Shown: positions 1 to 64,000 of the stretch, piece by piece | How positions within the stretch are numbered: the stretch's first letter is position 1 | Layout of the letters: each line of letters starts with the position of its first letter | DNA from: Panagrolaimus kolymaensis | Lineage: Eukaryota; Nematoda; Chromadorea; Rhabditida; Panagrolaimidae | DNA: 64,000 bases | Assembly: GCA_028622995.1 (NCBI GenBank) | Contig: JAJQJQ010000005.1 | Location: 3,720,001 to 3,784,000 of the forward strand | Direction of reading: 5' to 3' | The notes under the pieces: generated by a model | What the model was told of the DNA's origin: nothing | Seen by the model: the letters and a program-made list of their open reading frames with translations, nothing else | Databases searched by the model: none | Translations under genes and position numbers: made by a program

Positions 1-1906
1 AATAAACTTTGCAAGTTTGGTTGGACGAAGTTTACTTTTTGTTACTATCAGCAACAAAAAAATCCAAATCACAAAAGCATTATTTATTTTAGTCAAGTTT
101 TTGCAAGTTAATTTTGACATTGTCACACCTTCATGATGCTCTTGAGCTACAGTATTCTTTCTTTACAATCTTATTGAAAATTTTTGAAACTCGAAAGAAA
201 GTAAAAACAAGCGGTCAACAAGCACATTACAATTTTCTTTATGCTGCTTCTTTTTCATCTATTCCTTTCTGACCACTCTCAATTGGTGGTGGGGCAAATC
301 AAATTGCCAACCAAAATAATAAACCAAAACGATTTTGATGTAAAAATGTAACAGCAACTGTTGTTGCTTCTTTTTCATTTCAAAAAACATTGATGCTGAA
401 ACATTAAAAAAAATTCCAGTAGCAAGAAGCAAGCATTTCGATGTTACATTCATCGAATTTTTTGGCAAATAATAAATCTTGTAAGAATTAAATTTTTTGC
501 CGAAAGGAAACTTTTTTTGCGCATTAAAATAAATTTTGTACAAAAAGGATTGCCGCATTCTTTTCCTTTATTTCATTTTATGTTTCATTGTAAAAACGTC
601 AAAAAACTGGACATTTTAAATAAAAGTAATTTAAAGATGTTGTTTAATTTTAATGGCAACAACACAAGAAAGAAGAGGGAAGAAAACAAGATTGTTTCAA
701 TCAAAAATAATGAAAATCAAAAGAAAAAATGCAACATTTTTATAATTAGTTTTTTGAACGAATAAACGAAAGAAGCGTTCAGTGATGTCCGTGAAAAAAA
801 AGATGATGAAGGTGCATTTTAATTACTTTTAAAAATTTTAGACGAACGACTTCAATCAGGAACGGTTTTCGAATTTATTTTTATTTATTTTAAGCCGCCG
901 CTCTGATCAGTTTTTGTTTGATGTTGTTCCATTTCATGCTGTTTTTATGATTGCGCATTTATCCTTGAAACAAAGAATTCATTTTTCAATTAATCATTAG
1001 AAAATTTAAAATCAATTTGTTTGTTGTTGCTATTTTTATTCAAAGATTCTTCTTTTTTTGTTATTCGTTATGTTAGAGTTTCAAAGTAAAAGAAAATCAA
1101 AGCCAAAAATGCGCTCCAAATTGAAAGGCTTAAAAAATCTAGCCATTGCTAGTTGGTACCGCTACAGCTACAGTAAACTCTAATCCCACAAAAAACAGCC
1201 CTCTTCTTTAATCGCCATTTGTAAAAAATCAAGCAGCAATAAACTCACTATTATTATCAATTTATTAAAATCGAGCATTTCTTCAATTATAAACATCAAT
1301 TTAAAAAATGAAGGAAAAACCCATCTAATTATTACTTTTACTTTTTTATCAGAAACTAAAACAACGACAGTTAAGATGTTACGATTGATTTTAGCGCAAG
1401 CATTTTGAATTATCTCTGTGGATTGAGGTTAAAGTATGGTTGGCATGCATGCAATGTTAATCAAAACTGAATAGTGTATTGTTCATCGTTTTGCTATTCA
1501 TCCTTATTAGCGTCTGAATCATTTCCAAATATTTCTGCTCTGGCTGATGATAATAACAACAAGAGAATCAGGCTTTAGTTAATTGATTTGAATAATCGAT
1601 AAAATAAAAAGTCCACACACTAATAATAATAAATGAACAAGTTAAGATTTTTCTTCTTCCATAAAATGTTATGCTAACAAAAAGGTAACCAAAAACTGAT
1701 TCAAAAGGTTTTTTTTTACTTGAAACCATCTTCGCTCAATCAAAGTCGAGTAAATTGAAATTGGAAAAAGATCACATAACTAACATTTATTAATACATGT
1801 TTCTTTTTTAAAATTTTATTACAACAAAAAAACTTAATATAATCAAAAATTCATACATGAAACAAAAAACAATTGCAAAATTATCGATGACTTATTCAAA
1901 TGAAGG
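1..1906. other. Noncoding flank, no gene seen
   Basis: AT-rich sequence with many homopolymer runs. Open frames here are short, low in complexity and show no family match. It lies 3' of the minus-strand WW gene. I see no RNA gene or repeat array in it. Confidence 0.6.
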
Positions 1907-3150
1907 TTAATCATCATTATCATATGATTGAGAGCCGCGTCGATTATGTTGTGACCAGGAGCTGCGAGGACGAAGAGGAGAATTTCTGGGGTCTTTTACA
2001 TGTCGGTCATATGATGAAGAGCAGCGTCGATTATGATGGTATGAGGAGCTCCGACGATGAAGAGGAGATTTCCTGGAATCTTTAACATATCGATCAGGAG
2101 AGCGGCGTCGATGATACGAGGAGCTGTTAAGATGAATAGGAGATTTTTTGGAGTCTTTAACATATCGATCAGATGCAGGAGAGCGGCGTCGATTATTATG
2201 ATAGGAGGAGCTGCGAAAATCAAGAGGAGAATTTTTGAAGCTTTTAACATATCGATCAGGAGAGCGGTGTCGATTATGATGATACGAGGTGCTGCGAAGA
2301 TGAAAAGGAGATTTTTTGAAGTCTTTAACATATGGTGCACTGCGTAGTCGATTATGCTGAGACAAGGAGCTGAGAACACGGAGAGGAGATTTTTGTGAAT
2401 CTTTAACATATCGATCATCATATTCACAAGATTTCTTCTGATCAGGAGACGGGCTTCGTTCCTTTTTGAAGACATCAAAAACTGAGGTTTCATTAGTATG
2501 TGAAGTATTATTTTCATTTCCTAAAAATTAACCATCATGTAACTACACATAAACATATTAATAAACATGAATAGTAACAACAACAAAAAAGAATAGCTTA
2601 CCAGGTGATAGTCCTTTGTTAATCGAAAGGTTGACATCAGAATGATTGTAAGGAACAAGAGATAGTTGAGAATATTCAGTTTTTTCAGGTTGAGTGTTGA
2701 TGTTTTCACCATTTGTATCATCTTCATCTGTTTGAGGAACTTCATTAACTGGAGATCCATCATTTATTGGAGTTTTATTCTCATCATAAACATATGTAAT
2801 TATGACTTTGCCTGGTGGTCCAAGGTTAATCAAATAGTCGACATCAGGATGACCATAAAGTTCTGGAGGACGTTGCCATTTCGAACTTTTGGTTTTTGAA
2901 TTATGATAGAACATTTTATCATCTCCAGTCCAAACAAGATGCCATGAAGTACCTGAAAGAATTTAATTACTAAAAATCTAAAATTAAACATAAAATACAT
3001 ACAAGCAAGGTGACGACTAGCAACAGGACGCTTTATATCCGCGATTTGATGAATATTTTTTTGCGGATTAGCCAGCGTAGACGAACTTGCATCCAAGCTA
3101 GCATAAGGATTTGAGGCAGCTACTTCATCGTCATTCTCATAGTTAAACAT
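1907..3150 (-). CDS. TCERG1/CA150-like WW-domain protein with RS-type repeat tail
   Basis: Three exons read from 3150 down. Exon 1 (3150-3003) ends RPVASRHLA; the intron (3002-2953) joins it to exon 2, which opens with TSWHLVWTGDDK. Exon 2 holds one WW domain (about residues 50-85: TSWHLVW, FYHN, SKWQRPPEL) followed by DVDYLI. Order and spacing match the last WW domain of the transcription elongation/splicing factor TCERG1, which binds proline-rich partners and RNA polymerase II complexes. A GTAAGC donor near 2600 joins exon 3 (about 2519-1907), a basic Ser/Arg/Tyr-rich tail of about 200 residues with a repeating unit like DRYVKDSKKSPLHRRSSSYH. TCERG1 proper has three WW and several FF domains; none of the FF repeats is seen, so this is a short paralogue or a different RS protein that took up the WW domain. 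A nuclear, splicing-linked role is inferred. Confidence 0.72.
1925..2430 (-). repeat. Coding tandem repeat, RS-type tail
   Basis: About seven imperfect units of roughly 60-75 bases inside the WW-protein gene. Each encodes about 22-28 residues built around RYVKD, KSPL, RSSSYH and NRRRSP. The units differ by small in-frame insertions, so the tail has grown by duplication while the frame was kept. The reverse frame is also open because of the repeat composition; that is a shadow. Confidence 0.7.
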
Positions 3151-3687
3151 GATGATGTTAATTTGATTCTAAAACGAAGAATATGATTTTGATGGATAAG
3201 AGATTGAAAATGAAAAAAATAGTAACGGAAAAGCTAACACGATTTTTGTTAAAAGAATCAAGCAAATTTTCTTTCCTAAATTTGAATCAAGCAATGAATG
3301 CTTGATTCAGCGAGTAAGGGTAGTCTATGTAACATTTAGCCAAAATAATTTGAATTGCTTCAAAGATTTTTGATAACCGGTCAAACATTTATTCCTTATT
3401 GAAGCTTCGTTTATCAACAAACCAACCAACTTTTCGGGTGGAAGTAAAATTCGTGATTACACCCATCGAAAATATTTTTTAAATAATGATGCTCCTTAAC
3501 CTTTCACAATTAAAGAAAAGCATGACTTATAACTTTTAACAAGTTTGCAAAACTCTTTGATCAACAAATAAAAAAATGGAGGGAAGTAACCTTATCTTCT
3601 ACGAATGGGATCAAATGGCTTTAATCATTTAATGTTTGTTTTCCCCAATATTTTGTGTTGGTAATATATGATTTTTATACAACTTTA
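3151..3687. other. Intergenic between WW gene and Sre receptor
   Basis: AT-rich; it holds the promoter side of the WW gene and the 3' end of the Sre gene. No further gene or motif is recognised. Confidence 0.5.
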
Positions 3688-5296
3688 TTAATTCCAAGCA
3701 TTATGAAGCATTTGAAAATGTTTATTTTTAGTGTCGATGGTCGTGGTAGTGTATTGATCCCTGATTCGATGAATATTGTTATTTTCTTTTGGTCGTCGAA
3801 AGCAACACCACCAAAATCGTTTTTGTAAAAGGAAAGGAGTAAAAATTATTACAGTAATAAGGATGTAAAGCGTTGAAAATATTGCGTTTATCTAAAACTA
3901 TTTACTCATATTTTAAAGCAAGTACAAATCTTACGGCATGAAACAATAAACTATGATATTGAGCAATAGCAAAATTAATATTCATACATAGCATAAATGT
4001 GGCGGATAAAATGCTGAGTAAATGTACGGTAAATACAAGAGGAAATTGAACTTTTAAAAGTCGAAGATTTTCAGCGAGCTAAAAAAAGAAAGTAAATTTT
4101 TCTTAAAACACGAATTGGATGGATTAAAAAGGTACGATTAATTTTATATTTGTATCACCAATTTTTCATGGAACAGAGCTAGTTGTTAGTAAATATAAAA
4201 ACTCTTCGATTTCGCTTTTTTTTTAAACAAATTACTGTAGTTATAATGGAAAGCCTTTGTTCGTTTGTTATTACTCATTTTATTTCAAAAAAGGTTATCA
4301 CTTTTTTTTCACAAGTCTGGGTGTCTTTTTTTTCTTCTGGTGTAAACAGAATTTATTCCAGATGTTATATCTCTAAGTGTAAAAAGGTCAAAGATACCAC
4401 CACGCGTGAATCGGTAATGACTTTTTAAAATGGAAAATTTACTTCCCAAATTTAAATATGCAAAAAAAAAGATTTGAAAACTTCGGTAGCTAAGAACTCG
4501 AAAAGCTTACTTGATATCTTTGAGTTAAAGATAAATTTAAATTTTGTCGTTTCTTATTTAATTGTTGATTCCATAATCGAATGGAAATTGAAGTCTAAAA
4601 ATTTTTTTATTTGTTTGTAAAAGAAAGGAATTTTTTGTTTTACCAAAATAGCGGTAATATCAATCGTTAAAACAATAGTTATGTAAGCAAGAGAAATATG
4701 TTTGGTTAAAAAATAAACATAATCAAGTGTGATGGTTCCAAGAAGCTGAAAAGGAAGGAAATTAAAATGATGGAGTGAGTAACGAAAACGAATATTATAT
4801 TTATGGAACTGGCATTAAAAAGTTTTTCCATTTCTCGAACTTTCGTTTTAACCTTTTTTGAGAAATATGCTACTACCGTAATCAAATTAAAACCTCTTAC
4901 CCAAATCGAAACTAATACCACTGAAAATCCTGTAGCTTGTCGCTTCTCATATGAATCCAATTGGATTGTGGCTACAGTACGCTCAACTCCGATTAAAAAT
5001 AAAATAATTCGATTAGAAAATACTCCAAAAAAAGTTAAAATTCTTCCAATTGTATCAATATTGATAGTATTAACCAAAACAATTTTTTCTGTTTTCCAAA
5101 CGGTTATCATAAAAATTAATTGTCCAATATGTTGAAGAAGGATTCCAAAAAATAAAAGCAACATTAAACATTTAATATTAAAATGAGGAAATATTCTTTT
5201 ATTACAAAAATAAAACGATGCAATACTTAAAAAAATATTAATAATATCAAAAATTCCCGTGAAATAAATCAATGAAGATTCAACCGAGTCCAGCAT
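3688..5296 (-). CDS. Sre-type serpentine chemoreceptor (7TM GPCR)
   Basis: Starts at MLDSVESS (5296). Exon 1 carries the first hydrophobic segments and the ERTVATIQLDSYE motif after TM3. The intron near 4792-4748 leads to LLGTITLDYVYFL; a second short intron (about 4640-4595) leads to LWNQQLNKKRQNLNLSLTQRYQ. A longer intron (4507 to about 4079) leads to LAENLRLLKVQFPLVFT with TM6, and a last intron joins FHA to INAIFSTLYILITVIIF (TM7) and a basic tail ending NAWN at 3690. The joined LTQRYQ-LAENLRLLK is the signature of the nematode Sre family. Such receptors sit in sensory cilia membranes and detect odorants; the ligand is unknown. Splice sites are my reading; all junctions keep frame and restore seven hydrophobic segments, so the gene looks intact. 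Confidence 0.75.
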
Positions 5297-5911
5297 TTTT
5301 TAGTTCTATTTTAAAAATGAGTTTAGTTTTTTTGATTTTGTTTTTTATTTGATTTTTAAAACTCCCATAATAAAAAAGCTTTGTCTTCTATCTTGGTGTT
5401 TGAAAAACTGCGCAGGTGAATAACAACGATTTTAAAGAAAATGAATACGTAAAATCTAATAAACAACATGAGAATATTATTATTATAAAATTTGTTTCTT
5501 ATGTGTACTTTTTGTAAGCACCTTGAACGTTTTCTAATCTTTTTTGTACCACAACTCACTAACAAACATATGTAATAAAAAGCAATAAAACGATAGTCAG
5601 ATATTTTATTCTAAAAAATGTGCAATAAATTACTAAACCATAAATTAATGTTTTCTTTGAAAAGGGTAATAAATTACAAATGACTACTTTGGTTTTATAG
5701 GTTACGCAGTAAGCTGTAAATAAATTATACACATAAGCTAAATGCTCAAAATTGTATTAAAGTGGATACGGTAATGAGACACGATAAAAGCCAATATTAT
5801 TTTATATTTATACAAGTCACAAAAAAATAAACAAATGATAACAATAGAAAAGTGATGAAACAACCCGTTAAAGGGAAAACAAAAATAAAAAAAGAGAACA
5901 TTAATAGGATA
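5297..5911. other. Intergenic, nothing recognised
   Basis: AT-rich sequence with one short minus-strand open frame near 5356-5565 that has no recognisable domain and no splice context. It probably includes the Sre promoter and the 3' region of the zinc-finger gene below. Confidence 0.5.
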
Positions 5912-7227
5912 TTATTCTTCAACGACGACTTGTTCTTCTTCAATTGAAATAGAAGTTTCTTGGAGAGGAGCATATTTCGCAAGAACGGCTTCTAAATCAG
6001 CAGTAAATTGTGAATGAATATGGCCATCTGCTGGAAGATAATAGGCGAGATTCTGAAACGAATTCAAGAGCTCATTGACATGTTGTTGAAATGCTGCTGT
6101 TTGATCTTCCGTTGTTGGATTATCATATTCATTATTTTCAAAATCATGTTCAGCATCTGGATGTTGTTGTTGCTGCCACCGAACAGCAAAAGGTAGTTTA
6201 GGTACATCATCATTTAGTATGGAAGATGAAGATAATTCATCTTGAGATTCGAGAGTTTTCCTAAAAGCAGCTATTATTAGAAGCGAAAGAGATAGGAAGA
6301 CTAAAACTTACTTAAAAACATAAAGATCTTCTTCAGTATCAATAAAAAATAATTCAGGATGAACTTTCGTTCGATGTCTCGTTCTGCTTGCAACTGATTT
6401 GAAAACCTTTTCACAATCATCTCCTCCACATGCCAATAATTCCACAGGTTTATCATGTTTTTGAGATGAAACACCATCTTTATTTTCGGTATCATCTGTT
6501 CTTTCAACATCAACCATATCATCATCTTGAAATAGCTCAGGCTTAACCATGGCTGTTGAAGGAATTGATTCAGGATTTTGTATTTCTTCTGACATTTCAC
6601 TTGTTTGCAAATCTTTAGCTAACTTCTTTCTTCCAAGTTGATAATTTAGCATTAATCCACGCTTCCTTGCATTAAATCCGTTTCCAACTTGATTCAAAAT
6701 GGTTTGAGCTCGTCGCCTTGTTTCAGCATCCAAATGACCTGAAATTTATGCCGATGAAATCAGATGATAAAGCCTTAAAACATACCATATTTCCCATTGT
6801 CTTCTTCAAAAAATGTTAACATTTTTACATACTTTGCCATCGGACGCTCCGGATTAGTTCTCATATCCATATTAGCTTCTAAAATAGCACGTTTTGCATA
6901 AACGCTACTAGTTTCACATTCAGGATTCGTTTCAAATGAGCAAATATGTTCACCATAAGGAAAATCGGGATCATTCATAAAATGTTCATTTTGTATGTAA
7001 ATTCTTGCAGGAACACCAATACTTCCAGCACCAGAGCGTTTAGATTTTTCATTCACGGATTTACATCGAACACATCGATAAACTTGACAACCAGAAACAC
7101 GATTTTCTTTATGAAAGAACCATTCAGATGATCGACCAGGAAATCTTTTGGAATCATAGATTACAACAGAATGTTTGTGTTGAAGTGATGGTAAAGAAAC
7201 TTCAACAGGAGCAAAAACTTCCATCAT
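5912..7227 (-). CDS. Zinc-finger protein: FLYWCH-like Cys/His domain plus C2H2 finger
   Basis: The start is the Met at 7227 (MMEVFAPVEVSL); the TTTTTTTAG just upstream would be a 5' splice or trans-splice acceptor. The N-terminal part has FPGRSSEWFF, YRCVRCKSVN and, after about 45 residues, GEHICSF. This order of aromatic, C-x2-C and H-x-C resembles FLYWCH/GCM-type zinc folds common in nematode proteins and in Mutator-like transposase N-termini. Exon 2 is charged and ends with one C2H2 finger, LLACGGDDCEKVFKSVAS then RHRTKVH (C-x4-C-x12-H-x4-H). The last exon (about 6258-5912) encodes an acidic, Gln-rich tail ending EEEQVVVEE. DNA binding is likely from the fingers, but the specific role is unknown. 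The link to transposase N-termini is only a resemblance; no catalytic domain is present. Confidence 0.6.
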
Positions 7228-7988
7228 TCTCTCTAAAAAAAACACACAAATTAAATTCACAAAAATACGAAATCATCTAAATCTGTTAAAAAATCAATCA
7301 ATAATGACCAAAGACCATGCAGCGGAAAATTTTCATGGATTTAGAATGGTTTATTAGTTTTAAAAGATGGGTTATAGGCTAAATAAAAGATGGATAAGGT
7401 TTTAGTAATATTTTTTGGATAAAAACGTGTATAAAAATTGTAATATGAAGCAGATGGAAACAAAGTACAGTTGGCAATCAGCCAAATTGTTGTCTCTTTC
7501 CTATGTCACCCAATGCCAAAAAATGCATTCAAACCTTTGAAATAAAATTACACCAAAGCTTTTCATTCATCACCAAATATTTGAAAGTTAGTGCAAGTTT
7601 GAAATTCTGCAAAACTGTTTTTGACATTAAAAACTTGTAAGAAACTTGCAAAAGTAAATTATCATGTTTAGTATCATATTGTATGCTTTCAGTAAGCAAA
7701 AAAGTTATTCATTAACTTTTACTTTCATCACGTTTCCATCAATGTGGCAAACATTAGGTCGCTTGCTTAGTTATGTTCGATATCAAAGTAAAAACCGTTT
7801 ATTTCAAATAATCAACCCAATGAAAAAACATAAAAAAGAAATTGCAAAATAAAAAAATAAACAAGAACAATGTAAAAGAAAAAACAGTAAGTGAGCAAAA
7901 TAGAGAATAAGAGAAAAATCTCAGAGATCCTGAGAGATAAGATCAAGACTTTTGATACACGAACACAAACAAACAAGAATTCAAGAAA
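7228..7988. other. Intergenic between zinc-finger gene and rnr-1 3' end
   Basis: AT-rich. A plus-strand open frame of about 60 codons near 7664 has no supporting feature. It should contain the promoter of the zinc-finger gene; no specific site is recognised. Confidence 0.5.
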
Positions 7989-10728
7989 TTAGCCGCTGCA
8001 CATGAGACATCCTTCATCATCTTCATTGTTGATGTAACGGCTGCTGGTATTGAGAGCTTTCGGAGGATTTTCTTTTTCAATCAAAGTAGCAGAAGCTGGA
8101 CGATTTTCACATGTTGATGTTGGCTTTAATGCGTTTTTATCAACAGTAAATTGAACGGCATCAACGGCTGGACGAGATCTCAAATAATACATACCAGTTT
8201 TAAGACCCTAAAAATTATAAGAGTAATAATAGGAAACAAAAACAAAGCTGAAAGAATACCTTTTCCCAAGCATAAAAGTGCATTGAAGTACATTTTGAAT
8301 AAGCAGGTGAAGCCATATGAAGATTGAGTGATTGAGATTGATCAATATAAGCAGCACGATCAGCAGCCATATCAATGATGTCACGTTGAGAGATTTCCCA
8401 AACAGTTTTATAAAGTTCTTTCAGATCATCAGGTATTCCAGGAATGCGTTGAACTGAGCCACCTTCAGAGATCAACCAATTTTTAGTGTCTTCATTCCAA
8501 AGGTCGCGATCAACAAGATCTTTCATTAAATGAGGATTAACTATTTGGAAGTCACCAGAGAGAACACGACGACTGTAAACATTGGAAGTATAAGGTTCAA
8601 CGCTTTCATTGTTACCAAGCATTTGAGCGGTGGAAGCTGTAGGCATTGGAGCAACAAGAAGAGAATTTCGAACACCATGTTTAGCAATCTTTTGACGTAA
8701 TGCATCCCAATCCCAGAGATTTGATGGAGTAACATTCCACATATCTTGTTGGAGAATGCCTTTGGAAACTGGAGAACCTTCATATGTTTCATAAGGACCA
8801 TATTTTTCAGCTAATTCACAACTTGCTTCAAGACCAGCATGATAGATTGTTTCGAAAATGCGCTTATTGACTTCTTTTGCTTGATCAGAAGCAAAAGGTA
8901 AACGCATAAGTTGGAAAGCATCAGCAAGACCTTGAACACCCATACCAATAGGACGATGACGTTTATTTGATCTTTCAGCTTGAGGAACAGGATAATAAGT
9001 GACATCAATGATCTTATTGAGATTAACAGTAACAACCTTGGTAATTTCATGAAGTTTTGAATAATCAAATTCTCGTTCAGCTGTGACATATCGAGGAAGA
9101 GCAAGTGAAGCAAGATTGCAAACAGCGACTTCATCAGGTGAAGAATATTCAACGATTTCAGTGCAAAGATTACTGCATTTGATTGTTCCAAGATTCTGTT
9201 GATTACTTTTACGATTGCAGGCATCCTTATAAAGCATATAAGGCGTGCCAGTTTCTATTTGTGATACCAAGATTGCTGAAAAATTAGATGTTTAGTTGTT
9301 ATGTTCTTAAAAAAGACAATAAAAAAACTCACCTTTCCACAATTCACGAGCATTGATTTGTTTACGGTATCGCTTTTCAGCTTCATATTTAGTGTAAAGA
9401 GTTTCAAATTCTTCACCCCAACAATCGTCAAGACCAGGACATTCATGAGGGCACATAAGAGACCATTTTCCATCGACTTTGACTCGCTTCATGAAAAGAT
9501 CAGGAATCCAAAGAGCAAAGAAAAGATCACGAGCTCTTTCTTCTTCACATCCTGTATTTTTTTTGAGTTCAATAAATTCCATAACGTCAGCATGCCATGG
9601 TTCAAGATATATGGCAAAAGCACCAGGACGCTAAAAAAATTAAAAGGTATTAATGATAATATTATGATAAACAAACCTTGTTACCACCTTGATCAACATA
9701 ACGAGCAGCATTATTATAAACACGAAGCATAGGTATTAAACCATTTGAAGTTCCATTGGTACCAGCAATATCAGAACCAAAAGCACGAATTTTATGAACA
9801 TTAAGACCAATTCCGCCAGCGGATTTTGAGATACGAGCACAAGTTTTAAGGGTTTCAAATATGCCTTCAATTGAATCTTCTTCTATTGTCAAAAGGAAGC
9901 AGGATGAAAGTTGAGGGAAGTTTGTACCAGCATTGAAAAGTGTAGGTGAAGCATGAGTAAACCATTTGTCGGACATGAGGTTGTAAGTCTAAAAGCAAAT
10001 AATAAGAAAATGAAGATAAAATAAAACAAAACTTACATGGATAGCAGAGTCAATGTCATCTTTGTGAATCCCAACAGCAACACGCATTAACATATGTTGT
10101 GGACGTTCAACAACTCGCTGGTTCATCTTCAAAAGATAAGAGCGTTGAAGAGTTTTAAAGCCAAAATAAGTGTAAGCAAAATCCCGATCATAAATTATGG
10201 CGCTATTGAGGCGTTCAGCATTGGTAATCACGATGTCGAGGATTTCTTTGCTGATCATTGGCTTGTGTTTTCCAGTTGCAGAATGACGACAATCATACAA
10301 ATCTTGCATAACTTCGCTGAAAACCTTTTTGGTTTGTTTATGAAGATTGGAGACGGCGATACGAGCAGCAAGAAGAGCATAATCAGGATGCTTGGTGGTC
10401 ATGGAAGCAGCAACTTCTGCAGCAAGATTATCAAGTTCGACAGTTGTAACACCTTTATAAACACCACCAACAACTTTGAGCATGACTTGAATCTGAAAAG
10501 AAAAAATAATAAAATGAATGATTTAATTGAGATGAACTTACAGGATCCACATGATCTTGATTGAGACCATAACATAGCTTGCTAATTCTTGAGGTGATTT
10601 TATCCAGTAGTAAAGTTTCTTTGCGACCATCTAAAATGTAACAAGATTAGAGGATTAGATAAATGATGAGAGATAACCTTACCTCTTTTGATGATATAAG
10701 TGCTCATTTGCTTTGTGAAAGAAGCCAT
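7989..10728 (-). CDS. rnr-1: Ribonucleoside-diphosphate reductase large subunit (class I, R1)
   Basis: The large (alpha) subunit of cytosolic ribonucleotide reductase, which reduces NDPs to dNDPs for DNA synthesis with the small radical-bearing subunit. About seven exons: 10728-10683, about 10631-10543, 10494-10036, 9989-9676, 9632-9332, about 9276-8261 and about 8208-7989. The N-terminus (MSTYIIKR joined to [12 protein letters not shown]) is the ATP-cone allosteric domain. Catalytic residues are present: [25 protein letters not shown] (Asn, radical Cys, Glu) and [10 protein letters not shown] give the redox pair and thiyl site. [19 protein letters not shown] and the C-terminal GCLMCSG (swinging-arm cysteines) are also intact. 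Length, about 790 residues, is normal. No break is seen. Upstream E2F-like sites suggest S-phase control. This is an essential host gene and anchors the region as ordinary chromosome. Confidence 0.97.
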
Positions 10729-10924
10729 GATGAGGTATTGCTTGTTTGTTTGTTTGTGAAACAAAAAGTCTAAAAAACAACAACCAGTTAGTGAAATAAA
10801 AAAAAAGCACGAAAGAGGGTTATTGAAATAAAATCTTTCCAAAAAAAGCTTTCAACTTTGTTTTGGACGCAAGCAAGAAAAAAACTGATGAAATTTTTTT
10901 TTTCATTTAACATTGGCCGCGGCG

Positions 10925-10965
10925 TTTTGGCGCCAAAAATGGGAAACACCTCCTTTTCCGCGAAA
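10925..10965. promoter_or_regulatory. Two E2F-type sites upstream of rnr-1
   Basis: TTTTGGCGCCAAAA (10925-10938) is a perfect palindrome containing the E2F/DP consensus TTTSSCGC on both strands. TTTTCCGCGAAA (10954-10965) is a second close match. They lie about 200 bases upstream of the rnr-1 start codon. E2F control of ribonucleotide reductase at G1/S is established in animals; its use here is inferred from position. Confidence 0.65.
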
Positions 10966-11576
10966 TTTGAACGGTGAATGACCGATGAACGAACAAATTC
11001 AAAGATCTTCTTCGAAAACTATAATAAAAAAATGGAAAACCATAGCAAATTTCTTTCCCGCCTTTTTGTGACGTCAAAGCTTCCATTTTTTGTTGATGTA
11101 TTAGTTAGTTTGTGTGTACAAAAATGGAACAGCTGAGGGCGGGTAAAAAGGATTTATGAGTTTATGAATGGCGAAATTACATCCATTTGAATTTTTCTTT
11201 GCCATTGACCTTCGAATGATCTTTCGAAATTTTTACGACGTCATCAAAATAGCATTCACTTGACCAACAAAAATAAGAATGGAAGCAAGCAAAAAATTCA
11301 AATAAATTAAAACCTTGGAATGGTTTGATGCAAACAAAAAATCTTGAAAGTGCTACTTCATACATATTATTTATTTTTAGCAATTTTGGCCTTTAAAATG
11401 AGAATCTTTTTTCTTTATATTTTATAATAAACTATTCCAATCTAATAAAAGAATTACTGTAATTAAAGGCAAAACCTTACAACGAACAAATTGTTTCTCC
11501 AATGTAAATGGAAAAATTGCGACTCATAAACTTGAAAATCCAAATAATCCTTTTATTAGTTTTTTTTATTTTTCAA
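10966..11576. other. Upstream region of rnr-1, no gene
   Basis: Apart from the E2F-like site near 11054 and a GC box near 11137, this is AT-rich sequence without a supportable gene. A minus-strand open frame near 11177-11383 is Cys/Phe-rich and has no family match. Confidence 0.5.
11054..11062. promoter_or_regulatory. Third E2F-like site
   Basis: TTTCCCGCC matches the TTTSSCGC core and lies in the same upstream region as the two sites at 10925-10965. A GGGCGGG box follows at 11137-11143. Single matches this short are weak alone; the cluster is the argument. Confidence 0.4.
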
Positions 11577-12362
11577 TTACATATGTTTATTTAAAAATGC
11601 TCCACGAGGTGAATAAATTTCTAATAGGCTAGTATTTTGTTCAGCACCAAAAACACCAAAAAGAATTAAACCTTCACGAATTTGATGACAAAGTTCCTAG
11701 AAATTTGATTCTTAAGAATTGATGGAAGTTATGATAATGGACTTACAGCGCTATCATTTAAAAGTAAAAACAAATCTGTGTAACGTTGAACACCTTTTTC
11801 CATTCCATAAATAGATGTCACATAATTATGATATTCAGAAATGAGATTGGTTTTAAAGTTTTTAGCTTCTTCGTTCATTGGATCCATTTGAATTACTAGA
11901 ATATATGACTTTCAAATTAGAGGAAATAAAGTGTTTTTGATGGATGGAATTAATTTGTTTTAGGGCTTCTTTGTTAATTACTGAAAGTTATTTACCTTGA
12001 CTTAATAAAATCATAATCACAGCTACACCAATATCCAATTCTTTGAGGTCGTGATTAACATATTTTCGAACCACATCCCTAATTTTTTTAATTGCATCCA
12101 CAAAATATCCATACATTCCATGATCCTTATTACTAAAAAATGCTTCAGGATTATTTATATCCACATGATATCCAAATCCTCCAGCAGCTTTGGTATCATC
12201 ATGTGGAAAAACTTGAAGAGTTATAATCATTTTAGTTAAACACATTAACCGAAAATTTATCACTTCTAATACATCTGTTTTAAATTGTTCTGATGAATCT
12301 CCAAAAAATGGAAAATGCGAATTTAAATTTAATTCCATAATGGAAAGAGAAATTTTTTCCAT
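11577..12362 (-). CDS. Possible nuclear-receptor ligand-binding-domain protein, no DNA-binding domain seen
   Basis: Exons read from MEKISLSIMEL at 12362. An upstream in-frame exon (DESIQASENPATCF, about 12507-12465) may extend the start but shows no Met in frame. The middle has LKELDIGVAVIMILLSQ, then across introns VQRYTDLFLLLNDSA and LCHQIREGLILFGVFG, ending with SLLEIYSP. The run of helices, the RYTDLF-like segment and the final LLEIY (similar to an AF-2 helix) fit a nematode nuclear receptor ligand-binding domain. The space upstream is only about 90 bases before the next gene's stop codon, so no zinc-finger exon fits nearby. It is either a DNA-binding-domain-less receptor, a fragment, or an unrelated helical protein. 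Family assignment is tentative. Confidence 0.42.
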
Positions 12363-12599
12363 TCTTCTATAAGTTTCTTGATCAATTGCTATTGACTAAA
12401 AATATTAATAATTAATTTTCTAAAACCAGGTTTGGAAACTACAAACTTCATTGGATGAAAAACAAGTAGCAGGATTTTCAGAAGCTTGAATTGATTCATC
12501 GTTAAAATAGAGCTATAACTAACTAATTTATTTTTATTTACTTATAAACAACATAATCAATATTAACAACAAAAATAAAATAACAACAAATTTATCACA

Positions 12600-14507
12600 T
12601 TATCCATAAATATCCTTCTTTTCAACCACCTTCTTTTCAAACACTTCTTTCTTCTTCTTTTTAGAGCGTCTATTAGATTCCCTACATCGATTTGCGTACT
12701 CTGGATCAGTTGCCTTTTTAAAATGATACTTTGACCTTGCTTTTTTATTTACCTCTGCTTTCTTATCGGGATCACGGTTGTCATTCCATCTTTTATAAGT
12801 TACAGCAATTCGTTCTTTGACTTCTGCATCACTTCGATTTATTTTCTGATTATGTAAGACATCTTCTCGATTACGTAGGTACCAATCATGCTTTCCCAAT
12901 TTTCTTGCTTCTTTATGACGTTCAGTTGAGCGTTTATTACTTTCAAGAGTTTCAGGTCCAGTTCGAAGATTCATACTTGTAAGTCTTTCTCCATTTATTT
13001 GTGCTTCACATATAAGTGCATACAAGTCATTAATTTCTTGTTCAGTTTCCAATTTACCATCAGCCTTGCCATTCTTGATATTTGTCAAGTTGATCTTTAG
13101 CCCACGAGATTTTAGAGAGATTTCATTTGAGATTATTTCAGCTTCGCATTTTATTGCACCTTGAGTTGTGCCAGCGTAAACCACGATCATCAGAATTTCT
13201 TCATTCAGCCTTCTTGCTTTCCGGATCAGTTCACTTTTATTTTTATTTGAATCGAATGACCAACAGTGCTGAGAAAAACGAGAACGAGGTTGTAAGCTTT
13301 CTCCAACGTAGATAATGACACCTTTGTGAATCAAAATGTAACAATAGTGTTCATGTTTAGCAACACATCTGGAAAGCCTTGAACGGGCTTTAGCAGCATT
13401 TCCATTAACATCACGAGAAGACTCTACATCGATTCCATTTGTCTTTCCAAGATTAACATGAGCACCATCCATAGGAAAAGCAAGAACAGACAAACACTTA
13501 GGAGCTCGACCATTAGGATCACGAGAAGACTCTACATCGATTCCATCATTCTTTCCATCATGAACATGAGCGCCATCCAAAGTTGAAGAAGAAGAGAGAA
13601 GCGTAGGAGGAGAAGAAGCAAGAATTACAGGATCTTCTGATGAACTCATAGCATTAGTGGATCCTTGACGTTCAAGATCGTCATAAAAAAGTTCGAATCG
13701 TTTTAACATTACAGGTAAATGACTTTCTGACAACTTGTCATCCAAGAATTTAGAAATCAAAGTAGCTGAATTTCTATTTTAACCAATATCTTCTGCTAGT
13801 TGATAGATTTTTTTATTATGATCTAAATAATATATATCAGTCGTTAGTCTATAAAAATAATATTTACCTTTCTTGTACTTTTCCACTTTTTTTTTCATAG
13901 CAATAACTTTCTCATTATCATACTTCATTCCAGAACTATTAATAGTTCTGAAAATATGTTTTCTTCTATTGATTTCAGTGACAGAGATTCTATCATTCTT
14001 TCCAACATTAACATCCAAAGAAGAAGGAGAAGTAAGAGATGAAGCACTTAAAGAAGCATTGTCGAGATCATCAGATGACCCTACATCGATTCCATTTGTC
14101 TTTCCATCATGACCATCAGCACCATCCAAAGAAAAAGTTGAAGAAGCAACCATAGGAGGATAAGCAAGAGTTGACGAACGCTTTGAAGTTGGACTATTAA
14201 CATTACGAAAAGACTCTACAACGATTTCATTATGAACATGAGAACCATCCATACGAGAAGAAGCAAGAGTTGTTGACGAACGTTTAGGAGTTGGACCATT
14301 AAGAACACCAGTTGAAGCACGCTTCTTTGAACGAACAAAAGAAGGAGAAGCTTTTTTGGTATCTTTAACCTTAAATATTCAAGGGATGAAAAAAGGTTTT
14401 TTAACAACAATAAAAAAGCATACCTTAGCTTTTACAAAGCTTAATGTGCTTTGCTTTCTTGGAACCATAGCAAAAGACATTAATTTGTCTTTATTAAGCT
14501 TAGACAT
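12600..14507 (-). CDS. GIY-YIG endonuclease-domain protein with N-terminal repeats
   Basis: Start MSKLNKDKLMSF at 14507; a short exon joins one opening VKDTKKASPSF. A good donor (AAAG/GTAAAT at 13867) and acceptor (ATTCAG at 13766) define a 102-base intron that removes an in-frame TAA. The N-terminal half has four imperfect repeats of about 27-33 residues with cores like GKTNGIDVESSRD. The C-terminal half holds a GIY-YIG domain: YCYILIHKGVIIYVGES, RSRFSQH with the conserved Arg, CEAEIIS with the metal-binding Glu, then INLTNIKNG. A Lys/Arg-rich tail follows, good for nucleic acid binding. GIY-YIG enzymes cut DNA in repair (SLX1 type) or as mobile homing nucleases. No RING-type finger of SLX1 is seen, so the role is open. 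Four copies of the block's 13-base motif lie in this gene. Confidence 0.75.
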
Positions 14508-14886
14508 TTTAACAATTAACTTTAAATAAATAGTTTTACACAGATTAAGAGAATAATAAACAAGGTTTATCAGTTTTTATAAAGAAAAAATCAGAAATGA
14601 AAAATGGCTAAAGAACAACTGCTTATAAAAGTTTCGACACGAAGCATACTTTACCTTTTTGGGTATTCATGTTGGACATGGCAAAAACCCGCGTTTTTGA
14701 ATTGCTTCTTTATCATAAAAAAAGACATAATTTGATTCAAGCTTCCTTTTTTTAGCTTTCAACCAAACATACAAAAAAGAGACACAAGTTTTTTTTTTCA
14801 ATCTTTATTCAATCTATTAAAATTACATAAATACTATAACACAGTTTTAATATTAGTTTACTACAATACACAAAAGTAAGTTATAA
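14508..14886. other. Intergenic, promoter side of GIY-YIG gene
   Basis: AT-rich, between the start of the GIY-YIG gene and the stop codon of the polymerase gene. No site is recognised. Confidence 0.5.
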
Positions 14887-16864
14887 TTATTCAGTGTTTG
14901 AAAAGACCAATTGAAGAGGAAGACGAAGGAGAAAGTGGAAGATGATGAGAGCAATTTTCCAGCCATTAACATTACACGATCTTGCCATATTCGATTCAGC
15001 ACAGTGATCATAAGCGATGATTATTTTAGAGAAGGTATCTCTTTCACTACCATCTGTCAATGGGCATTCTTCAGTTGGTTTTCGTCCTTTGAGTGTAAAT
15101 GCCATTTTAGACTTGATTTTATCAAACTTGATCATATATGCGCAGAAATCACGAATCAGTTTTTCGATTGACATTCGACCAGCATTGATAGGTTGAGGAG
15201 CATGTTCGATATCATAAATGAAGCTTAGACAAGCAACGACCAATGCAGAACTAAAATGAATAACACTCTACAACTATTTTTCATTCATCAAAAATCAAAC
15301 CTGGATAAACACATCATTTTTGTACCAATTGCGTTGGTTCTTTTCATAACGTATTTCATACCAGCGATAAATAGAGTAAGACGTTCTTTTTCTTCATTTG
15401 ATCGAGCTGCCAAGAGGTTTACGATTTCCAAGTTGAACTGAAGACCAACAGGATTCGGATTGATATCCATTTCGAGATCAAAGCCTCTCCATTTAGTGAC
15501 AGCATGGAGAATAGGTTGCTAAAAAAATCTTTGGTTTAACTAAACGATTAAAAAAGGAGTAAAACAACTTACTAATCCACGGCAAGCATATAATGTTTTA
15601 AACCGACGCAAAGAATATCTAATATGATTTCTCAAATGGCGGTTTATCCAATTATATCTCGCTACAGCTATTTGAACATTATCTTCTACAGGAATATCAC
15701 AATTGACAAGTACCAGATCCAGATCACTTCCTTCTTCCATAGCAAGTTCATAAAGAGTCGCACCAGTTTCATGAACTTGATATGGTGGATGTGGACATCT
15801 TCTAAATTGACGAGTCATTACTCCTCTAACCATTACATATGTATCACAGTTGCAGGATTTGAACTTTTCACGATTGAAGCGGTTGATCATTTCAAGCATA
15901 CATCCATGTTTATGTTGACTCTAAAAAGTAATAACATAAATATTTTAACCAACTTATAATAAAAAACTCACCATTAACTTTGGTCGAATAAGTTCAGTGA
16001 GATCAATACCAAATTCTGAGACGATAAGCAGTGCTTCGACTTGACGTTTCTTTGCCAACATTTCACTTGTTTCGTAAGCTTTGGTTTTCTTTCTTGAAAT
16101 GAGTAATAAATTCCAGGCATCTTTCCATCGTTGAACAAGTGTGGGTTCAAGTTGGTTGAGGTCTCGTCCTTGAAAGTTGAACGCTACATCTATTTGATCA
16201 TCCAAATCTCTGCCATAAATGAAGTTATATGTTGTAACATCTCCTTCATTACCACCAAGAGCAAAACCATAAGGACCATAAAAGAAATCATGTGGATTAC
16301 GTTCAGCATATTGAGCTTGAGCTTCTTGACGTTGACGGAGAAGTTGATCTTCGATATCTTCGCGACGTTCATCGTGAATTTCACGTGGTAAAGGAGCAAT
16401 GACATGTGGAACTACAGGTTCAAAAACATCAAGAGGATTAACAGCAACATCATTGACTTGAATACCATTATCAATTTCTCTAACAGCATTGTCAATATTT
16501 GGATCAACAAATTCAATACGTTCAGCATTAGCATAGCGGAATCTTTCAAAAATGTTGTATGGATCACGACGTTGGACGATACTTTGTTCAGTTTGAATAA
16601 GGCTATCCACAGCATCATTAAATCTTGTATCAACAGCATATGCAAATTGATCATCATCAAATGCTCGATCAGTTAAATCAACGTGCCAGAAAAACTATAA
16701 ATTACAGCTTTATATAAATAATAAAAGCAAAGTAAAGATAAACTAACTTCGTTGGTGGTGATAGCTAATCCAAGAAGGTTATATTCAATAGTGCCAACAT
16801 GACGAATAACTTCCATCAGTTGATCGTTGAGATGAAGTCGTGGATCATTTGGTTCTTCGGCCAT
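14887..16864 (-). CDS. Noncanonical poly(A)/poly(U) polymerase (TUTase-like nucleotidyltransferase)
   Basis: Five exons from MAEEPNDPRLHL (16864). After an acidic, disordered-looking N-terminal third (HDERREDIEDQLL region) comes a Pol-beta-type nucleotidyltransferase core: ETGATLYELAMEEGSDLDLVLVN carries the G-x motif and the first two catalytic Asp (SDLDL). WRGFDLEMDINPNPVG gives the third Asp in the usual setting. RLTLFIAGMKYVMKR then LSRFDFSALVVACLSF is the alpha-helical PAP/OAS1 part, and SERDTFSKIIIAYDHCAESN matches the PAP-associated segment. Enzymes of this class (GLD-2, CID-1/PUP, CDE-1 in nematodes) add A or U tails to RNA 3' ends in the cytoplasm or germ granules. The usual Gly-Ser is Gly-Ala here. 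It shares a palindromic leader with the divergent zinc-knuckle gene, which suggests co-expression. Confidence 0.75.
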
Positions 16865-16950
16865 TATCAAAGCACTCTACAACGATTTATGATATTCTTG
16901 ATGATGATGTATCTACAGCTATTTATGATATTCTTGATGAAGACGTTCCA
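16864..16950 (-). repeat. 34-bp leader repeat, two units
   Basis: Unit built on ATCATCATCAAGAATATCAT followed by AAATCGTTGTAGAG or AAATAGCTGTAGAT on the minus strand. It lies directly upstream of the polymerase start codon. Confidence 0.75.
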
Positions 16951-17564
16951 AAAGTTGCATAAAAAGTTGAAGAAGTTTTGAGGTTGAAAGTTTCGATGAA
17001 AGCAGCAGCAGCAGATTTTTGTTGAGAAAACCCTGAAACAAACACAAATATTAGTAAAGCTTTATATTTTTTTAGAAAATAAAAGAACGAAAAATAATTA
17101 CCGATGTTCAAAACAAAAAAAAATGGAGCAAGATCAAAACACAACTTCAACTGAAGTTTCAAAAAGTTGAAGAATGAATGAAGGAGAAAAAAAAGTGAGT
17201 GAATGCTTTCATTTTCTCTCTCTCACAAATTTTAGCATATTTTCTCATAAAACTTTCACAAACAAAATAACACGCAAATTTTTCGTTTCGCGATCATTTT
17301 TCTTCTCTCTTTCACTTTTTTTTTCTCCTTCATTCATTCTTCAACTTTTTGAAACTTCAGTTGAAGTTGTGTTTTGATCTTGCTCCATTTTGTTTTGTTT
17401 TGAAAATCGGTAATTATTTTTCGTTCTTTTATTTTCTAAAAAAATATAAAGCTTTACTAATATTTGTGTTTGTTTCAGGGTTTTCTCAACAAAAATCTGC
17501 TGCTGCTGCTTTCATCGAAACTTTCAACCTCAAAACTTCTTCAACTTTTTATGCAACTTTTGGA

Positions 17565-17675
17565 ACGTCTTCATCAAGAATATCATAAATAGCTGTAGAT
17601 ACATCATCATCAAGAATATCATAAATAGCTGTAGAGACATCATCATCAAGAATATCATAAATCGTTGTAGAGTGC
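17565..17675 (+). repeat. 34-bp leader repeat, three units
   Basis: Mirror of the repeat at 16864-16950 but with three units. Each ends with the 13-base motif or a variant (17587, 17623, 17660). It lies directly upstream of the zinc-knuckle start codon. Confidence 0.8.
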
Positions 17676-17682
17676 TTTGATA

Positions 17683-20101
17683 ATGGCCGATGGTAATGGT
17701 GCTGATTGGAACAACGAAGCTGGAACTCAAGCCTTGCTCAAAATGCTTAGAATGAGAATGGAATTCTCCTTGGGTGCTCTACGAATGATGATTATTAGAC
17801 TATCTGGTGGATTGAAGTACAAACATCTCCAACCTTCTTACAAGCTACCATTTCGAAACTACCTTCATGCTGCCGAAAGACTTCAAGCTCAACTGGTATC
17901 CTTTATGAATTTTGAGACTTTCAAGATGAGTGATATGGGCTATGTACAAACTCTTATCAACTATTCAACACCTCTCACAAAAGAAATTGAATCTTTCATC
18001 AATGAATATCGAAACTTTATTGATGGCTTTGAATTGGTATCTAGAAAAGATGTGTTTGTTTGTGATAAAGAAGGTAATGAAATTGAGTGTGAAGTTCCTG
18101 TAATTCCTGGAGTTATGTCTGTTAGTGGAATAAATCAAGATCCTTCAAAAGCAACACCTGCTACTGAATTTGTTAAATTGCTTGCTCCAACTCAAACATC
18201 GTACCGCTTTGAAACTGAAGAAGTTAAAGAAGGTGAAGAACGCAAGAACAAATTTACTCTTTTTAGTAAGTTTATTTATTCCTTGAATTGAACTTATTAA
18301 ACTCATTTTTAGTTCTTGAAAAGGGTCAATGTGGAAATTGCCTTCAAATGGATCAACATGTTGGTAAATGCAAGCGACCAATGAAATGTTTCCTATGTCA
18401 TCAAAAAGGATTGGATGGTCCAGAAACTCATCACAAATCTGAAGAATGCAAATTCCGTATGTTATAAATCGTTGTAGAGAAGGAAGAAAGTTTATGATCA
18501 TATTTTCAGATATTTGTAGCAACTGTCGAAAGCCATCACATGGTCCAAAGAAATGCCCATTACTTGGTATTCGATGTTGGAAGTGTTTACAAACTGGTCA
18601 TTATCATCACGAATGTCCAAATGCTGGAAAAGAAGGTGTGAAATGTTTGATGTGCGATGGTTATGGACATTTCTTGGATGAATGTGATATCGAGTGCGCG
18701 AATTGTCATACTGAAGGCCATATCCATACTTACTGTTCGGTGCCTCCTTGTTTACTCTGTACTGGGGATGGGCGTTTCAATCATGGTACTCTCGACTGCT
18801 TCAACCATAATCATCGAAAGGATAAACCTTGCAAAACATGTGGCAACAAAGAACATATCGCAAAAGAATGCAAATTGAAATGGTACACTTGTAAACCTTG
18901 TCGACAATGTGGTTCAAAGCTTCATCCAACTAATAAGTGTCCACCTTACTGCAAGAAGTGTCACCAACATCATGGTTTGAATCAATGTAAAGGAGACCGA
19001 AATCGTTGTAGAGTTTGTTGGATGCATCATGGTCGATTTGCTGAATGTCCGAAAATGAAAGATTCAATCCGTCATTATGTTCCAACATGTGGCTTATGTG
19101 CTAATAACAAACACACTTTTTCTGAATGTCCTTTATACAAAGAACCAATTCCATATTGTGCTAAATGTGAAGGATATCATCTTCGTGGAATTCAATGTGC
19201 TGTAGCTTTTTATTTGTATCAACGTTTCCCAGAAGTTCCGCAATATTACGAATCTCAAAGACAACATCGAAACTTCTTCAATGAATCTTATCATCAACAA
19301 GGCTCATCATCAAGTAACTTCCAATCTAGCTTTCAACAAAGATCAAGCCGTATGTCACAATCTGCATTTCCTTCTTCTTCTTTTTCTCAAAATCAACAAC
19401 CTATTGCTGTTGTTGCTCCGTCTTCATCACGTTCAAACTTTCAAAGTTCTCAACCTTATCAACGTTCAAGCCGCTATGAAGCATCATCAAAGAATCAACT
19501 TCGTGATCCTTATTGTCGTATTTGCAGAAATTATCATCTTGATAATGTTTCTTGTGAAATTGCCGCTGATTTTCGACATCGTGGAAGTAAGCTTTTTTAG
19601 TCTTTTATTGTTAAATAAGTATTTATTTTTCTTTTAGTTACAAGTGCTAATGCTGGACGATACCTTTCTAATCTTGAACGTGAACGTGAACGTGGAATAG
19701 TTGTAGAGAATGCTGCTCGTCAATCACGACAAGAACCTGCTCGTAGAACAAATGCTCGAAATCATAGCTCTCCACCACGTTTAACTGATCATCATTCATC
19801 TCATCGTTCTAGCTCTCATTCACCAAAAGAATCTCGTTCTCGTCGTTCTTCTGAATTAGGAAGAAATCGTGATGAATCTCATCGATCTCCTGAATTGAAA
19901 AAGCCAAGATCTCCTGCTCAAAGACGAGAAGCTGTTGATACTCGTAATGAAAATGATCCAAATGATTTGCCTATTTGCAAAAAATGTGGTGCACGTCATA
20001 TACCTCGAAATGCTAGAGATTGTCAGGTTGCATGGGGTGCTGCGCAATGTCGAGTTTGTAAAACCTGGCATGCTAATGGTAGCTTTGGATGCAAAAAGTA
20101 A
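17683..20101 (+). CDS. Multi-CCHC zinc-knuckle protein
   Basis: Start MADGNGADWNNE (17683), 11 bases after a 13-base motif copy. The first exon, about 195 residues, is helical with no recognised domain. Short introns at about 18267-18312, 18454-18510 and 19588-19638 join the rest. From GQCGNCLQ on there is an array of about a dozen Cys/His knuckles of CCHC or related spacing (CSNCRKPSHGPKKC, CWKCLQTGHYHHEC, CKTCGNKEHIAKEC, CRVCWMHHGRFAEC). A Ser/Gln-rich linker follows, then another knuckle, an RS-rich stretch (SHSPKESRSRRSS) and a last pair (CKKCGARH, CRVCKTWHANGSFGC). Such arrays bind single-stranded nucleic acid, as in CNBP-type proteins and retroelement Gag. No polymerase, protease or integrase is near, so a cellular RNA-binding role is preferred. 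Divergent pairing with the tailing enzyme suggests a shared RNA pathway. Confidence 0.75.
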
Positions 20102-20402
20102 AAAATTAATTGAATATTTATCCTATTTAATATTTCCATAGGATACTAATTATTCTGTGTTGAATCTTTCGTTCAACTTCTGTATGTTTATGTATTAAAT
20201 AATAAAGGTTTTATAATAATTTCTGCTCCTTCTTTTTTGTTTTTGTTTCAAACTTTAGTTGTAATTGATATGGCATACTCGCTTTAAAGAATGTTCAATG
20301 GAAACTTTGATACACAAACAACTTTCTTACTTAACTTTTATTTTATCACAAATAAACCAACAACAACAAAACATAATAAACTTTTAAATCAACATAATAC
20401 AA
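20102..20402. other. Convergent intergenic gap
   Basis: 3' ends of the zinc-knuckle gene (plus) and the BTB gene (minus) face each other. AATAAA-type signals occur near 20200 and 20355. No gene is seen. Confidence 0.6.
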
Positions 20403-21961
20403 TTATAAGAATCCTTTACAAATTTTTTTCAAGGTTTCTTTAGCAAAATCAGCATTGAGATCATCATAACCAGGAATAAAAGTTTTCTTACGAATGTAAT
20501 GGATCATTTGTTTCATGCATTCTTTTTTAAGTTCAACACAATCCATTTCAATAGCGATATTTGCTGAGCAACAAAGATTTCCAGTTTCAATTTCAGCTCT
20601 AAGACGAAGTTCAATTTCATCCTGAAATATTTTCTTCTGTTTAGATAAGAGTTTTGAAAATGTAACAAACCTTAACCCAAGCAAGTTGATATTTATTTGA
20701 GAAATCAAGCACAGCAATAAGAGTTTCTCGATCAAGATTTGCGACAACATCAAAATCATACAACGCTTTTACAGCCTCTACAACGATTCCAAATTCAAAG
20801 GTTTCTTCTTCATTGATGATAGCTTCTTCTTTCGATTCTTCAGTTTCACCAATCCCAATTCCAAGTTTCTCTGCGAATTCAGGTGCACGTTTTTGAAGAA
20901 CAAGCTTATGAACCTATAAAATTGAATGCATTTGCTTTGTAAATCATTAATAAAATAACGAGAAACTTACCTTCATTTCATCATCACCTATTTTGATAAT
21001 GAAGTCACAATCTTCGTCATCCCAAAGACATTCTTCAAGAACTAAAAGCTTTGGCTTCTTTGGTGGAACAGGAGAAACAAAAGGTCGCATAAGATCTTCA
21101 GGAACTTTCCAAGTTGAATCATCAGCTTCATCATCAGAGCATCTGATCTGTTTACCACGAGCATAGAGACAGTTCATAAGAGTATCATAACTACGATCAT
21201 TTTCTTCCAGTTTAAGGTCAGAAAAGACAGTGCCAACGGCTTCGCCTTGATTATTCTTTTTAACCAATGTTGCTTTGTTACCAACTAAGCTGAATTCACC
21301 AGAAAATGGAAAACTTTTCTTCTTTTTCTTTGCACTTTCAGCTGGTCCAAAGATACATTGATAAACTTTAGTTTGGTTAAAAGGTTCAGGAATAACAACA
21401 GGTTCTTCAACTGCTTTGCGTTTCATACAACCAGTTGACGCTACATCGATTTGCCTTTCTTGTTTACGACCAGTTGACGCTACATCGATTTGTCCTTCTT
21501 GTTTCCCATCCGATGATGAACCTTGACTTTGACTTTCACGTTGAGAAGAATGCTGAGAAGAATGCTGAGAAGAATGCTGAGAAGGATGTTGAGAAGGATG
21601 TTGAGAAGGATGTTGAGAAGGATGTTGAGAAGGATGTTGAGAAGAATGTTGAGAAGAACGTTGAGAAGAAAGTTGAGTTGATTCACGTTGAGAAGGACGT
21701 TGAGTTTCACGTTGAGAAGGAGGAGTAAATTGCATTGTTGGGCTGCGGTGAACAGGAGAAAAATTGTTTGAGGAAAGAGAATCAGTACTTCGTTGAACCA
21801 AATTACTAAAAATTTGATATATTACAAAAATAAAGTGAAAGAAAGTTAAGAAATAATTACCGAGAAGGATTTTGTGGTGCTTTTAAGCTTTGTTCAGAAA
21901 CCTTAAAGGTAGTTCCACCTTGAGTGGTAATTTCAAAAACAATTTTCTTGGCTTCAGACAT
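20403..21961 (-). CDS. BTB/POZ-domain protein with Ser-Gln-His-Pro repeat
   Basis: The start is taken at MSEAKKIVFEI (21961); the frame stays open up to 22069, so a longer N-terminus is possible. A short exon joins a Ser/Gln-rich region with SQHPSQHPS repeats. Two GRKQERQIDVASTG-type segments follow. A domain with VYQCIFGPAESAKK and GEFSLVGNKATLVKKN comes next (unrecognised). Then a BTB fold begins at DCDFIIKIGDDEMKVHKLVL and runs through FEFGIVVEAVKALYDFDV and LDFSNKYQLAWVKDEIELRL, ending KICKGFL. BTB proteins in nematodes often act as CUL-3 ubiquitin-ligase adaptors; the N-terminal part would then choose the substrate. That role is inferred from the family. The gene is divergent from the PCNA-like gene about 320 bases away and carries three motif copies (20776, 21439, 21478). 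Confidence 0.75.
21535..21700 (-). repeat. 12-bp coding minisatellite (Ser-Gln-His-Pro/Ser)
   Basis: About twelve units of GAGAAGGATGTT and GAGAAGAATGTT (plus-strand view) inside the BTB gene, encoding SQHP or SQHS. Unit length keeps frame, so copy number can vary without breaking the protein. Confidence 0.85.
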
Positions 21962-22280
21962 TACTTCTTTACAGAAAGAAATTTCACAAATTGTGTTAAC
22001 AAAGTTGCTTATTTTGAGTTTGTAAAAAATAAAAGAAGAAAAGCTTTTTGGGCTTCCTTTTTTTAGCATCAGCCATCTTACAACGAAGGCCTAAAAAAGG
22101 GGAATATACAGTATTCCACTGACTTCATTGAATTTTTTGAGATGTTCAATTTTTTTCTTCTAAGTTTTCGATAAATTTTCATTTTGAAACTTTTTTTGTG
22201 TCAAAATTATTTCATCTTTCCTGATTCGTTTGCTACCATCTCGTTTATTGAATCATTTTCTGAATCGTTGTAGAGTGAGT
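21962..22280. promoter_or_regulatory. Divergent promoter, BTB and PCNA-like genes
   Basis: A gap of about 320 bases between opposite start codons. A motif copy sits at 22263-22275, five bases before the PCNA-like ATG. On the other strand a related CGTTGTAAGATGG occurs at about 22068-22081 before a short upstream frame. No E2F site is seen, unlike rnr-1. Confidence 0.5.
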
Positions 22281-23418
22281 ATGGCTCCTCTTTTGAAAGC
22301 TAAACTTGGGGAAGTTTCAACGTTTATGAAAGCTATGGACATTGTGAAAGATCTCGTGCCAGATGTTACATTGAATTTCGACAAAAATGGTTTGTTCTTC
22401 CATTCTTATGATGTCCCAAAAGTTTCTCTTGTTTCTTTCTTGCTTCCTCGTGGTGAATTCGAAGAATATACATCTCATCGCATCCTTGCACTTGGTGTTA
22501 ACATGATTATGCTCTCTAAATATCTCAAATGTGCAAAAAATGATGATTCTTGTCTTCTTCTCTATGATGATGTTAAACCCAATTCTCTTGGTTTAATCTT
22601 TCATGATGAAAGAAAAAGTAGGGTTCAAGTGAGTTTTTTCATATTTATTTCATTCTAAACTTTTAACCTCTTCTTTTTTTAAGGAAGCTGAAATGCTTTT
22701 GATGGATATCGACAATGACCCCTTCGATGATCCAGAAATCGTGCGTGATGCTACTATCGAAATGGATGCTCTTGTTTTCTTCGAAATTTGTTCTCGTGTT
22801 GCTTTGTTTAGTGATGAATTCAGTATCGCTATGGATAAAGATGCCATTTACTTTTATGGAAAAGGTACTGATGGTAACTATTTTAGCAAAATTTGTAAGG
22901 AATCAATAGATGTAGAGCGCTTTGTCTTCAATCCTGCTAAAAAATTCGTATCACAAAAGTTCGCCATCAAGAATATCCTCATCTTCTCAAAATCTCATAT
23001 TATTGCTGATACCGTCCTTCTCTGTTTCTCTCATGCTTTACCAATGCTTGTTGAATATAAATTCATGGAAAGTGGCATCCTTCGTTTTTACATCGCTGGG
23101 AAAGTTGATATTGATGGAGAAAGTGATTGTGAAACTCTTGGTGAAGAAAAAGAATCAGATGGAGAAGAATCTAGCAGCGAAGAAGAATCTAGCAGCGAAG
23201 AAGAATCTGATGGTGAAGAAGATGAAAATCTTGATAAAGATGATTGCTTTGAAAATGAGGATGAATTCATGGACGCTCAAGATGCTGATGAAATGATGGA
23301 AACCGACAAAGCTGCCAAACCTCGTCCTAAGCAAATTGCTGTAGATGATTGGAATGATGTATGGAGTGATGATCTCGGTGATGATTTCGACGATGATGAC
23401 GAAATTTTCAACTTTTAA
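22281..23418 (+). CDS. PCNA-like sliding clamp paralogue with acidic tail
   Basis: Two exons (22281-about 22629 and about 22683-23418), roughly 360 residues. Residues 1-250 follow PCNA in order: LLKAKLGEVSTFMKAMDIVKDLV, FHSYDVPKVSLVSFLLP (PCNA has SSHVSLVQ here), ALGVNMIMLSKYLKCAKNDD (very close to PCNA) and LGLIFHDE. EAEMLLMDIDND stands at the interdomain linker and MLVEYKFMESGILRFYIAGKVD at the end (PCNA: VVEYKIADMGHLKYYLAPK). It then adds about 105 residues rich in Glu, Asp and Ser ending DDDDEIFNF, absent from PCNA. PCNA forms a ring on DNA that holds polymerases, nucleases and ligase. Divergence in the middle third and the tail suggest a specialised clamp, not the replicative one; a second, ordinary PCNA gene should exist elsewhere. 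Motif copies lie just before the ATG and at 22905. Confidence 0.8.
23155..23215 (+). repeat. Short coding repeat in acidic tail
   Basis: Tandem near-copies of GAAGAATCTAGCAGCGAA in the PCNA-like gene, encoding EESSSEEESSSEEES. Probably an expansion of a casein-kinase-II-type acidic serine tract. Confidence 0.6.
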
Positions 23419-23909
23419 AATTGTTTTGTATGTTTTTGTCTTAAAGCGTTTCATTGCTTTCTTGTTTCTTTCATTAATATGTAATTGAATTTGTTAAATA
23501 GTTTTGTTGTTAATGAATAAAATAAACTTTGTTTTTATATTGTTTCCTAATCGTCTAATTACAAATTTTTCACCTGAGAATGAAAACGCAAGTGAAAATT
23601 TATTGTGCAACATTCTTTTTTTTACTTTACCAAAAGAAAATTTGTATGAAAAAATGCAAAAACTTTTTCGCCTTTCTCTTTGTTCAGTTTTAGTCATTCA
23701 CTTTTTCTCTTTTTCATAAAACGTATTATCAACTCTGCTTTTCACTTAATCAAACCAACTAAACGAGTTTTATTATTTTAACAACAAACAAATAAGTATC
23801 AAGAGGATATAAAACACAATATAATAAACAATAAAAGATGATGAGATTGAATTATTAAAAGAAAAATAACAAGAATAGGATAATGAAGTTTTAACCATTA
23901 CATCCAAGT
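23419..23909. other. Convergent intergenic gap
   Basis: 3' ends of the PCNA-like gene and the F-box-like gene. AT-rich; short open frames on both strands have no domain. Confidence 0.55.
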
Positions 23910-25183
23910 TCATTCTTCGAAAAGAGCATTCATATCCTCATCTTGAGAATCACTATCAACAGGTTGAACAACAAGAGCAATATCAAGTTCAAAGTTGAAA
24001 CCATCATGAATGGGAAAGTTTTTCTTAATAACATAAGTTACATCATCGAATTGCATAAATTCTTGTCCATTTATTTCTTCACGTGCCTAAAAAAAGGAAA
24101 ATGATAATTAAGGACAAATTACCGAAATACAAAGCTTACATTTCCAACAGTTACAAAATAATCTTGAAAACGATTTTCTGTAACTTTGATTGAACCTTGG
24201 AGAGTTGGACCAAGTTCACGAAATGATAAAGGCATTAATGCAAGAGCAGTTGGTCCGATTAGTTCCCAATCCGAAGACACTTCAATCTCTACATCGATTT
24301 CCCGTAAATTTGTAAAGGTTTGATTGACGAATTTGATGAACTTCTTGAGAGTTTTCATGTTAAATTTGGACATAGAAAAACGTGCTGTGAACTTTTCAAC
24401 ATAAGGAAACTCGAATCTGAAAAAAAAGACATGTTTCAATGACAATAAAAAAAAAACATACTTGATTGGACGGCAATTATACCAATAGGAAGTGAGCGTT
24501 TCAACCTTGAGATGACGACATGATGGAGGAACGATAACAAGCTTGAAATAAAGCTCCTATAAAAAGTTAAGTGTTAAAAAAACATAATAAACAAAGCTAA
24601 CTTACAAAAACACTTCTACGGTTGTCATAGACTTTAACCTTTTGAACGTTATCCAAAATTCGTAACTTTTCAATGAATTTCATAGGAATTCCATCTCCAC
24701 AATACACTTTCGTTAAGCCTAAAAGTTAACAATTAATACCACTTTTAATAAAAATAAAAAGACTTACCATTATGAATAAAAGCATCCAAAACTTTGAGTT
24801 GGTCAGCAGCTTCAGTATAAGCATGGATTGTCAAGCCTTTAATTTGAGCTTTCTTCGCTACATCTATTAACCATTTTACCAAAGGAGATTCAAATGGAAC
24901 ATCACAATAAATTGTGCGATAATCAACCTAAAAATAAATCGAAATTAAAGAGTAATAGTAAATTAACCAAAAGAAAAAAACTTACAGGTCGACAGAAACT
25001 AATTGCTAGGCTGCGAAATAAAATCCTAACTTTTTTTGCACGAGAGAAAGCTTTTTTTGCGATATTGAAATTTTCTTTACCAACTAGCATAAAATTAATG
25101 ATTGATTCATTAACTGAACCATTTGATTGACGCAAAGTTTCATTGAAAACTTCTGCCAAGATATCACGATTGAGAACAGGCAT
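23910..25183 (-). CDS. F-box-like protein of nematode type
   Basis: About six small exons from MPVLNRDILAEVFNETL (25183). The opening (LNRDILAEVF, then INFMLVGKENFNIAKKAF) has the spacing of an F-box helix pair. Later exons (LTIHAYTEAADQLKVLDAF, KVYCGDGIPMKFIEKLRIL, RHLKVETLTSYW, LREIDVEIEVSSDW) look like the degenerate leucine-rich or FTH-type repeats seen in the many nematode F-box proteins. It ends acidic (DSQDEDMNALFEE). F-box proteins are SCF ubiquitin-ligase adaptors; this role is family-based. The match is weak and no single motif is decisive. Motif copies at 24287 and 24856 tie it to the same block as the upstream five genes. Confidence 0.5.
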
Positions 25184-25199
25184 TTTGATTGCCTAAAAA

Positions 25200-26092
25200 T
25201 TAAATAAAAAATATGAGATTGAAAAATATTGCAAGCGGTGTTAAAAATAAGCGAAAGTAAAAAACTAAAACTTTTCTGAGAAAGAAAGGAAATGAAAAGA
25301 GAAATTTAGGCTCTGCTGTTAGTTCACAAATTACCAAACATTTTTTATTAAACGAAAAATCTCTGTTTTTGTCCACTTCTGCTATGATTTCATCGACCAA
25401 TTTATCACTAAATTTGTTCGCCCATAGTAGTAATAAAAAACAAACTGTTAAGGTAACATAAACTTTAGCACTGGATGGAAGACCAAAAACTATGGAATAA
25501 ATTAAAAATATTAAAGGAATTTCCCAAAAAATAAATTGTGTTATCAAAATTAAAGTAACATAAATAAAAATTTTAAGTTGAATTTTTGATGATGTGTTTG
25601 AAAAGGCGAGACGTTGTTTTACTAAAATTAAAGAAGCAATATAAATTGACTTAACTAAAAGGGCTTGAATTGATTTTAATGAATTATAATACATTTTAAT
25701 AAAATCATTAATTTTCCATAAACTTGGTTGAAGTTCAATATTTAAATTTTCTGAAGAAATATTTATATGTGGATCGGAAACTGATGGAGATGATGAAACT
25801 ACCATTTCAGATGATTTTGATGGACATTTCATTCCACAACTTACACATTTTTTGAGTCGACATGCTCGGCAACAATTTCGAGATTCTAAAAACTTATTGT
25901 AAATTAAAAGATTTCTGACGAATGATGATACAAACCTCGATTAATTTCACATTGATTGTTTTGCCGGCAATCATATGATTTATTTTCAGCTATAGTTCGA
26001 CGAAAAAACGAAGCGCATGGCCTACAAACATACGAACCAAAGTGCCATCCTTCTCCAAGTTGACCACAAACGACACAAGGCTTATGTGGCAT
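25200..26092 (-). CDS. Nuclear-receptor zinc-finger domain joined to hydrophobic C-terminus
   Basis: Exon 1 from MPHKPCVVCGQLGEGWHFGS (26092) holds the first nuclear receptor finger, CRPCASFFRRT, and the start of the second (YDCRQNNQCEINR). An intron (about 25935-25887) joins exon 2 with ESRNCCRACRLKKCVSCGMK, completing the DNA-binding domain with all eight Cys. After about 80 residues, where a ligand-binding domain is expected, come strongly hydrophobic stretches (KIFIYVTLILITQFIFW, IPLIFLIYSIVFGLP, VYVTLTVCFLLLLWA) that look like membrane segments, then more hydrophobic residues to the stop at 25200. Either the true gene ends earlier or splices elsewhere, or the ligand domain has been lost and a membrane-like tail took its place. 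Confidence 0.65.
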
Positions 26093-29000
26093 AATTATGA
26101 AGCTTCTTAACTTTGCTCATAAAAAATTTTAAAAAAGCTAAAAAAAAATGAAACAAAATTTTTTAAAGCCAAATCGAAGACAATTGCAAAAATTTTAAGC
26201 TAATATCAACGAATGTTTTTAAAATAATGAAAATGAATAGTTTTACATTTATAAAATCAAAAAAATCAGAAGAAAATAAAATAAAGTAGAAATTCTTTAT
26301 TCATAGAAAAGTTGTTGTGATTTATTGATCAATTTTTTTCTTTTTACAATTGAAGGTTGTGTTACAAACTACAAAACAAACTCCACAGCATACATATAAA
26401 TGTAGCTATGTAGTCTGAAGTTGTCGTCTACTTGAAAGATATGTAATAAACAGAAAGGTGCTCTCTGTTCAAGTTCTTTCCTTGTAATTATTTGAATACC
26501 GTAATCGATGGTTTATAAAAATGCAAATAAGATCGAGGATGCACAATTCTATGATTTTTTGTTTTTAAAATTTGTTTCGCACTAACTTTGATTTTGTAAT
26601 TTACTCAATTATTGCAACACAATTTTTTTATTAACATGCATGCCAATACTACAGTAATTTTCATAATTAGCAAAATAATTAAATGGAGACCGGCATCACA
26701 AAGCTGACGTGTACGCAGGGTAACACGACAGCGCTCCAGAGTGCGATGGCGGCAAAAACTTCATACAAGCAAACAACAATAATTTTTCCAATTCAAACAA
26801 AAAAAATATTCAAAAAACACAATTAGTTGGGGAAAGATGGAATGGAGGGTGAAACATGGTGATGGACACCGGAAGGGCAAGGAGTAGTAGTTCGGTAATA
26901 GTAGTAATATTACATCAATGCGCGAATACACCTTATTTTACAACAAAAATAAAAACATAATTACAATAAAAAAATTTAAATAAAAAAATCTGTTTTCTAT
27001 GTACATGAAAGACTTGTGGCAGTAATTTGGCCACGTATCCACCGGGTTAAAGGCGAAAACGTAGCCTTTTGAAAGTGGCAGTGATAAGTGGTAGAAAATT
27101 ACAAAAAAAAAATGTTACTAAAAAATACAATTTAAAATAAAAAAGAATTACTCGAGTTAAAATTAACAACAAACATTTCAAAATATGAGATATTTGAAGC
27201 TATGTTTTGCGAAAAAGTGGTATAAAATAAATTTTTAAAAATTAGAATGGTTTTTAGAAAATAATGTATCATCGAAATGAAACATTTGGCAGTGGTTCAG
27301 CGAAAGTGGCAGTGCTGGATTCGCGGCAGTGTTGATTGAAGATAGAGAGAGTAAAAAAAATCCGGGGACGAGACATTCATCAAATTTGGGGTTGGTGGTG
27401 AGAGAGGGAGTGAGGGCAAACTGTACACTCACCGGGAGAGCATTCACTTCCGGCGCTGTTTCCATTACAAAAAAAAATTTAACTAAAAAAAATCTAGCGG
27501 GACTAAAGGAATTTTATTTAACAAATAGAAACAAGAAGGAATTGTGTTTGAATTTTTCTTTATGAAGGAACGATCGATGGTGGAAAGGATAATTAATTGA
27601 AGTTGTTTTTTGAAATTTTTTGTTTATTTCATTAAAAGGAAGCGGTGTATAAGAGCCTGAAAGTCGAAGTTTATTAATTATGGAAAGCAATCGCGGCTGT
27701 AAAGAGAAAACTAAGATTTAGAAAAATGCAGTTAAAAACTCTAAGCTTTCTTTTCGCTTCCCATATTTGTTTCTTCAAAATAATTTACCTTTAAATGGTG
27801 ATAAGCTCGCCATCATATCATTTTCAGTAACGCAAAAATAAAGAATTAAAACGTGTACCGAACCGAACATACACGTCCCGCTTTCTCGCTAGCGTTGCCG
27901 GTCATGTTATAAGGCAACCATTAAAAATACTGTAGCATAAGCATTAAAAAAATATTTTCCTAATAAAAATATACAGATAATATATTTTTTATTTTTTTGA
28001 ACCAAAGTATGAGAATTGTAAACAGATTTGAAAGACTTGATGGTAATAAGTTAAATCAGGCAGCAACAAGGTGATGGATGATGTGGGATGGTAATGAAAG
28101 ACTTTGCTGGGTAGTTAAATGAAGATGGTGATGATAGGTATCCCATTGAATTAATAACTTTAACTTAATTTTGAATTTCTCCCATTTCTGGGAGAAATCA
28201 ATGAAAAGAAAAAGCTAAAAAAGGGATACTTGTAGTCTACGCTCTGCTACATTATTGAACTGAAATTTTAAAAAGCATATAGTAAAATTTAAATTTAATG
28301 AAATTCTTTTTTTTTCGCGAAAAAAAGAAGAATGAATGTGAATATAATTAACTTTAGTGCGCGAAAAATATTTTTTTTAAAGCAAAGTGAAAAAATCGAA
28401 TCGCGAATCCACGCACAGTTGGCTCTCATTTGAATAATAAATTTGAAACTTTTTTTTATTACCCCGAAAAAAAAGACAAAATTTTTAGAAAGAAAAAAGA
28501 ATTTTTCCCCTAAACAATGATCATAAATTCAGATAGTCAGCCATTAGTTGGAACCCATAAAAACACGTTAAAGAAAAAAAGAAACAAAGGCTTTTTTGGT
28601 TTTCATAAACCCCGAAAGCCATAGGACATGTGTGCTTTTTTTTCTTTGACCATTTTTTTGCGTCAAAGATGCTTGTCTTAGAAAAAATGATACTGTTGTT
28701 GTTTCCACAATGTACGAATAAACACATATGTGTCGCGGCATACGTTTTTGGAATGGCTACTCTCTACCCTTGGACTATGTGACAAGCCAAAAACAAAAAA
28801 ATTGCGGCACGTTTAAGAACGCACTGGCACGTGTTTTTGCGTTGTCCTTTTCTCTCCCTTTTTTTTTGACTATCTACTATCTCCCCCGTGGCACCAGTTG
28901 ATATAAGAGTGAGTTGCATTTTTTCTATTGACGGACTTTAGAAGAAAAAAAAAGTGACCAAAAGAGGACATTTTGTGTTTGCGTGTACCAACCAAGCATT

Positions 29001-30745
29001 CTATCTATCCAACAGCCGCTAGAATAAAAAACTAAAAAGGAGTTTTTTTATTGCAAAGATTATAAAGTCATGAAAAAAGTAAGCAAAAAAATAAATAAAA
29101 AGCTAAAAGTGTACTTTTTAGAGAGAAAGTGGCTTTAAAGTTAGTAAAAATGGCAAAAGTGTTGTATGGATAAAAAAGTTTGGGAATTTCAATGCATAAA
29201 ATTAAAAAGAGAATGGATAAAAATTGTTTATAATTTATATTATTTGTTACAAATAATATTGGAATCAAATTGCAAAAAACGCGAAAACGTTTTGGAAGAT
29301 TGTTTGGGTCAATCCAGAATAGCGGACACGAATTTTTACACACAGAAAATTCAAGGTTTTAAAATTTGATAAATTTTAAAAATTCTAGAGCCTTTATGAC
29401 ATTCCCAATCTTTAATGTTCTAACTTAAAAGAAATTCGTAGAGTTTAATTCCTATTTCAAAATTTGCAAGAAAATATAGTACTAGCCTTAAAACTTCCAC
29501 ATTTTTTTACTTCAAAAAAACCATTAACAATCCAGTCTTTTCCCGAAAAAAAAGAGAATGAAAATATTTTTCTTTTGCTTGATACATTTTTACTTTTTCT
29601 TTTTCAACTGCAAATGCAATAGCAGAAGAAAAGGCTTCTAATATTATTGCAAAAAAAAAAGCATGTCTAGCAAGCAAGCATCCTTCTCTTCTTATTTTTT
29701 CCTTCAAAAACTAAAAAATGACCAACGCAAAAAAATAATATATAGGCCTCCTCCATCTTTGTATTTTTTTCATCAAAAAAAGAAAAGAAAGAAAAAATAA
29801 CAAAAATGTGTGCAAGCATTTTGTTGACGCCACCACCATCACTAACAGCCAGCAGGCATGTGTTGTCTGTGACGACAGACAAAACAAAAAAAGCTTAACT
29901 TGTTCTTCGTTTTCTTGGACATCGTTGTCGTCGTAGTCTCAATTTTTTTGCTTCTTCCAAAATAGAGAATTTTACTGGGAAAAAAATTGCACGCGAGTAT
30001 GTATGTCCGAAGATAAAAAAAGTGTCTGTTATGTCCACTATACTCCTCCTGATGCGTGTTTTTACGGCGGAGAGCTTCAAAAAGGAATTTAAAAAGAAAA
30101 TGGTTCTAAAAATAGAAAATCAAAAAAAGAAAAGCTGAAATTTGAAGAAAAAAAAATAAGGAGAAGACGAAGAGAAAAAACGGGGATAAAGAAGGAATGG
30201 TTGCTTTTGTATACGAACATAAAAAAATATATTTAAAATTGGTTAAAAAAGGAGAAGTGTTGGATGGAAAAATCGTGGTATCGTATCAAATTTTACAAAG
30301 GTGTAAGAAAGAAATATGAAACGTTTTAGATTTTATTTTTGATCCTTTTGAACTTAAAAATATTTCCTAAAAGTTTCAAACAACTACATTGAAAGTTAAT
30401 TTAGGAACAAAAAATTTAGAGAAATTTGTCATTTGTGTTTTTAGTTAACTATTTTTTTGTAAGTGATTCAACTTCCAATGAATCAACATTGGTTACTTTT
30501 TCCACTGAAATCAATTTTGAAGGTAATATCACAAAATAATGAAAGCTTCAATAATTATTGTAAAAGTTTAAAAGATCAATTTCATAACTAAAGCCTTCAA
30601 TGACTTTGTTGAATAAAAACATTATCCCAAAAATTTCTCAACTAATGGATATGATTTTCACAAGAATAAAAGAATAAAAAAGGAGAGAAATATCCGAATA
30701 TGAATGGCCGACTGACCGAATTTTTCGAAAAAAAAAATCCATAAT
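26093..30745. other. Long noncoding stretch
   Basis: About 4.6 kb without a supportable gene. It is AT-rich with some more GC-balanced islands (26690-26760, 26840-26930, 27010-27340, 27860-27910, 28715-28880). The 27.0-27.3 kb island has five copies of GGCAGT on one strand. No tRNA or array repeat is recognised. It could hold distal regulation or introns of an unseen gene. Confidence 0.5.
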
Positions 30746-30753
30746 ATTTCAAG
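30746..30753. repeat. 8-bp target-site duplication, left
   Basis: ATTTCAAG directly before the left terminal repeat; the same eight bases follow the right end at 34764-34771. An 8-bp duplication is the mark of hAT insertion. Confidence 0.95.
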
Positions 30754-31207
30754 CAACCCTGTAAGCCAACCGTCATTTTCGACGGTTACCACCGTCTTTT
30801 GACGGTTTTGACCGTCAATTTTTTTTTTCCAAAAACTCAAGATTATTGATAAATAAGCTATGGAGATTATTGCTGCTCTATTTTTTATAGTTGAAACCTA
30901 TTTCAGAGCCTGACGGTCTCCACCGTCAACTGACGGTCGCCACCGTCAAGAGACGGTTGAAACCGACGATGCGCATTTTAGTTATGAATTTTTTTTTAAG
31001 GTTTCAAAATGATTTTTAACATTGAAAAAATATTATAAAAGCTAATTTCAAGCAATGATTAACGAGTTTTTTCCAATTCAATTCATTATTAATATCAAAA
31101 ATGCACAAAAAATGTGAAATACATGTAAATTTTTTTTCTGTTTTTGTTTATTATTTTATTTTTATTTTTTTAATGCAAGATTATTTTGAACATATAAAAA
31201 TGAAATA
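30754..31207. repeat. hAT left terminal inverted repeat (454 bp)
   Basis: Matches the reverse complement of 34310-34763 base for base as read. It contains ten ACCGTC/GACGGT hexamers in two clusters (about 30769-30816 and 30910-30965), mostly as back-to-back hairpins such as ACCGTCTTTTGACGGT, likely subterminal binding sites for the transposase. Confidence 0.92.
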
Positions 31208-31647
31208 TAAACGACCGAAAAATTACGCCACTTTCCTTATGCCACATGTTTACTTCTATATAAATATCATCAAAATGTCGAAGGATCTTTAAAAGGTTTT
31301 TTTTTCTTTTAAAAAGTTTTCAAGGAAAATAATAAATAAGACGAAAAACAAAAATGTTTATCCACATCCTTTTTTTGTGCAAAAGAAAAGTCGCCGACAA
31401 AATAAAACACCAAATATTTTTCGATATTTTTCTTTCTAGAATGAAAATCAACATAAGATAAAATTTCTTAAAAGTTGTAAACAACCTTCGAAAAGGGCAT
31501 CGACATATGACAGCATGACTTTTTATAAATTTTGTTCGAAATAGCATATAACGATTGTTTATAAAAGCCAAAAAAGCCATTTTTTGATTTTTTATATTTA
31601 GTAATTCTTGGTAAATGAATTTTGCTTTAAAATTGTGGTAAACTAAA

Positions 31648-34151
31648 ATGAGCCTTACTCCTGGGAGCCGAAATAAAGTTTACGAAGGTAAACTTACATC
31701 GATCGATAGAAATGAAATTTTGCAAGCGCTTCGTAATGGAATCCTTGAACTCGGAGAAAAAATATATGCTGGATGTCAAAAAATTGTTTATAAGGAAACA
31801 AAGGAAGAAGCCGCGGTAACGTGTGTTAAATGCAAGTATATTTTTGCCGCAACTATTACCAGTCGTCAAACTTTATAGTAAGTCGCATACATTAAAAAGG
31901 GCTTGGTTCAATCGTTTTAGCGCCAACTTTTTTTAATACTTTTTTTTGAGTTCATTACTGTCTTATTGTTATTTATTTTTTTACGTTTTTTTTAAAAGGC
32001 TCTACATATAAAAATTAGATTAAACTTTTTTATAATTTGGCATTTATTAATCTAAACTCATAAAATGAATATGTATTAAAAAAAAGTGGGTGAAAAATGA
32101 ACTATAGCTTAAATTTTTATAACAAATTTTTTAAAGCTCGCATGAAAAAAATGTACACCAAAATCAAAATCAAGAAGATGTTGAACCGCCAGCTCATTTA
32201 AAGTTAAAACTAACAGAGTTATTATCTTTTATGGTTGCAACTGACGTTGTCCCATTTTCCACAGTTGAACATAATGGGCTTAAAAACTTGATGGAAAGCA
32301 TATATCGCGAAGGGTAAACAATCCAATATTTTACTAAAATTTTAAATTTTTTTTTGCAGTTTTGATTATGGTATTTCTTGTGCACGTAACAAAGTGATCC
32401 CTGCTAACGATCCATCAATTTTGGGCTTTATTCCTTCCAGGCAAACTGTTAAAAATTATTGCAAAGCTTTTGTCAAAACAATGGAACCCCAATTTTCAAA
32501 GCATATCCTTGATCATGTTAAAAAATTTGGAGCTGCATTGACGCTTGACTTCGGTACCAAAGGTTCTCAGTATTTTGTAGTTACAATCCATTTTACTACA
32601 GAAGATTGGTAAATATTCTTCTTTTATTCTTTAACATAAATTATTGATTTTTGAATTGTAGGCAAATTGAAAATTGGATTTTGGATTTTCATGAATTTTC
32701 TGCCGAAACCACAGAAAGTCATGAAGTCTTGGATGACTTAACTCAGACTTTAGAAAAACATGGCATTACTTTGGAACTTTTAAAGAATAATATTGTAATT
32801 ACGAGTGATCAGGGAAGTAATATCGTAAGAGCATTGAATGAATACACTCGTTTGAATGATACTTGCCATTTGTTGAACTTACTCAGCAAAAGGGCCGTAT
32901 GCCCATATAAAAATAACTACTTGCCAGCAGAATTTCAATTAGATGTTACTACTCGTGAAAGATTAACATTAATTGAAAAAAAATTGGATATGTCAATGAA
33001 AATAATCAAGGGAGTGAAGTAAGCCATCATAAAAGCTATTTAATATTTATTTATTTTTGTTATTTTAGCTCTCGACCTTGGTTAAAAAACAAAATATCAA
33101 AAGCTGGTGGCTCTTTATTCAAATTCACTGAAACCCGCTGGTTGTCCCGTTTCCGCTCAATAGAAAGCTTAACCAAATTAAATCAACAACAAATGGATTT
33201 AATTAATACTAAACTTTATAGCTATTCTGCTAATGGTCGATATGTTTATCGAGAAGCACTTCAAGAATATCGTTCAACCTTGCCTCTTTTAAAATCATAT
33301 ACAGAATTGTTAGAACCGATTAAAGACGCAGTTACTCTTTTCCAAGTATGTCTTTTACTTACTTCCCTATGTTCATTCTGAATTTTTCATATAACTAAAA
33401 TTTTAGTCTGAAACTTCTCCAACAATAAACAAAGTCTATATTGAATATTATCGTTTAAGACAATTTTTTGTCGACCAAATTGAAGATGATAATGCTGATC
33501 GAAAAGCGATGGCCCAAGCTGCTTTGAAAGTCGTTGATTATCAATTAACATTATTTGCAAAATCTGACTACTATATTTTGGGTTTGCTGCTCGATCCACT
33601 AAACAAAGATAAGATTCTTGAAATTCCACAAATTTCTATCCCTTCGGTAAACTATATTATAATAAATTTTGATAGGAATAATAAATGTTTTACAGGCCAT
33701 AGAAACTTTAAAGAAATGGGTTCATAAAGTTAGCAATGATGAATCGGTAGAAGATCCATATGCAGCGGCTCCTCCTTCCCCTTTTACTCAGCATCGACAA
33801 ACAATTGTAACTTATCCAACCGATGTTGAGGTTGAGAACTACCTTGACTTGAGATCAAACAGCATTGTTTACAATTATGCCGACGCAATTGAATTTTGGA
33901 AAGCAAACGCTAAAGTATTTCCTCATATTGCTATCCTAGCTAGAAAAGTTCTGTGCATCACAAGCAGTGCCGCAAGCGAAAGGGTTTTTTCTTTATTGGG
34001 AAGGACCGCGACGAAGTTACGTGGATCTTTATCACCAGAAACTGTGAGTATGTTGATAAAGATGAAGAATATGGAAAAATTTAAAAAAAAGTATGCTCCT
34101 TTTTTGCCTGTTATAATTGAAGAAGAAGAACCTGAAGTTATGGACGTTTAA
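31648..34151 (+). CDS. hAT transposase
   Basis: About seven exons with small introns, roughly 650 residues. Exon 1 starts MSLTPGSRNKVYEG (31648); with exon 2 it forms a BED-type zinc finger (TCVKCKYIF joined through TLY to SHEKNVH). Exon 3 gives the first catalytic Asp in AALTLDFGTKG. Exon 4 gives the second in VITSDQGSNIVRA, and CHLLNL. Exon 5 has TETRWLSRF (the RW motif). The last exon has the C-terminal dimerisation segment with the catalytic Glu, SSAASERVFSLLGR, then LRGSLSPETVSMLIKM, and an acidic end at 34151. These motifs in this order define hAT transposases, which cut and paste the element by a hairpin mechanism. No stop or frameshift is needed, so the enzyme is probably active. Confidence 0.93.
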
Positions 34152-34309
34152 ACATTGTTATAATTATTTTCTAATGGTTTTTTAAGTTAAACTTTCTCCA
34201 AACTCTTAAATTTTTTAAATATTTCTCATACATACATATTTATAATAACAATTTTTTGTTTTTTAATGATGGTAAAACAATATTATAATCTAAAAATAAT
34301 ATATATTTG

Positions 34310-34763
34310 TATTTCATTTTTATATGTTCAAAATAATCTTGCATTAAAAAAATAAAAATAAAATAATAAACAAAAACAGAAAAAAAATTTACATGTATTT
34401 CACATTTTTTGTGCATTTTTGATATTAATAATGAATTGAATTGGAAAAAACTCGTTAATCATTGCTTGAAATTAGCTTTTATAATATTTTTTCAATGTTA
34501 AAAATCATTTTGAAACCTTAAAAAAAAATTCATAACTAAAATGCGCATCGTCGGTTTCAACCGTCTCTTGACGGTGGCGACCGTCAGTTGACGGTGGAGA
34601 CCGTCAGGCTCTGAAATAGGTTTCAACTATAAAAAATAGAGCAGCAATAATCTCCATAGCTTATTTATCAATAATCTTGAGTTTTTGGAAAAAAAAAATT
34701 GACGGTCAAAACCGTCAAAAGACGGTGGTAACCGTCGAAAATGACGGTTGGCTTACAGGGTTG
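34310..34763. repeat. hAT right terminal inverted repeat (454 bp)
   Basis: Inverted copy of 30754-31207. It begins just after the transposase 3' end and holds the same ten ACCGTC/GACGGT hexamers. Confidence 0.92.
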
Positions 34764-34771
34764 ATTTCAAG
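34764..34771. repeat. 8-bp target-site duplication, right
   Basis: ATTTCAAG, same as 30746-30753. Confidence 0.95.
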
Positions 34772-35776
34772 CGCAACACGCGTTATTTTCATTTTTCGAT
34801 AAGACTTATTAAAAATATATCCGTCATTTTATTGAAAATTTTAAAACAAATCTTTCTTCCACTTTTTTCCTTCTAAAAAGACAAGAAACCAGAGGAGAAG
34901 GAGAAGAAACAGGTCGGTCAAATTGTGGGTAATAGTGGTTCCGAAAAAAAGAAACCATCATCGTCTACATAATTTGTTCTTCTTCGTTCGTTCATTCATT
35001 CCATTAGACTTTGCTGCAGAAAAAAAATTTCCTTCATTTTTGCAATGGTCAGTTTTTAGTTGAATTTTTTTTTTCAATGGTGGTAAAAAGAATGAAAGAA
35101 AGAGACGATGGAGGATGGCGTAATCGCAAACTAACACACCCAAATAGCAACAACAACAGCAGTGAGCCGCCAGTCGGGTGGTGGTTGCGTCTACTGCAAT
35201 GCAAATGAGCGGCGTTGGGTGGGTGAGTGACCATTTGGAAGCAGCAGCAACAGCAAAGGCGGTGGAGTAACAACGACATATTCCTCCAGACAGACGATAA
35301 CGATGACTATAAAGTCAATGCATTGTTTCAACAAAAATTTTTTTGGAGTATATTAGTTTTTAAAACTAAAAATATTCTCTTCTTTTTATTTTCGCTGACC
35401 ATTTAAAAATAAGAGAAAAAATAAAATATTGATTGATTGCGTAATTTTAAATGTCTGGAATTAAATAAATGTCGTCGAATGGGGGAAAAATAGGGCTTTA
35501 GAAAAAGATTTATTGGGGAGAAGAAAAAAACTTTGTAAAAAAAAATGTAATAAATTGTATTTTAAGCTTTTTATGTGAACGATTAATATTAGCAAAGAAG
35601 GCATTATAAAAGCATGAAGCTAAAAATTGAAAAATGCAGTAAAATTCAGAAAAAGACTAAGCATTTTTGCTTCAAAAACCAGAAAATCAAGAAATGTCAA
35701 TCAAAAAGAAATTAATTGAATACATTTATTGAACACAGAATCATAGAATATTTTCATGGAATCAAATAAAAATCAA
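34772..35776. other. Noncoding, possible enhancer-like island
   Basis: No gene seen. 35090-35290 is more GC-balanced with CAA/CAG-rich runs and an octamer ATGCAAAT near 35200 (POU-type site). Function not established. Confidence 0.45.
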
Positions 35777-37081
35777 TCACATATTTCTTAATGTTCGTCC
35801 ATCAACTTTTGAAGTATCTTCCCATGTTCGACAAATTCCAGTTTGGGAGCAAATCCATTCAATAAAATATATTACATTTGTACAAGTATTAAATCTTTCT
35901 TCATCTGAATTTTCCTTTGTATGATTTTTACCACACATACTTCCAAATGAATGAATTCCATGTAAATATGAGCGAGGAGGATCATGTCCAATATCCATTT
36001 GAACTGGACCACCACTATCACCCTAAAAAGTCACGATGAAAAGAAAAAGAAAGCGAGAAAGTGGAATAAAACTAACCTTGCATACTCCAGGTTGAGATAT
36101 ATTTTGACCATTAGAAGTAAGATGTCTTGGAAGAGTTCTCATATTTCCAGGAGTCAAATTTGCATTTGGTGTTAAAATGATTGATCGACTAAATCGAAGG
36201 TTTGGAACTCTACCGCGATCTAAAAAGTTGACAAATCGATTATTTATTAAACTACTTTTTCTATCAAACTTACTTTCATCTTGTCCAAAACCCAAATTAT
36301 AAACATTTCCATTATCGTTCTCAGGATTTATATATCCAATACAAATAGGTTTCGTTCTTTCATCAAATATTAAATCATCTTCTAATTCGATGATTGCAAT
36401 ATCACCACCACCATTGCATGATTTATCATTAAAATGTTCTGGTAGCATCATCTTTCTAACTTTTGCATCTTTCATATCTTTACCATTTGAACATATAGCA
36501 TTATCCTTCCATAAACATATACCACCATATGAAATTGTAATTTCTGCATTTGAAACCATTGCACCTTTACATGGAAGTTTAGTTGAAGAATATTTTGATA
36601 AACAATGCGAAGCGGTAATGACATGACGTGAAGATATTATTGTTCCAGTACATATTGCAGTAGTATCTTTAACCAAAGCTATAACCCATGGAAATTGTCC
36701 TGGCGATGCTCGAGTTCCCATTGATATTTTGAATCGCACTAAAAAAAATACAAAACTAATAAAAACATTTTATGAAAATAAAAACTCACAATTTCTAAAA
36801 TTAGTTGTTCCACAAATTTTTTGAAGTTCATCATTTTCAGTTTTTGTTAATTTTGAAAGTCCAAGAAAATCACCTAAAATTTTTATCATTTCCAACAATT
36901 TTCGAACTTTGAAAAAAGCTTACATACCTGTTTTGACGATATATTGTAAATGACCAGGATCAAATTGAGTAAATGTAAGGTTGCCATCCATTAAAACTTT
37001 TGTTGATTCAATAAATTCTCCATTATTTCCTTTAACTAAAAAAACAATAAATAATATGAATGATGTAATCAAATGGGCCAT
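35777..37081 (-). CDS. Secreted trypsin-like serine protease (S1 family)
   Basis: Start MAHLITSFILFIVFLVKGNNG (37081), a clear signal peptide. After about 50 residues of leader comes ICGTTNFRN, then MGTRASPGQFPWVIALV. Catalytic triad: His in VITASHCLSKY, Asp in GGGDIAIIELEDD, Ser in GDSGGPVQMD (at an exon start near 36025). The C-terminal part has NVIYFIEWICSQTGICR. Five or so exons with short introns. The usual activation site (IVGG) is not clear here, RFKISMG standing in its place, so zymogen activation may differ. Nematode S1 proteases of this type act in digestion, pharynx or host-facing secretions; which one cannot be told. It is divergent from the receptor remnant, about 90 bases apart. 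Confidence 0.85.
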
Positions 37082-37174
37082 GGCAAGAATTCAAAGAAGA
37101 ATAAGTAGCAATTTATGGATTTAGTAATAAAGTTGAAAATTTGAATAAAATTAAAATTCAAAAAAAATATTTCC

Positions 37175-38063
37175 TTGGCAAACAGAAGTGGAATTGTAGT
37201 GTTCAACAAAACAACATGCTCCTATTTAGCTTTGGTTCAAGGCTTTGGAACTTTTTCTGAGCAACTCATTGTATTAGCATTAGCATTGGATAGACTTTGG
37301 GCAATATGGAATCCAACAAAATATTATAACATGACCTCGAAACTTTTATGCAATATTACTTTAATTGGCTGCATTCTTATCTGCTTGGGATATATTTTTG
37401 TAACTTTTTATGGTTTACATCCACTTGATGAAACTTATAATTGTTCAGCTGGATCTTCTGCAGGGCCTTTATTTCGAGCATATTTAATGATTTTTGGTGT
37501 TATTTGTGCTGCAGCTATTTATCGTAAATTTACTCTTTCTCGCCACATTTAAAAACCGTTTTTTAGTTTCATATATAATTACCGTAATATTAATAAAATT
37601 TCGTATGTCCCTAATTAAACAAACTCGTGTCCAACTTAAAGTATTCACTTCAATCTCATTAGTTCTTCTCGCATATGCATTATTTTGGTGTTTACCTTTG
37701 ACATTTTTAATTCTAACAATGGTAAGTATAAGTGCCTATAGTTTTTCGCAAACAAAACAAAGCAAAAAAAGAAAAGTGAGAAAAATCTTTTAAATAAATA
37801 TTGCCTTTCGTTTATTTCAGTTTGGTCATTTCGATAATACTATGGCTGGAGTAATCACAACGGGATTTGGAATGGGCGCAGCGCTCAATTCAGCCTGAAA
37901 TGTTTTCCTTTACCTTTACAAACATCCCGATATTCAACGTTACTCTAAATTAATCCTTCGTTCACTTGGATTTGGACGTTATTTTAATTTTAAAGTATCC
38001 AACTATAGCAAACATAACAACAATCATGTATCGAATCATCAAAATCACATATCAGTTTTTTAA
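37175..38063 (+). pseudogene. Srsx-like 7TM receptor, 5'-truncated and interrupted
   Basis: Reading from about 37175: TCSYLALVQGFGTFSEQLIVL and ALALDRLWAIWNPTKYY match TM3 and the loop after it in nematode Srsx receptors. A 43-base intron (about 37520-37562) leads to LSYIITVILIKFRMSL, then VFTSISLVLLAYALFWCLPL (TM6), and after another intron FGHFDNTMAGVITTGFGMG and ALNSA. There a TGA (about 37898) breaks the frame before NVFLYLYKHPDIQRYSK, the usual C-terminal part. TM1 and TM2 have no exon upstream; only about 90 bases separate it from the protease start. Truncation plus in-frame stop indicate a decaying gene. Confidence 0.65.
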
Positions 38064-41000
38064 AAAGTACTTAAGCAACAGCACTAGAGATATATAATTT
38101 TTTTCTAATTTTGTTAAAACATTATTTTTTCCTTTGTTTTGAAAGCTTTAAAAATCAATCAACGTAAACGTAAATATTATTATTATTATAAAAAAAGTGT
38201 CATAAAACAAAAAATGAGCAGCAAATGAAAGCCTAAAAATGGGAGATCCCAAAAAAGGAATTGAAACAACTGCAAAAAAAGAAAGAAATGAGTGCTTTTG
38301 TTTGCTTTTTACTTTTTCACACAAAAAGCATCGCTGCTTTTTTAGAAATGGAATGAAAAAATGCTAATTTTTGCTATTGCTTTCTTGCTTCTTCGATAAA
38401 TGTTTTTGTTTGAAAGCTTTTATTAGTAATGAAAAAAAAAATGCGCAAGAAAAACAAAAAGAAAGAAAAAAAAGTTTGTAAAAGAATAGTGTTGCTTTCC
38501 ATAAATGTTGTTTTTTTTTTGTTATGTTTTCTTCTTAGCTTTTCCCGTTTTCCGTGTTTTCAATAATGGCAAAGTTGAAGAAAAAAAAGCAATGTTTTTT
38601 TATTGAACGGTATTTTTTTCTCTTTGCGATCAAATGTCAAAATGCTTTTATTGCATTTTTTTTCTTGTTGCTCGATGGATTGAGTGGAAGGGAAAATTTT
38701 TTTAAACATTTTCTAACGGTTGCATAATTGGTTTTCTTTTACCTTGTGTAAAGCAAAAAGATTTTGTGTAATCTGGAAAGGTTGTTGAAGTTAGTAAACG
38801 GTAGCTTAGAAAAAAAATATATAGCCAAAGTAAAATAAAATATTGTGACTTCGAGTAAATTATTTTCTAAAACCCATGTTGAAAACGGCTATCGTCGAGT
38901 AGTACCGACTTCTCTTGTTGCAAATCTATTATTTTTTCTCTTGCTTTTTTTAAATACAACAATGAAGACATTAGGTGTCATCGCTTACACCTTCTTGGTG
39001 CCATTCTGTTCTTGTTTCACATAACAAATAATATAAAAACAACTTCAAAGTGCAATTTTTTTTGCTGTTTTCTCTGAACTTTTAATAATAAATATCATAA
39101 ACCATTTTAATGTTATTCAAACCATTCACCACTCTTTCATCTTTGGAGTTAGTTGGCGCCAAACCTCGTTATTTATTTTTTTTGCGTATCTAACCTTTGT
39201 TGATTTCTCTTTCTCACTTACATCGTTTGGTTTTTCCTTGTTTTTTTTACTGTTCGTAAAACATCAAAGATGTTAGCTGCTAAAAACTCGTGATTTTAAC
39301 CAATTTTTTGAAAAACAATATTGATCATTTCTGGAATTTTATTGCTTTGGTGTTTTTTGATTGATATTTCACTCGTTCCATGATTCCACCTCTTTTTTCC
39401 GTTCATTTTTCAAACCCATATTTTTTTTTGTCTGTCTCCTTCCGATTTTTCTCTTTCTATGTTTCGTTGTTGTCTTTTTTCTTTACTTGATTATTATTCA
39501 TGTAAAAAAATAACGGGGCCATTTGTTGAAAAACCTGCCTTTTCCTTCCTTTTCTAACAACCCTCTTTCATTTTTCCTCATTTGTTGGTTTCAAACGAAA
39601 CGTGTAATTAAATGGATCCCGCTTTTGTTTGTTTGAGCCAAAACTACCAAACAAAAAATCATGAGCTTTTTAAACCTGCTTAAAAATTAAAATTATGCTA
39701 AACAATTTTTTCGTTAAAAACTTAATTGTTTTGTGCCTTTAGCAACTAAGCTATCGAGGTTGCGCAAAAACAAAAGCACCTAAACTGAGACAGGAAAAAG
39801 GATTACCTTGAGCCAACCTTTTTCGAGCCTGGGAGAGAAAGAGGAAAACGAAAGTTAAATTTTTTGTAAATATATAATGCCCAGGTGAGAACGACAACGA
39901 CAAATTGAAGCTAATTTAAATTTGAAATTTGTTATTTCAACAAAGTAATAATGGCGCTTGAATGATTTATTCCATTTTAGGAAAATATATAGTAAAGTCC
40001 TACATAGTAGCAAGTAAGTAAGCGATGATATAAACACTTTTTTTTCTAAAAGAGATAAAAAAAATATATAGCAACCGTAGTTATTTTTATTGTTTCTTTT
40101 TTTTCTCTTTCTCTATAAAATAAATTTTTGGTGCTTAAAATAAATTCATTTTAAATTCTCATGGGTCAAAAAAAATTGTGTGAAAAGAAAAGCAGCGTCA
40201 AAAAGTCAACAAAAAGCCTATCTCCCTGAAGCATTGACCATGCATCGTCTGCCGCTATTTCCAACCTGTGTTTACTTTTTTCGCTTTTTTATTAATAAAA
40301 ATATCTAATTACAAATTTTTTTATTTTAAATACTAAAAATTTAACAGTTTTGTTTTTGACCACAAAATTTTCTTTGCAAAAACAATGGACAAAAATAAAT
40401 GAGTTCAAGATGTGGCAGCGGCGATGGTGGTGGTTAGAAGACCATTAACAAATGTTGTTTTTCTTCCCTCTTCCAAAACTCCCACTTACTTGAATGGCAT
40501 TTTTCTTGTAGATTTTTTTATAAAAAAAATATTCATTTGCGCGATTAATCCTTTCTTTTTTTTGTAGTAAAGCAAATGCGAGAGATTTGAGGATTTTTTT
40601 GATTACTTCTTCTTTTTCTTTTTTTGGGTTCAAGCGAGCAAGTGAGAGAGGGTCATTACGATAAATTGAACGAACGGATTTTAGAAAAAGAAAAATGTCT
40701 TTGAAAGTGAAAAGAAAAAAAAGAGAAAAAGAAATCTTTTGTAGTTTTTTTACAATGAAAAAAAGTTGGTTGGTTGAAGTTTCAAACCTGAAAAATCGAG
40801 GAAGCTCCAAAAAAATATTCGAAATATTAATGAAATAGGATGACGGAGGAGGAGGATCAACTGTCAAACAAATTAGGTTGAATTTGAGGGATTAATCTGA
40901 GAGAAAAAGAGAGAAAGGAAGGAAAGCTTCTGGAGGAATAACAAATGGTTTTTTTTATAAAAGTGAAAGTTTTTGAAATGTTTAAAAAATATTTATATAA

Positions 41001-42186
41001 AAGTTTTATAAAAATATTATACTGTAATATACGAAATAGTTAATTTATTTTGGACGAAACATTGTCATTCAGAAGCAGTTTTTTCAATGGTAGTTTGAAT
41101 TACTTTCTTCATTGAATTATTAAAAAGTTTATTTTTTGTTGTTGGTTTTTTAAGATTCCCACCATTTGACTGCTAATGACAGAGTTTATAACTGACAGCA
41201 AAATTATTTTAAGCTTCAATCATTTTTCTGCCTCATCTCCCTTTTTTTCTCCTCTTCTCAATAACACTCCGGGTGGTCCACTATTTTCATATTTTTGGAG
41301 AAATAAATTTTTCAGTCTATAAAATTTCACTTTTTTTGATTTCATTTTTTCCATATTTGTTCATTCATTCTTTAAATCCCAAAAACTGTCATCCTTAAAA
41401 AAATACATACTTTTCCAGTCAATTGCTTTTTTTTGTTGCAAAAATCCTTTCCTTTTGCTCTGAAAGAGAGAGTCCATTTTTTTAGGAAGCGACACGGCAT
41501 GTCAAAAAGTTTTTGATGTTGGAGGAGCTCTATTCACTCTCCTCTTCCATCGTCGATGATTAATTACCGTTCGCGCGATAAATCAGGTTCTCTGTCTTTT
41601 TCTTTTCGTTTGGATTGTTTTTGCCTTTCAAAGAAGCAGCAAATTCAAAAGCAGCAAAACGATTGCGTGTTTCTCTTCCTTTTTCTTTTTTTGCCTCGAA
41701 TGTTTATTCTTTTTTTTTAATACGTAAAATAACTCATTATTGGTTTGAAGAAAATCTTGTTGTTAACATTTATTTTATTTTATTTTGGATTTAAACCAGT
41801 CTTGGCCTTTAAAGCAGTTAGCGGCTGCGACAGAAGGCGTCATCGCGCAATCATTCGAAAATCAAATTGTCGCTACTTTACGAGTTTTTTTGGTTGTCGT
41901 CGTCGTCAACAAGCCTTTTTTTATCATTCATTTTGCTTCTTCTTCATTTTTTTTGAAATGTTATTTTAGAAGCAGCCGCCGACAAAAAAAAAGACGTAAA
42001 AAAAGAACTTGGTTTCAAGTGAAAAAAAAACGAGTGACCATTGATGGCGAGAAGACAAACTAACTGACCGACCACGCCTTAAATTTTCCATTGCTTTGAA
42101 TATCTTTGGAAAAAAAGCTTTTGGAATTGGGTACTTTGTTGAAATATCTCTCTTTTATTTTTTTGGATGTAGTTCCGAAACATAAA
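38064..42186. other. Long noncoding stretch
   Basis: About 4.1 kb, AT-rich with long T and A runs. Open frames near 40445-40867 (minus) and 41745-42063 (plus) are Lys/Phe-rich and without domain or splice support. An isolated TTGGCGCCAAA lies at 39153-39163. 41500-42100 may hold the promoter and leader of the ZP gene. Confidence 0.5.
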
Positions 42187-45100
42187 ATGATGGAACATCA
42201 ACAACCTTGCACCAGTAATAATTATTCAAGTTCCTATCATATCAGAAGAAGCAGAAATGATGATGACAATTCTATGATTTATGAATGTCAAAATAGTAGA
42301 AGTAATTCGGGTGTTGCTTCATCTCAAAAAGATAACAACCACCAGCTATCAAATTGCTTGAGGCATTATGGAATCGTGTCAACATCGAAAATTTATTATT
42401 ATTATAAAATTTTTATATTTTTATATTTGTTTACTTCTTCCGTATTATGCCAGGAAAATGTTATGAATAATGTCGTTGGTGAACCTTTTATTAGGTGAGT
42501 ATAAAAAATGATTGTTTATGAATTTTATTTGCTTTTAAATTTTTTTTTACTAAATCGTTGTGATGATTTCTTTTTGCCCATTTTTTTAGATATTCCCATA
42601 ATTTTTGAAGTAAGATTGAATATTTTAGAAGTTCATTTTTAAAATTTTTACCCACTAAAAATTGATAATGACTAAACTAAGTTACGAAATATTTTATCTA
42701 AACCATTGTAAAGCTTTTATGATTCATCTTTAGAGTTCCATTCTAACCTATTCAACAATTCATATATTTTTATTCGCTTTCCGATACTCCAAAAACTAGC
42801 AATAAGTAAACTATAAAATTAATCAATGATAAAATTTGCAAATTTTATCCTTTACATTTTGCCTTCAAAACAAACAACTTTTTTTAGTATGCCGTTCACT
42901 TTATTTTTTCTTCTTCGAAAAGCTATTTTTGGGGATAAAAAAGGAGCTTTGGTTCTCACGTTTCCATTTTATTTAAACAAGTCTGAAGTCAAGCTTTAGC
43001 AGAAAAAACATAAAATTAACTAAAGCTCTTAATTTTAGCATTTTTTACAGTTTACTTTTGAAGAACAAAAATAGTATACTTTTTTTCATCAACGAAAACT
43101 TAAAGTTGGACACTGCTTTTATTCATAACTTAAAACCTTTTTTTATCCCGTTATATTATTTTTTACTCGTAAAAAATGCAATAATGTGTCACTCAAAAAA
43201 ACTTAAAAACGACGACAAACAAAATGGGTCCTTTAAAAGTCTATTTAAGATGAAGAAGAAGCATGTGGCTTCTTCTTCTTCTCTAATTTCTTGCATCCGG
43301 AGCTTCTTGAATTTAATCATGTCTCCTTTTTTGAGGACCACCGACAAAAAAAACTTATTATTACTTTTTTTACGAACTCTCAACTTTTTATCATTTTTTT
43401 AAAAGATTGATTGTCTTCAACAACAATAATAACAATCACAACTACAGGAAGCAATAAGTCCCCTAAGGGCATTTTAAGAAAATAAGGGTTAAAAAGAGGC
43501 GATGATGACAAAAAGCTTCCGATGTGATGCAATTAACGAAGATGAAGGAGCTATTGAAACTTTTTTTCTTCAAAAAGAGGCTTGATTTTTTTTTTTATTC
43601 TTTCATGCATGAAAACGGCTTTATAATCAAATTTAGATATACTGCCCGAAAAAAAGGTTTGGGATAAAAAGCAAAAAAGAAAAAAACGGAAATCAAATTT
43701 GCACTTTCAAAAAAAATGTTTAAGGACAATAGGTTATGACAGCAGCGCAAAAAGCTTTAAGAAAGAAATGGGAGCTTAATGTTGAGAAGGAGAAAAAAAG
43801 TTATGCATAACTAAAAAATAAAGTATATACAAGGGAAGCTTAAAGTTTCCATAAAGTGTCACAGATTTTGAAGCACTTGATTTACTTGAAGGCTTAAAAG
43901 AGTAAATTTTTGGAAGAGTTTATTTAAATCAGGAATTTTTTAAATTTGCAATTATAGAATTCGTAAACTAACATTAGTTATAAAAGTGTTCCTAAATTTC
44001 TTGAGATTTTGTTTTACAAAAGAAGCTCTAAGAATTATTCCAATTTCTTATTTAGTCACTTTAGAGATTCTTCAAGGAAATGTTATTAATAATAATTTTC
44101 TTTCTTTTTTTTTACAGCTGTGCCGCTGATGCAATATATGCTAAATGGAAAACCAATAAAACTTTTACGGGTCATGTAAATGTTAGATATGCACCAAATA
44201 GATTTTGTTATCAAGTTTTAGTTACAAATAATCAAATAGAATTATTAGTTCCACATCAAGATTGTCAAGTAAATCGAATACGGTAAAACATTCAATTTGT
44301 AATTCAGCTTTCACCAATACCAAAAATTTTTAGTTCATTAACACCGCCTGGTTTAATTCTTGAAACCAGTGTACTTATTTCATTTCATCCACAATTTGTG
44401 ACAGCTGATGATCGAATTTATGTTTTAAAATGTTTACATAATCGTCCAAAACTTAAGAAGCATGGTGCTGGAGAAACTCCGCTTCTCCTAACTGAAGGAG
44501 TTCCATTTGATAAAAGTTATTCGAATTTCACAGATCACCATCCTCAAAATGAATCATTAGCTGAATCTCATCTCAAATGTGGCTATAATATTACAAATGA
44601 AGCTGGTGAACTTCTCGTTGAAGCAGCCATTGGAGATGTAGTAAAGCATCGATGGTGGTGTTTGAATTCTCCACCCAAAAGTTGTTTAATCGTTTCCAAT
44701 TGTTTATTAAAAACTTATGATTCTGAACATAATTTAATTGGAAAAGATGGATGTTCAAGTGATACAAGAGTTATGCCACAATTAGATTACACCAATGAAG
44801 TTTATATTTTAGCTTTCATTAGAGTTGTTAAATATAAAGATTTTTAGACTTTTGTGGAAGCGAATTTACGAGTTTTTGGAGTTGCTCAACATCCAATTGT
44901 TCATTATCAATGCCAATTAAATTTAATTCCAGCTATGGAAGATGGAACTTGTCCATTGCCTATTTGCACCACCGTGAATCCTGTTCGGAAAAGGTAGTGA
45001 TTCTAATATTAAAGTTAGACAACGTAAACTAACTTTGTTGATTAATTTCCAGACGCGATGTTGTCTCTTATCTTGCTTCTGATTCTGCCATTTCTTTTGA

Positions 45101-45390
45101 TGCGGTGAGCCAAGAAATTGAAGTCCTTCAACCTGGTTCACCATCACGTAAATCCAAATGTGCAGAAGCAACTAAAATTGAAAAATACATTCCTGAAGGA
45201 GCTGTATGTGTTTCAAAAGTTGCATTTACTCTTGTTTCTGTTGCAACAATAACCGTAAGCCTTTCATATGGTAAACAAGCATAATTACAATAATCCAAAG
45301 TTTTTTAGGTAGCAATAATAACACTTGGAATTGTAGTTTATTTTACAATTCAAAGAGTTCATTATAGCGATGTTCCATCATCAGATTAAA
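42187..45390 (+). CDS. ZP-domain (cuticlin-like) membrane protein, left copy
   Basis: Start MMEHQQPCTSNN (42187). Exon 1 encodes a polar stretch and a hydrophobic segment KIFIFLYLFTSSVLCQ that may act as a late signal anchor. Intron 1 is long (about 42495-44117). Exon 2 starts CAADAIYAKWKTNKTFTG; the following exons hold a ZP-type domain rich in Cys (NRFCYQVLVTNNQIELLV, LKCGYNITNEAGELLVEA, RWWCLNSPPKSCLI, KDGCSSDTRVMPQLDY). A 48-base intron (44800-44847) removes an in-frame stop and restores VEANLRVFGVAQHPIVHYQC. Next come a furin-type site RKRR split by an intron near 45000, and a TM helix (VAIITLGIVVYFTIQ) before the short tail YSDVPSSD. This layout (ZP, furin site, TM) is that of cuticlins, which are cut and polymerise in the cuticle. 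Confidence 0.82.
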
Positions 45391-45446
45391 ATATTGTTTG
45401 TCTGCAGCCATAAATCTTCTTCTTTTACTAGTCTCATTGATCTTTT

Positions 45447-45606
45447 CCGGTTCGTGCCTCATTCATTTATCCCGATTCCATTTTTTTGGCCATAAAAATT
45501 CATTCACTCAAGTCTTTTATTCTTTAAAAAAAAGTTGTAATAAAATATTTTTATTAGTATTATTTTCCCATAATTGTACATAAATAATATAAAAATATAA
45601 CCCGGT
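45447..45606. repeat. Direct repeat downstream of PAP2 gene A
   Basis: CCGGTTCGTGCCTCATT to AACCCGGT, about 160 bp, nearly identical to 47342-47505 downstream of PAP2 gene B. It marks the unit of the tandem duplication, and the strong conservation of a 3' flank suggests recent copying or a shared 3' UTR. Confidence 0.85.
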
Positions 45607-45655
45607 ATTAAAATCAATTAAATAGATAAGATACAGCAGAATCATTCAAAAGTAA

Positions 45656-46665
45656 TTACACGACTTTAGTTGCATGAGTTTCATCGGATTTTGAGGATCT
45701 CCATAATGTAGCCATTTCAGTTGAAGGATCGAATAATTGCGCAACATATTTGGCCTAAAATAAAATGACGTAATGAGAAAAAAAAGAAACATAAACACAA
45801 CACATAAAGCAGTTTTGATTTAACAAATGTTCAAATAAAAAACTTACAACAAGCGTTGAAATGGTAATGCCAACAAAGATACCTCCTAACACATCAGTTG
45901 GATGATGACTATGATCGACGACACGAGAATAAGCAATAAATAAACCAGATGCGAAGCAAATCATTTGTAAGAATGGCGTGATCAAACGACTGAGATGATT
46001 TGGTGGAAATCTTGCTTGAAGATAAAGTACAGCAAAAGTTGCAGATGCTAATGACATAGCTGCGTGTCCACTGAAGAAGCTTATTCTTGCTTTAAGCACA
46101 TCAGCATCATTACCGGTACAATTGTAACTTGCAGAATGGAAATATTTTGGAGTATTGTAGCATGAAGAAATATCGACATCAGGTTTACAAGCGTCAAGAA
46201 AGTATGGTCGAAGACGTCCAGTTGAAAATTTCGTTACTGTTGTTAATACCGAAGTTAGCACGATTGCAAGCTAAAAAGAAAAATTATAGTTTTAAATATC
46301 ATTTAAATAAAACTAACTTGAAAGTAACCATAAAAGATAGTGATTCGAATAACCAACCTTGACATTTTGTCATATCCTCTTTCCCATATTGAATAACATA
46401 TTTCTGGATCAAATTTAATCAAGCGATAAAGTTCAACGAAAAGTATAGGAAAGAATCCACAGCAATATATGAAAGCATGTAATTCAAGGCGATTTACAAT
46501 TGAGCCATCTTTTACAAGTTGAATTGAAAGATCATTACAGAAGAAACCTTGTTTAACAGGACCAAGCCATTGAAAGATGAGTTCAACAGAAGTTCTAAAA
46601 GCATAAAGTGCAAAACATTCAATTAAAGTTCGTTGAATTGGTAATCTTGATGGAAGATCTGGCAT
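45656..46665 (-). CDS. PAP2 phosphatase A (lipid phosphate phosphatase), left copy
   Basis: Read from MPDLPSRLPIQRTL (46665); a TTTTTTTAG acceptor lies just upstream, so there is a leader exon or trans-splicing. A candidate exon with MNSSQNTSFPECATSC starts at 46904 but its donor is poor. The protein has six hydrophobic segments and the three PAP2 catalytic motifs: KFSTGRLRPYF, SFFSGHAA and SRVVDHSHHPTD. Lipid phosphate phosphatases are plasma-membrane or ER enzymes that remove phosphate from phosphatidic acid, lysophosphatidate or sphingosine phosphate. A short last exon ends ETHATKVV at 45658. All catalytic residues are intact. Confidence 0.85.
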
Positions 46666-47341
46666 AGTTCGATTTCCTCTATTCTAAAAAAATTAGAAAT
46701 TAATAAACCCGGAAACAAAACATAATTCCTTGTCAATTACAAAGCATGGAGAGAAAAAATGTTAAAATATGCATAAATTTAGACGTTTTTTTGACTAAAT
46801 CCATAATGTAATTTCGGCTTTGTCATTTTAATTGGAAGTGATTCACCCATGGCCCCACAGGAAGTTGCACATTCAGGAAAACTCGTATTTTGTGATGAGT
46901 TCATAGTCGAGAATCAACCAAACCAAATTAAATAACTAACCTTTAACCAAAATAATCACGACGATCAAAAGAGACCAGCGATAAAATATTAATAAAGTTT
47001 ATTAAATTTTAACATCAAATAATACAACGAAATAAAAGCGAAGCTGGATTGTCGAATGAATGAAAAAAAAAATTAAAAACAAACAATGAACAAAATCAAG
47101 CATTGATGCTACGACAGCGCGCAATGCCAAAACAAAAGTGTTGTAGGTAAGAAACGAGCAAAAAAGAATAAGAATGAAAGTGTAAAAGGTTGAATTGCTG
47201 GAGTTTGATCAGCATCCTCAACATTTCAAAAGACTATAAAGTTAATTTGATTTTTTTCACATTTTTGTCACGCATTAACTTCAAAAATTCCGCTAAATTC
47301 TACCATGAAACATAAAAATTTTATTTTTATCGAACATTATG

Positions 47342-47505
47342 CCGGTTCGTGCCTCATTTATTTTTTTATCCCGATTCCATTTTTTTGGCCATAAAAATTC
47401 ATTCACTCAAGTCTTTTATTCTTTAAAAAAAAGTTGTAATAAAATATTTTTATTAGTATTATTTTCCCATAATTGTACATAAATAATATAAAAATATAAC
47501 CCGGT
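47342..47505. repeat. Direct repeat downstream of PAP2 gene B
   Basis: Partner of 45447-45606, same orientation, with a small insertion of TTTTTT near 47360. Confidence 0.85.
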
Positions 47506-47559
47506 TTTGAAAATCAGTTAAAAAGATATGATACAGCAAGCAGAATCATTCAAAAGTAA

Positions 47560-49607
47560 TTACACGACTTCAGTTACATGAGTTTCTTCGGATTTTGAGG
47601 ATCTCATTAGTGTAGCCATTTCAGTTGGAGGATCGAATAAATGTGCAACGTATTTGGCCTAAAAATTGGTATTGTAAAGAGAAATAAAAGAAACACATAA
47701 AGCAACTATAGATTTTACAAATATCAATCAAAAAACTTACAACAAGCGTTGAAACGGTAATTCCAACAAATATACCACATAACACATCAGTTGGATGATG
47801 ACTATGGTCGACGACACGAGAATAAGCAATAAATAAACCAGATGCGAAGCAAATCATTTGTAAGAATGGTGTAATTAAACGACTGAGATGATTTGGTGGA
47901 AATCTTGCTTGAAGATAAAATACAGTAAAAGTTGCAGATGCCAATGAAAGAGATGAATGTCCACTGAAGAAACTTAATCTTGCTTCAAGAACATCAGATT
48001 CATTACCAGTGCAGTTGTAGCTTGTAGAATTGAAATATATTGAAGTATTGTAGCATGAAGCAATATCGACATCAGGTTTACAAGCATCGAGAAAATATGG
48101 TCGAGGACGTCCAATTGAAAATTTTGTTACTGTTGTTAATACCCAAGTTAGTATGATTGCAAGCTAAAAAGTAAATTGTTAGTTTTAGACATTATTTTTT
48201 TAAACTTACTTGAAAATAACCATAAAAGATAGTGATTCGAATAGCCAACCGTGACATTTTATCATATCCTCTTTCCCATATTGAATAACATATTTCTGGA
48301 TCAAATTTAATCAAGCGATAAAGTTCAACGAAAAGTATAGGAAAGAATCCACAGCAATATATGAAAGCAGCTAAAGCAAGACCATTTACAATTGAACCAT
48401 CTTTTACAAGTTGAATTGAAAGATCATTACAGAAGAAACCTTGTTTAACAGGACCAAGCCATCGAAAGAAAAGTTCAACCGAAATTCCAAAAGTATAAAG
48501 CGCAAAACATTCAATTAAAGTTCGTTGTATTGGTAGTCGAGATGGCAATTCTGACATGGTTCGATTTCGTCTATTCTAAAAAAAATTAGAAATCAATAAA
48601 TCGGAAAACAAAACACGATTTTTAGCGAACAACACAACATGGAGAGAGAAAATGTTAAAATATGCATAAATTGAGGCAATCAATGTATGACGAGAGCAAT
48701 ATAAAAAAGGAGAGAGATTATATTTTATATGTAATAGCAAACTAAAGAAAAATCATCAAAGGTTAATACACTTTAATAATGATTTAAAATGGAAAAGAAA
48801 ATGGTTAAAAAAAAGACCAGCCTGCCGCGATAATCCATTTTGAAAGTGCAAAAGTGTTTAACGAAAAGGATCAAGTATTTGAATTGTCCATTTTTCACAG
48901 TATTAATTCACAAAGGTTCTCACAGCATTGTTTAAAAAAGAGAAGAGGAAGTGAGGATAAAAATACGACCATTAAAAAAATATGCTTCTCATTTTGATCT
49001 TCTTAAATTTTACAAAACAATGAATTAAAATTTGATCTTCCCAATTTTTTCTAAAAATCATTACAAAAGCGCATCAGCCTAAGCTATTTATTAAATCAAA
49101 ATTTCTCATAATGTTAGGCTATTAATTTTTATTTAATAGCTTATGCAATGAATTTTTATGGTGGAGAAAAGAAAGATCAACATTGGGTCATTGTCAAAAT
49201 ATTTAATGGAAAAAAGCTAGGGAAAATTATGTCACTTTTTTTACATCGGCGGTGTCAATGATTCATTAAAATAACAAACATACACAAAAAAGATGGTTAG
49301 AAAAAAAGAATAGACAAAAAGCTTTATTTGTTGAAATTTTTGTGTATTCAACCTAAATTATGTCAAACTACAAATTCCACAGAAAAAATTTTAGAAAGGT
49401 TTTAGCAACGTAAAAATGCTTCTAAGCCAAAATTTGTACATATAAAGTTAGAAACATCAAACATACCCTTTCAAAAGAATTTCTTCTATTTTCCCAAGAA
49501 CTGCTAATACCACCAAGTTGTTCACCATCCATGGTTGCTTCTTCTTCTTCTTCTTCATCAGTTGTTGGTGAAAGCAAAGCAATTTCATCGCTTCCATCGT
49601 TATTCAT
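47560..49607 (-). CDS. PAP2 phosphatase B (lipid phosphate phosphatase), left copy
   Basis: Exon 1 (49607-49467) begins MNNDGSDEIALLSPTTDEE, an acidic N-terminus. A 0.9-kb intron joins NRRNRTMSELPSRLPIQRTL (from 48575). Three small introns follow. Catalytic motifs are intact: KFSIGRPRPYF, SFFSGHSS and SRVVDHSHHPTD. The core from PSRLPIQRTL on is nearly the same as gene A, showing tandem duplication; differences cluster in the loop near IASCYNTSIYFNSTSYNC. The acidic exon could also be spliced to gene A, which lacks a clear first exon. Same enzymatic role as gene A expected. Confidence 0.83.
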
Positions 49608-50168
49608 TCTTTCTTTTCTCGTATTCTTCTTCTTCTACGTTTCATCGGCAAAAATAAAAGCTATTTTTTTTCTTCTATTAAAAATTTATGCTGAAGCAAT
49701 TTGATTCAATCAATAACTTTTTTCGTTTATGCTATTGCTGCTGCTAAAAAAATATAATTAATTTTGAAACAACTAACAAGAAAAAAAGGAAAACAAAAAT
49801 GATAATCGCCAGTCATATTATTGGTTAAAGTTACACGCGCAATGTTAGTTAGCAACAATATTGATTGATTGCTCGATTGTGGAAGGATACATTTTTTTGA
49901 TTTTGTTTAAAAACATGAATCAGTATATAGCGCAAACTAAAAAAACTAGAATTTATAGTTTTAATTTTGCGAGATTCAGTTAAAATTCAAAATAAAGAAA
50001 AGTGAGTTAAAAAAAAGTGCTTTAAAAAGAGTATAAAAAGTGTAGTTTGCTCTTCAAAGTTTGGTAAAAAAAATAATACTTTTTATTTAGACAAGGTACA
50101 TAAATACTAAAAAAATTCACAAAGCTAGGAATGTAACAAAAATTATGCTAGTCATAATCGATCTGATT

Positions 50169-50690
50169 TTAGGCTTTACCCATTTTATCAATGTAAGCTC
50201 CTTGAATTAAATCAGCATTATCAATTCCAAGCTTTTCCATTAATTCTTCGGCAATTTTTTGACCATCTTCTGCTTCTTGATCATCTTTGAGACAAACTTC
50301 GAGTTCCATGAAATTTCCCAAATCTTCAACATGGTCAAGATGAATTCGAGTTTGTTCATAAATAAAAAGATTACGAGTTTTCTTTAAAATTCCTTTAATT
50401 CCCATTGACATTTTTAATGCTTCTTTTAAAGCAGTGGCATCAGAAGCTTGGGCTTTAACAAAATCAGAAACTTTTGGTCCTTCCGTATCTGGGCGATCAT
50501 AGAAGATAAGTTCAGCTGGAGTGTTGGAGTCAACGAATTCACGAAGCTTTAAACGTCCATTTGGTGAATTGAAAAAAGTATCATGTTGCTTCAAAATAAT
50601 TGGGTCTTTACCATCGCAAAGTTTTTGAGCTTTATTAAAGGTAACTTCAAAATCTTTGAGCGAAGCTTTAATTTCAACGTTTTTTGGCAT
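50169..50690 (-). CDS. CYTH-domain protein (CyaB/ThTPase-like), left copy
   Basis: One exon, about 173 residues from MPKNVEIKASLKDFE (50690); a TTTTTTTAG acceptor lies 10 bases upstream, which sets the start. The NVEIKASL opening is the substrate/metal-binding strand of CYTH proteins. HDTFFNSPNGRLKLRE and LIFYDRPDTEGPKVS are the next tunnel strands. Further on, KKTRNLFIYEQTRIHLDHVE and FMELEVCL give the paired Arg and Glu residues of the tunnel. CYTH enzymes act on triphosphate groups (thiamine triphosphate, inorganic triphosphate) or make cAMP in bacteria; in animals hydrolysis is expected. The exact substrate is not deducible. It sits between PAP2 genes B and C. Confidence 0.85.
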   Translation of the reverse strand: MPKNVEIKASLKDFEVTFNKAQKLCDGKDPIILKQHDTFFNSPNGRLKLREFVDSNTPAELIFYDRPDTEGPKVSDFVKAQASDATALKEALKMSMGIKGILKKTRNLFIYEQTRIHLDHVEDLGNFMELEVCLKDDQEAEDGQKIAEELMEKLGIDNADLIQGAYIDKMGKA

Positions 50691-50967
50691 TATTAAAGCT
50701 AAAAAAATAGAAAAATTGCTGTAAAAAATTTTAAATCTTATGAATGGTAAGTGGGATACATAGACCAAATAAAATAGTGGGAAAACAAAAAAAAATCATA
50801 AATAATTTATTTATATAAAAACATTCAAAAATAAATATCTGGGAAACGTTAATTGTACTTTGTTTATATGTAAGTGAAGTGAGTGGCCAAAAAATGAAAA
50901 TGGTTTATAACTGGTCCTCAAAAATAAATTAGTTTTGCACTGATAGCTTTTTTTTGTTTGAACTTGA

Positions 50968-52228
50968 TTAAACGTGTGATTCAACTCGTTGTAAAATTTT
51001 AGGCCTTATTACACCACCTTGAAAAGATGGAGTGGGCTTGATTTCTTTTTGCTTTTCTTCGATGGTTACAGTTACTTGGTCATCATCAAGGGGAATTTCA
51101 ATTACTTCACTTTCTGGAACCGGATTAATTTCGACGGTTGTTACTCTTGTTGTAATTGAATTGGTTTCAACATTTCCATTTGAATCTGTTTCAGAAGATG
51201 ATTCAGAATCATTTGATTTTTCTGTGACTGCTTTAATTTCATGTGGAGTAAAAGTTAAATCAAAGAACTGATGACGGAAGAAAACCAAAACCATTAAAAT
51301 TGCAATTGTTGAGCCTACGATAGCACCAACCAAGACATCAATGGGATGATGCTTATTATCAGAAATTCTTGAATAACCTACAACTGCAGCCAACCCAAAG
51401 AAAATAGTGTACAAAAGAGGAAAAGCCACCGAAGTACGATATGTTCGGCCAACGCGAGAGTGAAGATAAAGCTAGAAAAAAAGAAGTCACACTTTGAAGA
51501 AGTAAAAATTTTTTTAAGCTTACTGAAAAAAACATTGCGTAATAAAAAGAATTAGAAGTATGGCCACTAAAGAAAGATAGGCGAGCTTCAGTTATTTTTC
51601 TATCATCATTACCAAAGCAATAATAATTTTCAATGTAAGTTGCGGCATCCCCACATGAATCAATTGTAGAAATATTTGATGGGCGACATACAGCAAAGAA
51701 ATGAGGTCGAAGTCTTCCAGTGGAATATTTTGTTATATTTAAAAGAAAGATATCAATCATAAAGCCAAGTTGGGAGATCACTAAAAATTATTTGTTACCG
51801 AAATCGATCGATTTAAAAAAATTATAAGCGCTTACAAAGAAATCTGCAAACTCTTATAATTGTGCCTGGAATTCGATGACCTGAACATTCAAAAATTGTT
51901 GGAAGCTTTGATGAATATCTTGAATACAAATATTTTGTGCAACAATATTCAACTGATATTATCTAAAAATCATCATACAAGTAATTTGAAATCTTTAATA
52001 AAAAGTTTAACAAACCAATGGAAATAAAATAACATAAAAAGCGATATGCAAAAAAGGCATTGGAATGGTGCTATCTTTATATGGTAGCCTAATAGATTCA
52101 TCTCCACAGAAGAATCCAATCCTTCGAGGCCCAGGAATCATGCATAAATATGATGAACCTCCAAGAGTAAAAATCAAAAATGCATGCCACATAAAATTTA
52201 GTGGTTTTACTTCTATCGTTGATTGCAT
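50968..52228 (-). CDS. PAP2 phosphatase C (lipid phosphate phosphatase), left copy
   Basis: Start [14 protein letters not shown] (52228), after a TTTTTAG acceptor at about 52247. TM segments [17 protein letters not shown] and [14 protein letters not shown] are followed by exons with [33 protein letters not shown] and [12 protein letters not shown], all three PAP2 motifs intact. A cytosolic tail of about 90 acidic and Ser/Thr-rich residues ends [14 protein letters not shown]. It is more distant from genes A and B than they are from each other and has the longest tail, which may be regulatory. Same lipid phosphatase role. It is the gene nearest the palindrome centre. Confidence 0.85.
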
Positions 52229-53004
52229 CTTCACCCTTTTTTGTGATCCTAAAAATGTGTAAACCAATCAAATTAGCGAACATAAAAAAATAAAGGGGCA
52301 CGTTATTATTTATTTTAAAGGAATCTTATTAGCCGAAGAAATAAAATATAACAAAAAAGTTTGAATGAATCATGATGAGAGAAAAAGGTACACCTTTCTG
52401 TGATGGGTCTTTTTATGGTTCGATTCGTCTGATTAGTTTTTAGCCCACTTCCAAAATTATTTGTTTTGCGTGCTTTTAAAAATGAAATCAGCTGATAAAA
52501 AAATTTCAACAAAAAATTTGGTTGCAAAATTTAGCTGTAGTTTTTTTTGATAACTTTTTTTAGTGGCTAACAAAAACTAAAAATAGTAGTTTGTGGTTTT
52601 TTGAGTGATGGTGTATTTCAGGAAATAAACTTTCACAATCAAAGGAAAACAAAAAAAAAATGAATGAAATATGAACTCTAACTTGTGCACGCACTTACGT
52701 GATCAATGATTTTAAAACTGTCGCAATAATAAAACTAACCCAAGTTCAATTTTTTTATGAGAAAAAACACAACAAAAAAATATCTTAAAGTTTATTATTA
52801 ATTTTTGACAATGATGTATCAAAAAAAAGTCGTAGGTATAAAGTATAAAAAAAAACTATCGATTTCACGCCTTTTCTCCGATCAAAAAATCCGTGTATAA
52901 AAAGAAAGCCTCCCTCCCGTCAAATATTGACGTTTTTCCTTTTTATTATTTTTAAAAACGTCAAACCACTCAACGACAAACATAATTCATGTGAACCATT
53001 CATA

Positions 53005-53499
53005 TGACGGCGCCTTTTTTAAAGATAGTCATTTAAAGATATGATTTTAACGGAAGAAATTTTAACGATAGGAATATTAAAGATTTGAAATTCGCGGATA
53101 GAATTTTCGCGACGGGATTTTAAAAGACAGTAATTTTACAGACAGACGACACACGATTTGATTTTCAAAGATAGGACATTAGCGGATACAGTCATATCTT
53201 GTTATTAAATCGCTGAAATAAAAATGTGTTGAGTATTTATTGAGCGCTGTGATGAGGCGCACTCATTCCAACAAACAGAAAAAAATTTGACAATATGGAT
53301 AATGAGATAAGACTGTATCCGCTAATGTCCTATCTTTGAAAATCAAATCGTGTGTCGTCTGTCTGTAAAATTACTGTCTTTTAAAATCCCGTCGCGAAAA
53401 TTCTATCCGCGAATTTCAAATCTTTAATATTCCTATCGTTAAAATTTCTTCCGTTAAAATCATATCTTTAAATGACTATCTTTAAAAAAGGCGCCGTCA
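53005..53499. repeat. Foldback-like core of degenerate ~15-bp units
   Basis: On each side of the loop lies about 185 bp made of units like AACGATAGGAATTTT, CGCGGATAGAATTTT, CGCGACGGGATTTT and AAAGATATGATTTT (53018-53193 and its mirror 53311-53486). Such degenerate tandem units in inverted arrangement resemble the ends of foldback-type DNA elements. GGCGCC begins each side. Outer limits cannot be set because the whole flank is mirrored too. Confidence 0.6.
53194..53310. other. Palindrome loop (117 bp)
   Basis: The only unique sequence in the centre. It keeps slight symmetry at its edges (TATCTTGTTAT against TATCTCATTAT), so the foldback units once reached further in. No gene. Confidence 0.8.
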
Positions 53500-54275
53500 T
53501 ATGAATGGTTCACATGAATTATGTTTGTCGTTGAGTGGTTTGACGTTTTTAAAAATAATAAAAAGGAAAAACGTCAATATTTGACGGGAGGGAGGCTTTC
53601 TTTTTATACACGGATTTTTTGATCGGAGAAAAGGCGTGAAATCGATAGTTTTTTTTTATACTTTATACCTACGACTTTTTTTTGATACATCATTGTCAAA
53701 AATTAATAATAAACTTTAAGATATTTTTTTGTTGTGTTTTTTCTCATAAAAAAATTGAACTTGGGTTAGTTTTATTATTGCGACAGTTTTAAAATCATTG
53801 ATCACGTAAGTGCGTGCACAAGTTAGAGTTCATATTTCATTCATTTTTTTTTTGTTTTCCTTTGATTGTGAAAGTTTATTTCCTGAAATACACCATCACT
53901 CAAAAAACCACAAACTACTATTTTTAGTTTTTGTTAGCCACTAAAAAAAGTTATCAAAAAAAACTACAGCTAAATTTTGCAACCAAATTTTTTGTTGAAA
54001 TTTTTTTATCAGCTGATTTCATTTTTAAAAGCACGCAAAACAAATAATTTTGGAAGTGGGCTAAAAACTAATCAGACGAATCGAACCATAAAAAGACCCA
54101 TCACAGAAAGGTGTACCTTTTTCTCTCATCATGATTCATTCAAACTTTTTTGTTATATTTTATTTCTTCGGCTAATAAGATTCCTTTAAAATAAATAATA
54201 ACGTGCCCCTTTATTTTTTTATGTTCGCTAATTTGATTGGTTTACACATTTTTAGGATCACAAAAAAGGGTGAAG

Positions 54276-55536
54276 ATGCAATCAACGATAGAAGTAAAAC
54301 CACTAAATTTTATGTGGCATGCATTTTTGATTTTTACTCTTGGAGGTTCATCATATTTATGCATGATTCCTGGGCCTCGAAGGATTGGATTCTTCTGTGG
54401 AGATGAATCTATTAGGCTACCATATAAAGATAGCACCATTCCAATGCCTTTTTTGCATATCGCTTTTTATGTTATTTTATTTCCATTGGTTTGTTAAACT
54501 TTTTATTAAAGATTTCAAATTACTTGTATGATGATTTTTAGATAATATCAGTTGAATATTGTTGCACAAAATATTTGTATTCAAGATATTCATCAAAGCT
54601 TCCAACAATTTTTGAATGTTCAGGTCATCGAATTCCAGGCACAATTATAAGAGTTTGCAGATTTCTTTGTAAGCGCTTATAATTTTTTTAAATCGATCGA
54701 TTTCGGTAACAAATAATTTTTAGTGATCTCCCAACTTGGCTTTATGATTGATATCTTTCTTTTAAATATAACAAAATATTCCACTGGAAGACTTCGACCT
54801 CATTTCTTTGCTGTATGTCGCCCATCAAATATTTCTACAATTGATTCATGTGGGGATGCCGCAACTTACATTGAAAATTATTATTGCTTTGGTAATGATG
54901 ATAGAAAAATAACTGAAGCTCGCCTATCTTTCTTTAGTGGCCATACTTCTAATTCTTTTTATTACGCAATGTTTTTTTCAGTAAGCTTAAAAAAATTTTT
55001 ACTTCTTCAAAGTGTGACTTCTTTTTTTCTAGCTTTATCTTCACTCTCGCGTTGGCCGAACATATCGTACTTCGGTGGCTTTTCCTCTTTTGTACACTAT
55101 TTTCTTTGGGTTGGCTGCAGTTGTAGGTTATTCAAGAATTTCTGATAATAAGCATCATCCCATTGATGTCTTGGTTGGTGCTATCGTAGGCTCAACAATT
55201 GCAATTTTAATGGTTTTGGTTTTCTTCCGTCATCAGTTCTTTGATTTAACTTTTACTCCACATGAAATTAAAGCAGTCACAGAAAAATCAAATGATTCTG
55301 AATCATCTTCTGAAACAGATTCAAATGGAAATGTTGAAACCAATTCAATTACAACAAGAGTAACAACCGTCGAAATTAATCCGGTTCCAGAAAGTGAAGT
55401 AATTGAAATTCCCCTTGATGATGACCAAGTAACTGTAACCATCGAAGAAAAGCAAAAAGAAATCAAGCCCACTCCATCTTTTCAAGGTGGTGTAATAAGG
55501 CCTAAAATTTTACAACGAGTTGAATCACACGTTTAA
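54276..55536 (+). CDS. PAP2 phosphatase C, right copy
   Basis: Mirror copy of the gene at 50968-52228. Encoded protein identical as read, with [19 protein letters not shown] and [12 protein letters not shown] intact. The two C genes fire away from the palindrome centre, so their upstream regions lie in the foldback core and may act as a shared bidirectional promoter if the palindrome is real. Confidence 0.83.
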
Positions 55537-55813
55537 TCAAGTTCAAACAAAAAAAAGCTATCAGTGCAAAACTAATTTATTTTTGAGGACCAGTTATAAA
55601 CCATTTTCATTTTTTGGCCACTCACTTCACTTACATATAAACAAAGTACAATTAACGTTTCCCAGATATTTATTTTTGAATGTTTTTATATAAATAAATT
55701 ATTTATGATTTTTTTTTGTTTTCCCACTATTTTATTTGGTCTATGTATCCCACTTACCATTCATAAGATTTAAAATTTTTTACAGCAATTTTTCTATTTT
55801 TTTAGCTTTAATA

Positions 55814-56335
55814 ATGCCAAAAAACGTTGAAATTAAAGCTTCGCTCAAAGATTTTGAAGTTACCTTTAATAAAGCTCAAAAACTTTGCGATGGTAAAGAC
55901 CCAATTATTTTGAAGCAACATGATACTTTTTTCAATTCACCAAATGGACGTTTAAAGCTTCGTGAATTCGTTGACTCCAACACTCCAGCTGAACTTATCT
56001 TCTATGATCGCCCAGATACGGAAGGACCAAAAGTTTCTGATTTTGTTAAAGCCCAAGCTTCTGATGCCACTGCTTTAAAAGAAGCATTAAAAATGTCAAT
56101 GGGAATTAAAGGAATTTTAAAGAAAACTCGTAATCTTTTTATTTATGAACAAACTCGAATTCATCTTGACCATGTTGAAGATTTGGGAAATTTCATGGAA
56201 CTCGAAGTTTGTCTCAAAGATGATCAAGAAGCAGAAGATGGTCAAAAAATTGCCGAAGAATTAATGGAAAAGCTTGGAATTGATAATGCTGATTTAATTC
56301 AAGGAGCTTACATTGATAAAATGGGTAAAGCCTAA
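55814..56335 (+). CDS. CYTH-domain protein, right copy
   Basis: Mirror copy of 50169-50690, identical protein. Same start (MPKNVEIKASL) after a TTTTTTTAG acceptor. Confidence 0.85.
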   Translation: MPKNVEIKASLKDFEVTFNKAQKLCDGKDPIILKQHDTFFNSPNGRLKLREFVDSNTPAELIFYDRPDTEGPKVSDFVKAQASDATALKEALKMSMGIKGILKKTRNLFIYEQTRIHLDHVEDLGNFMELEVCLKDDQEAEDGQKIAEELMEKLGIDNADLIQGAYIDKMGKA

Positions 56336-56896
56336 AATCAGATCGATTATGACTAGCATAATTTTTGTTACATTCCTAGCTTTGTGAATTTTTTTAGTAT
56401 TTATGTACCTTGTCTAAATAAAAAGTATTATTTTTTTTACCAAACTTTGAAGAGCAAACTACACTTTTTATACTCTTTTTAAAGCACTTTTTTTTAACTC
56501 ACTTTTCTTTATTTTGAATTTTAACTGAATCTCGCAAAATTAAAACTATAAATTCTAGTTTTTTTAGTTTGCGCTATATACTGATTCATGTTTTTAAACA
56601 AAATCAAAAAAATGTATCCTTCCACAATCGAGCAATCAATCAATATTGTTGCTAACTAACATTGCGCGTGTAACTTTAACCAATAATATGACTGGCGATT
56701 ATCATTTTTGTTTTCCTTTTTTTCTTGTTAGTTGTTTCAAAATTAATTATATTTTTTTAGCAGCAGCAATAGCATAAACGAAAAAAGTTATTGATTGAAT
56801 CAAATTGCTTCAGCATAAATTTTTAATAGAAGAAAAAAAATAGCTTTTATTTTTGCCGATGAAACGTAGAAGAAGAAGAATACGAGAAAAGAAAGA

Positions 56897-58944
56897 ATGA
56901 ATAACGATGGAAGCGATGAAATTGCTTTGCTTTCACCAACAACTGATGAAGAAGAAGAAGAAGAAGCAACCATGGATGGTGAACAACTTGGTGGTATTAG
57001 CAGTTCTTGGGAAAATAGAAGAAATTCTTTTGAAAGGGTATGTTTGATGTTTCTAACTTTATATGTACAAATTTTGGCTTAGAAGCATTTTTACGTTGCT
57101 AAAACCTTTCTAAAATTTTTTCTGTGGAATTTGTAGTTTGACATAATTTAGGTTGAATACACAAAAATTTCAACAAATAAAGCTTTTTGTCTATTCTTTT
57201 TTTCTAACCATCTTTTTTGTGTATGTTTGTTATTTTAATGAATCATTGACACCGCCGATGTAAAAAAAGTGACATAATTTTCCCTAGCTTTTTTCCATTA
57301 AATATTTTGACAATGACCCAATGTTGATCTTTCTTTTCTCCACCATAAAAATTCATTGCATAAGCTATTAAATAAAAATTAATAGCCTAACATTATGAGA
57401 AATTTTGATTTAATAAATAGCTTAGGCTGATGCGCTTTTGTAATGATTTTTAGAAAAAATTGGGAAGATCAAATTTTAATTCATTGTTTTGTAAAATTTA
57501 AGAAGATCAAAATGAGAAGCATATTTTTTTAATGGTCGTATTTTTATCCTCACTTCCTCTTCTCTTTTTTAAACAATGCTGTGAGAACCTTTGTGAATTA
57601 ATACTGTGAAAAATGGACAATTCAAATACTTGATCCTTTTCGTTAAACACTTTTGCACTTTCAAAATGGATTATCGCGGCAGGCTGGTCTTTTTTTTAAC
57701 CATTTTCTTTTCCATTTTAAATCATTATTAAAGTGTATTAACCTTTGATGATTTTTCTTTAGTTTGCTATTACATATAAAATATAATCTCTCTCCTTTTT
57801 TATATTGCTCTCGTCATACATTGATTGCCTCAATTTATGCATATTTTAACATTTTCTCTCTCCATGTTGTGTTGTTCGCTAAAAATCGTGTTTTGTTTTC
57901 CGATTTATTGATTTCTAATTTTTTTTAGAATAGACGAAATCGAACCATGTCAGAATTGCCATCTCGACTACCAATACAACGAACTTTAATTGAATGTTTT
58001 GCGCTTTATACTTTTGGAATTTCGGTTGAACTTTTCTTTCGATGGCTTGGTCCTGTTAAACAAGGTTTCTTCTGTAATGATCTTTCAATTCAACTTGTAA
58101 AAGATGGTTCAATTGTAAATGGTCTTGCTTTAGCTGCTTTCATATATTGCTGTGGATTCTTTCCTATACTTTTCGTTGAACTTTATCGCTTGATTAAATT
58201 TGATCCAGAAATATGTTATTCAATATGGGAAAGAGGATATGATAAAATGTCACGGTTGGCTATTCGAATCACTATCTTTTATGGTTATTTTCAAGTAAGT
58301 TTAAAAAAATAATGTCTAAAACTAACAATTTACTTTTTAGCTTGCAATCATACTAACTTGGGTATTAACAACAGTAACAAAATTTTCAATTGGACGTCCT
58401 CGACCATATTTTCTCGATGCTTGTAAACCTGATGTCGATATTGCTTCATGCTACAATACTTCAATATATTTCAATTCTACAAGCTACAACTGCACTGGTA
58501 ATGAATCTGATGTTCTTGAAGCAAGATTAAGTTTCTTCAGTGGACATTCATCTCTTTCATTGGCATCTGCAACTTTTACTGTATTTTATCTTCAAGCAAG
58601 ATTTCCACCAAATCATCTCAGTCGTTTAATTACACCATTCTTACAAATGATTTGCTTCGCATCTGGTTTATTTATTGCTTATTCTCGTGTCGTCGACCAT
58701 AGTCATCATCCAACTGATGTGTTATGTGGTATATTTGTTGGAATTACCGTTTCAACGCTTGTTGTAAGTTTTTTGATTGATATTTGTAAAATCTATAGTT
58801 GCTTTATGTGTTTCTTTTATTTCTCTTTACAATACCAATTTTTAGGCCAAATACGTTGCACATTTATTCGATCCTCCAACTGAAATGGCTACACTAATGA
58901 GATCCTCAAAATCCGAAGAAACTCATGTAACTGAAGTCGTGTAA
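56897..58944 (+). CDS. PAP2 phosphatase B, right copy
   Basis: Mirror copy of 47560-49607 with the same acidic first exon, long intron 1 and intact KFSIGRPRPYF, SFFSGHSS and SRVVDHSHHPTD motifs. No difference from the left copy was seen. Confidence 0.82.
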
Positions 58945-59838
58945 TTACTTTTGAATGATTCTGCTTGCTGTATCATATCTTTTTAACTGATTTTCAAAAC
59001 CGGGTTATATTTTTATATTATTTATGTACAATTATGGGAAAATAATACTAATAAAAATATTTTATTACAACTTTTTTTTAAAGAATAAAAGACTTGAGTG
59101 AATGAATTTTTATGGCCAAAAAAATGGAATCGGGATAAAAAAATAAATGAGGCACGAACCGGCATAATGTTCGATAAAAATAAAATTTTTATGTTTCATG
59201 GTAGAATTTAGCGGAATTTTTGAAGTTAATGCGTGACAAAAATGTGAAAAAAATCAAATTAACTTTATAGTCTTTTGAAATGTTGAGGATGCTGATCAAA
59301 CTCCAGCAATTCAACCTTTTACACTTTCATTCTTATTCTTTTTTGCTCGTTTCTTACCTACAACACTTTTGTTTTGGCATTGCGCGCTGTCGTAGCATCA
59401 ATGCTTGATTTTGTTCATTGTTTGTTTTTAATTTTTTTTTTCATTCATTCGACAATCCAGCTTCGCTTTTATTTCGTTGTATTATTTGATGTTAAAATTT
59501 AATAAACTTTATTAATATTTTATCGCTGGTCTCTTTTGATCGTCGTGATTATTTTGGTTAAAGGTTAGTTATTTAATTTGGTTTGGTTGATTCTCGAATA
59601 TGAACTCATCACAAAATACGAGTTTTCCTGAATGTGCAACTTCCTGTGGGGCCATGGGTGAATCACTTCCAATTAAAATGACAAAGCCGAAATTACATTA
59701 TGGATTTAGTCAAAAAAACGTCTAAATTTATGCATATTTTAACATTTTTTCTCTCCATGCTTTGTAATTGACAAGGAATTATGTTTTGTTTCCGGGTTTA
59801 TTAATTTCTAATTTTTTTAGAATAGAGGAAATCGAACT

Positions 59839-60848
59839 ATGCCAGATCTTCCATCAAGATTACCAATTCAACGAACTTTAATTGAATGTTTTGCACTTTA
59901 TGCTTTTAGAACTTCTGTTGAACTCATCTTTCAATGGCTTGGTCCTGTTAAACAAGGTTTCTTCTGTAATGATCTTTCAATTCAACTTGTAAAAGATGGC
60001 TCAATTGTAAATCGCCTTGAATTACATGCTTTCATATATTGCTGTGGATTCTTTCCTATACTTTTCGTTGAACTTTATCGCTTGATTAAATTTGATCCAG
60101 AAATATGTTATTCAATATGGGAAAGAGGATATGACAAAATGTCAAGGTTGGTTATTCGAATCACTATCTTTTATGGTTACTTTCAAGTTAGTTTTATTTA
60201 AATGATATTTAAAACTATAATTTTTCTTTTTAGCTTGCAATCGTGCTAACTTCGGTATTAACAACAGTAACGAAATTTTCAACTGGACGTCTTCGACCAT
60301 ACTTTCTTGACGCTTGTAAACCTGATGTCGATATTTCTTCATGCTACAATACTCCAAAATATTTCCATTCTGCAAGTTACAATTGTACCGGTAATGATGC
60401 TGATGTGCTTAAAGCAAGAATAAGCTTCTTCAGTGGACACGCAGCTATGTCATTAGCATCTGCAACTTTTGCTGTACTTTATCTTCAAGCAAGATTTCCA
60501 CCAAATCATCTCAGTCGTTTGATCACGCCATTCTTACAAATGATTTGCTTCGCATCTGGTTTATTTATTGCTTATTCTCGTGTCGTCGATCATAGTCATC
60601 ATCCAACTGATGTGTTAGGAGGTATCTTTGTTGGCATTACCATTTCAACGCTTGTTGTAAGTTTTTTATTTGAACATTTGTTAAATCAAAACTGCTTTAT
60701 GTGTTGTGTTTATGTTTCTTTTTTTTCTCATTACGTCATTTTATTTTAGGCCAAATATGTTGCGCAATTATTCGATCCTTCAACTGAAATGGCTACATTA
60801 TGGAGATCCTCAAAATCCGATGAAACTCATGCAACTAAAGTCGTGTAA
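59839..60848 (+). CDS. PAP2 phosphatase A, right copy
   Basis: Mirror copy of 45656-46665 with intact catalytic motifs. Its upstream region holds the one base difference found between arms (59598, A here; the left copy reads C in the same sense), four bases before the possible upstream ATG at 59601. Confidence 0.84.
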
Positions 60849-61113
60849 TTACTTTTGAATGATTCTGCTGTATCTTATCTATTTAATTGATTTTAATACC
60901 GGGTTATATTTTTATATTATTTATGTACAATTATGGGAAAATAATACTAATAAAAATATTTTATTACAACTTTTTTTTAAAGAATAAAAGACTTGAGTGA
61001 ATGAATTTTTATGGCCAAAAAAATGGAATCGGGATAAATGAATGAGGCACGAACCGGAAAAGATCAATGAGACTAGTAAAAGAAGAAGATTTATGGCTGC
61101 AGACAAACAATAT

Positions 61114-62386
61114 TTTAATCTGATGATGGAACATCGCTATAATGAACTCTTTGAATTGTAAAATAAACTACAATTCCAAGTGTTATTATTGCTACCTAAA
61201 AAACTTTGGATTATTGTAATTATGCTTGTTTACCATATGAAAGGCTTACGGTTATTGTTGCAACAGAAACAAGAGTAAATGCAACTTTTGAAACACATAC
61301 AGCTCCTTCAGGAATGTATTTTTCAATTTTAGTTGCTTCTGCACATTTGGATTTACGTGATGGTGAACCAGGTTGAAGGACTTCAATTTCTTGGCTCACC
61401 GCATCAAAAGAAATGGCAGAATCAGAAGCAAGATAAGAGACAACATCGCGTCTGGAAATTAATCAACAAAGTTAGTTTACGTTGTCTAACTTTAATATTA
61501 GAATCACTACCTTTTCCGAACAGGATTCACGGTGGTGCAAATAGGCAATGGACAAGTTCCATCTTCCATAGCTGGAATTAAATTTAATTGGCATTGATAA
61601 TGAACAATTGGATGTTGAGCAACTCCAAAAACTCGTAAATTCGCTTCCACAAAAGTCTAAAAATCTTTATATTTAACAACTCTAATGAAAGCTAAAATAT
61701 AAACTTCATTGGTGTAATCTAATTGTGGCATAACTCTTGTATCACTTGAACATCCATCTTTTCCAATTAAATTATGTTCAGAATCATAAGTTTTTAATAA
61801 ACAATTGGAAACGATTAAACAACTTTTGGGTGGAGAATTCAAACACCACCATCGATGCTTTACTACATCTCCAATGGCTGCTTCAACGAGAAGTTCACCA
61901 GCTTCATTTGTAATATTATAGCCACATTTGAGATGAGATTCAGCTAATGATTCATTTTGAGGATGGTGATCTGTGAAATTCGAATAACTTTTATCAAATG
62001 GAACTCCTTCAGTTAGGAGAAGCGGAGTTTCTCCAGCACCATGCTTCTTAAGTTTTGGACGATTATGTAAACATTTTAAAACATAAATTCGATCATCAGC
62101 TGTCACAAATTGTGGATGAAATGAAATAAGTACACTGGTTTCAAGAATTAAACCAGGCGGTGTTAATGAACTAAAAATTTTTGGTATTGGTGAAAGCTGA
62201 ATTACAAATTGAATGTTTTACCGTATTCGATTTACTTGACAATCTTGATGTGGAACTAATAATTCTATTTGATTATTTGTAACTAAAACTTGATAACAAA
62301 ATCTATTTGGTGCATATCTAACATTTACATGACCCGTAAAAGTTTTATTGGTTTTCCATTTAGCATATATTGCATCAGCGGCACAG
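61114..62386 (-). CDS. ZP-domain (cuticlin-like) protein, right copy, 5' part outside window
   Basis: Mirror copy of exon 2 onward of the ZP gene (44118-45390). The frame enters at CAADAIYAKWK after the acceptor near 62387 and runs to the stop at 61114 with the same ZP domain, furin-type site and TM helix. Intron 1 extends to the window end, so exon 1 with the start codon, if duplicated, lies beyond 64000. Confidence 0.82.
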
Positions 62387-64000
62387 CTGTAAAAAAAAAG
62401 AAAGAAAATTATTATTAATAACATTTCCTTGAAGAATCTCTAAAGTGACTAAATAAGAAATTGGAATAATTCTTAGAGCTTCTTTTGTAAAACAAAATCT
62501 CAAGAAATTTAGGAACACTTTTATAACTAATGTTAGTTTACGAATTCTATAATTGCAAATTTAAAAAATTCCTGATTTAAATAAACTCTTCCAAAAATTT
62601 ACTCTTTTAAGCCTTCAAGTAAATCAAGTGCTTCAAAATCTGTGACACTTTATGGAAACTTTAAGCTTCCCTTGTATATACTTTATTTTTTAGTTATGCA
62701 TAACTTTTTTTCTCCTTCTCAACATTAAGCTCCCATTTCTTTCTTAAAGCTTTTTGCGCTGCTGTCATAACCTATTGTCCTTAAACATTTTTTTTGAAAG
62801 TGCAAATTTGATTTCCGTTTTTTTCTTTTTTGCTTTTTATCCCAAACCTTTTTTTCGGGCAGTATATCTAAATTTGATTATAAAGCCGTTTTCATGCATG
62901 AAAGAATAAAAAAAAAAATCAAGCCTCTTTTTGAAGAAAAAAAGTTTCAATAGCTCCTTCATCTTCGTTAATTGCATCACATCGGAAGCTTTTTGTCATC
63001 ATCGCCTCTTTTTAACCCTTATTTTCTTAAAATGCCCTTAGGGGACTTATTGCTTCCTGTAGTTGTGATTGTTATTATTGTTGTTGAAGACAATCAATCT
63101 TTTAAAAAAATGATAAAAAGTTGAGAGTTCGTAAAAAAAGTAATAATAAGTTTTTTTTGTCGGTGGTCCTCAAAAAAGGAGACATGATTAAATTCAAGAA
63201 GCTCCGGATGCAAGAAATTAGAGAAGAAGAAGAAGCCACATGCTTCTTCTTCATCTTAAATAGACTTTTAAAGGACCCATTTTGTTTGTCGTCGTTTTTA
63301 AGTTTTTTTGAGTGACACATTATTGCATTTTTTACGAGTAAAAAATAATATAACGGGATAAAAAAAGGTTTTAAGTTATGAATAAAAGCAGTGTCCAACT
63401 TTAAGTTTTCGTTGATGAAAAAAAGTATACTATTTTTGTTCTTCAAAAGTAAACTGTAAAAAATGCTAAAATTAAGAGCTTTAGTTAATTTTATGTTTTT
63501 TCTGCTAAAGCTTGACTTCAGACTTGTTTAAATAAAATGGAAACGTGAGAACCAAAGCTCCTTTTTTATCCCCAAAAATAGCTTTTCGAAGAAGAAAAAA
63601 TAAAGTGAACGGCATACTAAAAAAAGTTGTTTGTTTTGAAGGCAAAATGTAAAGGATAAAATTTGCAAATTTTATCATTGATTAATTTTATAGTTTACTT
63701 ATTGCTAGTTTTTGGAGTATCGGAAAGCGAATAAAAATATATGAATTGTTGAATAGGTTAGAATGGAACTCTAAAGATGAATCATAAAAGCTTTACAATG
63801 GTTTAGATAAAATATTTCGTAACTTAGTTTAGTCATTATCAATTTTTAGTGGGTAAAAATTTTAAAAATGAACTTCTAAAATATTCAATCTTACTTCAAA
63901 AATTATGGGAATATCTAAAAAAATGGGCAAAAAGAAATCATCACAACGATTTAGTAAAAAAAAATTTAAAAGCAAATAAAATTCATAAACAATCATTTTT

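What the first reader, a model, noticed from the sequence alone, without database searches (positions are those of the whole stretch)
13422..24868. Sense-strand 13-base motif in all genes of one block
AATCGTTGTAGAG or close variants (AAT[AC]G[TAC]TGTAG[AC][GT]) occurs at 13422, 13530, 14079 (one base off), 14214, 15266, 15660, 16182, 16875, 16911, 17587, 17623, 17660, 18467, 19001, 19696, 20776, 21439, 21478, 22263, 22905, 24287 and 24856. All 22 are on the sense strand of the gene they sit in, though genes point both ways. They lie in coding exons, 5' leaders (16875, 17660, 22263) and introns (15266, 18467). Coding copies mostly read I-[VDA]-V-[EA], but 19001 is in another frame (NRCRV), so the constraint is on nucleotides. 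I saw no full copy in rnr-1, the hAT element or the palindrome. Possible readings: a small-RNA target or licensing tag, an RNA-binding-protein site, or a chromatin mark site for a co-regulated domain.
Basis: seen in the sequence. Interest (0 to 1): 0.92.

Follow-up and report, generated by a model that had tools for sequence, protein, structure and literature searches.

The report
Mobile gene block's sense-strand RNA tag
A 13.2-kb inserted block of six genes, found on one of three sister chromosome copies in a genome that is very likely that of the permafrost nematode Panagrolaimus kolymaensis, carries the same 13-letter word on the sense strand of every gene about every 600 letters, and the word likely serves as a tag read on the growing RNA that marks these mobile genes as belonging together.

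Summary
AATMGHTGTAGMK occurs 21 times in the window, all at 13,422-24,868 and all sense in my gene models: 13 in coding exons, 6 in leaders, 2 in introns. Synonymous-codon shuffles of the six CDS give 0.6 on average against 13. Genome-wide it is not enriched (140 hits, reversed control 225): 38 of 52 G-ending hits lie in the block and at seven related loci. The block is an insertion: window 12,497-25,662 is missing at two homeologous loci and flanked by a 13-bp duplication. Related GIY-YIG-type cassettes lie in or beside other host genes, one missing from a homeolog; 9 of 10 known loci carry the word in sense clusters, with local dialects. At the nine fixed positions the six genes and eight cassettes hold 69 perfect sense copies, one with a single mismatch, and no perfect antisense copy. 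Spacing in the block is even (394-807 nt). I read it as a nascent-transcript identity tag; its reader and function are inferred. DNA binding by the GIY-YIG protein is the main rival.

The parts
12497..25662 (.). 13,166-bp inserted element that contains all 21 exact motif copies
   Evidence: Flanks contiguous at the C21 and C10 homeologs
12484..12496 (.). left copy of the 13-bp duplication GCTTGAATTGATT
   Evidence: present once in the C21 empty site
25663..25675 (.). right copy of the 13-bp duplication
   Evidence: may be partly microhomology with the receptor-like fragment beside it
12600..14507 (-). GIY-YIG gene, 3 exons, 583 aa; motif at 13422, 13530, 14214 (near copies 12680, 14079)
   Evidence: PF01541 26.7 bits, cut-off 22.6; model
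14887..16864 (-). orphan gene C, 5 exons, 589 aa; motif at 15266 (intron), 15660, 16182, leader 16875 and 16911
16875..17636 (.). 320-bp inverted repeat (99%), mirrored leader region of gene C and the zinc-knuckle gene
17683..20101 (+). orphan zinc-knuckle-rich gene, 4 exons, 755 aa; motif at leader 17588, 17624, 17660, 18467 (intron), 19001, 19696
   Evidence: zinc-knuckle Pfam hits are below cut-off
20403..21961 (-). BTB-domain gene, 4 exons, 465 aa; motif at 20776, 21439, 21478
   Evidence: PF00651 27.1 bits, cut-off 20.5; model
22281..23418 (+). divergent PCNA-like gene, 2 exons, 360 aa; motif at leader 22263 and 22905 (near copy 23334)
   Evidence: PF00705, PF02747; 33-37% identical to the host PCNA triplet
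23910..25183 (-). gene of a large host family (labelled F-box-like by recall), 6 exons, 339 aa; motif at 24287, 24856
   Evidence: no Pfam family above cut-off
25352..25662 (-). fragment of a host receptor-like gene forming the right end of the element
   Evidence: 25437-25674 is 97% identical to C21:2517987-2518224 and C4:4342100-4342337, 92% at C10 over 225 bases

Best explanation
The 13-mer is a nucleotide-level cis tag carried by every gene of a mobile GIY-YIG gene block, and it most likely works in the growing, unspliced transcript, where a sequence-specific factor would bind it and mark the RNA, or the chromatin it is made on, as one regulon. Shown: the block is an insertion; the tag sits on the sense strand of all six genes at even intervals; the same tag, in local dialects, marks related cassettes elsewhere; codon choice is bent to keep it; copies are whole or absent.
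For: All 21 exact copies sense in genes pointing both ways; 15 non-tandem copies all sense would be about 3e-5 by coin toss. Nucleotide level: in the six CDS the peptide I-[VDA]-V-E is written with GAG 7 of 7 times (GAG is 8% of Glu codons) and I-[VDA]-V-A with GCG 5 of 5 times (GCG is 5% of Ala codons), and Val is GTA in 15 of 16 I-[VDA]-V peptides (20% of Val codons); one exact coding copy is in another frame, six copies are in leaders and two in introns. In eight related cassettes all 44 I-[DVA]-V-[AEDV] peptides have GTA (background 23%) and a preceding A. All or none: 69 sense copies perfect at the nine fixed positions in six genes and eight cassettes, one with a single mismatch, none perfect antisense. 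Spacing in the block: 12 gaps of 394-807 nt, mean 603, CV 0.21, P about 5e-5 under uniform placement and 2e-4 if gaps under 200 are forbidden. Confined to the mobile family: 38 of 52 G-ending hits. Mobility: empty sites at C21 and C10 for the block and at C21 for the C45/C4 cassette.
Against: No RNA data; the RNA-level reading rests on strand and position. A strand-specific DNA process tied to transcription would look the same. Motif sites are not more unpaired than controls (0.39 against 0.45). Counting all 13 columns, substitution at motif sites is higher than outside in 4 of 6 paralogue pairs; degenerate columns and misaligned repeats inflate this. A few copies look decayed at fixed positions, for example at L035 3683 with two changes. 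Two I-[VDA]-V peptides of the block do not follow the word (one with GTT for Val, one ending ACT). Spacing in solo cassettes is looser, up to 1114 nt. The spacing test uses three near copies, gene spans and a 200-nt rule chosen after seeing the data; the largest gap alone is not unusual (P 0.07). No reader was identified.
Confidence: 0.42

Rival explanations
1. The 13-mer is the DNA recognition site of the GIY-YIG protein or a partner, which binds its own family's genes to regulate or shield them, or in homing-like replacement.
For: Each of the nine motif clusters found lies at a cassette of this family. A domain like the window's GIY-YIG is found by search at six of them, a sub-threshold GIY-YIG match at C15 (20.2 bits, cut-off 22.6) and only a weak one at C45 (14.0 bits); C4:3.18M, 90% like C45, was not scanned. 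Dialects differ by locus, and cassettes differ or are missing between homeologs.
Against: Plain DNA binding gives no reason for the sense-only orientation or for even spacing along transcripts; a nuclease with 21 sites in its own block would damage it; the C16 relative has a similar domain but no exact motif.
Confidence: 0.22
2. The motif is the target of a small RNA (piRNA or secondary siRNA) that licenses or silences the block, as in nematode selfish elements.
For: Sense-only sites in exons, leaders and introns fit nuclear small-RNA targeting; RNA-mediated control of a selfish nematode element is reported (PMC10990930, search listing and start of abstract).
Against: The conserved core is 13 nt without a conserved flank, shorter than a piRNA; positions 4, 6 and 12 take A, C or T across loci, which no single guide base pairs with; copies that attract silencing should not be gained repeatedly.
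Confidence: 0.15
3. The constraint is on the peptide I-x-V-[EA], for example a short protein-binding motif.
For: 12 of 13 exact coding copies share a frame, and in the GIY family the peptide lies in basic, Ser-rich repeats.
Against: Rare codons, 44 of 44 cassette peptides with the same nucleotide frame of the word, copies in another frame, in leaders and in introns.
Confidence: 0.04
4. The copies spread by duplication of one repeat among neighbouring genes.
For: Tandem or repeat-borne copies exist (13422/13530, 17588/17624/17660, 21439/21478), and the 320-bp inverted repeat doubles leader copies.
Against: 15 non-tandem copies share little beyond the 13 columns, and a 13-bp insert in coding sequence would shift the frame.
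Confidence: 0.04

Closest known systems
RNA regulons of sequence-specific RNA-binding proteins such as PUF proteins (recalled)
   Same: Short sense-strand motif shared by linked transcripts; a TGTA core is present
   Different: As recalled, PUF sites are 8-9 nt and mostly in 3' UTRs; here the word tiles exons, leaders and introns, and a fixed AAT-G arm precedes TGTA
Periodic A/T clusters that protect nematode germline genes (recalled)
   Same: Nucleotide-level feature along whole genes, including introns, linked to escape from silencing
   Different: Those are phased A/T runs, not a 13-base word, and are not bound to one mobile family
GIY-YIG homing endonuclease genes (recalled)
   Same: GIY-YIG domain, cassettes in or beside host genes, presence/absence between homeologs
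   Different: Known examples that I recall are in organelles, phages and microbes; here nuclear animal loci with cargo genes and a shared word; homing was not tested
Giant cargo transposons such as Starships and Mavericks (recalled; PMC11623301 seen as listing and abstract start only)
   Same: Multi-gene mobile insertion with cargo
   Different: No recombinase, integrase or polymerase domain met in the proteins scanned, and no terminal inverted repeat seen by eye at the two ends

Membership tests
Mobile (insertion) element | Empty site and target duplication | tested here: met
   Block: two empty homeologous sites and a 13-bp duplication. C45 cassette: empty site without clear duplication
Mobile (insertion) element | Shared termini among copies | tested here: inconclusive
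   Left end TTTTAACGATG shared by the window, L035 and L042; right ends differ between copies
GIY-YIG homing element | GIY-YIG catalytic domain | tested here: met
   Window gene 26.7 bits, C6:5.95M 26.3 bits, cut-off 22.6; C15, C1 and C45 matches are below cut-off
GIY-YIG homing element | Site-specific cleavage and copying into the empty allele | not testable with these tools
   Needs biochemistry or crosses
RNA-binding-protein regulon | Sense-strand motif shared across transcripts | tested here: met
   21 of 21 exact copies sense in the gene models; transcription itself not observed
RNA-binding-protein regulon | A protein that binds the motif in RNA | not testable with these tools
   No binder identified
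PUF regulon | UGUANAUA-type 8-mer (consensus recalled) | tested here: not met
   Fixed AAT-G arm, G after TGTA, and G at position 13 in all 15 non-tandem copies
Starship, Maverick or Helitron | Their signature enzymes | tested here: not met
   No such Pfam domain in the proteins scanned of the six genes (the zinc-knuckle protein's last 269 residues were scanned only in part); other open frames of the block were not all scanned

The most novel reading that the evidence does not exclude
A family of animal nuclear mobile elements writes its own 13-nt identity code into the sense strand of every gene it carries, in locus dialects and at a pitch of about 600 nt, so that its nascent RNA is recognised as self: an RNA-level self-tag of a selfish gene block.
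Probability: 0.33. Interest if true: 0.93.

Novelty: categorically new. Interest (0 to 1): 0.78.

Why it matters
Sense-only, evenly spaced words kept in unrelated coding exons, leaders and introns of all genes of a mobile block are not a feature of any transposon class that I can name. If the tag is read on RNA, the question of how nematodes tell self from foreign transcripts becomes testable with a defined 13-base signal, and mobile genes would be shown to carry an identity code that does not depend on their proteins. It also reveals GIY-YIG-type cassettes that differ between the three chromosome sets of what is very likely an asexual triploid animal.

Tried and rejected
Genome-wide regulatory motif: rejected, hits below the reversed-pattern control (140 against 225; 52 against 95; 25 against 68). 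Chance or codon bias: rejected. Peptide motif: disfavoured. Tandem duplication: rejected for 15 non-tandem copies. Structured RNA: motif no more unpaired than controls, no Rfam match at gathering score in the window. Viral origin: no relative of the zinc-knuckle part or the GIY-YIG exon in viral contigs, host-like introns, and two genes related to host families. A second sense-biased word, TTCAACTT, also occurs outside the block and was dropped. Protein database searches found nothing at the limits used for gene C and the GIY-YIG exon (E 1) and the zinc-knuckle part (E 0.1); the method needs shared 5-residue words. PDB: gene C one weak match (E 0.28), GIY-YIG exon none. Structure of the largest exon of gene C: uninformative (pLDDT 33). 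Paper searches: motif letters 0 papers; GIY-YIG with transposon, nematode and PCNA 0; others listed nothing relevant by title and abstract. BTB relatives in the genome: not completed.
Full report
Setting. The window is C4:3720001-3784000 of a 265.8-Mb, 807-contig genome. A published assembly of the triploid, parthenogenetic nematode Panagrolaimus kolymaensis has 266 Mb and 856 contigs, and 49 mitochondrial contigs are mentioned (PMC10374039, passages read). 856 minus 49 is 807, so the identification is very likely, but it is my inference. Several loci come in threes, for example host PCNA on C43, C51 and C61.

The observation. AATMGHTGTAGMK has 21 exact matches in the window, 8 on + and 13 on -, all between 13,422 and 24,868. 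With gene models made by hand (six genes, each with one continuous spliced frame) each of the 21 is sense: 13 in coding exons, 6 in leaders, 2 in introns. Three further copies, at 12680, 14079 and 23334, differ only at degenerate positions. Shuffling synonymous codons in the six CDS gives 0.61 copies on average (maximum 4 in 2000) against 13; antisense 0. The best dispersed 9-mer of the block reaches z 39.8; four control regions of the window reach 10.2, 16.0, 9.0 and 27.9, the last inside a palindrome that doubles every word.

Not a genome-wide signal. The pattern has 140 hits in the genome, its reversed control 225 (only the first 100 places are listed). Of 52 hits that end in G, 19 are in the block, 19 at seven related loci (C1:3.38M, C4:3.18M, C6:3.91M, C15:1.04M, C32:1.60M, C32:2.13M, C45:0.14M) and 14 are isolated; the control has 95. 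A variant ending TG has 25 hits (control 68) and clusters only at C15:1.04M and C6:5.95M, again related loci.

The block is an insertion. Window 8000-12,496 and 25,663-30,000 are contiguous at two homeologous places, C21:1,890,567-1,899,414 and C10:5,372,467-5,381,264 (94-97% identity). The 13,166 bp between are absent there and are flanked in the window by GCTTGAATTGATT on both sides. The left end TTTTAACGATG is shared with L035 and L042. The right end is a piece of a host receptor-like gene (97% to C21:2.518M), so the right junction may rest on microhomology rather than a clean target duplication. The insertion appears to split a nuclear-receptor gene whose zinc-finger exon is at 25,904-26,116; that the left flank belongs to the same gene is inferred.

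Contents. A GIY-YIG gene (PF01541). Gene C, single copy apart from a fragment at C32:2.13M, without Pfam family or match in the protein search. A zinc-knuckle-rich gene, single copy by its first 486 residues, without match in the protein search. A BTB gene. A PCNA-like gene, 33-37% identical to host PCNA. A gene of a large host family (59 matching places including its own) that I label F-box-like by recall. Gene C and the zinc-knuckle gene share a 320-bp inverted repeat as a mirrored leader. By DNA, 15.1-25.2 kb occurs only here apart from two matches of under 80 bases.

Relatives. Ten places, the window included, hold a cassette related to the window GIY-YIG gene. Nine carry the motif in clusters, all exact copies on the cassette's sense strand; the C16 relative, of which I fetched 2.2 kb, has no exact hit. 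Host genes around them: a VPS13 gene at C15 (144.8 bits), an AMP-binding-enzyme gene at C1, and at C45/C4 a gene with a homeobox seen by eye. The C45 cassette is missing at C21:1.484M, where its flanks join. At C1/C6 the flanks are about 96% identical, while the cassettes are 80-88% in the best local matches and about 69% in a global alignment with repeats, as if one had been replaced. Modules vary: two GIY-YIG-like domains at C1, C32:1.60M and C6:3.91M, HMG boxes at C45 with only a weak GIY-YIG match, and a sub-threshold GIY-YIG match at C15. The word stays, in dialects: GTAGTG at C15 and C6:5.95M, mostly GTAG[AC][GT] elsewhere.

Nucleotide, not peptide, and all or none. In the six CDS the peptide I-[VDA]-V-E is written with GAG 7 of 7 times (8% of Glu codons), I-[VDA]-V-A with GCG 5 of 5 (5% of Ala codons), and Val is GTA in 15 of 16 I-[VDA]-V peptides (20%). 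The exceptions are told: one peptide in the zinc-knuckle protein uses GTT, one in the GIY-YIG protein ends ACT. In eight cassettes I looked for I-[DVA]-V-[AEDV] without asking for codons: 44 of 44 have GTA and a preceding A; Glu is GAG in 15 of 18. Many are related repeats, so these are not 44 independent events. Counting only the nine fixed positions, the six genes hold 24 and the eight cassettes 45 perfect sense copies, against one sense copy with a single mismatch; antisense there is none perfect and one with a single mismatch. Copies with two mismatches, the chance level, occur on both strands. At least one, L035 3683, is a decayed repeat copy.

Spacing. Counting close copies as one, gaps within genes are 742, 549, 394, 522, 693, 807, 534, 695, 663, 642, 429 and 569 nt. 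So low a spread arises with P about 5e-5, or 2e-4 if gaps under 200 nt are excluded. Without the intronic copy at 18467 one gap would be 1341 nt on the genome (about 1.24 kb spliced), so the evenness belongs to unspliced RNA or DNA. Solo cassettes are less even, up to 1114 nt. The test used the three near copies and choices made after seeing the data.

Mechanism. Sense-only orientation in genes that point both ways argues for a process that follows transcription; leader and intron copies argue for nascent RNA. I therefore propose a nascent-RNA tag read by a sequence-specific factor, with shared expression or escape from germline silencing as the likely gain. Factor, binding and gain are inferred. 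The main rival is DNA binding by a protein of the cassettes, since each cluster found lies at one. Against both: no binding data, no RNA data, and motif sites not unusually unpaired.

Novelty. The motif letters occur in no paper of the held library. Searches for GIY-YIG with nematode mobile elements and for homing endonucleases in animal nuclear genomes listed nothing relevant by title and abstract. The library lacks most subscription journals and preprints.

Noticed in passing
   Followed up: no
window 42504-64000: Near-perfect palindrome, 99.75% over 21.5 kb around 53,252, reaching the window's edge; may be biological or an assembly fold-back.
   Followed up: partly
window 16875-17636: 320-bp, 99% inverted repeat forms the mirrored leader region of two divergent genes with different coding parts.
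   Followed up: partly
window 25200-25940: The nuclear-receptor frame runs on without a stop into the receptor-like fragment at the element's right end.
   Followed up: partly
L034 and L037 (C1 and C6): Homeologous flanks about 96% alike, but the GIY-YIG cassettes between them far more different, as if one had been replaced.
   Followed up: partly
L036 3576-5240: This cassette encodes two HMG-box stretches (51.8 bits) and only a weak GIY-YIG match.
   Followed up: partly
L037 3382-3724: Six tandem 66-bp units, each with one motif copy, in a basic repeat of a cassette protein.
   Followed up: partly
window 1930-2417: Degenerate tandem repeat of about 87 bp.
   Followed up: no
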